Below are positions 1 to 64,000 of a DNA stretch of 64,000 nt, piece after piece. Both the position numbers and the translations under genes were made by a program. This DNA comes from Siphonodentalium dalli. Its lineage: Eukaryota > Mollusca > Scaphopoda > Gadilida > Siphonodentaliidae. The notes beneath the pieces were generated by a model that was not told where the DNA came from, ran no database searches, and saw nothing but the letters and a program-made list of their open reading frames with translations. The stretch lies in NCBI GenBank assembly GCA_032622095.1, contig CP136062.1:17921739-17985738 (forward strand). The letters run 5' to 3'. The stretch's first letter is position 1. Each line of letters opens with the position of its first letter.

Positions 1-3000
1 CCAATTTGGGGTTCACCATGTTAAGGGCCCATCATAGAGAATTGGTAGGAGTCTAAATATCTGGATTCTTGGGATATAATATGAATGTTGGATCATATAT
101 GAATCGTCCTGCATCCGTACATGACTAATATATAGTTGACTTAGGGTTTCACCGCACGGGCTCCAATTTGGGGTTCACCATGTTAAGGGCCCATCATAGA
201 GAATTGGTAGGAGACTAAATATCTGGATTCTTGCGATATAATATGAACGTTGGGACATATATGAATCGTCCTGCAACCCTATATGACTAATATATAGTTG
301 ACTTAGGGTTTCACCGCACGGGCTCCAATTTGGGGTTCACCATGTTAAGGGCCCATCATAGAGAATTGGTAGGAGTCTAAATATCTGGATTCTTGGGATA
401 TAATATGAATGTTGGAACATATATGAATCGTCCTGCATCCCTATATGACTAATATATAGTTGACTTAGGGTTTCACCGCACGGGCTCCAATTTGGGGTTC
501 ACCATGTTAAGGGCCCATCATAGAGAATTGGTAGGAGTCTAAATATCTGGATTCTTGGGATATAATATGAACGTTGGGACATATATGAATCGTCCTGCAT
601 CCCTATATGACTAATATATAGTTGACTTAGGGTTTTACCGCACGGGCTCCAATTTGGGGTTCACCATGTTAAGGGCCCATCATAGAGAATTGGTAGGAGT
701 CTAAATATCTGGATTCTTGCGATATAATATGAACGTTGGGACATATATGAATCGTCCTGCATCCCTATATGACTAATATATAGTTGACTTAGGGTTTTAC
801 CGCACGGGCTCCAATTTGGGGTTCACCATGTTAAGGGCCCATCATAGAGAATTGGTAGGAGTCTAAATATCTGGATTCTTGCGATATAATATGAACGTTG
901 GGACATATATGAAACGTCCTGCATCCCTATATGACTAATATATAGTTGACTTAGGGTTTTACCGCACGGGCTCCAATTCGGGGTTCACCATGTTAAGGGC
1001 CCATCATAGAGAATTGGTAGGAGTCTAAATATCTGGATTTTTGCGATATAATATGAACGTTGGGACATATATGAATCGTCCTGCATCCCTATATGACTAA
1101 TATATAGTTGACTTAGGGTTTCACCGCACGGGCTCCAATTTGGGGTTCACCATGTTAAGGGCCCATCATAGAGAATTGGTAGGAGTCTAAATATCTGGAT
1201 TCTTGGGATATAATATGAACGTTGGGACATATATGAATCGTCCTGCATCCGTACATGACTAATATATAGTTGACTTAGGGTTTCACCGCACGGGCTCCAA
1301 TTTGGGGTTCACCATGTTAAGGGCCCATCATAGAGAATTGGTAGGAGTCTAAATATCTGGATTCTTGCGATATAATATGAACGTTGGGACATATATGAAT
1401 CGTCCTGCATCCCTATATGACTAATATATAGTTGACTTAGGGTTTTACCGCACGGGCTCCAATTTGGGGTTCACCATGTTAAGGGCCCATCATAGAGAAT
1501 TGGTAGGAGTCTAAATATCTGGATTCTTGCGATATAATATGAACGTTGGGACATATATGAATCGTCCTGCATCCCTATATGACTAATATATAGTTGACTT
1601 AGGGTTTCACCGCACGGGCTCCAATTTGGGGTTCACCATGTTAAGGCCCCATCATAGAGAATTGGTACGAGTCTAAATATCTGGATTCTTGCGATATAAT
1701 ATGAACGTTGGGACATATATGAATCGTCCTGCATCCGTACATGACTAATATATAGTTGACTTAGGGTTTCACCGCACGGGCTCCAATTTGGGGTTCACCA
1801 TGTTAAGGGCCCATCATAGAGAATTGGTAGGAGTCTAAATATCTGGATTCTTGCGATATAATATGAACGTTGGGACATATATGAATCGTCCTGCATCCCT
1901 ATATGACTAATATATAGTTGACTTAGGGTTTCACCGCACGGGCTCCAATTTGGGGTTCACCATGTTAAGGGCCCATCATAGAGAATTGGTAGGAGTCTAA
2001 ATATCTGGATTCTTGGGATATAATATGAACGTTGGGACATATATGAATCATCCTGCATCCCTATATGACTAATATATAGTTGACTTAGGGTTTCACCGCA
2101 CGGGCTCCAATTTGGGGTTCACCATGTTAAGGGCCCATCATATAGAATGGGTAGGAGTCTAAATATCTGGATTCTTGCGATATAATATGAACGTTGTGAC
2201 ATATATGAATCGTCCTGCATCCGTACATGACTAATATATAGTTGACTTAGGGTTTTACCGCACGGGCTCCAATTTGGGGTTCACCATGTTAAGGGCCCAT
2301 CATAGAGAATTGGTAGGAGTCTAAATATCTGGATTCTTGCGATATAATATGAACGTTGGGACATATATGAATCGTCCTGCATCCCTATATTACTAATATA
2401 TAGTTGACTTAGGGTTTCACCGCACGGGCTCCAATTTGGGGTTCACCATGTTAAGGGCCCATCATAGAGAATTGGTAGGAGTCTAAATATCTGGATTCTT
2501 GCGATATAATATGAACGTTGGGACATATATGAATCGTCCTGCATCCCTATATGACTAATATATAGTTGACTTAGGGTTTCACCGCACGGGCTCCAATTTG
2601 GGGTTCACCATGTTAAGGGCCCATCATAGAGAATTGGTAGGAGTCTAAATATCTGGATTCTTGGGATATAATATGAATGTTGGATCATATATGAATCGTC
2701 CTGCATCCGTACATGACTAATATATAGTTGACTTAGGGTTTCACCGCACTAGCTCCAATTTGGGGTTCACCATGTTAAGGGCCCATCATAGAGAATTGGT
2801 AGGAGACTAAATATCTGGATTCTTGCGATATAATATGAACGTTGGGACATATATGAATCGTCCTGCAACCCTATATGACTAATATATAGTTGACTTAGGG
2901 TTTCACCGCACGGGCTCCAATTTGGGGTTCACCATGTTAAGGGCCCATCATAGAGAATTGGTAGGAGTCTAAATATCTGGATTCTTGGGATATAATATGA

Positions 3001-6000
3001 ATGTTGGAACATATATGAATCGTCCTGCATCCCTATATGACTAATATATAGTTGACTTAGGGTTTCACCGCACGGGCTCCAATTTGGGGTTCACCATGTT
3101 AAGGGCCCATCATAGAGAATTGGTAGGAGTCTAAATATCTGGATTCTTGGGATATAATATGAACGTTGGGACATATATGAATCGTCCTGCATCCCTATAT
3201 GACTAATATATAGTTGACTTAGGGTTTTACCGCACGGGCTCCAATTTGGGGTTCACCATGTTAAGGGCCCATCATAGAGAATTGGTAGGAGTCTAAATAT
3301 CTGGATTCTTGCGATATAATATGAACGTTGGGACATATATGAATCGTCCTGCATCCCTATATGACTAATATATAGTTGACTTAGGGTTTTACCGCACGGG
3401 CTCCAATTTGGGGTTCACCATGTTAAGGGCCCATCATAGAGAATTGGTAGGAGTCTAAATATCTGGATTCTTGCGATATAATATGAACATTGGGACATAT
3501 ATGAATCGTCCTGCATCCATATATGACTAATATATAGTTGACTTAGGGTTTTACCGCACGGGCTCCAATTCGGGGTTCACCATGTTAAGGGCCCATCATA
3601 GAGAATTGGTAGGAGTCTAAATATCTGGATTTTTGCGATATAATATGAACGTTGGGACATATATGAATCGTCCTGCATCCCTATATGACTAATATATAGT
3701 TGACTTAGGGTTTCACCGCACGGGCTCCAATTTGGGGTTCACCATGTTAAGGGCCCATCATAGAGAAATGGTAGGAGTCTAAATATCTGGATTCTTGCGA
3801 TATAATATGAACGTTGGGACATATATGAATCGTCCTGCATCACTATATGACTAATATATAGTTGACTTAGGGTTTCACCGCACGGGCTCCAATTTGGGGT
3901 TCACTATGTTAAGGGCCCATCATAGAGAATTGGTAGGAGTCTAAATATCTGGATTCTTGGGATATAATATGAATGTTGGAACATATATGAATCGTCCTGC
4001 ATCCCTATATGACTAATATATAGTTGACTTAGGGTTTTACCGCACGGGCTCCAATTTGGGGTTCACCATGTTGAGGGCCCATCATAGAGAATTGGTAGGA
4101 GTCTAAATATCTGGATTCTTGGGATATAATATGAACGTTGGGACATATATGAATCGTCCTGCATCCGTACATGACTAATATATAGTTGACTTAGGGTTTC
4201 ACCGCACGGGCTCCAATTTGGGGTTCACCATGTTAAGGGCCCATCATAGAGAATTGGTAGGAGTCTAAATATCTGGATTCTTGCGATATAATATGAACGT
4301 TGGGACATATATGAATCGTCCTGCATCCCTATATGACTATTATATAGTTGACTTAGGGTTTCACCGCACGGGCTCCAATTTGGGGTTCACCATGTTAAGG
4401 GCCCATCATATAGAATGGGTAGGAGTCTAAATATCTGGATTCTTGCGCTATAATATGAACGTTGGGACATATATGAATCGTCCTGCATCCCTATATGACT
4501 AATATATAGTTGACTTAGGGTTTTACCGCACGGGCTCCAATTTGGGGTTCACCATATCATGTTAAGGGCCCATCATAGAGAATTGGTAGGAGTCTAAATA
4601 TCTGGATTCTTGCGATATAATATGAACGTTGGGACATATATGAATCGTCCTGCATCCCTATATGACTAATATATAGTTGACTTAGGGTTTTTCCGCACGG
4701 GCTCCAATTTGGGGTTCACCATGATAATGGCACATCATAGAGAATTGGTAGGAGTCTAAATATCTGGATTCTTGGGATATAATATGAATGTTGGAACATA
4801 TATGAATCGTCCTGCATCCCTATATGACTAATATATAGTTGACTTAGGGTTTTACCGCACGGGCTCCAATTTGGGGTTCACCATGTTAAGGGCCCATCAT
4901 AGAGAATTGGTAGGAGTCTAAATATCTGGATTCTTGGGATATAATATGAATGTTGGAACATATATGAATCGTCCTGCATCCCTATATGACTAATATATAG
5001 TTGACTTAGGGTTTTACCGCACGGGCTCCAATTTGGGGTTCACCATGTTAAGGGCCCATCATAGAGAATTGGTAGGAGTCTAAATATCTGGATTCTTGGG
5101 ATATAATATGAACGTTGGGACATATATGAATCGTCCTGCATCCCTATATGACTAATATATAGTTGACTTAGGGTTTCACCGCACGGGCTCCAATTTGGGG
5201 TTCACCATGTTAAGGGCCCATCATAGGGAATTGGTAGGAGTCTATATATCTGGATTCTTGCGATATAATATGAACGTTGGGACATATATGAATCGTCCTG
5301 CATCCGTACATGACTAATATATAGTTGACTTAGGGTTTCACCGCACGGGCTCCAATTTGGGGTTCACCATGTTAAGGGCCCATCATAGAGAATTGGTAGG
5401 AGTCTAAATATCTGGATTCTTGGGATATAATATGAACGTTGGGACATATATGAATCGTCCTGCATCCGTACATGACTAATATATAGTTGACTTAGGGTTT
5501 CACCGCACGGGCTCCAATTTGGGGTTCACCATGTTAAGGGCCCATCATAGAGAATTAGTAGGAGTCTAAATATCTGGATTCTTGCGATATAATATGAACG
5601 TTGGGACATATATGAATCGTCCTGCATCCCTATATGACTAATATATAGTTGACTTAGGGTTTCACCGCACGGGCTCCAATTTGGGGTTCACCATGTTAAG
5701 GGCCCATCATAGAGAATTGGTAGGAGTCTAAATATCTGGATTCTTGGGATATAATATGAACGTTGGGACATATATGAATCGTCCTGCATCCCTATATGAC
5801 TAATATATAGTTGACTTAGGGTTTCACCGCACGGGCTCCAATTTGGGGTTCACCATGTTAAGGGCCCATCATATAGAATGGGTAGGAGTCTAAATATATG
5901 TATTCTTGCGATATAATATGAACGTTGTGACATATATGAATCGTCCTGCATCCGTACATGACTAATATATAGTTGACTTAGGGTTTTACCGCACGGGCTC

Positions 6001-9000
6001 CAATTTGGGGTTCACCATGTTAAGGGCCCATCATAGAGAATTGGTAGGAGTCTAAATATCTGGATTCTTGCGATATAATATGAACGTTGGGACATATATG
6101 AATCGTCCTGCATCCCTATATTACTAATATATAGTTGACTTAGGGTTTCACCGCACGGGCTCCAATTTGGGGTTCACCATGTTAAGGGCCCATCATAGAG
6201 AATTGGTAGGAGTCTAAATATCTGGATTCTTGCGATATAATATGAACGTTGGGACATATATGAATCGTCCTGCATCCCTATATGACTAATATATAGTTGA
6301 CTTAGGGTTTCACCGCACGGGCTCCAATTTGGGGTTCACCATGTTAAGGGCCCATCATAGAGAATTGGTAGGAGTCTAAATATCTGGATTCTTGGGATAT
6401 AATATGAATGTTGGATCATATATGAATCGTCCTGCATCCGTACATGACTAATATATAGTTGACTTAGGGTTTCACCGCACGGGCTCCAATTTGGGGTTCA
6501 CCATGTTAAGGGCCCATCATAGAGAATTGGTAGGAGTCTAAATATCTGGATTCTTGGGATATAATATGAATGTTGGAACATATATGAATCGTCCTGCATC
6601 CCTATATGACTAATATATAGTTGACTTAGGGTTTTACCGCACGGGCTCCAATTTGGGGTTCACCATGTTAAGGGCCCATCATAGAGAATTGGTAGGAGTC
6701 TAAATATCTGGATTCTTGCGATATAATATGAACGTTGGGACATATATGAATCGTCCTGCATCCCTATATGACTAATATATAGTTGACTAAGGGTTTTACC
6801 GCACGGGCTCCAATTTGGAGTTCACCATGTTAAGGGCCCATCATAGAGAATTGGTAGGAGACTAAATATCTGGATTCTTGCGATATAATATGAACGTTGG
6901 GACATATATGAATCGTCCTGCAACCCTATATGACTAATATATAGTTGACTTAGGGTTTCACCGCACGGGCTCCAATTTGGGGTTCACCATGTTAAGGGCC
7001 CATCATAGAGAATTGGTAGGAGTTTAAATATCTGGATTCTTGGGATATAATATGAATGTTGGAACATATATGAATCGTCCTGCATCCCTATATGACTAAT
7101 ATATAGTTGACTTAGGGTTTCACCGCACGGGCTCCAATTTGGGGTTCACCATGTTAAGGGCCCATCATAGAGAATTGGTAGGAGTCTAAATATCTGGATT
7201 CTTGGGATATAATATGAACGTTGGGACATATATGAATCGTCCTGCATCCCTATATGACTAATATATAGTTGACTTAGGGTTTTACCGCACGGGCTCCAAT
7301 TTGGGGTTCACCATGTTAAGGGCCCATCATAGAGAATTGGTAGGAGTCTAAATATCTGGATTCTTGCGATATAATATGAACGTTGGGACATATATGAATC
7401 GTCCTGCATCCCTATATGACTAATATATAGTTGACTTAGGGTTTTACCGCACGGGCTCCAATTTGGGGTTCACCATGTTAAGGGCCCATCATAGAGAATT
7501 GGTAGGAGTCTAAATATCTGGATTCTTGCGATATAATATGAACGTTGGGACATATATGAATCGTCCTGCATCCCTATATGACTAATATATAGTTGACTTA
7601 GGGTTTTACCGCACGGGCTCCAATTTGGGGTTCACCATGTTAAGGGCCCATCATAGAGAATTGGTAGGAGTCTAAATATCTGGATTTTTGCGATATAATA
7701 TGAACGTTGGGACATATATGAATCGTCCTGCATCCCTATATGACTAATATATAGTTGACTTAGGTTTCACCGCACGGGCTCAAATTTGGGGTTCACCATG
7801 TTAAGGGCCCATCATAGAGAATTGGTAGGAGTCTAAATATCTGGATTCTTGCGATATAATATGAACGTTGGGACATATATGAATCGTCCTGCATCACTAT
7901 ATGACTAATATATAGTTGACTTAGGGTTTCACCGCACGGGCTCCAATTTGGGGTTCACTATGTTAAGGGCCCATCATAGAGAATTGGTAGGAGTCTAAAT
8001 ATCTGGATTCTTGGGATATAATATGAATGTTGGAACATATATGAATCGTCCTGCATCCCTATATGACTAATATATAGTTGACTTAGGGTTTTACCGCACG
8101 GGCTCCAATTTGGGGTTCACCATGTTGAGGGCCCATCATAGAGAATTGGTAGGAGTCTAAATATCTGGATTCTTGGGATATAATATGAACGTTGGGACAT
8201 ATATGAATCGTCCTGCATCCGTACATGACTAATATATAGTTGACTTAGGGTTTCACCGCACGGGCTCCAATTTGGGGTTCACCATGTTAAGGGCCCATCA
8301 TAGAGAATTGGTAGGAGTCTAAATATCTGGATTCTTGCGATATAATATGAACGTTGGGACATATATGAATCGTCCTGCATCCCTATATGACTATTATATA
8401 GTTGACTTAGGGTTTCACCGCACGGGCTCCAATTTGGGGTTCACCATGTTAAGGGCCCATCATATAGAATGGGTAGGAGTCTAAATATCTGGATTCTTGC
8501 GCTATAATATGAACGTTGGGACATATATGAATCGTCCTGCATCCCTATATGACTAATATATAGTTGACTTAGGGTTTTACCGCACGGGCTCCAATTTGGG
8601 GTTCACCATGTTAAGGGCCCATCATAGAGAATTGGTAGGAGTCTAAATATCTGGATTCATGCGATATAATATGAACGTTGGGACATATATGAATCGTCCT
8701 GCATCCCTATATGACTAATATATAGTTGACTTAGGGTTTTTCCGCACGGGCTCCAATTTGGGGTTCACCATGTTAATGGCACATCATAGAGAATTGGTAG
8801 GAGTCTAAATATCTGGATTCTTGGGATATAATATGAATGTTGGAACATATATGAATCGTCCTGCATCCCTATATGACTAATATATAGTTGACTTAGGGTT
8901 TTACCGCACGGGCTCCAATTTGGGGTTCACCATGTTAAGGGCCCATCATAGAGAATTGGTAGGAGTCTAAATATCTGGATTCTTGGGATATAATATGAAT

Positions 9001-9806
9001 GTTGGAACATATATGAATCGTCCTGCATCCCTATATGACTAATATATAGTTGACTTAGGGTTTTACCGCACGGGCTCCAATTTGGGGTTCACCATGTTAA
9101 GGGCCCATCATAGAGAATTGGTAGGAGTCTAAATATCTGGATTCTTGTGATATAATATGAACGTTGGGACATATATGAATCGTCCTGCATCCCTATATGA
9201 CTAATATATAGTTGACTTAGGGTTTCACCGCACGGGCTCCAATTTGGGGTTCACCATGTTAAGGGCCCATCATAGGGAATTGGTAGGAGTCTATATATCT
9301 GGATTCTTGCGATATAATATGAACGTTGGGACATATATGAATCGTCCAGCATCCGTACATGACTAATATATAGTTGACTTAGGGTTTCACCGCACGGGCT
9401 CCAATTTGGGGTTCACCATGTTAAGGGCCCATCATAGAGAATTGGTAGGTGTCTAAATATCTGGATTCTTGCGATATAATATGAACGTTGGGACATATAT
9501 GAATCGTCCTGCATCCCTATATGACTAATATATAGTTGACTTAGGGTTTCACCGTACGGGCTCCAATTTGGGGTTCACCATGTTAAGGCCCATCATAGAG
9601 AATTGGTAGGAGTCTAAATATCTGGATTCTTGCGATATAATATGAACGTTGGGACATATATGAATCGTCCTGCATCCGTACATGACTAATATATAGTTGA
9701 CTTAGGGTTTCACCGCACGGGCTCCAATTTGGGGTTCACCATGTTAAGGGCCCATCATAGAGAATTGGTAGGAGTCTAAATATCTGGATTCTTGGAATAT
9801 ATTATG
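1..9806. repeat. 162-bp satellite array, about 60 copies, with higher-order structure
   Basis: Head-to-tail units of 162 bp; the marker CCAATTTGGGGTTCACCATG starts at 1, 163, 325 and so on. Units differ by few substitutions. Diagnostic variants recur at fixed distances: GAGACTAA at 211, 2803 and 6858; CCAATTCGG at 973 and 3565 (16 units apart); CATATAGAAT at 2139 and 5870 (23 units plus a 5-bp insert). A block of about 2.57 kb (about 2755-5330) recurs at about 6809-9380, offset 4055 falling to 4049 as single small indels are passed. This is higher-order organisation produced by block duplication. No open frame of note. The array is cut by the window start. Confidence 0.97.
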
Positions 9807-9816
9807 AAAGATTTTG

Positions 9817-11675
9817 AACTGCTGTAACGCTTGTATCGCTCTGTATCAAGGGTTACTACTGGGACGCAGATAACGACGAGAAATAAAAACGATTTTTAAC
9901 TGCTGTTACGCTTGTATCGCTCTGTATCAATGGTTACTACTGGGACGCAGATAACGATGAGAAATAAAAACGATTTTTAACTGCTGTAACGCTTGTATCG
10001 CTCTGTATCAAGGGTTACTACTGGGACGCAGATAATCACTAGAAATAAAAACGATTTTTTAACTGCTGTAACGCTTGTATCGCTCTGTATCAAGGGTTAC
10101 TACTGGGACGCAGATAATCACTAGAAATAAAAACGATTTTTAACTGCTGTAACGCTTGTATCGCTCTGTATCAAGGGTTACTACTGGGACGCAGATAACG
10201 ACGAGAAATAAAAACGATTTTTTAACTGCTGTAACGCTTGTATCGCTCTGTATCAAGGGTTACTACTGGGACGCAGATAACGACGAGAAATAAAAACGAT
10301 TTTTTAACTGCTGTAACGCTTGTATCGCTCTGTATCAAGGGTTACTACTGGGACGCAGATAACGACGAGAAATAAAAACGATTTTTTAACTGCTGTAACG
10401 CTTGTATCGCTCTGTATCAAGGGTTACTACTGGGACGCAGATAATCACTAGAAATAAAAACGATTTTTTAACTGCTGTAACGCTTGTATCGCTCTGTATC
10501 AAGGGTTACTACTGAGACGCAGATAACGACGAGAAATAAAAACGATTTTTTAACTGCTGTAACGCTTGTATCGCTCTGTATCAAGGGTTACTACTGGGAC
10601 GCAGATAACGACGAGAAATAAAAACGATTTTTTAACTGCTGTAACGCTTGTATCGCTCTGTATCAAGGGTTACTACTGGGACGCAGATAACGACGAGAAA
10701 TAAAAACGATTTTTTAACTGCTGTAACGCTTGTATCGCTCTGTATCAAGGGTTACTACTGGGACGCAGATAATCACTAGAAATAAAAACGATTTTTTAAC
10801 TGCTGTAACGCTTGTATCGCTCTGTATCAAGGGTTACTACTGGGACGCAGATAACGACGAGAAATAAAAACGATTTTTTAACTGCTGTAACGCTTGTATC
10901 GCTCTGTATCAAGGGTTACTACTGGGACGCAGATAACGACGAGAAATAAAAACGATTTTTTAACTGCTGTAATGCTTGTATCGCTCTGTATCAAGGGTTA
11001 CTACTGGGACGCAGATAACGACGAGAAATAAAAACGATTTTTTAACTGCTGTAACGCTTGTATCGCGCTGTATCAAGGGTTACTACTGGGACGCAGATAA
11101 TCACTAGAAATAAAAACGATTTTTTAACTGCTGTAACGCTTGTATCGCTTTGTATCAAGGGTTACTACTGGGACGCAGATAACGACGAGAAATAAAAACG
11201 ATTTTTTAACTGCTGTAACGCTTGTATCGCTCTATATCAAGGGTTACTACTGGGACGCAGATAACGACGAGAAATAAAAACGATTTTTTAACTGCTGTAA
11301 CGCTTGTATCGCTCTGTATCAAGGGTTACTACTGGGACGCAGATAATCACTAGAAATAAAAACGATTTTTTAACTGCTGTAACGCTTGTATCGCTCTGTA
11401 TCAAGGGTTACTACTGGGACGCAGATAACGACGAGAAATAAAAACGATTTTTTAACTGCTGTAACGCTTGTATCGCTCTGTATCAAGGGTTACTATACTG
11501 GGACGCAGATAACGACGAGAAATAAAAACGATTTTTTAACTGCTGTAACGCTTGTATCGCTCTGTATCAAGGGTTACTACTGAGACGCAGATAACGATGA
11601 GAAATAAAAACATATTTTGTCAGCTTCTGTAACGCTTGTCCCGCTCTGTATCAAGGCTTTCTACATGGGACAAAA
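9817..11675. repeat. 81-82-bp satellite array, about 22 copies
   Basis: Tandem units starting AACTGCTGTAACGCTTG at 9817, 9898, 9979, 10061 and on, ending in degenerate copies near 11590-11675. Two unit types alternate, with AACGACGAG or AATCACTAG after GCAGAT; the second type recurs at about 10443, 10770 and 11098 (four-unit spacing), then 11344 (three units). The array abuts the 162-bp satellite with only about 10 bp between and shares no sequence with it. A short open frame inside (11386-11583) follows the repeat period and is not a gene. 11676-11718 is a short non-repeat spacer. Confidence 0.95.
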
Positions 11676-11719
11676 ACATACCCCCTTAACTTTTTGCTCA
11701 CGTTTCTTGCCATATATGC

Positions 11720-14700
11720 TCAGTACAGTGTGAATAATGACCGACTGCTCGTGTGCTGAAGTAGGTCTGTACTCAGTATGGTGTGAATAATGATCGACTG
11801 CTCATGTGCTGAAGTAAGTCTGTACTCAGTACGGTGTGAATAATGACCGACTGCTCGTGTGCTGAAGTAGGTCTGTACTCAGTACGGTGTGAATAATGAC
11901 TGACTGCTCGTGTGCTGAAGTAAGTCTGTACTCAGTACGGTGTGAATAATGACTGACTGCTCGTGTGCTGAAGTAAGTCTGTACTCAGTATGGTGTGAAT
12001 AATGACTGACTGCTCGTGTGCTGAAGTAAGTCTGTACTCAGTACGATGTGAATAATGACCGACTGCTCGTGTGCTGAAGTAGGTCTGTACTCAGTATGGT
12101 CTGAATAATGACCGACTGCTCGTGTGCTGAAGTAAGTCTGTACTCAGTATGGTCTGAATAATGACTGACTGCTCGTGTGCTGAAGTAAGTCTGTACTCAG
12201 TACAGTGTGAATAATGACTGACTGCTCGTGTGCTGAAGTAAGTCTGTACTCAGTATGGTCTGAATAATGACTGACTGCTCGTGTGCTGAAGTAAGTCTGT
12301 ACTCAGTACGATGTGAATAATGACCGACTGCTCGTGTGCTGAAGTAAGTCTGTACTCAGCACGGTGTGAATAATGACTGACTGCTCGTGTGCTGAAGTAG
12401 GTCTGTACTCAGTATGGTGTGAATAATGACCGACTGCTCGTGTGCTGAAGTAAGTCTGTACTCAGTACGATGTGAATAATGACCGACTGCTCGTGTGCTG
12501 AAGTAGGTCTGTACTCAGTACGATGTGAATAATGACCGACTTCTCGTGTGCTGAAGTAAGTCTGTACTCAGTACAGTGTGAATAATGATCGACTGCTCGT
12601 GTGCTGAAGTAAGTCTGTACTCAGCACGGTGTGAATAATGACTGACTGCTCGTGTGCTGAAGTAAGTCTGTACTCAGTACGATGTGAATAATGACCGACT
12701 GCTCGTGTGCTGAAGTAGGTCTGTACTCAGTACGATGTGAATAATGACTGACTGCTCGTGTGCTGAAGTAAGTCTGTACTCAGTACGATGTGAATAATGA
12801 CCGACTGCTCGTGTGCTGAAGTAAGTCTGTACTCAGTACGGTGTGAATAATGACTGACTGCTCGTGTGCTGAAGTAGGTCTGTACTCAGTATGGTGTGAA
12901 TAATGACCGACTGCTCGTGTGCTGAAGTAGGTCTGTACTCAGTACGGTGTGAATAATGACTGACTGCTCGTGTGCTGAAGTAAGTCTGTACTCAGTATGA
13001 TGTGAATAATGACCGACTGCTCGTGTGCTGAAGTAGGTCTGTACTCAGTACGGTGTGAATAATGACCGACTGCTCGTGTGCTGACGTAGGTCTGTACTCA
13101 GTACGGTGTGAATAATGACTGACTGCTCGTGTGCTGAAGTAAGTCTGTACTCAGTATGATGTGAATAATGACCGACTGCTCGTGTGCTGAAGTAGGTCTG
13201 TACTCAGTATGATGCGAATAATGACTGACTGATCGTGTGCTGAAGTAGGTCTGTACTCAGTATGGTGTGAATAATGATCGACTGCTCGTGTGCTGAAGTA
13301 AGTCTGTACTCAGTACGGTGTGAATAATGACCGACTGCTCGTGTGCTGAATTAAGTCTGTACTCAGTATGGTGTGAATAATGACCGACTGCTCGTGTGCT
13401 GAAGTAAGTCTGTACTCAGTACAGTGTGAATAATGACCGACTGCTCGTGTGCTGAATTAAGTCTGTACTCAGTACAGTGTGAATAATGACCGACTGCTCG
13501 TGTGCTGAAGTAGGTCTGTACTCAGTATGGTGTGAATAATGATCGACTGCTCGTGTGCTGAAGTAAGTCTGTACTCAGTATGGTGTGAATAATGACCGAC
13601 TGCTCGTGTGCTGAAGTAAGTCTGTACTCAGTACAGTGTGAATAATGACCGACTGCTCGTGTGCTGAAGTAGGTCTGTACTCAGTACGATGTGAATAATG
13701 ACCGACTGCTCGTGTGCTGAAGTAAGTCTGTACTCAGTACAGTGTGAATAATGACCGACTGCTCGTGTGCTGAAGTAAGTCTGTACTCAGTACGGTGTGA
13801 ATAATGACCGACTGCTCGTGTGCTGAAGTAGGTCTGTACTCAGTATGGTGTGAATAATGATCGACTGCTCGTGTGCTGAAGTAAGTCTGTACTCAGTACA
13901 GTGTGAATAATGACCGACTGCTCGTGTGCTGAAGTAGGTCTGTACTCAGTATGGTGTGAATAATGATCGACTGCTCATGTGCTGAAGTAAGTCTGTACTC
14001 AGTACGGTGTGAATAATGACCGACTGCTCGTGTGCTGAAGTAGGTCTGTACTCAGTACGGTGTGAATAATGACTGACTGCTCGTGTGCTGAAGTAAGACT
14101 GTACTCAGTACGGTGTGAATAATGACTGACTGCTCGTGTGCTGAAGTAAGTCTGTACTCAGTATGGTGTGAATAATGACTGACTGCTCGTGTGCTGAAGT
14201 AAGTCTGTACTCAGTACGATGTGAATAATGACCGACTGCTCGTGTGCTGAAGTAGGTCTGTACTCAGTATGGTCTGAATAATGACCGACTGCTCGTGTGC
14301 TGAAGTAAGTCTGTACTCAGTATGGTCTGAATAATGACTGACTGCTCGTGTGCTGAAGTAAGTCTGTACTCAGTACAGTGTGAATAATGACTGACTGCTC
14401 GTGTGCTGAAGTAAGTCTGTACTCAGTATGGTCTGAATAATGACTGACTGCTCGTGTGCTGAAGTAAGTCTGTACTCAGTACGATGTGAATAATGACCGA
14501 CTGCTCGTGTGCTGAAGTAAGTCTGTACTCAGTACAGTGTGAATAATGACCGACTGCTCGTGTGCTGAAGTAAGTCTGTACTCAGTACGGTGTGAATAAT
14601 GACCGACTGCTCGTGTGCTGAAGTAGGTCTGTACTCAGTATGGTGTGAATAATGATCGACTGCTCGTGTGCTGAAGTAAGTCTGTACTCAGTACAGTGTG

Positions 14701-17700
14701 AATAATGACCGACTGCTCGTGTGCTGAAGTAGGTCTGTACTCAGTATGGTGTGAATAATGATCGACTGCTCATGTGCTGAAGTAAGTCTGTACTCAGTAC
14801 GGTGTGAATAATGACCGACTGCTCGTGTGCTGAAGTAGGTCTGTACTCAGTACGGTGTGAATAATGACTGACTGCTCGTGTGCTGAAGTAAGTCTGTACT
14901 CAGTACGGTGTGAATAATGACTGACTGCTCGTGTGCTGAAGTAAGTCTGTACTCAGTATGGTGTGAATAATGACTGACTGCTCGTGTGCTGAAGTAAGTC
15001 TGTACTCAGTACGATGTGAATAATGGCTGACTGCTCGTGTGCTGAAGTAGGTCTGTACTCAGTATGGTGTGAATAATGACCGACTGCTCGTGTGCTGAAG
15101 TAAGTCTGTACTCAGTACGATGTGAATAATGACCGACTGCTCGTGTGCTGAAGTAGGTCTGTACTCAGTACGATGTGAATAATGACCGACTGCTCGTGTG
15201 CTGAAGTCAGTCTGTACTCAGTACAGTGTGAATAATGATCGACTGCTCGTGTGCTGAAGTAAGTCTGTACTCAGCACGGTGTGAATAATGACTGACTGCT
15301 CGTGTGCTGAAGTAAGTCTGTACTCAGTACGATGTGAATAATGACCGACTGCTCGTGTGCTGAAGTAGGTCTGTACTCAGTACGATGTGAATAATGACTG
15401 ACTGCTCGTGTGCTGAAGTAAGTCTGTACTCAGTACGATGTGAATAATGACCGACTGCTCGTGTGCTGAAGTAAGTCTGTACTCAGTACGGTGTGAATAA
15501 TGACTGACTGCTCGTGTGCTGAAGTAGGTCTGTACTCAGTACGGTGTGAATAATGACTGACTGCTCGTGTGCTGAAGTAAGTCTGTACTCAGTATGATGT
15601 GAATAATGACCGACTGCTCGTGTGCTGAAGTAGGTCTGTACTCAGTATGATGTGAATAATGACTGACTGCTCGTGTGCTGAAGTAGGTCTGTACTCAGTA
15701 TGGTGTGAATAATGATCGACTGCTCGTGTGCTGAAGTAAGTCTGTACTCAGTACGGTGTGAATAATGACCGACTGCTCGTGTGCTGAAGTAAGTCTGTAC
15801 TCAGTATGGTGTGAATAATGACCGACTGCTCGTGTGCTGAAGTAAGTCTGTACTCAGTACAGTGTGAATAATGACCGACTGCTCGTGTGCTGAAGTAAGT
15901 CTGTACTCAGTACAGTGTGAATAATGACCGACTGCTCGTGTGCTGAAGTAGGTCTGTACTCAGTATGGTGTGAATAATGATCGACTGCTCGTGTGCTGAA
16001 GTAAGTCTGTACTCAGTATGGTGTGAATAATGACCGACTGCTCGTGTGCTGAAGTAAGTCTGTACTCAGTACAGTGTGAATAATGACCGACTGCTCGTGT
16101 GCTGAAGTAGGTCTGTACTCAGTACGATGTGAATAATGACCGACTGCTCGTGTGCTGAAGTAAGTCTGTACTCAGTACAGTGTGAATAATGACAGACTGC
16201 TCGTGTCCTGAAGTAAGTCTGTACTCAGTACGGTGTGAATAATGACCGACTGCTCGTGTGCTGAAGTAGGTCTGTACTCAGTATGGTGTGAATAATGATC
16301 GACTGCTCGTGTGCTGAAGTAAGTCTGTACTCAGTACAGTGTGAATAATGACCGACTGCTCGTGTGCTGAAGTAGGTCTGTACTCAGTATGGTGTGAATA
16401 ATGATCGACTGCTCATGTGCTGAAGTAAGTCTGTACTCAGTACGGTGTGAATAATGACCGACTGCTCGTGTGCTGAAGTAGGTCTGTACTCAGTACGGTG
16501 TGAATAATGACTGACTGCTCGTGTGCTGAAGTAAGTCTGTACTCAGTACGGTGTGAATAATGACTGACTGCTCGTGTGCTGAAGTAAGTCTGTACTCAGT
16601 ATGGTGTGAATAATGAATGACTGCTCGTGTGCTGAAGTAAGTCTGTACTCAGTACGATGTGAATAATGACCGACTGCTCGTGTGCTGAAGTAGGTCTGTA
16701 CTCAGTATGGTCTGAATAATGACCGACTGCTCGTGTGCTGAAGTAAGTCTGTACTCAGTATGGTCTGAATAATGACTGACTTCTCGTGTGCTGAAGTAAG
16801 TCTGTACTCAGTACAGTGTGAATAATGACTGACTGCTCGTGTGCTGAAGTAAGTCTGTACTCAGTATGGTCTGAATAATGACTGACTGCTCGTGTGCTGA
16901 AGTAAGTCTGTACTCAGTACGATGTGAATAAAGACCGACTGCTCGTGTGCTGAAGTAAGTCTGTACTCAGTACAGTGTGAATAATGACCGACTGCTCGTG
17001 TGCTGAAGTAAGTCTGTACTCAGTACGGTGTGAATAATGACCGACTGCTCGTGTGCTGAAGTAGGTCTGTACTCAGTATGGTGTGAATAATGATCGACTG
17101 CTCGTGTGCTGAAGTAAGTCTGTACTCAGTACAGTGTGAATAATGACCGACTGCTCGTGTGCTGAAGTAGGTCTGTACTCAGTATGGTGTGAATAATGAT
17201 CGACTGCTCATGTGCTGAAGTAAGTCTGTACTCAGTACGGTGTGAATAATGACCGACTGCTCGTGTGCTGAAGTAGGTCTGTACTCAGTACGGTGTGAAT
17301 AATGACTGACTGCTCGTGTGCTGAAGTAAGTCTGTACTCAGTACGGTGTGAATAATGACTGACTGCTCGTGTGCTGAAGTAAGTCTGTACTCAGTATGGT
17401 GTGAATAATGACTGACTGCTCGTGTGCTGAAGTAAGTCTGTACTCAGTACGATGTGAATAATGACCGACTGCTCGTGTGCTGAAGTAGGTCTGTACTCAG
17501 TATGGTCTGAATAATGACCGACTGCTCGTGTGCTGAAGTAAGTCTGTACTCAGTATGGTCTGAATAATGACTGACTGCTCGTGTGCTGAAGTAAGTCTGT
17601 ACTCAGTACAGTGTGAATAATGACTGACTGCTCGTGTGCTGAAGTAAGTCTGTACTCAGTATGGTCTGAATAATGACTGACTGCTCGTGTGCTGAAGTAA

Positions 17701-20700
17701 GTCTGTACTCAGTACGATGTGAATAATGACCGACTGCTCGTGTGCTGAAGTAAGTCTGTACTCAGCACGGTGTGAATAATGACTGACTGCTCGTGTGCTG
17801 AAGTAGGTCTGTACTCAGTATGGTGTGAATAATGACCGACTGCTCGTGTGCTGAAGTAAGTCTGTACTCAGTACGATGTGAATAATGACCGACTGCTCGT
17901 GTGCTGAAGTAGGTCTGTACTCAGTACAATGTGAATAATGACCGACTGCTCGTGTGCTGAAGTAAGTCTGTACTCAGTACAGTGTGAATAATGATCGACT
18001 GCTCGTGTGCTGAAGTAAGTCTGTACTCAGCACGGTGTGAATAATGACTGACTGCTCGTGTGCTGAAGTAAGTCTGTACTCAGTACGATGTGAATAATGA
18101 CCGACTGCTCGTGTGCTGAAGTAGGTCTGTACTCAGTACGATGTGAATAATGACTGACTGCTCGTGTGCTGAAGTAAGTCTGTACTCAGTACGATGTGAA
18201 TAATGACCGACTGCTCGTGTGCTGAAGTAAGTCTGTACTCAGTACGGTGTGAATAATGACTGACTGCTCGTGTGCTGAAGTAGGTCTGTACTCAGTATGG
18301 TGTGAATAATGACCGACTGCTCGTGTGCTGAAGTAGGTCTGTACTCAGTACGGTGTGAATAATGACTGACTGCTCGTGTGCTGAAGTAAGTCTGTACTCA
18401 GTATGATGTGAATAATGACCGACTGCTCGTGTGCTGAAGTAGGTCTGTACTCAGTACGGTGTGAATAATGACCGACTGCTCGTGTGCTGAAGTAGGTCTG
18501 TACTCAGTACGGTGTGAATAATGACTGACTGCTCGTGTGCTGAAGTAAGTCTGTACTCAGTATGATGTGAATAATGACCGACTGCTCGTGTGCTGAAGTA
18601 GGTCTGTACTCAGTATGATGTGAATAATGACTGACTGCTCGTGTGCTGAAGTAGGTCTGTACTCAGTATGGTGTGAATAATGATCGACTGCTCGTGTGCT
18701 GAAGTAAGTCTGTACTCAGTACAGTGTGAATAATGACTGACTGCTCGTGTGCTGAAGTAGGTCTGTACTCAGTACGGTGTGAATAATGACCGACTGCTCG
18801 TGTGCTGAAGTAAGTCTGTACTCAGTACGGTGTGAATAATGACTGACTGCTCGTGTGCTGAAGTAGGTCTGTACTCAGTACAGTGTGAATAATGACCGAC
18901 TGCTCGTGTGCTGAAGTAAGTCTGTACTCAGTACGGTGTGAATAATGACCGACTGCTCGTGTGCTGAAGTAAGTCTGTACTCAGTACGGTGTGAATAATG
19001 ACCGACTGCTCGTGTGCTGAAGTAGGTCTGTACTCAGTATGGTGTGAATAATGACCGACTGCTCGTGTGCTGAAGTAAGTCTGTACTCAGTACAGTGTGA
19101 ATAATGACTGACTGCTCGTGTGCTGAAGTAAGTCTGAACTCAGTACGGTGTGAATAATGACCGACTGCTCGTGTGCTGAAGTAGGTCTGTACTCAGTACA
19201 GTGTGAATAATGACCGACTGCTCGTGTGCTGAAGTAAGTCTGTACTCAGTATGGTGTGAATAATGACTGACTGCTCGTGTGCTGAAGTAAGTCTGTACTC
19301 AGTATGGTGTGAATAATGACTGACTGCTCGTGTGCTGAAGTAGGTCTGTACTCAGTATGGTGTGAATAATGACCGACTGCTCGTGTGCTGAAGTAAGTCT
19401 GTACTCAGTACAGTGTGAATAATGACCGACTGCTTGTGTGCTGAAGTAAGTCTGTACTCAGTATGGTGTGAATAATGACTGACTGCTCGTGTGCTGAAGT
19501 AAGTCTGTACTCAGTACGGTGTGAATAATGATCGACTGCTCGTGTGCTGAAGTAGGTCTGTACTCAGTATGGTCTGAATAATGACCGACTGCTCGTGTGC
19601 TGAAGTAAGTCTGTACTCAGTATGGTCTGAATAATGACTGACTGCTCGTGTGCTGAAGTAAGTCTGTACTCAGTACAGTGTGAATAATGACTGACTGCTC
19701 GTGTGCTGAAGTAAGTCTGTACTCAGTATGGTCTGAATAATGACTGACTGCTCGTGTGCTGAAGTAAGTCTGTACTCAGTACGATGTGAATAATGACCGA
19801 CTGCTCGTGTGCTGAAGTAAGTCTGTACTCAGCACGGTGTGAATAATGACTGACTGCTCGTGTGCTGAAGTAGGTCTGTACTCAGTATGATGTGAATAAT
19901 GACCGACTGCTCGTGTGCTGAAGTAGGTCTGTACTCAGTACGGTGTGAATAATGACCGACTGCTCGTGTGCTGAAGTAGGTCTGTACTCAGTACGGTGTG
20001 AATAATGACTGACTGCTCGTGTGCTGAAGTAAGTCTGTACTCAGTATGATGTGAATAATGACCGACTGCTCGTGTGCTGAAGTAGGTCTGTACTCAGTAT
20101 GATGTGAATAATGACTGACTGCTCGTGTGCTGAAGTAGGTCTGTACTCAGTATGGTGTGAATAATGATCGACTGCTCGTGTGCTGAAGTAAGTCTGTACT
20201 CAGTATGGTGTGAATAATGACCGACTGCTCGTGTGCTGAAGTAGGTCTGTACTCAGTATGGTGTGAATAATGACCGACTGCTCGTGTGCTGAAGTAAGTC
20301 TGTACTCAGTACAGTGTGAATAATGACTGACTGCTCGTGTGCTGAAGTAGGTCTGTACTCAGTACGGTGTGAATAATGACCGACTGCTCGTGTGCTGAAG
20401 TAAGTCTGTACTCAGTACAGTGTGAATAATGACTGACTGCTCGTGTGCTGAAGTAGGTCTGTACTCAGTACAGTGTGAATAATGACTGACTGCTCGTGTG
20501 CTGAAGTAAGTCTGTACTCAGTACGGTGTGAATAATGACCGACTGCTCGTGTGCTGAAGTAAGTCTGTACTCAGTACGGTGTGAATAATGACCGACTGCT
20601 CGTGTGCTGAAGTAGGTCTGTACTCAGTATGGTGTGAATAATGACCGACTGCTCGTGTGCTGAAGTAAGTCTGTACTCAGTACAGTGTGAATAATGACTG

Positions 20701-22171
20701 ACTGCTCGTGTGCTGAAGTAAGTCTGTACTCAGTACGGTGTGAATAATGACCGACTGCTCGTGTGCTGAAGTAGGTCTGTACTCAGTACAGTGTGAATAA
20801 TGACCGACTGCTCGTGTGCTGAAGTAAGTCTGTACTCAGTATGGTGTGAATAATGACCGACTGCTCGTGTGCTGAAGTAAGTCTGTATTCAGTACAGTGT
20901 GAATAATGACCGACTGCTCGTGTGCTGAAGTAAGTCTGTACTCAGTATGGTCTGAATAATGACTGACTGCTCGTGTGCTGAAGTAAGTCTGTACTCAGTA
21001 CAGTGTGAATAATGACCGACTGCTCGTTTGCTGAAGTAAGTCTGTACTCAGTATGGTGTGAATAATGACCGACTGCTCGTGTGCTGAAGTAAGTCTGTAC
21101 TCAGTACAGTGTGAATAATGACCGACTGCTCATGTGCTGAAGTAAGTCTGTACTCAGTATGGTCTGAATAATGACTGACTGCTCGTGTGCTGAAGTAAGT
21201 CTGTACTCAGTACAGTGTGAATAATGACCGACTGCTCGTGTGCTGAAGTAAGTCTGTACTCAGTACAGTGTGAATAATGACCGACTGCTCGTGTGCTGAA
21301 GTAGGTCTGTACTCAGTATGGTGTGAATAATGACCGACTGCTCGTGTGCTGAAGTAAGTCTGTACTCAGTATGGTCTGAATAATGACTGACTGCTCGTGT
21401 GCTGAAGTAAGTCTGTACTCAGTACAGTGTGAATAATGACCGACTGCTCGTGTGCTGAAGTAAGTCTGTACTCAGTACAGTGTGAATAATGACCGACTGC
21501 TCGTGTGCTGAAGTAGGTCTGAACGCAGTACGGTGTGAATAATGACCGACTGCTCGTGTGCTGAAGTAAGTCTGTACTCAGTACGGTGTGAATAATGACT
21601 GACTGCTCGTGTGCTGAAGTAAGTCTGTACTCAGTATGGTGTGAATAATGACCGACTGCTCGTGTGCTGAAGTAAGTCTGTACTCAGTACGGTGTGAATA
21701 ATGACCGACTGCTCGTGTGCTGAAGTAAGTCTGTACTCAGTACTGTGTGAATATAATGAGCGACTGCTCGTGTGCTGAAGTAAGTCTGTACTCAGTACAG
21801 TGTGAATAATGACTGACTGCTCGTGTGCTGAAGTAAGTCTGTACTCAGTATGGTGTGAATAATGACTGACTGCTCGTGTGCTGAAGTAAGTATGTACTCA
21901 GTATGATGTGAATAATGACTGACTGCTCGTGTGCTGAACTAAGTCTGTACTCAGTATGGTGTGAATAATGACTGACTGCTCGTGTGCTGAAGTAAGTCTG
22001 TACTCAGTACGGTGTGAATAATGACCGACTGCTCGTGTGCTGAAGTAAGTCTGTACTCAGTACGGTGTGAATAATGACCGACTGCTCGTGTGCTGAAGTA
22101 AGTCTGTACTCAGTACGGTGTGAATAATGACCGACTGCTCGTTTGCTGAAGTAAGTCTGTACTCAGTACGG
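11720..22171. repeat. 53-bp satellite array, about 197 copies, with long-range block duplications
   Basis: Unit of 53 bp, marker TCAGTA at 11720, 11773 and on. It includes an 11-bp palindrome GTACTCAGTAC and the string GAAGTAAGTC, which alternates with GAAGTAGGTC. Rare variants show higher-order structure. CTGCTCATGT occurs at 11798, 13971, 14766, 16409 and 17204: spacings of 15 units repeat, and 13971/16409 and 14766/17204 are both 46 units apart. CTCAGCAC occurs at 12355 and 12620 and again at 17761 and 18026 (102 units). No coding potential. Confidence 0.96.
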
Positions 22172-22334
22172 ACGTATAACAGCCAAGAGTTAATAATAGA
22201 TGGCAGACTCTTACATGTATATCTGATCGCTCATATATATAATTATGGAAACACATTATTATAAAGAACAGTTTGTTTTGTCAAGTCGATTTTACTGTTT
22301 GGGTCATATGGGAGGCCAAATTCACATTTAATAA

Positions 22335-22492
22335 TTAATTGTGCTTAAGCGCAATCAATTGCGCTTAAGCGCAATTAATTGCACTTAAGCGCAAATAATT
22401 ACGCTTAAGCGCAATCAATTGTGCTTAAGCGCAATCATTGCGCTTAAATTGCGCTTAAGCATAATTATTTGCGCTTAAGCGCAATTCATGGT
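22335..22492. repeat. Left sub-terminal cluster of GCGCTTAAGCGC palindromes
   Basis: About eight copies of a 12-bp palindrome around CTTAAG, spaced by short AATTAATT-like linkers, with point variants (GTGCTTAAGCGC, GCACTTAAGCGC). A matching cluster lies inside the opposite end of the element. Paired sub-terminal motif clusters are typical transposase-binding arrangements; that role is inference. The 2376-bp tandem duplication breakpoint falls in this cluster, at about 22439. Confidence 0.85.
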
Positions 22493-23002
22493 TATATGTA
22501 ACAAAACACCCCTGGTGAATAAATAGGTTTCTCCATAACTTAGCATTAACTCCTATGGACATGTCACTTCTTGGTTTCATTGGTTTGGATGGGTAGGGAG
22601 CTAGCCCAACTTCTTTATCAAATTGGCTGACTCGCAATAGTATCACCTTCTGTTTTAGTTGGAGCGATTCGTGATAGCATTATATTATCTTCGTATATAT
22701 TAGTTGGGGCTACTTGCAATAGCATTACTTTCTGTATTAGTCGGGGCGACATTGATTTTCTTCAATTTTCGAGTATACAGGCACACCATATGAGGGAAGC
22801 AAGCCCTCGGTGACACCACATTCACACTATATGATCATGGAAATACTATAGATTTGTGCAAGAGCTGCTGATTTAATAAGAAAAACTAGAGCTTCAGGAC
22901 TGAGACACCAAAGCTCCAGTAATTACACACCAATTTTTGGACAGGGATGCTGATAATATGAAAATAGGGTTTTTTTCCCCTGATTTAAGTCAATAAGTAA
23001 AC

Positions 23003-23220
23003 CATACAGTAATGCTCTAATTAATCGACTCCTTAACCACAGCAGAATTATGGATAACTTTTCAGGATTTAGTCGGAAATATGGCTTGTTGCCATTCATC
23101 GGAAAGCTCTCGAGAGCTTTTCGATAAATGGCAACAAGCCATATTTCCGACTAAATCCTGAAAAGTTACCCATAATTCTGCTGTGGTTAAGAAGTCGATT
23201 AAATAGAGCATTACTGTATG
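23003..23220. repeat. 218-bp near-perfect foldback (MITE-like)
   Basis: The arms mirror around 23111/23112, where AAAGCTCTCGAGAGCTTT is a perfect palindrome; outer ends are CATACAGTAATGCTCTA and its complement. Arms are about 108 bp with few mismatches and almost no loop. The same arm sequence occurs at 46219-46348 and in the duplicated copy at 25379-25596, so this is a mobile foldback family rather than a local inversion. The short minus-strand open frames across it are by-products of the palindrome. Confidence 0.85.
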
Positions 23221-23524
23221 AGGTAAGAAAGCCCTCATGCAGTGACACCGCATGCATGTATAGGATATTACCATAGTAAAGGCTAAAATCTGTGCAAAAA
23301 TACATTAAAAACATCATACAAAACATTACTAGAGTTCCGGGAAGGAGACATCAATTCTTTGGATAGAGGGATGCTGATAATATGTAATTAGGGGATTCTC
23401 CTTGTTGAACACATACTCACAGTTTGACTGTTGAGTACAGGTCAAAATTAGCCCAATGCTCATCTTGTGTTGCTAGGTGATACACCAGGTCATGCTAATA
23501 GTTTATGGGTAGGTTAGATAGTAG

Positions 23525-23695
23525 TCACAATTACGCTTAAGCGCAATTGATTGCGCTTAAGCACAATTAATTGCGCTTAAGCGTAATTAATTACGCTTAA
23601 GCGTAAATGCCCTATTTGCGCTTAAGCACAATATGTGGTATTTGCGCTTAAGCGCAATTGATTGCGCTTAAGCGCAAATACCACATATTGTGGCG
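23525..23695. repeat. Right sub-terminal cluster of GCGCTTAAGCGC palindromes
   Basis: About seven copies of the same motif as on the left, some as ACGCTTAAGCGT. Within it 23627-23692 is itself a 66-bp palindrome (CACAATATGTGGTATTTGCG and its complement as arms). The cluster lies just inside the right terminal inverted repeat. Confidence 0.85.
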
Positions 23696-24239
23696 CAATT
23701 CATTATTAAATGTGAATTTGGCCTCCCATAGGGTCACAGTTCATGGAGTCTAAACAATGTCTCAAATTGACACTCTTTTTTATATTTAAATTTATACAAC
23801 TAGAACGCACAGAAAGTGTACATGACTGACTCCTGAGGTTTGTGGAATCATACGATTTCTCTCGGTAACTTTTTGGTCATCAAGGCAGGGGTAGAGTTTG
23901 AAATTCAAAGTGGGGCCCCCTCCAAACATAAACCTTCTAACATGGTACACAGATATCAATGTCGTTAATTTAAAATTTATTAATCAAAACTTGTTGTCAA
24001 AGAATGCATATGAGAATACACTGATCATATTTTGTCACCACAAAAGAATAAACATGTTTTTGTTTTCTGGTATTGTCTAAATACCAGTGCCAAATTGTTC
24101 AGACGTCTGAAGAAAAAACCCATAAGTTTTGATATCCCTCAAATTTGGTCTTTTTGATTTCAAAGTCATTCATAAAACAAGGGGTACGCATCTAAGATGC
24201 TTTTGTCGAGTTTTTTGGCAGTCGAACCAAACTTCTGCC

Positions 24240-24700
24240 AATAAGGTGCACAACTCCGGGAATGAAAGTTGGACGGTGGTATATTATTGCAATAGACCTA
24301 TATACCAAATATCAATTGAATCCGTTAATATTTCATTGAGTTATCGCACTAACGGTGATAAAATTGTGATTAAAATAGACAAACTAAGACCCATAACTCC
24401 AGAAAAAAATTCGGACAAACCAGGTTTTCGAACTCGTCCGAGATATTGTTGCAATAGACTCGTATACCAAATATTGTTTAAATCGGTTAATATTTCATTG
24501 AGTTATCGCGCTAACGGTGATAAAATTGCTAAAAATAGACGAACTAAGACCCATAACTCCAGAAAATAAATTCGGAGAAACCTGGTTTTCGAACTCGTCC
24601 GAGATATTGTTGCAAGAGTCTCATATACCAAATATTGTTGAAATTGGTTAATATTTGCGTGAGTTATCGCGCTAACGGTGAAAAACTTAACTAAAAAACA
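24240..24700. repeat. About 161-bp diverged tandem repeat (three units)
   Basis: ATACCAAAT recurs at 24303, 24464 and 24625, followed each time by GAGTTATCGC and CTAACGGTGA, then AAGACCCATAACTCCAGAAA and TTTTCGAACTCGTCCGAGAT. It has the style of the dispersed 'CCATAACTC' repeats seen elsewhere in the window. The 146-residue open frame over it is repeat-derived. Duplicated at about 26616-27076. Confidence 0.75.
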
Positions 24701-24814
24701 TTTAAGATGGATAACTCTTGTAAAAAAGTTCGGACGTGACCCATTTTTTTACAGGCAGTAAATAGTCATTGGGAGCAACTGACATACCACAAAATTTTTG
24801 AATCCGTTCACAAA

Positions 24815-27190
24815 TGCGCTTAAATTGCGCTTAAGCATAATTATTTGCGCTTAAGCGCAATTCATGGTTATATGTAACAAAACACCCCTGGTGAATAAAT
24901 AGGTTTCTCCATAACTTAGCATTAACTCCTATGGACATGTCACTTCTTGGTTTCATTGGTTTGGATGGGTAGGGAGCTAGCCCAACTTCTTTATCAAATT
25001 GGCTGACTCGCAATAGTATCACCTTCTGTTTTAGTTGGAGCGATTCGTGATAGCATTATATTATCTTCGTATATATTAGTTGGGGCTACTTGCAATAGCA
25101 TTACTTTCTGTATTAGTCGGGGCGACATTGATTTTCTTCAATTTTCGAGTATACAGGCACACCATATGAGGGAAGCAAGCCCTCGGTGACACCACATTCA
25201 CACTATATGATCATGGAAATACTATAGATTTGTGCAAGAGCTGCTGATTTAATAAGAAAAACTAGAGCTTCAGGACTGAGACACCAAAGCTCCAGTAATT
25301 ACACACCAATTTTTGGACAGGGATGCTGATAATATGAAAATAGGGTTTTTTTCCCCTGATTTAAGTCAATAAGTAAACCATACAGTAATGCTCTAATTAA
25401 TCGACTCCTTAACCACAGCAGAATTATGGATAACTTTTCAGGATTTAGTCGGAAATATGGCTTGTTGCCATTCATCGGAAAGCTCTCGAGAGCTTTTCGA
25501 TAAATGGCAACAAGCCATATTTCCGACTAAATCCTGAAAAGTTACCCATAATTCTGCTGTGGTTAAGAAGTCGATTAAATAGAGCATTACTGTATGAGGT
25601 AAGAAAGCCCTCATGCAGTGACACCGCATGCATGTATAGGATATTACCATAGTAAAGGCTAAAATCTGTGCAAAAATACATTAAAAACATCATACAAAAC
25701 ATTACTAGAGTTCCGGGAAGGAGACATCAATTCTTTGGATAGAGGGATGCTGATAATATGTAATTAGGGGATTCTCCTTGTTGAACACATACTCACAGTT
25801 TGACTGTTGAGTACAGGTCAAAATTAGCCCAATGCTCATCTTGTGTTGCTAGGTGATACACCAGGTCATGCTAATAGTTTATGGGTAGGTTAGATAGTAG
25901 TCACAATTACGCTTAAGCGCAATTGATTGCGCTTAAGCACAATTAATTGCGCTTAAGCGTAATTAATTACGCTTAAGCGTAAATGCCCTATTTGCGCTTA
26001 AGCATAATATGTGGTATTTGCGCTTAAGCGCAATTGATTGCGCTTAAGCGCAAATACCACATATTGTGGCGCAATTCATTATTAAATGTGAATTTGGCCT
26101 CCCATAGGGTCACAGTTCATGGAGTCTAAACAATGTCTCAAATTGACACTCTTTTTTATATTTAAATTTATACAACTAGAACGCACAGAAAGTGTACATG
26201 ACTGACTCCTGAGGTTTGTGGAATCATACGATTTCTCTCGGTAACTTTTTGGTCATCAAGGCAGGGGTAGAGTTTGAAATTCAAAGTGGGGCCCCCTCCA
26301 AACATAAACCTTCTAACATGGTACACAGATATCGATGTCGTTAATTTAAAATTTATTAATCAAAACTTGTTGTCAAAGAATGCATATGAGAATACACTGA
26401 TCATATTTTGTCACCACAAAAGAATAAACATGTTTTTGTTTTCTGGTATTGTCTTAATACCAGTGCCAAATTGTTCAGACGTCTGAAGAAAAAACCCATA
26501 AGTTTTTGATATCCCTCAAATTTGGTCTTTTTGATTTCAAAGTCATTCATAAAACAAGGGGTACGCATCTAAGATGCTTTTGTCGAGTTTTTTGGCAGTC
26601 GAACCAAACTTCTGCCAATAAGGTGCACAACTCCGGGAATGAAGTTGGACGGTGGTATATTATTGCAATAGACCTATATACCAAATATCAATTGAATCCG
26701 TTAATATTTCATTGAGTTATCGCACTAACGGTGATAAAATTGTGATTAAAATAGACAAACTAAGACCCATAACTCCAGAAAAAAATTCGGACAAACCAGG
26801 TTTTCGAACTCGTCCGAGATATTGTTGCAATAGACTCGTATACCAAATATTGTTTAAATCGGTTAATATTTCATTGAGTTATCGCGCTAACGGTGATAAA
26901 ATTGCTAAAAATAGACGAACTAAGACCCATAACTCCAGAAAATAAATTCGGAGAAACCTGGTTTTCGAACTCGTCCGAGATATTGTTGCAAGAGTCTCAT
27001 ATACCAAATATTGTTGAAATTGGTTAATATTTGCGTGAGTTATCGCGCTAACGGTGAAAAACTTAACTAAAAAACATTTAAGATGGATAACTCTTGTAAA
27101 AAAGTTCGGACGTGACCCATTTTTTTACAGGCAGTAAATAGTCATTGGGAGCAACTGACATACCACAAAATTTTTGAATCCGTTCACAAA
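24815..27190. repeat. Second copy of the 2376-bp tandem duplication
   Basis: It contains a 5'-truncated copy of the transposon (left TIR missing, right TIR ending at 26106 with GGGTCA at 26107-26112) and the foldback at 25379-25596. The junction at 24814/24815 joins CCGTTCACAAA to the palindrome cluster; the second copy ends where CCGTTCACAAATG continues into unique sequence near 27190. Confidence 0.9.
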
Positions 27191-27600
27191 TGTCAAAGTT
27201 ATAAGGCATTCTTTAGGTCCGCCGCCCGCCCGCAAACCGTCCCTCGTCAAACCATAAGTCGAGTTTTTGAAAAACTCGACTAACAAATACAAGAACATGC
27301 ACCACAGGGTACTAGCAAACCCCCATGGTGCAAATAAAGGACAAATCTGAACATTCAATAACATTTTATATTTTGTTGAAGGCCAGAAAACCATATTTTC
27401 CAGTTAAACAAAGAAGGATAAGTTAGAACGGAAATATGAAAAATATCTTTTGAAAGAAAGGCTTTCTGATGGCTAAGTTCGCTAACCTCCAATTTCATTC
27501 AGATCTGACGACCTATGACTGAGATAATTGCTCGGATGGATGCATGGATGGATGGACAGACGGATGCATGTCAATCTTCGCATGTGGTATTATATTATAC
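27191..27600. other. Mostly unique sequence with a hairpin and a short GGAT tract
   Basis: A small inverted repeat GTCGAGTTTTTGAAAAACTCGAC-type hairpin lies near 27259-27281, and a GGATGGATG/GACGGATG tract near 27533-27570. No convincing gene. If the exon at 27601-27782 is real, this lies in its downstream intron. Confidence 0.5.
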
Positions 27601-27782
27601 CTGCTAAATTCTTGAAGATGAAGATGATGGTATGTTCATGTCTGAAGTGGGAACAAGGAAATTTCCCCGTGAAGCTGTTGATCATATCTTGTAATATGTC
27701 GCCTGCGTTAGAATGGGTTGCTGCTGGAATTGTTGCTAGGAGATGTAGTTTTATCTGATCGGTTAGATTCATCCTATATGTG
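27601..27782 (-). CDS. Candidate internal exon, unknown protein (possible downstream TRIM-gene exon)
   Basis: On the minus strand a pyrimidine-rich acceptor (TTCTTTTATTTTCAG) precedes 182 bp that stay open in one frame, ending at a weak donor (GCAG, then GTATAA). The open frame needs the first base to finish a codon, so the preceding exon must end with two extra bases; the candidate exon at 34757-34877 does. The 60 codons include an internal stretch beginning TYRMNLTDQIKLHLLATIP. I recognise no domain. An open 60-codon run can occur by chance, and the donor is weak. Calling it part of the TRIM gene is inference from phase and orientation only. Confidence 0.28.
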
Positions 27783-27863
27783 CTGAAAATAAAAGAATCA
27801 GTCAATTCACTGTCTGCATCTGCTAACAGAATAGAGGGCAAGTGTGGATATAGAGTGCCTGAC

Positions 27864-27970
27864 ATGAGGTCCCCAGAGGGTGAAGTTAGTGACACTATCT
27901 CACACAGCGGGTGATGCTAGCCAGCTGTGCGGATATCAACACTAAATTCATCCTCTAGGGACCTCATTCT
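27864..27970. mobile_element. Foldback MITE (AGAATGAGGTCCCCAGAGGG family)
   Basis: The left arm ATGAGGTCCCCAGAGGGTGA mirrors the right arm TCATCCTCTAGGGACCTCAT with a short variable loop. About ten relatives lie at 49-50 kb and 58-62 kb. Non-coding. Confidence 0.75.
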
Positions 27971-28094
27971 GAAAATACAAGGCCATACAAGCCTGGATAT
28001 AGCATGTCTGACATTTGAACTTAGAGATACATGCGACGGATTACTGTGTCTCAATGTAGGAGACGATTATGAGCTATTAAGGTGTCAGCTCTGT

Positions 28095-28490
28095 TGATGT
28101 TATGAATTGAACAGACATTTGTCAAAAAACAAAGATAGACAAAGATGAGTAACTCTATAATGGAAAATCCAAACAAAACTATTTATTGTCCTCATAGTAG
28201 TGAATATCCATACCAAATTTCATTGCGATCCGACCTCAAATGACCTCAAAATGCCAACATTTCCAGATAGACAAAGTCCATTTCCAGATAGACAAAGATG
28301 AGTAACTCTATAATGAAAAATCCAAACAAAACTATTTATTGTCCTCATAGTAGTGAATATCCATACCAAATTTCATTGCGATCCGAGCACTACTGTTCAA
28401 GTTATGACATGAATCGGATGGACGTACACACAGACAGATGGCTAAATGCACGGACAGACAGGTGCAAAACAGTAAAACTCCCTTTTTTCT
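28095..28490. repeat. Two units of a dispersed about 155-174-bp repeat with a GACA/GACG tail
   Basis: GATAGACAAAGATGAGTAAC starts at about 28134 and 28287, followed by matching text and TTTCATTGCGATCCGA. The tail has CGGATGGACG, GACAGACAG and GTGCAAAACAGTAAAACTCCC before a T-rich end. It is the same family as the array at 36390-37865. Confidence 0.75.
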
Positions 28491-29220
28491 AAATCACTAG
28501 CTTATATATCTTTGTCAAGCAACATGTAACAGCTCTATCAGTTATGTCATTCCAGAACTTTATTCCTACTTATTTGAAAGGAATTGAGGTACAGATGCAG
28601 ATCGGTATTTTAATGATGGATGAGCTGTTCAACAGCATGTGAAAAAGAGTTCCAAAATGTCCACCAAATGAATCAAATAGTGGGACATATGGCCAAATTC
28701 ACATTTATTAATAATTGGACTGAAGTGAATATGTCTGACGCGAGAATCACTAAAAATGGACAAACTAAAGAACCATAACTCAGAACTAAGGGCCATAACT
28801 CAGGAAAAAACAAGCCTGTAAAGTTTCAAAACATTTCTCCAATAAATGTGGGCTGTAGTGTGTGCTGATAGATTCACATTTGAAATCAATAGATTTGGAC
28901 ACAAGGTCTAAATTTTATGAATAAATTATACTCACCTGACATAATTCAACCTCCTGAAACTGGCTATCTATGAAAATTTGGACTAGTGACTTGTGTCCAA
29001 ATCTTATAATTTTATGTGTTTCTGTATTTTTATAACATTCTCATTTATAGTTATACTGTTTTTGTTGATGTCCATATGTATTACATGTAATGCAATTGTA
29101 TTTTATGTTTAACCTGTCAAGCATTTTAGAGCACTTCGGTGTAGGGCATAGGGTGTTTTGACTAATTTGTAGAGTCAATGTTCAGTCGATAAGTTTAACA
29201 AACACCCTGGGCTATACAAT
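28491..29220. other. No gene seen; scattered 'CCATAACTC' repeat pieces
   Basis: A piece at about 28690 resembles the TIR of the GGGTCA element (GGCCAAATTCACATTTA). Two copies of CCATAACTCAG lie near 28780. An inverted pair GATTTGGACACAAG / CTTGTGTCCAAATC (about 28890 and 28991) flanks about 90 bp. Otherwise unique AT-rich sequence. Confidence 0.5.
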
Positions 29221-30297
29221 ATGAAAGTGTCAATAACACTGTTGCTCAACTTGGAAAGAGAATAATGTTATGTGTTACAAGATGGCTGCTGGCGGCCATG
29301 TTTTTTGGCCAAATGACCTCAAAATGACTTGTTTCCCATCTACATTTCATTGTTAACATCCATGACAAATATCATGATGATCAGACCAAAGATACGACTT
29401 GAAGCCAGTGCCAAAGGATTTAGTCATGCAAAGAGTAAAATCCAAGATGACTGCTGGCAGAGATGTTTTTTGACAAATTTCATGATGATCAGACGAACAG
29501 TCTCCCATGCTAAGAGATTGAATTTTGAACAGTAGCCCATGCTTAGAGATTGAATTTTGAAATCCAAGATGGCCACTGGTGGCCATGTTTTTTGCCAAAT
29601 GACATAAAAATGACTCGTTCCCATCTGCATGTCAATGTCAACAGCCATGACGAAATTTCATAATGATCACACCAAAGGTAGGACATGTAGCCCATGCCAA
29701 AGACATCCATGACATATTTAATGATGATCCGACAAAAGATTTGTACATGTCAATGTCAACAGCCATGACAAATCTCATAAAGATCAGACCAAAGGTAAGA
29801 CCTGTAGCATGCGCCAAAGGATTCAGTCATGCAATTAGTAAAATCCAAGATGGCTGCTGGCAGCCTTGTTTTTTTGGCCAAATGAGCCCAAAATGACTCG
29901 TTCCCATCTACATGTCAATATTAACATCCATGACAAATTTCATGATGATCAGTACGACCTGTAGCACGCGCCAATGGATTTAAATTTGAAATCCAAGATG
30001 TCCCCCAGCGGTCATGTTTTTGACCGAATGACCCAAAATGACATGTTCCCATCTACATGTCATTGTTAACATTCATGACAATTTCATGAAGATCTGACCA
30101 AAGCTACGACCTATAGCCCGTGCCAAAGGATTTAGTCATGCAAAGAGTTAAATCCAAGATGGCTGCTGGCGGCCATGTTTTTTGGCCGAACGACCCCAAA
30201 ATGACTCATTCCTATCTACATGTCAATATTAACATCCATGACAAATTTTCATGATGATCAGACAAAAGCTACAACCTGTACAAAGTAATTTGAGCTA
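29221..30297 (-). mobile_element. Helentron-associated non-autonomous element (HINE) 1
   Basis: On the plus strand it begins ATGAAAGTGTCAATAACACT then GTTGCTCAACTTGG, and ends CAAAGTAATTTGAGCTA. Read on the minus strand, a terminal TAGCTCAA- repeat is matched sub-terminally by TTGAGC near the other end, followed by a short hairpin (AGTGTCATTGACACT in better copies). Those asymmetric inverted repeats with a 3' hairpin are the Helentron/HINE pattern. The interior is about seven units of 150-165 bp containing CAAGATGGC, GGCCATGTTTTTTGGCC and ATGACTCGTTCCCATC. No coding capacity. Confidence 0.7.
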
Positions 30298-30354
30298 ACA
30301 AGCGTGGAAAAAAATCAATCTGCAGTTGGTCCAATGGACAAATGAATAGATGAA

Positions 30355-32015
30355 ATGAAAGTGTCAATGACACTGTAGCTCAACTTAGGTAGGGGAATAA
30401 TTTAATGGTTGACAGTAATTGGAGGGATGTGGACTGAAGGGTGTGCCCAAGGATTTAGTGATGAAAAGAGTAAATTCTAAAATGACCACTGGTGGCCATG
30501 TTTTTTTGCCGAATGATCCCAAAATGACTCGTTCCCATCTACATGTCAATGTCAACATCCATTTCATGAAGATCAAACAAACAGATCGGTCTATAACCCA
30601 TGCTAATGGATTTTGTAGAAATATTTAGTCATACAAAGAGTAAAATCCAAAATGGCCATATTTTTTGGTCGAATGACCCCAAAATGACTCGTTCCCATCA
30701 AGAGGTCACCCCGATGATCCATATGAAGTTTGGTGATGATCAGATCAGGGATGTAGTATGTAAGATGTGTCAAAGTATTTAGTGATGCAAAGCGAAAAAT
30801 CCAATATGGTTGCTGTGGCCATGTTTTTTGGCTGAATGACCCCAAAATGACTCGCTCCCATCCAGAGGTCACCCCGATGATCCATATGAAGTTTTGGAAT
30901 GATTGGATCAGGGATGTGGTCTGTAAGATGTGTCAAAGGATTTAGTGATGCAAAGAGTAAAATCCAAGATGGCCGCCAGCAGCCATGTTTTTTGGCCGAT
31001 TGATCCTAAAATGACTCGTTCCCATCTACATGCAAATGTCAATATGGTCAGAAGAACAATACGGCCTGTAGCCCGCGTCATTGGAATCAATTTTGAAATC
31101 CAAGATGGCCACCAGCGGCCATGTTTTTTGCAAAATTAACCCAAAATGGTTCGTGCCCAACTAGGGGCCACCCCAATGATGAATATGAAGTTTGGTGATG
31201 ATCGGATCCGGGTTGTGGTCTGTAGGGTGTGTGAAAGTATTTAGTGATGCAAAGAGGAAAATCCAAGATGGCTGACGGCGGCCATGTTTTTTGGCCAAAT
31301 GACCCCAAAAAGACTCATTCCCATCTTCTGAGGTCACCCCGATGATCCATATGAAGTTTGGTGATGATTGGATCAAAGATGTGGTCTGTAGGATATGTCA
31401 AAGGATTTAGTGATGCAAAGAGTAAAATCCAAAATGGCCACCAGCGGCCATGTTTTTTGGCAAAATGATCATAAAATGACTCGTTCCCATCTACATGTAA
31501 ATGTCAACATTCATGACAAATTTTATGATGATCAGACAAACAGTATGGCCTGTAGCCCGCGCCAATGGACTCAAATTTGAAATCAAAGATGGCCACCAGC
31601 GGCCATGTTTTTTGGCCGATTGATCCCAAAATGACTCGTTCCCATTTACATGGTAATTTCAACATTCATGACAAATTTCATAAAGATCCAACCAAAGATA
31701 CGACCTGTAGCCCGCGCGAAAGTATTTAGTGATGCAAAGAATAAAATCCAAGATGGCCAAATGACCCCAAAATGACTTGTTCCCATCTAGTGGTGGCCCC
31801 GATGATCCGTATGAAGTTTGGTGATGATTGGATCAGAGATGTGGTCTGTAGAATATGTCAAAGGATTTAGTGATGCAAAGAGTAAAATCCAAGAATTGCC
31901 ACCAGCGGCCATGTTTTTTGGCCGAATAATCCTAAAATGACTCGTTCCCATCTACATGTAAATTTCAACATTCATGACAAAGTTTACGATGATCACACAA
32001 ACAGTACAGCCTGTA
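30355..32015 (-). mobile_element. HINE 2, end lost at a minisatellite
   Basis: It starts with the same terminal hairpin and GTAGCTCAACTTAGG and carries about nine internal units. Some are a distinct sub-type with AGAGGTCACCCCGATGATCC in place of the usual text. The last unit breaks off at CTGTAGCC near 32015, where the 33-bp array begins. The expected opposite terminus (AAAGTTGAGCTA) is absent beyond the array. Confidence 0.7.
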
Positions 32016-34756
32016 GCCCTCATCTATACTATGCATTACCATGCTTATCCCCTCATCTATAATATGCATTACCATGCTTACCCCTCATCTATAATATTCA
32101 TTACCATACTTACCCCCCATCTATACTATTCATTACCATACTTACCCCCTCATCTATACTATTCATTACCATACTTACCCCCTCATCTATACTATTCATT
32201 ACCATACTTACCCCCTCATCTATACTATTCATTACCATGCTTACACCTCATATATAATATTCATTACCATGCTTACCCCCTCATCTATAATATTCATTAC
32301 CATGCTTACCCCATCATCTATAATATTCATTACCATGCTTACCCCCTCATATATACTATTCATTACCATACTTACCCCCCCTCTATACTATTCATTACCA
32401 TACTTACCCCCTCATCTATACTATTCATTACCATACTTACCCCCTCATCTATACTATTCATTACCATACTTACCCCCTCATCTATACTATTCATTACCAT
32501 GCTTACACCTCATATATAATATTCATTACCATGCTTACCCCCTCATCTATAATATTCATTACCATGCTTACCCCATCATCTATAATATTCATTACCATGC
32601 TTACCCCCTCATATATACTATTCATTACCATACTTACCCCCCCCCCCCTCTATACTATTCATTACCATACTTACCCCCTCATCTATACTATTCATTACCA
32701 TACTTACCCCCTCATCTATACTATTCATTACCATACTTACCCCCTCATATATACTATTCATTATCATGCTTACCCCTCATCTATACTATGCATTACCATG
32801 CTTACCCCCTCATCTATACTGTTCATTACTATACTTACCCCCTCATATATACTATTCATTACCATGCTTACCCCCTCATCTATACTATTCATTACCATGC
32901 TTACCCCTCATCTATACTATGCATTACCATGCTTACCCCTCATCTATACTATTCATTACCATACTTACCCCCTCATATATACTATTCATTACCATGCTTA
33001 CCCCCTCATATATACTATTCATTACCATGCGTACCCCCTCATCTATACTATTCATTACCATACTTACCCCATCATATATACTATTCATTACCATGCTTAC
33101 CCCTCATATATAATATTCATTACCATGCTTACCTCTCATATATAATATTCATTACCATGCTTACCCACTCATCTATACTATTCATTACCATGCTTACCCA
33201 CTCATCTATACTATTCATTACCATGCTCACCCCTCATTTATAATATTCATTACCATACTTACCCCCTCATCTATAATATTCATTACCATGCTTACCCATC
33301 ATATATACTATTCATTACCATGCTTACCCCCTCATCTATAATATTCATTACCATAATTACCCCCTCATCTATAATATTCATTACCATGCTTACCCCCATC
33401 AATATTATTCATTACCATACTTACCCCCTCATCGATAATATTAATTACCATACTTACCCCCTCATCTATACTATTCATTACCATACTTACCCCTCATCTA
33501 TACTATTCATTACCATGCTTACCCCCTCATCTATAATATTCATTACCATGCTTACCCCTCATCTATAATATTCATTACCATACTTACCCCCTCATTTATA
33601 CTATTCATTACCATGCTTACACCTCATACATAATATTCATTACCATACTTACCCCTCATCTATACTATTCATTACCATGCTTACCCATTCATCTATACTA
33701 TTCATTACCATGCTTACCCCTCATCTATATGTGCATTACCATACTTACCCCCTCATCTATAATATTCATTACCATGCTTACCCCTCATATATACCATGCA
33801 TTACCATGATTACCCCCTCATCTATAAATTCATTACCATGCTTACCCCTCATCTATAATATTCATTACCATACTTACCCCCTCATCTATAATATTCATTA
33901 CCATACTTACCCCCTCATCTATACTATTCATTGTCATGCTTACCCCTCATCTATACTATGCATTACCATGCTTATCCCCTCATCTATAATATTCATTACC
34001 ATGCTTACCCCTCATCTATAATATTCATTACCATACTTACCCCTCATCTATAATATTCATTACCATGCTTACCCCCTCATCTATACTATTCATTACCATA
34101 CTTACCCCATCATATATACTATTCATTACCATACTTACCCCCTCATCTATAATATTCATTACCATGCTTACCCCTCATCTATAATATTCATTGCCATAAT
34201 TACCCCATATCTATAATATTCATTACCATGCTTACCCCCCCCCATCTATAATATTCATTACCATGCTTACCCCTCGTCTATAATATTCATTACCATACTT
34301 ACCCCCTCATCTATAATATTAATCACAATGCTTACCCTCATCTATAATATTCATTACCATACTTACCCCCTCATCTATAATATTCATAACATGCTTACCC
34401 CCTCATCTATACTATTCATTACCATGCTTACCCCTCATCTATAATATTCATTGCCATAATTACCCCTCATCTATAATATTCATTACCATGCTTACCCCTC
34501 ATCTATAATATTCATTACCATGCTTACCCCACATCTATAATATTAATTACCACGCTTACCCCACATCTATAATATTCATTACAACACTTACCCCATCATC
34601 TATAATATGCATTACCATACTTACCCCATCATCTATAATATTCATTACCATACTTACCCCATCATCTATAATATTCATTACCATACTTACCCCCTCATCT
34701 ATAATATTCATTACCATACTTACCCCCTCATCTATAATATTCATTACCATGCTTAC
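32016..34756. repeat. 33-bp minisatellite, about 83 units, carrying a 5' splice-site consensus per unit
   Basis: Units such as CATTACCATACTTACCCCCT plus CATCTATACTATT, length 32-34. Read on the minus strand each unit contains GGTAAGTATGG or GGTAAGCATGG, a near-perfect 5' splice donor, within TATAGATGAG...ATGGTAATGAAT. The array ends at 34756, precisely at the donor of the candidate exon at 34757-34877, whose tail matches the unit. Because the period is a multiple of three, all frames stay open for long stretches (a 324-codon one at 32269-33243); these repeat an 11-residue motif and are not genes. Confidence 0.95.
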
Positions 34757-34877
34757 CTCTCATCTATAGCTCTGACAGCTCCTTCATTTTGACAATTTAC
34801 TTCATTTATTCCAATTGTAGAATCAGGAATATTTGCGCTCTGTGTCTCATCGTCTGACCCATCGTCTGTACTTTCAG
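34757..34877 (-). CDS. Candidate internal exon encoding an acidic linker (possible TRIM-gene exon)
   Basis: On the minus strand an acceptor (CTTTTACATAG) and a good donor (GAGAG, then GTAAGC) bound 121 bp: two bases, 39 open codons, two bases. The peptide is acidic and polar, starting ESTDDGSDDETQSANIPD, as expected for a linker after a coiled coil. The TRIM exon at 44954-46089 ends with one extra base, which this exon's first two bases complete. It ends with two extra bases, which the segment at 27601-27782 can complete. Reading past the donor meets TAA at once. Splice signals and frame are seen; membership of the TRIM gene is inference and phase agreement has a one-in-three chance each time. 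Confidence 0.4.
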
Positions 34878-35445
34878 CTATGTAAAAGATTATCATTTAA
34901 GATAGTACAGATGTAGCCTAATTCATGGTAAATAATAATATTACAGCAATGAGAATTGACCCAAAATGAAAGTTACATCTTCAGTGAAAAGCTAGTGTAT
35001 TTTGTTTTCCTGCCAAAAAGATTGTATTTGAACTAATGAGTTTCCTAGACAATGTCAGATTTTAGTTTTTTGTGATTACCAGTACAGCTGAAAATAAATT
35101 AGGTTTTAGAAATATTATTTCTGATAAAAAACAAGTTAGTACATGTACAGTTATATTGTCGCCTAAATTTTGCCATATCAAGAACCTCCTTTGAAAGTTA
35201 ACAGCACATATAGTTTAGAAAAGATCTGCACAAAAGCAAATTAGTGGCATAAACATTAAGTGAAGTTACCATCTGGAAACGAAAATTTAGCTCAAATTGC
35301 AACAATAAACCATAATTCTGGCAAAATGGGTGGTCAGAACCGAAATAGAACTTGTGGTAGTGGACAAAAAGGCTGAAAGACTACATACCAAATTTCATTC
35401 CATAAAGTTTGATCGAACTAAAGATATCATCCTTAAATTAATCAC
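34878..35445. other. Unique AT-rich sequence, no gene seen
   Basis: No repeat family, long open frame or RNA gene recognised. If the minus-strand gene model holds, this is intron just upstream of the 34757-34877 exon; it has TATCTTAAATGATAATCTTT before the acceptor. Confidence 0.5.
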
Positions 35446-35563
35446 GGTGTCAATGACACTGTAGCTCAAGTTGGGGAGGTGATAATAATTTTTGACTTTC
35501 CTTCTTCTTTTTCATTCTATTGACTGCAGTCAATAGAATGAAAAGAAGAAGGAAAGTCAAAAA
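35446..35563. mobile_element. Solo HINE terminus joined to a 74-bp palindrome
   Basis: 35446-35480 is the HINE hairpin end (GGTGTCAATGACACTGTAGC, TCAAGTTGGGG). Then 35490-35563 is a near-perfect palindrome centred on CTGCAG at 35526/35527, with arms TTTTTGACTTTCCTTCTTCT onward. GATAATAAT stands on both outer sides. No opposite HINE end is present nearby. Confidence 0.65.
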
Positions 35564-35574
35564 GTGATAATAAT

Positions 35575-36036
35575 TAATTATAACTACCCTTTTATTAACT
35601 AATAAAGGTTTCGTTGATTAATTATTAAGACTATTAGACCTACGGTCTTGTTGATAAATAATTAATTATTAAGGCTATAACCACCCTTTTATTGACATAA
35701 CTAGGGTTTGTTGATTAATTATTAAGACTATTAGACCTAAGGTCTCGTTGATTAATAATTAATTATTAAGGTTATAACCACCCTTTTAATGACCTAATTA
35801 AGGTCTCGTTGATTAATAATTATTTATTAAGGCTATAACCACCCTTTTATTGACCTAATTTTAATGACCTAAGGTTTTGTTGATTAATTATTAAGACTAT
35901 TAGACCTGAGGTCTCATTGATTAATAATTAATTATTAAGGCTATAAGCACCCTTTTATTGACCTAATTAAGGTTTCATTGATTAATTATTAAGACTATTA
36001 GACCTGAGGTATCGTTGATTAATAATTAATTATTAA
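35575..36036. repeat. AT-rich 97-bp tandem repeat, left part
   Basis: CCACCCTTTTATTGACCTAA recurs at spacings of 97, 97, 61 and 108 bp, with GTTGATTAATAATTAATTAT and AAGACTATTAGACCT between. The array is split by the TTAA-flanked element and resumes at 38219. Confidence 0.85.
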
Positions 36037-38218
36037 AGGGGTACTGTACGCCATTTTCAATAAATTTCCGGTGACAACAACGATCTATTATCGATAATAT
36101 ATAGAAACATAAGTAATTTGAGTCGAAGATGTATTCTGTAAACGCTCAGGTTAATAGACTATCTTAAAATTTAATAATTTAAAAGTTAATAATTTAATAT
36201 AAATTGAATTTATGGCTGAAGTTATGGCTGAAGCCATAAAATGGCGTAAATTAAAATACGAATTTCCGTGTACAAGACGTAATCAAACAAGAGATGGACT
36301 GTCGTCCGGTACATACCCCCTAGTGGCATACCGCCTAGTGTGGGCATATCTATAACTTATGACTGCTATACTCAGACAAATGGACCCAAAAATCAGCATT
36401 TTCATATAAACGAAGATGAATAACTATAGCACAAAAAACAAAACAAAACAGTTGAATGTGCCATTAAATGTCCTCATAGTGGTAAACATCCATACAAAAT
36501 TTCATTGAGATCCGAGCATTACTGTTCAAGTTATGACCTGAACAGACATCGGATGGACCAAACAGCCAACATGTCCAGATAAACGAACTTGAATAACTCT
36601 AGAATGGAAAAGCCAAACAGAACAATGGAACCCTCTTTTGAATGTCCTCACAGTGGTGAACATCCATACCAAATTTCATTGAGATCCCAGCACAACTGTT
36701 GAAGTTACGACATGAACAGACACCAGACGGACCAAAAAGCCAACATTTCCAGATAAACAAAGATGTATAACTCTAGAATGGAAAATCCGAACAAAACTAA
36801 GGAACCCTCTTTTTAATCTCCTCATAGTACTGAACATCCATACCAAATTTCATTGAGATCCCAGCACAACTGTTGAAGTTATGACATGAACAGACACCAG
36901 ACGGACCAAAATGCCAACATTTCCAGATAAACAAAGATGTATAACTCTAGAATGGAAAATCCGAACAAAACAATGGAACCCTCTTTTTAATCTCCTCATA
37001 GTACTGAACATCCATACCAAATTTCATTGAGATCCCAGCACAACTGTTGAAGTTACGACATGAACAGACACCAGAAGACCAAAAAGCCAACATTTCCAGA
37101 CAAACAAAGATGAATAACTCTAGAATGGAAAATCCGAACAAAACGATGGAACCCTCTATTGAATGCCCTCATAGTAGTGAACATCCATACCATATTTCAT
37201 TGAGATCCCAGCACAACTGTTGAAGTTACGACATGAACAGACACCAGAAGACCAAAAAGCCAACATTTCCAGATAAACAAAGATGAATAACTCTAGAATG
37301 GAAAATCCGAACAAAACGATGGAACCCTCTATTGAATGCCCTCATAGTAGTGAACATCCATACAAAATTTCATTGAGATCTGAGCACTACTGTTCATGTT
37401 ATGACATGAACAGACACCAGACGGACCAAAAATCCAACATTTCCAGATAAACAAAGATGAATAACTCTAGAATGGAAAATCCGAACGAAACGATGGAACC
37501 CTCTGTTTAATGTCCTCATAGTTGTGAACATCCATACCAAATTTCATTGAGATCCCAGCACAACTGTTGAAGTTACGACATGAACAGACACCAGATGGAC
37601 CAAAAATTCAACATTTCCAGATAAACAAAGATGAATAACTCTAGAATGGAAAATCCAAACAAAACGATGGAACCCTCTATTTAATGTCCTCTTAGTAATG
37701 AACATCCATACCTAATTTCATTGAGATCCGAGCACTATTGTTCAAGTTATGACATGAACAGACATCGGACGTACGTACGGATGGACAGACGGACGGCTCG
37801 ACGGACGCACGGACGGACAAGTGCAAAACAGTATACCCCCCTTTTTTTTTTAAAGGGGGTATAATTATAATTGAGGGATACTGGATTAGTAAACCCATTG
37901 CACACACGATCGTTTGAAACATTATGCTGATACAGGGAGAAAACTCAAGCCACTCATTGACTAGTGATGATGCAATAACATAAATGAGTATATGGGACTA
38001 GTATGCATATATAATATAACTTTTATTTGATACATTTGGTTGAAAACTGTACAAAAATTACTCGACAACAACAATTTGAATTTTTGCATTCCGGTAAATT
38101 TGCCATCTGTAACACTACTTCGTACTCAACAGACTTTCAAATAATGGAAAAATTGTTACCTTATTCTCCGACTCAGAGACTATAGAAACCAACAACAACA
38201 TTTGGGTACAGTATCCCT
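36037..38218. mobile_element. TTAA-flanked TIR element, Kolobok/T2-type (non-autonomous)
   Basis: The left end is TTAA then AGGGGTACTGTACGCC; the right end is GGGTACAGTATCCCT then TTAA. Removing it restores the host repeat text (AATTATTAAGGCTATAACC) exactly, so TTAA is the duplicated target. TTAA targets with AGGG termini fit Kolobok elements (the Xenopus T2 MITEs begin TTAAAGG); piggyBac also uses TTAA but usually has CCC-type ends. No transposase frame is seen. The middle is occupied by a separate 174-bp tandem array. Confidence 0.78.
36390..37865. repeat. 174-bp tandem repeat ending in a GGAC-type tract and a C/T-A/G hairpin
   Basis: Eight units; CAACATTTCC (or variant) at 36567, 36741, 36915, 37088, 37261, 37435 and 37609 gives a 173-174 bp period. 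Each unit has AGATGAATAACTCTAGAATG and TTTCATTGAGATCC. The end at 37770-37865 has GGACGGACGG-like microsatellite, GTGCAAAACAGTATACCCCC and a palindromic TATACCCCCCTTT/AAAGGGGGTATA. It lies inside the TTAA element, so it is either its cargo or a nested insertion. Confidence 0.88.
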
Positions 38219-38520
38219 TTAAGGCTATAACCACCCTTTTATTGACCTAATTAAGGTTTCGTTGATTAATTATTAAGTCTATTAGTCTTGTTGATTTTTA
38301 ATAATTTATTAAGGCCATAACCACCCTTTTATTGACCTAATTTTATTGTCCTAAGGTTTTGTTGACTAATTATTGACACTATTGTCTACCATTTTATTGA
38401 CCTAATTAAGGTTTTGTTGATTAATTATTAATTATTGAGACTATTATTCACTCTAATTAAGGTTTTCTTGATTAATTATTGATTATTGAGGATATTATTC
38501 ATCCTTTTATTGACCTAATG
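38219..38520. repeat. AT-rich 97-bp tandem repeat, right part
   Basis: Continuation of the array at 35575-36036 (AAGGCTATAACCACCCTTTT, GTTGATTAATTATT), increasingly degenerate. A last piece (ATTAAGGTTTTGTTGATTGA) occurs near 39474. Confidence 0.8.
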
Positions 38521-38690
38521 GAGCTTTCCACAGAGACCACACCCACAGTGGTAGCACCGCCCACTGGTAATAAGACTTTACCGATATAAATATTGTCTGT
38601 TGCGCGAGATCGACTTCTGAGGTGAACACACCAGCACTTGCATTGGCTGAAACAGACAGTGTCGATATATGATTCGTGCAAATTTTGATC
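38521..38690. promoter_or_regulatory. Core-promoter-like block with a TATA box, no gene attached
   Basis: A GC-richer island in AT-rich sequence contains CCACACCCA (CACCC-like), CCGCCCA (Sp1-like) and GATATAAATATT (TATA box near 38584), in that order and at promoter-like spacing. Downstream is GGTGAACACACCAGCAC, then low-complexity A/T. It could be a relic of a retrotransposon LTR or a gene promoter. No coding sequence follows on the plus strand. Confidence 0.22.
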
Positions 38691-39030
38691 TTTTAAACAA
38701 TTAAAAAAAATATATTTAAATTAATTATTTTTATTTTTCTTAGATTGAACTCTGCTGTTGAACAAAAAAATAAATCTATTTTTTTTTATTTATTTATTTA
38801 TTTTTTTTTAATAAAAAAAAAAAAGTTTTTAATTTTCTAATTAGATATTTAGATTGAAACTTAAACAAATTTGTTTGATTTAAATAAAAAGACAATTTTA
38901 TTTTAATTTTTAAATTTAAAATTTAAAATTTTCTTTTTAGATTTTTAGATTGAAACTTCTTATTAAAAAATAATAAAAAAATAAAAAAAAAAATAAAATA
39001 AAAATTAAATTTGTTTAAAAATTTTAATTA
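38691..39030. repeat. A/T low-complexity tract
   Basis: Runs of A, T and TTTA/AAAT over about 340 bp with almost no G or C. Nothing else seen. Confidence 0.9.
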
Positions 39031-39524
39031 AACAAACTACGGCTGTTATAACATATCTCGGGGTACCTCGAGGCACCACATATGGTTGAAATCGATCAAA
39101 GGCTCTGGAAGAAAAATCGTTAACAGAACAGACAGACAGATCCATGAACTCTTTGATACCAGATAACACACATTCGTTTTGCCATTAAATGTGAAAATTA
39201 TGAGAAGTGTCATGCTAAATGAGAAACATTGTTATAATCACGGATAAATATATAACATCATGGCGCAAATATAAATCTCAGTATATTATGATTTGACAAC
39301 AAAAAAGTTGTTTGAATATAACCAATTTAACACTGAATGTATGCAAGGATATCAAAATTAGGGTGAAGAAAGATGGCAGCAGAATTTTCACTGCAGCCAT
39401 TGGCCGGTTCAGTCGCTGATTGGTCGAAAATATCTGCTAATAAATATTTGATTGACAGCTGTAGAAAGGTCCATTAAGGTTTTGTTGATTGATGACTGAG
39501 AAATCAACTAATTGTGAGACATCA
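39031..39524. other. Unique sequence with paired CCAAT boxes, no gene
   Basis: GACAGACAGA near 39125. Two inverted CCAAT-type boxes (CATTGGCC, GATTGGTC) and AATAAATATT near 39400-39450 could be promoter-like, but no gene follows before the HINE start at 39525. Confidence 0.4.
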
Positions 39525-42500
39525 ATGAAAGTGTCAATGACACTGTTGCTCAACTTGGAAAGCAAATAATGTCATGTGTTACAGTCAATGGAGCGATTAG
39601 GAATGCAGAAAGTTGAAAGGTTTAAGTAATACTAGATTATCAACATGAAGATTTACATATAAAGTAAAATCCAAGATGGTTGCTGATGGCTAAGTTTTCC
39701 AATGAAATTCAAAATCATTTTATAGCTTCCATCTAGTAGATCAATATAAAGATTAATATGAAGTTTGGTGATGATCGGATGCGGGAAGTTGACTATAGGG
39801 TGTGCCAAAGGATTTAGTCATTCAAAGATTAAAATCCAAGATGGCTTCTGGCGGCCATGTTTTATGGGCAAATGACCCCAACATGAATTGTTCCCATCTA
39901 CATGGTAATATTAACATTCATAAAAAAATTCATGATGATCCGACCAAAGGTATGACCTGTAGCCCGTGCCAAAGGATTTGGTCATGCAAAGAGTAAAATC
40001 CAAGATGGCTGCTGGCAGCCATGTTTTTTGGCCGAATGACCCCAAAATGACTCGTGCCCATCCGTATGTCAATATTAACATGCATTACAAATTTCATGAT
40101 GATTAGACAAACAGTACGGCCTGTAGCCCATTCTATTGGATTGAATTTTGAAATCCAAAATGGCCACTGGCAGCTATGGTTTTTTGCCGAATGAGCCCAA
40201 AATTTACATGTTAATATTAACATCCATGACAATTTTCATGATGATCAGGCAAACACTCCGGCCTATAGTCTGTGTAAATGGATTGAATTATGAAATCCAA
40301 CATGGCCACTGGCAGCCATGTTTTTCTGCAGAATTACCCCAAAATGACTCGTTCCCATCTACATGTCATTGTTAACATCCATGACAAATTTCATGATGAT
40401 CCAACCAAAGGTACAACCTGTAGACCGTACCAAAGGATTTAGTCATGCAAAGAATAAAATCCAAGATGGCTGCTGGTGGCCATGTTTTTTGGCCGAACGA
40501 CCCCAAAATTAATCGTTCCCATCTACATGTCAATATTAACTTCCACGACAAACTTCATGATGATCAGACAAACCCTCGGGCCTGCAGCCCGCGCTAATGG
40601 ATTGAATTTTGAAATCCAAGATGGCCACTGGCAGTCATGTTTTTTGGCCTATTGACCCCAAAACATCTACATGTCAATGTCAACGCCCATGACAAATTTC
40701 ATAATGATCCGACCAAAGGTACGACCTGTAGCCCGTGCCAAAGGTTTTAGTCATGCAAAGATTAAATCCAAGATGGCTGCCCATGGCCATGTTTTATGAT
40801 CGAATGACCCCATAATGACTCGTTCCCATCTATATGTCATTATTAACATTCATGACAAATTTCATTGTGAATCTGACCAAAGGTAGGACCTGTAGCCCAT
40901 GCCAAACAATTTAGTCATGCGAAGAGTAAAATAAAAGAATGCTGCTAACGACCATGTTTTTGGCCGAATGACCCCGAAATATCCTGTTCCCATCTACATG
41001 TCAATATTAAAATCGATGAAAATTTCATGATGATCAGACGAACAGTAGGACCTGTAGTCCGTGCTAATAGATTGCAGTCTGAAATCCAAGATGGCCACTG
41101 GTGGCCATGTTTTTTTTTCGAATGACCCCAAAATGACTCGTTCCCATCTACATGTCAATCGCGAGTTTGCGATTTCAAACCGGTACGGGTACTGGTAGCT
41201 ACCCGTATCGGTACACGTTTTGTAATCGCAAACTGTTTTTCGGGTATAATTAAGCACATCAACGTGTAATGTATGGTGAGCCAATTGCAACACAATTGAT
41301 ATATGATATGGAGACAATTGTTATTCACATTCGCTTTCTTGGCTGATGTTATATACTTGCTGTTATGGTTAAATGATGGACCTCTGCGTGGATAATGATT
41401 TCCATTCACCAGGGATGAGGCAGCAGTGGGAAGGGGTTGGCGTCTTTCTTTGAATCATTTTGATAACATTTTCAACAATTGGCTTTCATAAGTAATTTCA
41501 CAGACCGTTCGAGTTTTGACTAGAACAGTTGAAATTTTCAGACTGAGAAAATATGTTAGGATAGCACAAATATCCAATTACGCTAATTAAATAATCCTAC
41601 CTCCAAGAATGTCCTAAATGTACTTTTAGTCAGATATAAGACCGCCACTGTCCCTTATATCAGTTGGGGAATATTTAGTCATATACTTGAAAATGGGTTG
41701 AAATCTTTCAACACATCGAAAGGACGGGGCAAGTGAATATTTATCCCAAGAATTTGGATATTTGTCTGGGTCTAAACTCGGATGTAGGAAGACAAGTTAA
41801 ACTTGTTAACGATGAAGAATGTTTATTGGTACACTATTCAATGTATAGTTTGAATAAAGAACGTTTGCTTCATGTCTATGCGAAACATAGAAAACAGCTA
41901 AAAGTCGCTCTGACGATGGTAAGATTGTGCAGAGTATAAGGTATGTATATCGATATTTCGTGTCATTATCGACCAATATATTACCACCACTACAGCCGTC
42001 TTGAGGTTCAAATGCGCCATGTCTGTTCAAATGGCAAATATCTATATTAAAATGAGAAATCAGCACCACCCACATACGATACAATAACTGAATAGTTGTA
42101 TTCAAACGTGTAACACATTAATTGTGTACTTATGCCCATGTACAAAGGGTCGATATGGGACGTGGTGAGCACAAGTCCCCAGAACCAAAATTTACCCAAC
42201 CCCAATATTACTTAAGGATTACTATGTGGGTGTACTATGTGGGTGGGGACAATTTTTGTTTTGGGACTTGGTGGTGAGAGGGGTTGGGGTGTCATATACC
42301 TAACACACCAGTTGGAAATTTCACACCAACAATATGTTGAAATTATTCTGACATGATTTAAAAAAAATGTATTAGTAGGGATTTTTTATAGCTTTAGACA
42401 ACATTTGCCATTGTTCCTACTTTTTGTAAACAATTTCGGACTGTACAGCTGGCCAACAGTTAGGTACAGAAATATATAACAAATGTAAAGCTTGAGGAAA

Positions 42501-44808
42501 GTCTATGATTTATCAATTTTCATGTTCAAATTTTAAAACGTTCTCATACCGGACCAGACCATGATCAACCCGGTGTGTCCTGGTCTCTCCCCATGCAGTG
42601 GCCCGTCAAAACTGATAATTAAGTTATGAAAAACAATCCAGGGTGTGAATGTGCCTGGCATTAGACCACTAGATGTTATGATTTTGCAATTTCCAGGTTC
42701 AGGTCTACAAATGCCCCCCCCCCCCCCCCAGAACGTTCTTGACTACTGATCCATTCAGAACAGACTGCAATAATATTCAGGCCAGTGAAGGAACAGTTGG
42801 GGAAAATCAGAGCCCAACGGGGGCGCACAATTGGATTTACGCACAAACCTCTGATTTTGGTGTGGTTCAAGGGGGCGTATAGTTGGGAATTTAATGTGGA
42901 CACCCCTTCCCAACACGGTTACCCTCTATAATCACGTCCCTGTGTCGAGACTGCGTATAGCAGCACCAACTCACTCTCTTAATCATAACATGTCATTACT
43001 GGAGTAAAAACAGTTGTCAGTAAACAAATTGGCGTTCCGTAGTTATCTAAGTGCTAGAAGCCACCTCGATACTTTGAATGTAAAACATGACTTAAATGAC
43101 AAATTTATCAATGAGATTTGGTCATGAAATCTTGCAGTAAATAGATTAATGCATAGCTGACTGCTATTTCATAGAATTAATGTACTTTTGATAGTGCTAA
43201 AACGGTTGACCTATTTTTGTAGCCTGTTAACCGCGACGTGTAACCGGATCATAACCGGTTAACCGCCATTTTCAACCTAAGACTTTACACTGATTATTTA
43301 CACCATAATATGTACCAATATGCCAGCATAATTTGATTTATTAACTGTATGGCAAACTCGTGTAATGTTTACACAGATAGAGCTTGTATTGAACGAATTT
43401 AAATCACCAAACACGAACGTCACAAAGTCACGTGTTGACAACTTGGCAGATGACACAGTGAACTAAAACTCGCAGTGTTTATAAATAGACGTGTCATGCT
43501 TGACCTGTTTGTACTGCAGTTGCGACTGCTACCTGACTTGTTATCGTTCTCATTTTGGGAAGAATATTGTGTGACCTATATACATATTCGTACATGCAAA
43601 TATCGGCAGTTTGTTATTGCCATTATAGCGATTGCGGGACTGGCCGATTATTAAGTTATGTGACTCAGGTAATCTGCTGAGTGTCTTTGGCGATTTGAGA
43701 TGGATAGGATGACTGACGACCGATAAACACAATTATGAAGTTTGTGAACTTTATGTAGTTAACAAATGAAAATTTAAAAAACAGCTGAAAACCTGCTGAA
43801 AACAGTGTTTTCTGCTAGAAGACAATCAAATGCTGAGAATTAGTCATTAGGATGCAAATAAGTCCGACTGCATGGGAACACCACTCTGATTTGAGTTCAT
43901 TTGAAATTTATCGACTGAGATTACTCAAACTCAGTAATGTTAGAAGTATAGACCGAGCGTATATATTGGTTCTCAGAGTTTGCATTCTGCCAATTTCTCT
44001 TTGAAATGTGCCCAGACATCTGATTTACTCATTTCTTGGGTATCCATGATAATGTCTACAAGTAGTATATGTCAAATGACCACGCCGTACTGCAGTAAAA
44101 ACGATTGTATTGATCTTTGCCAATGACCCAGTGGCGTCAGTGCACATGTTTTACCAGACATCGGAACATCAAAGATGACGTCATGCATCTTTGATATTTA
44201 GCTGGCAATGCCAGACTATGTAATCTGCCATTCTTGGAAGACTTTTGATCTTGCACCAGATTTTGACTTTGAATACGCGTAATTTCGAATGTATACCCCT
44301 CTGAGTGATAAAGTACCCGTGTTTAAAAGCTACTGTTATCAGTTTATGCCGATTAAGGACCTGAATACGTTAGTTTTTATCAGTAGCATTGCATGTGTGT
44401 ATTACATAGCGGTTAACCGGTTGATAGTAGTTCAACCGGTTGCCAATGGTAGCCGGTTGTCAACCGGATATCTGTTTCAGCACTAACTTTTGAGTGAGAA
44501 AACTTTAGTAAAAGATTACCAGTCAATGGGATACATCTACCTGTTCCAAATCCCTATCGCTGTATGTGCTGCATTGAAAGTACGCAAATGACCGTGATGA
44601 ATTTCACTGACTTACCGGTACCCGTACCCGTCGGATGGGTATCCCAAACTCGCTAATGTCAACAGCTATGACATATTTTATAATGATCCGAATAAAGGTA
44701 CGACCTATAGCCCATGCTAAAGGAAATTGTTGACGAATCACGCACACACGGACGACGGATGACAAAGCCATGGCAATAGGTCAAACTTTACAAAGTAAAG
44801 TTGAGCTA
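39525..44808 (-). mobile_element. HINE 3, interrupted by a 3.5-kb element
   Basis: Its left end is ATGAAAGTGTCAATGACACT with GTTGCTCAACTTGG; its right end is CCATGGCAATAGGTCAAACT, then AAAGTAAAGTTGAGCTA at 44808. The flanks CATCA and AAGAG give an A^A junction on the plus strand (TT on the minus strand) with no target duplication, as for Helentrons. Internal units alternate between about 165 bp (with AGTCATGCAAAGAGTAAAAT) and about 155 bp (with GATTGAATTTTGAAATCC). The insert at 41160-44654 falls inside one unit. Confidence 0.72.
41160..44654. mobile_element. 3.5-kb TIR element with AAT target duplication, inserted in HINE 3
   Basis: Ends CGCGAGTTTGCGAT and ATCCCAAACTCGCT form inverted repeats, with sub-terminal GGTACGGGTA-type repeats on both sides. 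AAT stands on each side (41157-41159, 44655-44657), and removing the insert restores the HINE text CATGTCAATGTCAACA. A nested inverted pair, ATAACCGGTTAACCGCC (43250) and GCGGTTAACCGGTTGAT (44409), suggests a second element inside. An open frame at 41733-41939 reaches a donor-like GATG/GTAAGA and could be a remnant exon; I do not recognise it. A 16-base C run lies at 42714-42729. No transposase recognised. A 3-bp target duplication occurs in PIF/Harbinger and some others. Confidence 0.68.
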
Positions 44809-44953
44809 AAGAGTGTTCTTTTTTAATGAAAACATTTCAGAAACTTTTCTTGAAAAACATGAAAACTTTACTAACCACAAATATTATTGTTTTGTCCTAC
44901 TGAAAACTACAGTTCGCAGTTTGCACAGATTGACTTGTAAGTTGTATACTCAC

Positions 44954-46089
44954 CCACTCTCTGTTTTCGTTCATATATGGTCTCTGTGTTCTTCAGATTC
45001 CCAAGGTTCTCTATATAGGACTTGAAATCTGCAAAGTTGCTAGTTGTCTCAAAACTAAATTCTGCTCTCGATTTGAGTTCTTTTTCGATGTTTGTATCAA
45101 GCAAATTGTTCATTTTTGTCATCAGTTCTTGAGAAATATCAAGTGCTAATGAATGATCAGGACATGTCAAAACTGATGAAGCATAATTTAGATGTGTTGC
45201 TACATTCATGTTCCGCTGAGCAAGCTCCGTCATTTGTTTATCAAGGATGCTCTTCTTTGTGCCTGACAGCAGCCTCACGTCTTCTATAAGTTTATTCTCC
45301 TGCTTCATGAGTGGTTCTTGGCATGATGTGAATATATTACTTATTTCTTGTTCAACGCTCTTTTGTTTTTCATCAATAGAACGGTACTCAGCCTCGATAT
45401 CATTGACAGCCTTCTGGACGTCTCTCTTCTCATTATCTAACTTCACATGCTTGTCTTCTATCGATGTTTTGTACGGTGAGAATGCCTCTAACTCTTCCTG
45501 GATATGATGTCCTTTATTCGAATGATCAATAGTAGCACACCGCATACAAATAAGAATCTTACAATCTGTACAGAACATATCTTTCGAATAATCCTCATGC
45601 TTTGGTTTGGAACATTTGATCTTAGGATAAAAGAAGCTCTTAAGATCATTGGGATTGAGGGATGTTAGTGAGTGGATGGTGTGAGATCTGCAAACAACAT
45701 CCGATTTATGTTTGTTCATACAATCGCTACATAATAAAACATTACGGCAGTCAGAACAAACAAATTCAGCCTTCTTATTGGGGCATCCCGCACATTTCAC
45801 ATCATCAGGGCTACACTCGATTGTTTTCAACTTGCCATGAGATAAATAGAAGCTGTCCGTTGGTAAATGTTCGACGTGATTTGTGGCGGTCATCTTAGTA
45901 CACAGTCGGATAGCACACATGACTTCCTTATTCCCCCTTGGTACACACTTAGCCAAACATTTCTCGCAGAAAACATGAAAACAGTCGAGTCTCTTCGGAA
46001 GTAATACGTCACTTAGGTATCTCCGACACAGACTGCACTGACCGTTCTCCAGTCGGCTCTCATATACATCAAACTCAAGGAGCTCAAAA
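44954..46089 (-). CDS. TRIM-family E3 ligase exon: RING, two B-boxes, coiled coil (partial gene)
   Basis: The 1136-bp exon encodes 378 codons. RING: CSLC at residue 18, then C36, H38, C41, C44 and a final pair near 58 and 63 (C-x2-C, C-x-H-x2-C-x2-C). B-box 1 spans about 99-136 (CAGC, CSDC, CSDC, then two histidines). B-box 2 spans about 159-195 (CSKPKH, CTDC, CMRC, DHSNKGHH). A coiled coil with heptad-like charged sequence runs from about 204 to 334. Order and spacing are those of TRIM proteins, which are ubiquitin ligases. The acceptor is CTTTCAG at the start and the donor is GTGAGT at the end; with no in-frame ATG before the RING, the start codon must lie in an upstream exon to the right. 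The acceptor phase requires that exon to end with two extra bases. The C-terminal domain is not in this exon, so the TRIM subclass is unknown. Reading past the donor adds 15 residues before a stop. Confidence 0.9.
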
Positions 46090-46218
46090 CTGAAAGAATA
46101 TAGGTAAGAAATTGTGTTATAGGGCCCTGGTGCGAATTAGGCATTTTCATTTTGATTCAAATCTGCCAAATGATTCTTGTGAATCAAATTATTGCATCAG
46201 ACGAATCAATAGTGAAGA

Positions 46219-46348
46219 TGTACAGTAATGCCCTAAGTAATCGACCCCTTAACCACAGCAGAACTATGGGTAACTTTTCAGGATTCAGTCGGAAATATGG
46301 CTTGTTGCCAATTTCATCGGAAAGCTCTCGGGGAGAGCTTTCCAATGA
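46219..46348. mobile_element. Half copy of the 218-bp foldback MITE
   Basis: Carries one full arm (CCTTAACCACAGCAGAACTA through ATGGCTTGTTGCCAATTTCA), the central GGAAAGCTCTC/GAGAGCTTTCC, and only about 17 bp of the opposite arm before the 35-bp array takes over. It lies in the intron upstream of the TRIM exon. Confidence 0.8.
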
Positions 46349-46349
46349 A

Positions 46350-46964
46350 GGAGAGAATACAGACATACCTGGTAGAAGAGTGGAGGGGAGAATACAGACA
46401 TACCTGATAGAAGAGTGGAGGAGAGGATGCAGACATACCTGGTACAAGAGTGGAGAAGAGAATGCAGACATACCTGGTAGAAGAGTGGAGGGGAGAATAC
46501 AGACATACCTGGTACAAGATTGGAGGAGAAAAGAGTGAAGGAAAGAATACAGACATATCTGGTAGAAGAGTGAAGGAGAGAATACAGACATACCTGATAG
46601 AAGAGTGGAGGGGAGAATACAGACATACCTGGTTCAAGAGTGGAGAAGAGAATGCAGACATACCTGGTACAAGAGTGAAGGTGAGAACACAGACATACCT
46701 GGTAGAAGAGTGGAGGGGAGAATACAGACATACCTGGTACAAGAGTGCAGAAGAGAATGCAGACATACATGTACCTGGTACAAGAGTGGAGGAGAGAAGA
46801 GTGAAGGAAAAATACAGACATATCTGGTAGAAGAGTGAAGGAGAGAATGCAGACATAATTGGTAAAATAGTGGAGGAGAGGATGCAGACATACCTGGTAG
46901 AAGAGTGGAGGAGAGGGTACAGACATACCTGGTAGAATAGTGGAGGAGAGAATACAGGCATACC
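46350..46964. repeat. 35-bp minisatellite, about 17 units, carrying a 5' splice-site consensus per unit
   Basis: AGACATACCT recurs at 46361, 46396, 46431 and on. On the minus strand units read CCAG then GTATGTCTGTATTC, a consensus donor (CAG/GTATGT). The right-most unit is CCCCAG/GTATGCCTG. The open frames on both strands here (up to 253 codons) follow the repeat and are not genes. It begins inside the truncated foldback MITE. Confidence 0.93.
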
Positions 46965-47290
46965 TGGGGACATGACAATCTGCTGGATGGAATGGAATAT
47001 GGAATAGAACGACAAACTGCAGAACAAAATTTCAAATTGCGTGGAATGGCCAATATCTTGAGGAATACAGCACATAGAGCGCTCCTTTTGGAGTCTAACG
47101 AAAAGCCGATATTCGCCCTAGCCACACATTTTAACCCGCCACTGACTGGACACCAGAAGTTGTCGAAATCATGGCCGTGGATCAGCATGGAACAGCTGTA
47201 GAAATGCATTTTTACAGCGATAACGCTATGCCCACAAGTAAACTTGGTATTAAAATGAAGTTTATCATCTATTGCTCAACAAAATTCTAT
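46965..47290. other. Short unique segment between two repeats; possible but unproven exon
   Basis: On the minus strand an ATG at 47209 opens a frame of about 80 codons that reaches CCCCAG/GTATGC at the array edge. That end is in phase 0, whereas the TRIM exon needs an upstream exon ending with two extra bases, so it does not join it. The only frame with the right phase has a stop (TGA) and no start. The plus strand also has a 69-codon frame. I see no recognised domain. Confidence 0.3.
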
Positions 47291-47299
47291 TAATTCGAG

Positions 47300-47440
47300 C
47301 GAACTACAATTATTGTCTCTTTTACAGAAAAATCATGCTTCCTTGTCACCTATGATAGTTTTTTCTTAGTCACATAGTGATAGTGAACGATAAAATGAGA
47401 CTAACTCGCCATTAGATGTTGAGGTAAAAATAATTCAGGT

Positions 47441-47475
<35 letters not shown>

Positions 47476-47960
47476 GATAAACTGGGTGATTTTCAATAAA
47501 AAAACATCTGAACAATAATGTCTCTGCCGAAGAAAAGACATGCTTCCTTGCCACCAATGATAGTTTTTCTAAGTCACATAGTCATAGTGAATGATAAAAT
47601 GAGACTATCTCGCCAATAGATGTTAAGGTATGGAAAATCCAGGCGGGGGGGGGAAGATAAACTAGGTAAATTCCAATGAAAATTCTTCGAACTATAATTA
47701 TTGTCTCTTTTACAGAAAAATCATGCTTCCTTGTCACCTATGATAGTTTTTCTTAGTCACATAGTGATAGTGAACGATAAAATGAGACTAACTCGCCATT
47801 AGATGTTGAGGTAAAAATAATTCAGGCGGGGGGGGGGGGGGGGGGGAAGATAAACTGGGTGATTTTCAATAAAAAAAAATCTGAACAATAATGTCTCTGC
47901 CGAAGAAAAGACATGCTTCCTTGCCACCAATGATAGTTTTTCTAAGTCACATAGTCATAG
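47300..47960. repeat. Tandem repeat units each ending in a poly-G tract
   Basis: Text around GACATGCTTCCTTGCCACCA and CATAGTGATAGTGAACGATA recurs with offsets near 371-388 bp in two alternating sub-types. Each ends in G homopolymer followed by AGATAAACT: 34 G at 47441-47474, 9 G at 47645-47653 and 19 G at 47828-47846. TTGTCTCTTTTACAG recurs before one sub-type. Confidence 0.88.
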
Positions 47961-47961
47961 T

Positions 47962-48180
47962 GAATGATACAAGACAGTCAATGACTGTGGGGTCGCTCAC
48001 CAGACTGCAAAGACTGATAAGACTGGGACTCTGGAGACCAAAACAGTCAGCTCTTTTCATAATCACTTTAAAAGAAGTAGATTTAAACAGGATATGTGGC
48101 TAGAGAGACTTCAAGTATGTAGCTTGGTGAAAATCCACCTTGAAATTGCCAACTGTACACTACTGATCACCCCCCTCCTC
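47962..48180. repeat. Dispersed fragment with a conserved open frame (copy 1 of 3)
   Basis: Begins ACAAGACAGTCAATGACTGT and contains GGTCGCTCACCAGACTGCAA and CATAATCACTTTAAAAGAAG. It matches 57486-57680 and 59494-59610. The same frame is open in all three copies, with shared peptide pieces VAHQTAKTDKT and FHNHFKRSR. It may be a mobilised exon or a non-coding SINE-like piece. Confidence 0.6.
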
Positions 48181-48429
48181 CAGCTCAACAAGTCCCCTCC
48201 CGACCGGGCTCCAGACTCCCAAGTCTTAGGTTCGAATTTCACAACCGACACCTCAAACTTTCTCAATTGTTGGAAATTTCCAATCTCACAAGCGCCTTTT
48301 TCTAAAACCATTTAAACATGTTTGAAGCCCAATTATCCATGGACCCAAAACACAATACATGTATGTCAGACCAATCAGTCAGGTGGTTCCAAGGTAGATG
48401 TTTTAATGAATTTGGTATTTCGATGATTT

Positions 48430-48960
48430 TATTGGACACAAAAGTGTTAACTCCCCACAGCCTGCCATTTCTTGACAGGTTGACCTCATTTTAACAAATC
48501 TGAATCTCAGTCACTAAAGGATCCTCCTGATTCCTCCATACTATATGTATTAAAGCTAAATAGTCCAAACTCTCTTGAGAAGACATTTTAAGAATTACTA
48601 TAGAGACATATAGTTATGTCCCTGGTCCCACCCTATTTAACCTGGTGACCCCATCTGAATAAATTTGAATCCCAGACACCAAAGAACCCTTCATACATAT
48701 CATAAATATCAGTAAAATAGACCTGATGGTCCTTGTGAAGGAAGCATATTAAGAGGGAAACTGTCCTTCGCTTGGCCCCTATTTGACCAGGTGACCCCAT
48801 TAAAAAAAATCTGAATTGCAGTCAAGGAAGAACATTCCATTCTATATAAGCCAACTAGTTCTTGCAAACATATTTTAAGAATTACTATGTAGTGAAATAG
48901 TTAAGTCTCTTGCTCTGCCCTTATTTGACTTTGTGATCCCATTTTCACAAATCTGATAAG
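48430..48960. repeat. Dispersed about 150-bp repeat ('TTATGTCCCTGG' family)
   Basis: Units carry GTCCCTGGTCCCACCC, TGACCCCAT, CAAATCTGAA, CACCAAAGAACC and AAGAATTACTATAG. The same family is at 50690-51115, 57990-58450, 59630-60140, 60170-60580 and 62850-63340. No coding potential. Confidence 0.8.
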
Positions 48961-49297
48961 GACAAGAATTAACTTCCCCAGTTGAAGTTGGTGATATTCA
49001 CCCATTGGGCACCTCATTTATGAATTTTATCTTCTGCAAATTAGGGGATATAGAAACTTCCTAGAAGGGAAATTTAACTAACAACAATGTAAATTTGATA
49101 CTATAGATACTTCCCAGAAGATGAGGCCTAAGCAGAATGAGGTCTCCAGAGGGTGAATTTGGTGATGCTAGCCTGCTGTGCGGGATAGCATCACAAAAAG
49201 CGTGTCTGTTTCTACATTGTGCATGCCTGGCCTCAAGCAACACAATGTATTATACAATCAAGCCTTGAAATAGTGTGATAGTGTGTCTGTCATTTGC

Positions 49298-49360
49298 AGA
49301 ATGAGGTCCCCAGAGGGTGAATTTAGTGACGCTAAATTCACCCTCTGGGGACCTCATTCT
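49298..49360. mobile_element. 63-bp foldback MITE, minimal form
   Basis: Arms of 29 bp, AGAATGAGGTCCCCAGAGGG outward and its complement, with GAATTTAG/CTAAATTC at the loop and only five bases (TGACG) between. The longer relatives at 49722-49810 and 50066-50149 keep the same arms with a loop containing GCTAGCCTGCTG-like text. Confidence 0.88.
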
Positions 49361-49721
49361 GATAAGGCCCTCAACTGCTATGGAAGATCTAGAAGAAAAT
49401 TGAATTTCCCCAGTTGAAGTTGGTGATGTTCACCCATTGGGCCCCTCAATTATGAATTTTATCTTCTGCAAATTAGGGGATATAGAAACTTCCTAGAAGG
49501 GAAATTTAACTAACAACAATGTAAATTTGATACTATAGATACTTCCCAGAAGATGAGGCCTAAGCAGAATGAGGTCTCCAGATGGTGAATTTGGTGATGC
49601 TAGCCCGCTGCGTGGGATAGCATCACTAAAAGCATGTCTGTTCCTACATTGTGCATGTCTGGCCTCAAGCAACACAATGTATTATACAATCAAGCCTTGA
49701 AATAGTCTGTCTGTTATTTGC

Positions 49722-49810
49722 AGAATGAGGTCCCCAGAGGGTGAATTTAGTGACGCTATCCTGCACAGCGGGCTAGTATCACTAAATTCACCCTCTGGGG
49801 ACCTCATTCT
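49722..49810. mobile_element. Foldback MITE, full form
   Basis: AGAATGAGGTCCCCAGAGGG at the left mirrors CCCTCTGGGGACCTCATTCT at the right, with GCTATCCTGCACAGCGGGCT in the loop. Same family as 27864-27970. Confidence 0.85.
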
Positions 49811-50065
49811 GATAAGGCCCTCAACTGCTATGGAAGACCTAGAATAAGATGGAAGTTCCCCAGTTGAAGTTGGTGATGTTCACCCATTGAGCACCTCAAT
49901 CATGAATTTTATCTTCTGCAAATTAGGGGATATATAAACTTCCTAGAAGGGAAATTTAACTAACAACAAAGTAAATTTGATACTATAGATACTTCACAGA
50001 AGATGAGGCCTAAGCAGAATGAGATCTTGAGACTCTAGATACTTTCCAGAAGATGAGGCCTAAGC

Positions 50066-50149
50066 AGAATAAGGTTCTCAGAGGGTGTATTTGGTTATGC
50101 TAGCCTGCTGTGTGGAGCAACATAAATCACCCTCTGGGAACCTCATTCT
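50066..50149. mobile_element. Foldback MITE, diverged copy
   Basis: AGAATAAGGTTCTCAGAGGG and CCCTCTGGGAACCTCATTCT arms; both have changed in step at one position (CCCC to TCTC/GGGA-like), with a loop containing GCTAGCCTGCTG. Confidence 0.8.
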
Positions 50150-50150
50150 G

Positions 50151-50689
50151 CTAATGCCAGACTCTCTTAATTCAAACTTGGAGAAAATGAAAATAATCTG
50201 ATTTTAATGACCACTGAGTGATAATGTAAACAACAAGGGTGCTTCATTGATAACACCATTAATCTCATTTAAATTACAAATGACATGAATTACACTCTCT
50301 GGGGATGGAAAGCACAGCAGATGTTATCTACCCATCTGCCAGTTGTATAAACATGGGTCCATCAGAGCACATGGGTGGCTTGGTGTAGTAGAGAATACAT
50401 ATGATTAAAGCAATTTACTGAACATTTCTGTACATCTGTCTGTTCCTGATTTCTCCCAAACCCCTGATTTCAACCAAATATAGTGGAGTGACTAGAGGTA
50501 CCTCCCCTCCCCTCCCAAAGATGTAGTCATAGGTTCTTCAAAATTTTAATGAGTTTTTTTTTATTTTATTTAAAAATAAAATATTTTATTTAATAAAAAA
50601 AAATTATTTATTAAAAATAAAATATATATATATATATATTTTTTTGGTTAAATTGAGAAATAAGTTAAATTAAAAAAAAAATTAAAAAA
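50151..50689. other. Unique and low-complexity sequence, no gene
   Basis: Unique text to about 50530, then an A/T tract (TTTATTTAAAAATAAA, a (TA)n run near 50625). Nothing coding seen. Confidence 0.5.
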
Positions 50690-51115
50690 TTCAGATTTAT
50701 GTCCATAGCCCCACCCACATTTGACCCAGTGACCTCATTTGAACAAATCTGAACCACAGTCACCCAAGGTACCCTCATACCAAATATGAACCCATTCGGC
50801 CTGACAACTTCAGAAAAGAAGTCGTTTTAAGAATTACTATGTGGAAAAATAGTTATGGTCCTGACATCAAAACTATTTGACTTGATTACCTCATTTGAAC
50901 AAATCTGAATGAGAGTCACCTAGGGAACATCCACACCAAATATGAACCAATTTGGTATGATGGTTTCAGAGGAGAAGATGTTTTTAAAAAAGTTGACGGA
51001 CGGACAGACGGACAGACGGACAGACGGACAGACGGCTCGACAGACGGACGGACGGACGACGGACGAGGAGTGATGACTATAGCTCCACCGGAGACTTTGT
51101 CTCAGGTGAGCTAAA
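50690..51115. mobile_element. Helitron-like 3' end with 'TTATGTCC' repeats and GACG microsatellite
   Basis: Two about 150-bp units are followed by (GACGGACA)n at 50996-51062, GGAGTGATGACTATAGCTCC and a hairpin CACCGGAGAC-TTT-GTCTCAGGTG, then AGCTAA. A terminal hairpin followed by CTRR (here CTAA) is the Helitron 3' signature. The opposite end is not identified. Confidence 0.55.
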
Positions 51116-51119
51116 AATG

Positions 51120-51280
51120 AGAGGTATGGAAAATTCAGGCGGGGGGGAAGATGATCAGGGCGGGGGGGAGATAACCTAGGTTATCTTCCCCCCCGGGGGG
51201 GAAGATAAACTAGGTAAAACCAGTTTATCTTCCCCCCCCCCCCAGGGGGGGGAAGATGCGCAGAGGGGGGGAAGATGTCG
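51120..51280. repeat. Inverted poly-G/poly-C units (two foldbacks)
   Basis: GGGGGGGAGATAACCTAGG and its complement form a palindrome at about 51161-51194. It is followed by a second, GGGGGGGAAGATAAACTAGG to CCAGTTTATCTTCCCCCCC. Same family as the poly-G repeats at 47300-47960, here in alternating orientation. Confidence 0.85.
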
Positions 51281-51286
51281 TAGCAC

Positions 51287-51410
51287 ACCGGCACACATAT
51301 AGCATGCACCATGCACACGCTGTATAATGTGGCCGTCCCTCAAAAGGTTCACGTTTTGTATTGAGTAATTCTATATATCTTACCATTTTAATCCATCGTG
51401 GATTTATACG
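51287..51410. repeat. 124-bp direct repeat, left copy
   Basis: ACCGGCACACATATAGCATG to CATCGTGGATTTATAC is repeated in the same orientation at 54474-54597 with about ten differences. The pair brackets the large inverted repeat and its gene. Confidence 0.88.
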
Positions 51411-51411
51411 T

Positions 51412-52865
51412 CCAGTTTTAAGTGTATGTGGTACTGAAGTGAACTAACGTACTACAGATAAAATTGGTTGTGCAGAGCATTGCGCTGAAGATATTTTAAG
51501 CTATCAAATTTTAAGTATACCTACTTAAATCCATAAAACATTCCTATTAAAGCAATTTCGAAAGAGAAGTTCTGTTGCGGATTTCACCGATAGGTAGTCC
51601 CCCTGACGTAAGAAATCTCAATTGACCAATCAAAACGTTTAATTCAATAAAATTAACACATTTAGGAATACCTACCACGTTTGTTTAAAAGAGTGCGAAA
51701 AGCCGATTCGTTATGCGATATTATTTCTTCCACGCCGCGGGAAATTCAAATGAAAGTGTCAATGACACTGTAGCTCAACTTGGAAAGGGAATAATTTAAT
51801 GTGTTACTGACGATGGAGTGATTAGGAATGTGGAAAGTTGAATGTCTAATACTAGTTTATCAACATGAAAAGATATATATATACATGTATATAAAAGTAA
51901 AATCTAAGATGGTTGCTGGCAGCTACAAATGTATGTTTTCCAACAATTCAAAAACATTTGATAGCTTTAGTCATGCAAAGAGTAGAATCCAAAATGGCCA
52001 CTGGCAGCCATGTTTTAATGCCGAATAACCCCAAAATGACTCGTTCCCATCTACATGTCAATTTCAACAGCCATGACAAATTTTATGATGATCAGACTAA
52101 AGGTACGACCTGTAGCCCGTGCTAAAGGATTTAGTCATACAAAGAGTAAAATCCAAGATGGCAGCTGGCGGTCATGTTTTTTGGCCGAATGACCCAAAAA
52201 TGACTCGTTCCCATCTACATGTCATTGTTAACATCGATGACAAATTTTATGATGATCCAACCAAAGGTACGACCTGTAGCCCGTGTCAAAGGTTTAGTCA
52301 TGCAAAGAGTAAAATCTAAGATGGCTGCCAGTGGCCATGTTTTTTGGCCGAATGACCCCAAAATTACTCGTTCCCATCTACATGTCAATATTAACATCCA
52401 TGACAAATTTCATGATAATAAGACGAAAAGTACGGCCTGTAGCCCGTGCTAATGGATTGAATTTTGATATCCAAGATGGCCACTGGCGGCCATGTTTTTC
52501 TTCCGAATTACACCAAAATGACTCGTTCCCATCTACATGTCAATGTCAACATCCATGACAAATTTCATAATAATCGGACCAAAGGTACGAACTGTAGCCC
52601 GTGCTAAAGGAAATTGTTGACGAATCATGCACACACACACGCACACACGCACGACGGATACCAAGCCATGGCAATAGCTCAAACTTTACAAAGTAAAGTT
52701 GAGCTAATAATTGACATGGATTTAGCATTTAAAAGGTGATTTATCACGAAATCTATTTGAATTATCACATTAGTATTCATAGACGAACGTATGACGCTAT
52801 ATGCGTTATACATTAACTCTAATCGTTTTTTGTATTAAAAATTAGCTTGTTCAACAGTGGGAATT
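51412..52865. repeat. Left arm of a large inverted repeat (about 500 bp plus a HINE insertion)
   Basis: CCAGTTTTAAGTGTATGTGG through CTTGTTCAACAGTGGGAATT is the reverse complement, with scattered changes, of 53813-54292. The HINE at 51750-52706 is present only in this arm. The inner end includes the first eight bases of the exon starting at 52858. The arm also holds TGACGTA and a CCAAT box (GACCAATCA). Confidence 0.92.
51750..52706 (-). mobile_element. HINE 4, complete, with an intact-site comparison
   Basis: Ends ATGAAAGTGTCAATGACACT, GTAGCTCAACTTGG and AAAGTAAAGTTGAGCTA; about five internal units. The uninterrupted partner arm (53974-53990) shows the target as TCAATTATTTGAA on the opposite strand, so the element sits between T and T with no duplication. 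An AAT duplication is the alternative reading. Near its right end are (AC)n, ACGACGGATACC and CCATGGCAATAGCTCAAACT. Confidence 0.82.
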
Positions 52866-53636
52866 CTGTTGCAAACTATACACAGATGAGGATAACGCAG
52901 TTAATCTGTGGCTCGGTTGCGAGGCGGATATGGTCCCGAAATGTCCAAACCGGGCCCACGCAATTTGCGCAGGTATCGAAGGGGATGCGGGGAAAATAAA
53001 AGAATTGATTACTTTCAAATTTCCATTCCATAGGACGATCCCCAGGATCCAAGCAAAGGAGGTATGTATCTAATTTGCTAAAGTAATATTGCTAATTATA
53101 GTATAACTATGGTGAATCTGTTATTGCAAATCCAATACTTGCACTCAAACCATGTTTCACCCAATTGTGCTTTGTCGTTGTTGTTCGACTTGTTTATGAC
53201 TTTGACAAGCTGACGCTGCGATGGGACCATGGATTTGATTACTGTATTGTGTGAGACCCTGGTATCTGTTTCGAGTGTATTCACGAATAGTGCATTGAAA
53301 TACTAATTTGATCATCTGTTGTTCACAAATTACTTTCTTTCAGCAGAAACCGAAGTTCCGATGGCCGAGTCAGACTCTCCTGGGGGCAATGTTCTTGCGG
53401 TGGCATCTTCCACGTGCATGGTTCCAGCGAGATGCAGAGGTGGTCGTGGTAGAGGTCGTGGTGCCGATAATATTATGGATGAGCCAGGCACGTCTGATGG
53501 CAATGTGCTTGCGGTGGCACTTCCTACATGTGCGGCTCCCACGAAAGGCAGGGGTAGTCGTGGTAGACCTAAAGGTCATGGTGGTAACATATGTGCTAAA
53601 AGAGGACGGGGTCACAGAAGTCAGGAATATAATTGA
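52858..53636 (+). CDS. Small two-exon gene piece: PHD-like zinc finger plus AT-hook/RG-rich C-terminus
   Basis: Exon 52858-53065 follows an acceptor (TTGTTCAACAG) and is open only in one frame. It shows WLGC, then KC, RAH, and AIC: the C-x7-C-x4-H-x2-C half of a PHD-type finger. The second exon starts at 53344 after TTTCTTTCAG and encodes RGGRGRGRG, a second related unit with GRGSRGRPKGHGG (AT-hook-like RGRP) and a tandem GNVLAVA motif. It ends in TGA overlapping AATAAA. Joining needs the weaker donor (GTAT/GTATCT); the stronger donor GAG/GTATGT leads into another long open frame without recognisable composition. PHD-like fingers often end pogo/Jerky-type transposases, so this may be a transposase C-terminus, but the 5' part is missing because the inverted-repeat arm begins right there. 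Function not assigned. Confidence 0.5.
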
Positions 53637-53641
53637 ATAAA
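53636..53641 (+). terminator. Polyadenylation signal AATAAA
   Basis: It overlaps the stop codon by one base and is followed by a GT-rich stretch (GATGTTTGTGTCTGTCCCGTG). This supports a transcript ending here on the plus strand. Confidence 0.5.
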
Positions 53642-53812
53642 ATGTCAAGTGTTCAATCGGATGTTTGTGTCTGTCCCGTGTCACAATTGTCATTGCTTGT
53701 GTTTCTTATGTAAAATAAGAAATTCCAGTTTTTACAGGTTGTACAGATAATATATTCTCGTGATGCGTTACATGATAGAGTTCCAGATTTGCTCATTCTA
53801 TGGTACCAAATT

Positions 53813-54292
53813 AATTCCCACTGTTGAACAAGCTAATTTTTAATACAAAAAACGATTAGAGTTAATGAATAACGCATATAGCGTCATATGTTCGTGTATG
53901 AGTAATACTAATGTGATAATTCAAATAGATTTCGTAATAAATCACCTTTAAATGCGAAATCCATGTCAATTATTTGAATTTCCCGCGGTGTGGAAGAAAT
54001 AATATCTCATAACGAATCGGCTTTCCGTACTTTTTTAAACAAACGTGGTAGGTATTCCTTAATGTGTTCATTTTATTGAATCAATTGAGATTTCTTACGT
54101 CAGGGGGACTACCTGTCGGTGAAATCCGCAACAGAACTTCTCTTTCGAAATTGCTTTAATAGGAATGTTTTATGGATTTAAGTAGGTATACTTAAATTGA
54201 TAGCTTAAAATATCTTCAGCGCAACGCTCTGCACAACCAATTTTATCGGTAGTACGTTAGTTCACTTCAGTACCACATACACTTAAAACTGG
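53813..54292. repeat. Right arm of the large inverted repeat
   Basis: AATTCCCACTGTTGAACAAG to CACTTAAAACTGG, complement of the left arm without the HINE. It carries an antisense copy of the intron end and first bases of the PHD-like exon. Confidence 0.92.
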
Positions 54293-54473
54293 CTCTGCAA
54301 TGGCATGCGCTGTCTCATATTTCCAACGCAAATAAACAAAACATGAATATGATATAGTCATATTCCACTATAATAGTCAAATATAGCCATAATAGCGGAA
54401 TTCAGGATGTGCCAGACCTGATTATAAACAACCTGTAATTGGCATGTTTCGTCCCATACCGTTATATAGTGAT

Positions 54474-54597
54474 ACCGGCACACATATAAGCGCGCACCAT
54501 GCACACGCTGTATAATGTGGCCATCCCTCAAACGGTTCATGTTTTGTATTGAGTAATTCTATATATCTTACCATTTTAATCCATCGTGGATTTATAC
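54474..54597. repeat. 124-bp direct repeat, right copy
   Basis: Matches 51287-51410 in the same orientation (GCACCATGCACACGCTGTAT, TTGTATTGAGTAATTCTATA). It is followed at once by the 544-bp duplication. Confidence 0.88.
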
Positions 54598-54599
54598 TG

Positions 54600-55690
54600 G
54601 TTTCGTTTGCTCAGCCGGGTAACATTTGTCATCAACACATAATATTTTGCCACCAAAACCTAGCGTGAACCAAGCGGTGTCTTGATATCAATCTGTTCGA
54701 TTGTGACATAGCCAGAGGTCGCTGTTCTGGATTTAACATGTAAGTGCTATGATAATCTCGTAATCTCGGTAATACTATTTGGTCTACGCTATAATTACTT
54801 CCGCCACCGAAAAATAATCTTCCGATACAATTAATATATATTATGGTATTCATATCTCGTTAAACCACATATCGTCGTAATATTTCTTATCTTAGGGCGA
54901 GATGATTCATACATTAAGAACTTTTTATCATCCACAATTTATAAGCGTGCTAGTATAGCTGTCCGTTAAGATTTCAGTCAACCCAAGGTCAATCACTTTT
55001 CACAAATAAGCTTGTTATACCGACATGGCGACAAGTGCGGCCATATGGATGTAACATATGCGAGAATGTTGTATTTTAATCAACGCAACATAATGGACAA
55101 TACTCTCTTATATATTCACTATTCACATATAGTCTTACTCTCGATTTCATTTGCTCAGCCAGGTAACATTTGTCATCAACACATAATCTTTTGCCACCAA
55201 AACCTAGCGTGAACCAAGCGGTGTCATGACATCAATCCGTTCGATTGTGACATAGCCAGAGGTCGCTGTTCTGGATTTAATCGGTACATGTAAGTGCTAT
55301 GATAATCTCCGTAATAATATTTTGTCTACGCTATACTCACATCTGCCACAGATTTCGGAGAAAAATAATCTTCCAATACAATTAATATATATATTACGGT
55401 TTTCATATTTCGTTAAACCACATATCGTCATATTTTTTCTTATCTCAAGGCGAGATATATATTAAACACTTTTTATTACCCACTGTGCATAAGCGTGCTA
55501 GCATAAGTATCCGTTAACATTTCAGTCAACCCAAAGTCAATGACTTTTCACAAACGAGCTTGTTATATGGACATGGCGAAAAAATTGCGGCCATATGGAT
55601 GTAATATGTGCGAGAACATTGTATTTTAATCAGTGCAACATAATGGACAATACTCTCTTATATATTCACTATTCATATATATATATATGA
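54600..55690. repeat. 544-bp tandem duplication
   Basis: TTTGCTCAGCC at 54606 and 55150; shared text includes AACCTAGCGTGAACCAAGCG and GACATAGCCAGAGGTCGCTG. Copies differ by substitutions and short indels, so the event is older than the 2376-bp one. No coding frame is kept in both. Confidence 0.9.
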
Positions 55691-56340
55691 AATTACTCTC
55701 GAATATGCAATATATGTAATATATATTATAGTTTTGTCGGAAAATACATATGAAAACTGCTTCATAACATCCAGCCTTACGGTTGTGATATACATATATA
55801 TGCACTAGTAGCCAGTGTTATGCACTGTTATAGACATATGACTATATAATGATCACATGTGAATGATGTATAATTGTACATACAATGTAGACATAGTACT
55901 CCTGTTCTCTAGTGCTGAAGGTATAACTCGTAATGTAGACTATTTATGAAACAAATTATACATTAAATGGATACGCAGAATGAAGTTACATATATCGCAC
56001 CCGTGTGATCGATGATGGTCGTCACTAAACAATATCTCACATGCGTGAGATTATTATGGTAATCCAATAATATGCATGCATAGACTAATTATAATACCAC
56101 ATTAAACACATGTTTGGATGCAGAACACAAATTTACATATATCGCATCCGTGTGATCGCTGGTGGGCGTCACCAATGAATATCTCACATGAGTGAGGTTT
56201 TTAATGACAATATTCACTATGTATAGTATGCTTCGATAATTTAGACGATGCACATGTTTGATGCACTAAACAGATGTGTGTATCCATCATCAGTATAGCC
56301 ATTGATTGACGGGCGTTACTAAGGAATAATATGTGATGTG
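55691..56340. repeat. AT-rich sequence with three diverged about 140-bp repeats
   Basis: TTACATATATCGCA(C/T)CCGTGTGATCG with GTCACTAA/GTCACCAATG and ATCTCACATG(C/A)GTGAG recurs at about 55985 and 56135, with a weaker third near 56275. A (TA)n tract lies near 55678-55690. Confidence 0.65.
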
Positions 56341-56348
56341 TATAAATA
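56341..56348 (+). promoter_or_regulatory. TATA-box-like TATAAATA upstream of a small ORF
   Basis: Lies 128 bp before the ATG at 56469. There is no independent support for transcription. Confidence 0.2.
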
Positions 56349-56468
56349 AATCATAGGCCCTACCTATTGTTTTTCAATATAACGCCGATATGACGTGTTA
56401 AACGCTTATTCTTTCACGCAAATAAATCTGACAGATAGCAGAGTCCTTTACAAAACGTTCCTACAACC

Positions 56469-56780
56469 ATGCATGCGAGCCCATCTGCACTGGACAACCA
56501 GCTCATTATCAAGTATATCATGCTACAACATTCAATTGCATATGGGACTCGTTTATCAGCTGATTTGAATAACATAATTTGTCGAATGTGTCAGTTGAGC
56601 ATGAGCCGAGACGAATTTGACTACATCTCGTTCAGGAAACGAAATAGTCTCCTCTGGACATCAATTCAGACACATATACACGCGATATTTACTTTAGTTA
56701 TAATCAGACGGGAAATAGGCAACATAGATGGTTGGTTGTTGGTCACAAAGAAGCACTGTTGTATATTTTTCACAAGGTGA
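56469..56780 (+). CDS. Unrecognised 103-codon frame, possible first exon
   Basis: Starts at ATG after ACAACC, in unique sequence with no repeat explanation. The peptide has a mixed, protein-like composition (for example LSADLNNIICRMCQLSMSRD) and reaches CACAAG/GTGATT, a possible donor, just before the in-frame stop. I recognise no family. It could be part of a mobile element because the surroundings are duplicated and repetitive, or chance. Confidence 0.28.
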   Translation: MHASPSALDNQLIIKYIMLQHSIAYGTRLSADLNNIICRMCQLSMSRDEFDYISFRKRNSLLWTSIQTHIHAIFTLVIIRREIGNIDGWLLVTKKHCCIFFTR

Positions 56781-57480
56781 TTGCAGGAACATTTGACTAA
56801 AGGAATCCGAAAAAATCGACGACAAAATACTCAATCGTGTTGCTAAATGCCGATACATTGTGAAAAAATATGTGCCAAAATTAAGATCCGGGCTGTTTCT
56901 GCAGCCTATTTCTACTTCAATGCTTTAACGAAATATACACAATTGTATCAAATTCAACCCGGCAAATATCGAGGTGTTGAGCGAATTTAACTGCTGCTAT
57001 ACCAACTGTTCCATTCTGTCAAAATTAATTTATAACCGTATTTTTCTATTTTTCCTAACCAGAAATTGCAACATAAAAATAAAGATGCGCGGTTGTATTG
57101 TCATAGAAGCGCGGTTGGCAACACAGATGCGCGTTTTCGATTGGTCGGTGTGTTTAGATTTCTCGATGAATACAACAAGTATTAGGTACCAAATGACGCA
57201 ATGGAATACTACACATTTGGTTTTAGCTACACTATGAATGTTTTAGTATGAATACTGTAATGGCGAACACGCACACACGCGCCGATGAAAATAGCTAAAA
57301 ATAAATTCAATGTTTACAATAACAGGATCGATTGCAGGTGATATATTCCATATAGTGGGGCGTTTAGTATATCAAAATGTAGGATTAGACACAGGGAATG
57401 TAATTTTGTCCAAGTGTGTCCACTCTGCAGTGAATTTGTTGCAGAAAATCACTCCAAGAAAGAGCGCTACTTTATCTAAC
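56781..57480. other. Unique sequence without a recognised gene
   Basis: Contains GCGCGGTTG repeats and a CCAAT box (GATTGGTCGG) near 57080-57150. An ATG at 57310 opens a 123-codon frame that runs into the dispersed fragment at 57486-57680. Confidence 0.4.
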
Positions 57481-57485
57481 AAAAC

Positions 57486-57680
57486 AGTCAAAGACTGTGA
57501 GGTCGCTCACCAGACTGCAAAGACTGATAAGACTGTGACTCTGGATACCACAACAGTCAGAACTTTTCATAATCACTTTAAAAGAAGTAGATCTAAACAG
57601 GATAGGTGGCTAGAGAGGCTTGATGTATGTAGATCGGTGAATATCTACCTCGAAATTACCAGCTTCTCACTACTGATCTG
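57486..57680 (+). repeat. Dispersed fragment with a conserved open frame (copy 2 of 3)
   Basis: Matches 47962-48180. In frame it encodes CEVAHQTAKTDKTVTLDTTT and FHNHFKRSRSKQDRWLERL. It is the longest open version, joined upstream to 59 further open codons. Confidence 0.6.
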
Positions 57681-57989
57681 AGATAAATAGACATGGTGGT
57701 TCTTTCAAAGAACACTTTTCAAGTTTGCCAATTATGTTCTAGTGAATTGGGGATGTGTTAAATGTCCTTATGAAAGATTTGAACAATACATATGATAGAT
57801 TGTTGTTGTAATTGGGAATTAATGACCTCTTACAGATCTACAGGGATTTTTTATAAAAATGTCAGATTTCACTTGACATGTGTAGGCATACCCCACATAC
57901 AGTTAGAGCCAAAGTAAATGCTTCTTATTAATGATGCTCTGTCAAGGGTGGCAGAAGCAGTGAACTTGAGTAAAGAGCCAATAATTATT

Positions 57990-58450
57990 TTTAAATATTT
58001 TTTGGAGTTATGTCCCTAGCCCCACCCACATATGACCCAGTGACCTCATTTGAACAAATCTGAACCCCAGTCACCCAAGGATCCTTCATACCAAATATAA
58101 ACCCATTTGGCCTGGTGGTATTTGAGAAGAGGTTTAAAAGAATTACTATGGAGGAAAAGAGTTATGGCCTTGGCTTCGCAACTTTGATCCAGTGACCTCA
58201 TTTGAACAAATCTGAACCCCAGTCATGCAAGGATCCTCAAAAGAATTACTATGGAGGGAAAGAGTTATGGTCCTGGCTTTGCAACTATTTGACCCAGTGA
58301 CCTCATTTGAACAAATCTGAATATGAGTCGCCTAGGAAACATCCACACCAAATATGAACCCATTCGGTCTTATGGTTCCAGAGGAGAAGAAGTTTAAAGA
58401 ATTATTGACGGATGGACAGATGGATGGATATGGAAGGAGTGATGACTATA
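57990..58450. repeat. 'TTATGTCCCTGG' repeat units with GGATGGA tail
   Basis: Units carry CCCCACCCACATATGACCCA, GTGACCTCATTTGAACAAAT and GAGTTATGGCC. The tail TTGACGGATGGACAGATGGA and GGAGTGATGACTATAGCTAA is the 3' end seen at 51115. A/T low-complexity follows to about 58570. Confidence 0.8.
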
Positions 58451-58659
58451 GCTAAAAATAAATAAAAGGTTAAATGAAAAAAAAATTCTGAATTCATTTT
58501 AAATTTAATTTTTTTTCATTCATTTTTTTTTAAATTGAGCAAAGATTTCAATTTAACAACTTTTATTTAAAAAGAGTTATGTCCTTGGTATGATTTAATT
58601 TGGATAAGTGGTGGTTAAGAAGAAAATATTAAACCACCAAGCCTGAATTTAGTGTGTCT

Positions 58660-59495
58660 GACATTTGCAGAATAAGGTGAATTTAAGGACACTATTCGGA
58701 AAGGCTGGCCAGCATCACCAATTCATCTGATTAGGCCTCAATGGCCAATAGAAACATAGGATTGAAGTTCTACAGTTGAAGTTGGTGATGCACACCCATT
58801 GAACACCTCAATTATGCATTTTATCTTCTGCAAAGTAGGGGGACATTGAAACTGAACAGTGGGATCGAAAAAGTCAAAAAGTAACTAAAACAAAATTTGA
58901 TACTTAGGATACTTCCCAGAAGATGAGGCCTAAACAGAATTAGGCCCCTGGAGGGTGTATTTGGTGATGCTAGCCTGCTGTACCGGGTAGCAACACTAAA
59001 TTCACCCTCTGGGGACCACATTCTGCAAATGTCAGACACACTATGTCCATGCAGGCTTGAGGAAATGAACAATAGACTTTTCCTATTTATTCTTGCAGAA
59101 TAGGTGTTTATCTAAATGCCATAAACCTGTTTCCACAGGTGGATTAACTTAATATTGCACAGAGAACTAGAATACAGTGCCATCAATCAAAGCTTGACCG
59201 ATGGTAAACATGTCTGCAGGCAAGCAGTCTCTCCCCATAGTATCAAGTGTCCCCAGTGATAAATTGGCTTCCTCAATTATACAGCCTTCAGCAGTGTAAT
59301 GTTCTCTCTAAAATTGATATGGCTTGGCAATTAGAGGTGTGAATTATAAAGGGTCATAACTCTGTTAAAATATATGGGATCAAACCCATATTTGAACTTG
59401 ATCTGAAAAAGGTGTCAACAATTCATATATCAAATTTGGTGTCGATCAGATAAAACATGTTTGATTCATCCTGTCTTGAATGAATTCTATATAAC
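58660..59495. repeat. Dispersed segment duplicated at 62190-62705
   Basis: Order of parts: 430-bp-type unit, foldback MITE (58936-59024), unique-looking text with GATAAATTGGCTT, and GGGTCATAACTCTGTTAAAA with CAAATTTGGTGTCGATCAGA. The same order recurs 3.2 kb downstream. Confidence 0.8.
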
Positions 59496-59610
59496 AAGAC
59501 AGTCAATGACTGTGGGGTCGCTCACCAGACTGCAAAGACTGATAAGACTGGGACTCTGGAGACCACAACAGTCAGAACTTTTCATAATCACTTTAAAAGA
59601 AGTAGATATC
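59494..59610 (+). repeat. Dispersed fragment with a conserved open frame (copy 3 of 3)
   Basis: Begins ACAAGACAGTCAATGACTGT, nearly identical to 47962 onward, and ends at AAGAAGTAGAT. The frame stays open through FHNHFKRSR and then stops. Confidence 0.6.
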
Positions 59611-59629
59611 TAAAGAGTTAAATCTAAAA

Positions 59630-60580
59630 CAAAAAAATTGGAGTTATGTCCCTGGCCCCGCCAACATTTGACCCAGTGACCTGATTTGAACAAATCTGAA
59701 CCCCAGTCACCCAAGGATCCTTCATACCAAATATGAACCCATATAGCCTGATGGTATTTGAGAAGAAGTCACTTTAAGAATACTATGGAGGGAAAGAGTT
59801 ATGGCCCTGGCTTCGCAACTATTTCAAGCGAACTCATTTGAACAAATCTGAATGTGAGTCACCTAGGGAACATCCACACCAAATATGAAACCATTCGGTC
59901 TTATTGTTCTGAAGATGTTTAAAAGAATTACTATGGTGGGAAAGAGTTATGGCCCTGGCTTCGCAACTATTTGACCCAGTGACCGCATTTGAAAAAATCT
60001 GAATGAGAATCACCTAGGGAACATCCACACCAAATATGAACCCATTTGGTCTTATGGTTCCAGAGGAGAAGATGTTCAAATAATTGTTGTCGGACGGATG
60101 GACGGACAGACGATGGACGGACGAGGAGTGATGACTATAGCTCCACCAGAGCACGGGTAGGGTGGCTGGTTGGTAATTAAATCTCTTATCCCGCCCCTAT
60201 TTGAACAAACGTGAATCCCCATCTATGAGATCCATTCATTTGGTAATTTCAGACATTAGATTTTAAGAGTTGAACTGAACTGATTTTCCTAAAATGACCC
60301 CAAATCTGAAAAAATCTAAACCCCAGTCACCGAAGGACCATCCATACCAAACATAATCTAAATAGTCCAGATGGTTCTTGAGAAGAAATTGTTTTAAGAA
60401 TTACTATGGAAGGAAAGAGTTATGGCCCTGACTTCTCACCTATTTGACCTGATGAACTCATTTGAACAAATCTGAATGTGAGTCACCTGGGGGACATCCA
60501 CACCTAAATATATAAACCCATTTGGTCTTTAATATGTATCTGGAGAAGAAAACAATTGATGGACGGATAGAGACATAATG
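59630..60580. repeat. 'TTATGTCCCTGG' repeat units, two successive elements
   Basis: GAGTTATG at 59641, 59796 and 59944 marks units of about 150 bp. The first element ends in GGACGGATGGACGGACAG and GGAGTGATGACTATAGCTCC near 60145; the second runs to a GGACGGATAGAG-type tail near 60580. Confidence 0.82.
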
Positions 60581-60756
60581 ACAGATGGATGGATGGGAGA
60601 ACAGTCTGACATAGAGACTGACAAATTCAATCCAATATACCCCCCCCCCCCCAAGTTTTCTTTGCAAAATCAGGGTATAATGAGTTCAACTGGATACTGG
60701 TGGTTAAGAACATAATATTCGAACAGACAAGCCTGAACAAATTGTCTGACATTTGC

Positions 60757-60845
60757 AGAATGAGGTCCCCAAAGGGTGAATTTACTGACACAATCCTGCA
60801 ATGCGGGCTAGCATCACCAAATTCACCCTCTGGGGACCTCATTCT
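60757..60845. mobile_element. Foldback MITE copy
   Basis: AGAATGAGGTCCCCAAAGGG and CCCTCTGGGGACCTCATTCT arms, loop with ATGCGGGCTAGCATCACC. A poly-C run preceded by AATCCAATATA lies just upstream. Confidence 0.85.
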
Positions 60846-61046
60846 GTGTAGGTCTCAACTGCTATGGGACACATAGCATTAGATTGAAGTTCTCCAGTTA
60901 AAGTTGGTGATGTGCACCCATTGGGCACCTCAATTATGCATTTTATATTCACAAATTAGGGGATATAGAAACTAAACAGAAGGGCTAAAGTAAGTAAAAA
61001 TGTCAATTTAATTGCCTATATACTTCCCAGAAGATGAGGCCTAAGC

Positions 61047-61135
61047 AGAATGAGGACCCTGGCTAGTGTATTTGGTGATGCTAGACTGCTGTGCAGGGTA
61101 GCATAACTAAATTCACCCTCTGGGGACCTCATTCT
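61047..61135. mobile_element. Foldback MITE copy
   Basis: AGAATGAGGACCCTGGCTAG and CCCTCTGGGGACCTCATTCT arms; further diverged copies at 61291-61375 and 61687-61775. A second AATCCAATATA plus poly-C run follows at about 61160. Confidence 0.8.
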
Positions 61136-61424
61136 GCAAATGCCAGATAGAAGACAAATTTAATCCAATATATACCCCCCCCCCCCCCATTTTTTTTGGA
61201 ATATTAGTCGTATGATTTCATCTGGATAAGTGGTGATTATAACAATAATATGAAATGGACAAACCTGAATTTAGTATGTCTGACATTTGCAGAATTAGGT
61301 CCCAAAAATGTGGATTTAATGACAATATTCTGTAAGGCAGGCTAGCATCACCAAATTCATCCTCAATCTGATTAGGCCTCAATGGCCAATAAAACCAAGG
61401 AACAGATTGAAGTCCTACAGTAAG

Positions 61425-61625
61425 TGTTGAAGTTGGTGAGCACCTCAATTATGCATTTTATCTTCTGCAAATTAGGGGGACATTGAAACTGAACAGGTGG
61501 AAAAAAGTGACTAAATCAATGAAGTCCTACAGTTGAAGTTGGTGATACACACCCATTGAGCACCTCAATTATGCATTTTATTTTCTGCAAATTAGGGGGA
61601 CATTGAAACTGAACAGGTGGAAAAA
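61425..61625. repeat. Short tandem duplication of about 95 bp
   Basis: CACCTCAATTATGCATTTTA then AATTAGGGGGACATTGAAAC and TGAACAGGTGGAAAAA occurs twice in direct succession. Confidence 0.8.
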
Positions 61626-62189
61626 GTGACTAAATCAAACTGTCAATTTGATACTTAGGATACTTCCCAGAAGATGAGGACTAAGCAGAATTAGGTCCCT
61701 GGCGGGTGTATTTGGTGATGCTAGCATGCTGTATGGGGTAGCAACACTAAATTCACCATCTGGGGACCTCACTATGTAAATGTCAGACACACTATTTCCA
61801 GACTTGAAGAAATCAAAGCCATTCACAGTATCATTGAATGTCAGTCATCACCTAACATTGAATGGAAGCACCAGTTTGTTGTTAAATTGCTACAGATATG
61901 TTTAGATTAGAATAATACATGTCATCTGGCCAGTTTATATAATTAATGACCTGTACCTTTACAGATATATATGCATCTGTGGTGAGAAGAGGTATTAAAT
62001 TGAGAGGTGATATGGCTTGGAAGGGATGTTGGTTTATGTCAGGGTTGGGCCTGGGCCATGTGGGATGGGGTGGGTGGGGGAGGGTGGAATGTTTCCATAA
62101 TTTCATTAAAGAGTAAAGTTTCATAACTCTGCAGATGTTATATATAATGGTGTCACTTTTTTTCAAATTTTAAAACATGTTTAAAAAAA

Positions 62190-62705
62190 ATTGTCCCAGA
62201 AGATGAGGCCTAAGCAGAATAAGGTAATTGAGGGTGTATTTGGTGATGCTAGCCTGCTGTATGGGGTAGCAACACTAAATTCACCATCTGGGGACTTCAT
62301 TCTGCAAATGTCAGACACACTATGTCCAGGCTTGGAGAAATGAACAATGGACTATTCATTGTAGACTCTGGTAGAATAGTTGTTTAGCTAATGTCATGTG
62401 GTGTAATGACAGATGGTAAACTGGTCTGAAGCAAGCAGTCTGAAGCAAGAGTATTGGGTGACCACACTATGATAAATTGGCTTTTTCAATAATACAGGCT
62501 TCAGTGTTCTCTTAAAAATTAATAGTGCATAGCAAAGAGGTCTGAATTATAAAGGGCCATAACTCTGTTAAAATATATCGGATGAAACCCATATTTTAAC
62601 TTGATCTGTATATAAGTGTCAAAAATTCATATACCAAATTTGGTGTTGATCAGATGAAAAATGTTTGAGTAATCCTGTCTTGGATGAATTCTATATCAAA
62701 ACAAG
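62190..62705. repeat. Second copy of the segment at 58660-59495
   Basis: Contains the foldback at 62216-62303 and GGGCCATAACTCTGTTAAAA, CAAATTTGGTGTTGATCAGA, CCTGTCTTGGATGAATTCTA in the same order as the first copy, with more indels. Confidence 0.8.
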
Positions 62706-62849
62706 AGTGGAAGGGGTTAAATAAACAATACCAAAATCCATACAGATGAAGAACATGCTAAGAAAAATCTAGGTAAGAAATATGAGGCTGTGATGTGTCC
62801 TAAACAAAATTAAAGGTCAAAATGCAAAAATTAATTTTTTTGTTTTTAA

Positions 62850-63340
62850 AGTTATGTCCCTGGCTCTGCCCCTATTTGACCCAGTGACCCCATTTGAACA
62901 AATCTGAACCCCAGTCACCCAAGGTATCTATGTACCAAATATAAGCTAAATCGGCCAAATATTTTTTTAGAAGAAGTCATTGTAAGAATTACTATGAGTT
63001 ATGGCCCTGGTTTCTCAACTAATTGACCGGGTGACCTCATTTGAACAAATCTGAACACCAGTGACCCAAGGACCTTCCATACCAAATATTAGCTAAATCG
63101 GCCCAATGGTTCTGAACAAGAAGTCGTTGTAAGAATTACTATGGAGGAATAGAGTTATGGCCCTGGCTTCGCAACTATTTGACCCAGTGACCTCATTTGA
63201 ACAAATCTGAATTAGAGTCACCTAGGGAACATCCACACCAAATATGAACCAATACGGTATGATGGTTTCAGAGGAGAAGATGTTTTTTAAAAAGTTTGAC
63301 GGACGGACAGACAGACGGACAGACGGACGGACGTACAGAC
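62850..63340. repeat. 'TTATGTCCCTGG' repeat units with GACG microsatellite
   Basis: About three units followed by GACGGACGGACAGACAGACG-type tract at 63297-63340. The Helitron-like 3' hairpin seen at 51115 is missing; the sequence runs into unique text instead. Confidence 0.8.
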
Positions 63341-64000
63341 GATAGGTACCTTGTGCAAATTTTTTGTCCGGTTTCATTGTGGGGTTACATCATTGTACAA
63401 TGGCATTTTGTGAGGTGCATATTGAGATTACTTACGAAAGCTACCTTGTGGGGTTTGTACTCAAGTTTGTGCTGTTAACAATCTGCAAACTAATGGGATT
63501 AATTGCAGTAACCATACAATTGTGTAAGTCCTGGATAATGGGCTGTCACTGTGAGGTTAACTTCACTGATAATGGTTCAGATTTGTTTGATTCTTATAAC
63601 TCTTATAACATTTGCTTTATATGGTTACATAAATATGAGGGATTGGGAATGTTTAACCAAACAGCTTACAACTTGTCAAAAAACATTTACTAATTAAACA
63701 ATATGGCATGACATGAACTTTGACTCATCCCAAGTCAAGAACATAGAAATAACCATATAATGAAACATGAAATTAACTTTGACTACCTTCTGGAGTTAAC
63801 CCCACAAGTGATTATCATAACGTCCAAGTGAGACTGATGGACAATCCACCGATGGACATTTTTGCTGATGGGAAAAACCTTGTGGGGTGCATTTTCAATT
63901 AATGAAAATTTAACATCACAAAGACGTTTTATACCATTTTAGATATAAAGTTTTGTGGGGTTAACCCCACAGTCCGAAATAACCCCACAAGTCAATGGCA
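63341..64000. other. Unique sequence with clustered TGTGGGGTTA / TAACCCCACA motifs
   Basis: Seven copies of TGTGGGGT or its complement within 620 bp, including the palindrome GTGGGGTTAACCCCAC at about 63955-63970. An open frame of about 100 codons (63364-63693) has no recognised domain and no strong start. Not annotated as a gene. Confidence 0.5.

Follow-up and report, generated by a model that had tools for sequence, protein, structure and literature searches.

The closest described counterpart of the locus presented here is the variable number tandem repeat (VNTR) in intron 18 of the human ABCA7 gene. According to the accessible text of its report (PMC5954066), the 25-bp unit of this array flanks exon 18 and includes its donor. 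Use of the next donor keeps one unit in the transcript, resulting in a frameshift and a premature stop. Skipping of exon 19 rises with array length; the one-unit isoform is unchanged. Intron gain through tandem duplication of AGGT segments is described in the accessible part of another report (PMC4974935). In Caenorhabditis elegans, the intronic minisatellite CeRep25B is tied to alternative splicing and contains splicing-regulatory heptamers (PMC4039745, as far as its accessible text goes).

The subject of our analysis is a stretch of 64,000 nucleotides from the scaphopod Siphonodentalium dalli (C2:17921739-17985738, in an assembly of 2.23 Gb in 9 contigs), referred to below as the window. Its minus strand carries part of a TRIM-type gene, two of whose exon-intron junctions appear to have been amplified into minisatellites. 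Three copies of this gene were found in the genome: A, located in the window, B and C. Coordinates of the features are collected in the table.

Exons of a TRIM-type gene

Exon 2 codes for most of the recognizable domains. Its N-terminal RING-like part (PF13445, 19.3 bits, under the cut-off of 25.2) matches the N-terminal parts of solved TRIM2, TRIM32 and TIF1-beta chains. Two stretches match B-boxes (PF00643, 29.9 bits, cut-off 24.1), and the coiled coil that follows them aligns, by sequence only, with chains of TRIM3 (residues 176-325) and TIF1-beta (residues 173-340). Exon 2 is under purifying selection, with dN/dS of 0.152, 0.163 and 0.137 in three pairs of copies. Its dS between the window copy and either B or C reaches 0.13-0.14, about ten times the divergence of the intron next to it (0.008-0.021), an excess that might stem from gene conversion.

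Exon 2 ends in phase 1 and leaves over a single G. Exon 3, about 10 kb downstream, opens with CT and thus continues in frame (GCT GAA AGT...). Directly 5' of exon 3 the minus strand reads ...CTTTTACATAG, and the other edge of the exon reads GATGAGAG/GTAAGCATGG (AG/GTAAGC), just as the earlier note had described for the end of an exon-like segment. Its observation that the frame meets TAA at this first donor (...VRAIDER-stop) is likewise borne out, so any donor further downstream yields a truncated product. The encoded peptide, [A]ESTDDGSDDETQSANIPDSTIGINEVNCQNEGAVRAIDE(R), forms an acidic tail. When the whole minus strand of the window was scanned strictly for an AG acceptor with pyrimidines, a GTRAG donor, the proper phases and an open frame, exon 3 was the sole candidate. 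We infer that position 34757 is a splice site in use.

The coding sequence of exon 1, as read in copies B and C, starts with ATGGCGGCTAAC and runs up to ACCAG/GTATGT in phase 2, which fits exon 2. The phases of all three exons interlock: exon 1 leaves in phase 2, and exon 3 is entered in phase 1. Use of the first exon 1 donor in splicing has likely left a trace in the genome. Two intronless fragments in opposite orientations (L041 and L042, C3:60.2 Mb) have exon 1 fused to exon 2 at the predicted junction. They are probably processed copies of a TRIM transcript, whose source was a relative of the present gene (83% identity over 78-79 nt of exon 1 and leader).

The search for exon 4 gave nothing convincing, either by Pfam in the 9.8 kb that follow the window's array, in a further 20 kb below copy C (L020 and L021, much of it satellite) and in 10 kb below exon 3 of a sister paralog (L036), or by tblastx between paralogs. 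The Pfam scan left out window positions 1-22200, L013 below the array, L022, L023 and L024; matches at high-coverage positions were removed from the tblastx comparison between paralogs and from the tblastn search of paralog D described below. No C-terminal domain of the TRIM protein was present in the downstream stretches scanned. Several candidates were dropped. Pfam matches to DUP, WH_Egal and DUF2556 scored under the cut-off, and a YqaJ domain in L036 was attributed to a mobile element. An open frame of 108 amino acids (27590-27916, minus strand) is identical in the three copies; it was dismissed because the copies differ there by about 1% anyway.

Features of the TRIM-type gene and its arrays in the window
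Feature	Position	Strand	Remarks
Exon 2 (1136 nt): RING-like, two B-boxes, coiled coil	44954..46089	minus	phase 2 in, phase 1 out
Exon 2 donor GTGAGT	44948..44953	minus	GTGAGA there in paralogs D, E and F
Exon 3 of the TRIM-type gene (121 nt)	34757..34877	minus	phase 1 in, phase 2 out
Presumed true 5' splice site GTAAGC	34751..34756	minus	identical in copies A, B and C; matching edge of paralog D is GTAAGT
33-bp minisatellite, about 84 units	32017..34768	minus	each unit with 12-13 nt resembling the exon tail and a donor-like site
35-bp minisatellite of intron 1	46349..46967	minus	most units repeat CTTCTACCAG/GTATGT, like the exon 1 tail and donor
Stretch of about 23 kb parting exon 1 from its array (right part)	46967..64000		left end near C2:17991751, outside the window

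Minisatellites at two junctions

The array behind exon 3 was delimited by Tandem Repeats Finder with a period of 33, 84.4 copies and 90% matches; wrap-around alignment of the window copy places 84-85 letters at each position of the unit. Its first 12 nt lie inside exon 3. It contains 76 GTAAG sites including the true donor, and 34 sites read GTAAGT. Many decoy donors are thus present, as had been claimed, and the estimate of about 80 is lowered to 75 with GTAAG. A generic donor matrix scores 69 of the decoys to within 2 bits of the true donor. On the same strand, 38.8 kb outside both the array and the satellites at 1-22200 hold 20 donor sites of such strength (0.5 per kb).

Exon 3 with its flank has three matches in the genome, with identities of 100, 97 and 96%. 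All 39 residues of its peptide are identical in the three copies, and copy C carries two synonymous changes; as the neighbouring DNA of the copies differs by a few per cent, this identity is weak evidence. The array begins 12 nt within exon 3 in all three copies. It comprises about 40 units in each of B and C, with 36 and 35 GTAAG sites including the true one, compared to 84 units in the window copy. At its far end the array of B and C decays into degenerate units. This end is absent from the window copy, apparently due to a deletion of about 350 bp.

A pattern of 30 bases of the unit, allowing up to 3 mismatches, was searched in the whole 2.2-Gb genome, with the reversed pattern as a control. 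It gave 86 matches, all within three loci, and the control none, so the array is not a product of chance. Each of these loci carries exon 3; an array without any exon, named in the earlier note as the case that would speak against an amplified junction, was not found in this genome.

A second junction, overlooked in that note, is amplified in the same gene to judge from its sequence. In B and C (L012 and L014), a 35-bp minisatellite of 12.8 copies starts 8 nt within exon 1 and continues right behind its donor, with units that repeat ...TCTACCAG/GTATGT or /TTATGT. Such an overlap of 8 nt is present in two of four copies. Exon 1 of the window copy lies beyond the window (C2:17991799-17991898), about 23 kb off its array. 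The intervening stretch lies within the exon-1 array of the window copy and has no counterpart in B and C. Inverted repeats of about 340-370 bp (80% identity) form its ends, and it looks therefore like an insertion. The octamer CAGGTATG that flanks both ends occurs also in every intact unit of the array and thus does not prove target duplication. A partial fourth copy (L040) has its exon-1 array cut in the same manner as the window copy.

A 30-bp array devoid of donor consensus begins 35 nt after the exon 2 donor of B and C; it is missing from the window copy. All three known introns of B and C start with or near a minisatellite. Other repeats are abundant in the window as well. Positions 1-22171 consist of three abutting satellites with units of 162, 82 and 53 bp; the 53-bp satellite is present also below the array in B and C and, among the matches listed, extends through most of 30 kb of C. 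Tandem runs of a dispersed repeat with a length of about 163 bp (GACCCCAAAATGACTCGTTCCC...) occupy 30653-31491, 39802-41159 and 51966-52611, and this repeat seems to dominate the matches, among those listed, to the loci of B, C, D and E.

Paralogs and the origin of the arrays

More distant relatives of the gene provide a view of the junction outside the three copies. Paralog D (C3:187.87 Mb) has an exon 2 with 64% identity to the window copy and, 4.4 kb below it, a candidate exon 3 in the same phases, which ends GACGG/GTAAGTTTTC and contains no repeats. This candidate was first seen as a weak tblastn match (E 8.5), and the strict scan, devised after that match, found it as the only candidate with the same phases in 14.8 kb of D. 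Its peptide scores 29 against the window exon, compared to -1 for the best of 9 control candidates (138.6 kb) and 16 for the best of 60 shuffles. No array is present in D. The highest match to the unit within 5 kb, 20/33 at the junction, is near background given the 18-19/33 of three other paralogs. Homology of the candidate is counted against by the lack of an exon 3 in about 15 and 19 kb of paralogs E and F. A second copy of D's exon was not found, and by ordinary searches the peptides that exon 3 encodes in A, in D and in the sister paralogs were not linked to one another.

These sister TRIM paralogs (about 50% identity) yielded seven matches for exon 3. In all six aligned loci the exon end and GTATGT are alike, and two subgroups diverge after the donor. 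They leave exon 3 in phase 0, in contrast to phase 2 in the window gene. An array overlapping the exon is present at none of 12 donors of the paralogs outside the trio of A, B and C (site L032, which was not located, stands outside this count). It is present at all three exon-3 donors of the trio and at two of the four exon-1 donors of the trio and the partial fourth copy; at the other two, the array is interrupted after one unit. The array-free candidate edge of D suggests that the exon edge probably predates the array, a point that the earlier note had proposed to check at an orthologous locus. The central claim of that note, an amplified exon-intron junction, gains support from the phase fit, from the joint presence of exon and array in three of three copies and from the candidate edge of D.

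We consider it probable that the arrays arose by neutral amplification of a junction-spanning duplication in the TRIM gene, which is spliced mainly at the first donor, some use of decoys truncating the product. A segment across the junction of exon 3 and intron 3, made up of 12-13 nt of exon tail and about 20 nt of intron, would have been duplicated in tandem and amplified, and this amplification would have preceded copying of the gene. As the first junction stayed intact, splicing at the first donor would leave the mRNA unchanged and the duplication would be nearly neutral. It could spread unseen while the first donor was in use, later growth taking place inside the intron. The junction of exon 1 would have followed the same course with its 35-bp unit. 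Most transcripts would use the donor closest to the exon and some the first few decoys, which would add steps of about 33 nt. Every product of a decoy would hold the TAA of the first donor and so end ...AIDER, to be truncated or degraded.

The main rival takes exon 3 as terminal. TAA in GGTAAG would then be a real stop, the protein would end AIDER, the array would belong to the 3' untranslated region, and its resemblance to donors would be incidental. The TAA is indeed in frame and in the same place in A, B, C and D, AATAAA or ATTAAA occurs 112-130 nt past the edge in D, L027, L028 and L029, and no later exon appeared in the stretches scanned. We nevertheless regard a terminal exon 3 as unlikely. 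A and D share AG or GG/GTAAG although only 23 of 43 bases agree around the edge, the sister paralogs carry the donor-like GTATGT with similarity falling beyond it, and the first AATAAA or ATTAAA comes in A as late as +4350, in B and C at about +1530. That the exon is a pseudo-exon beside an ordinary minisatellite, with no gene at all, is scarcely credible. Many arrays do occur in the window and those of the donor motif are as common as a control motif: AGGTAAGT, three times at minisatellite spacing, has 2014 matches genome-wide compared to 2199 for the reversed motif (overlapping matches, not arrays), and a genome-wide enrichment of donor-motif arrays was accordingly rejected. This reading conflicts with the phase fit, the TRIM exon under purifying selection, the exons of paralogs and the array at another junction of the gene.

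Pairing with U1 bears on whether the array has a function. U1 genes, read from L037 and L038 (two of 42 U1 matches), start ATACTTACCTG. The U1 5' end pairs with the true donor at -9.6 kcal/mol and with each of the first five decoys at -12.2, which is also the best value among the downstream GT sites; 35 of these 244 sites equal or surpass the true donor in pairing. Some decoy use close to exon 3 is likely on this ground, and faithful use of the first donor becomes less certain. The array might be selected as a splicing regulator that holds U1 near the donor, shields the long intron from early polyadenylation or sets the truncated share. Low variation of the GTAAG positions in the window copy (0.019, compared to a mean of 0.079 for the others) points in the same direction, yet, ranked by low variation among 33 windows of five bases, GTAAG comes just third to fifth in the three copies. 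Five to six of the 33 are as low, and selection on decoy donors was not accepted for this reason. With no genome-wide enrichment either, we claim no special selection. The number of units differs twofold between copies, 7 of 13 sites in the exon-1 array of B (true donor counted) have TT in place of GT, and the one-unit decoy isoform of ABCA7 is unaffected by array length in the accessible text of PMC5954066, which argues against a simple length-dependent decoy switch. Selection as a regulator is, taken together, improbable indeed. A broader proposal, that junctions of this gene (exons 1 and 3) repeatedly become donor arrays and that the array behind exon 3, in which the best decoys pair with U1 more strongly than the true donor does, is a switch between full-length and truncated TRIM protein whose strength has diverged between copies, is in our view quite unlikely too.

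Comparison with described systems

Neutral amplification of a duplicated junction would represent a possible birth route of intron-edge minisatellites, masked by splicing at the first copy of the junction. Two such births in one gene suggest that the route may be general and little noticed. The locus also amounts to a natural experiment in donor choice by the spliceosome, which faces some 75 near-identical rivals of the true site; the gene copies carry 84 or about 40 units, and a paralog carries no array.

Domain order and matches to solved TRIM2, TRIM3 and TIF1-beta chains ally the protein with the TRIM family; contrary to that family, it has an acidic tail coded by exon 3 and no C-terminal domain in the downstream stretches scanned. 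With the AGGT-based intron gain (PMC4974935, accessible part) the locus shares tandem duplication of a sequence with a donor-like motif. No new intron is seen in the TRIM gene, however, and the donor edge exists without the array in D, if the exon of D is homologous. CeRep25B is an intronic minisatellite, as the TRIM array is presumed to be; the accessible text of PMC4039745 does not contain the word donor.

The similarity to ABCA7, as described in the accessible text of its report, goes further. The TRIM array directly flanks an exon and includes its predicted 5' splice site, and its units carry usable-looking donors. The ABCA7 array begins at the donor GT, in contrast to the TRIM array with its start 12 nt inside the exon. 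Further differences are the many TRIM decoys that outpair the true site for U1, the involvement of two junctions and the existence of a paralog with a likely single-copy state. For ABCA7, both splicing and the variation among people have been measured, whereas the TRIM locus is known from the sequence of one assembly, where paralogous copies differ in unit number. In the literature searched, which consisted mostly of papers outside subscription, we met no account of a gene with two such junctions. As far as its accessible description goes, the ABCA7 VNTR is a direct precedent, to which the TRIM locus adds the exon tail as a part of the repeat unit and two junctions in one gene.
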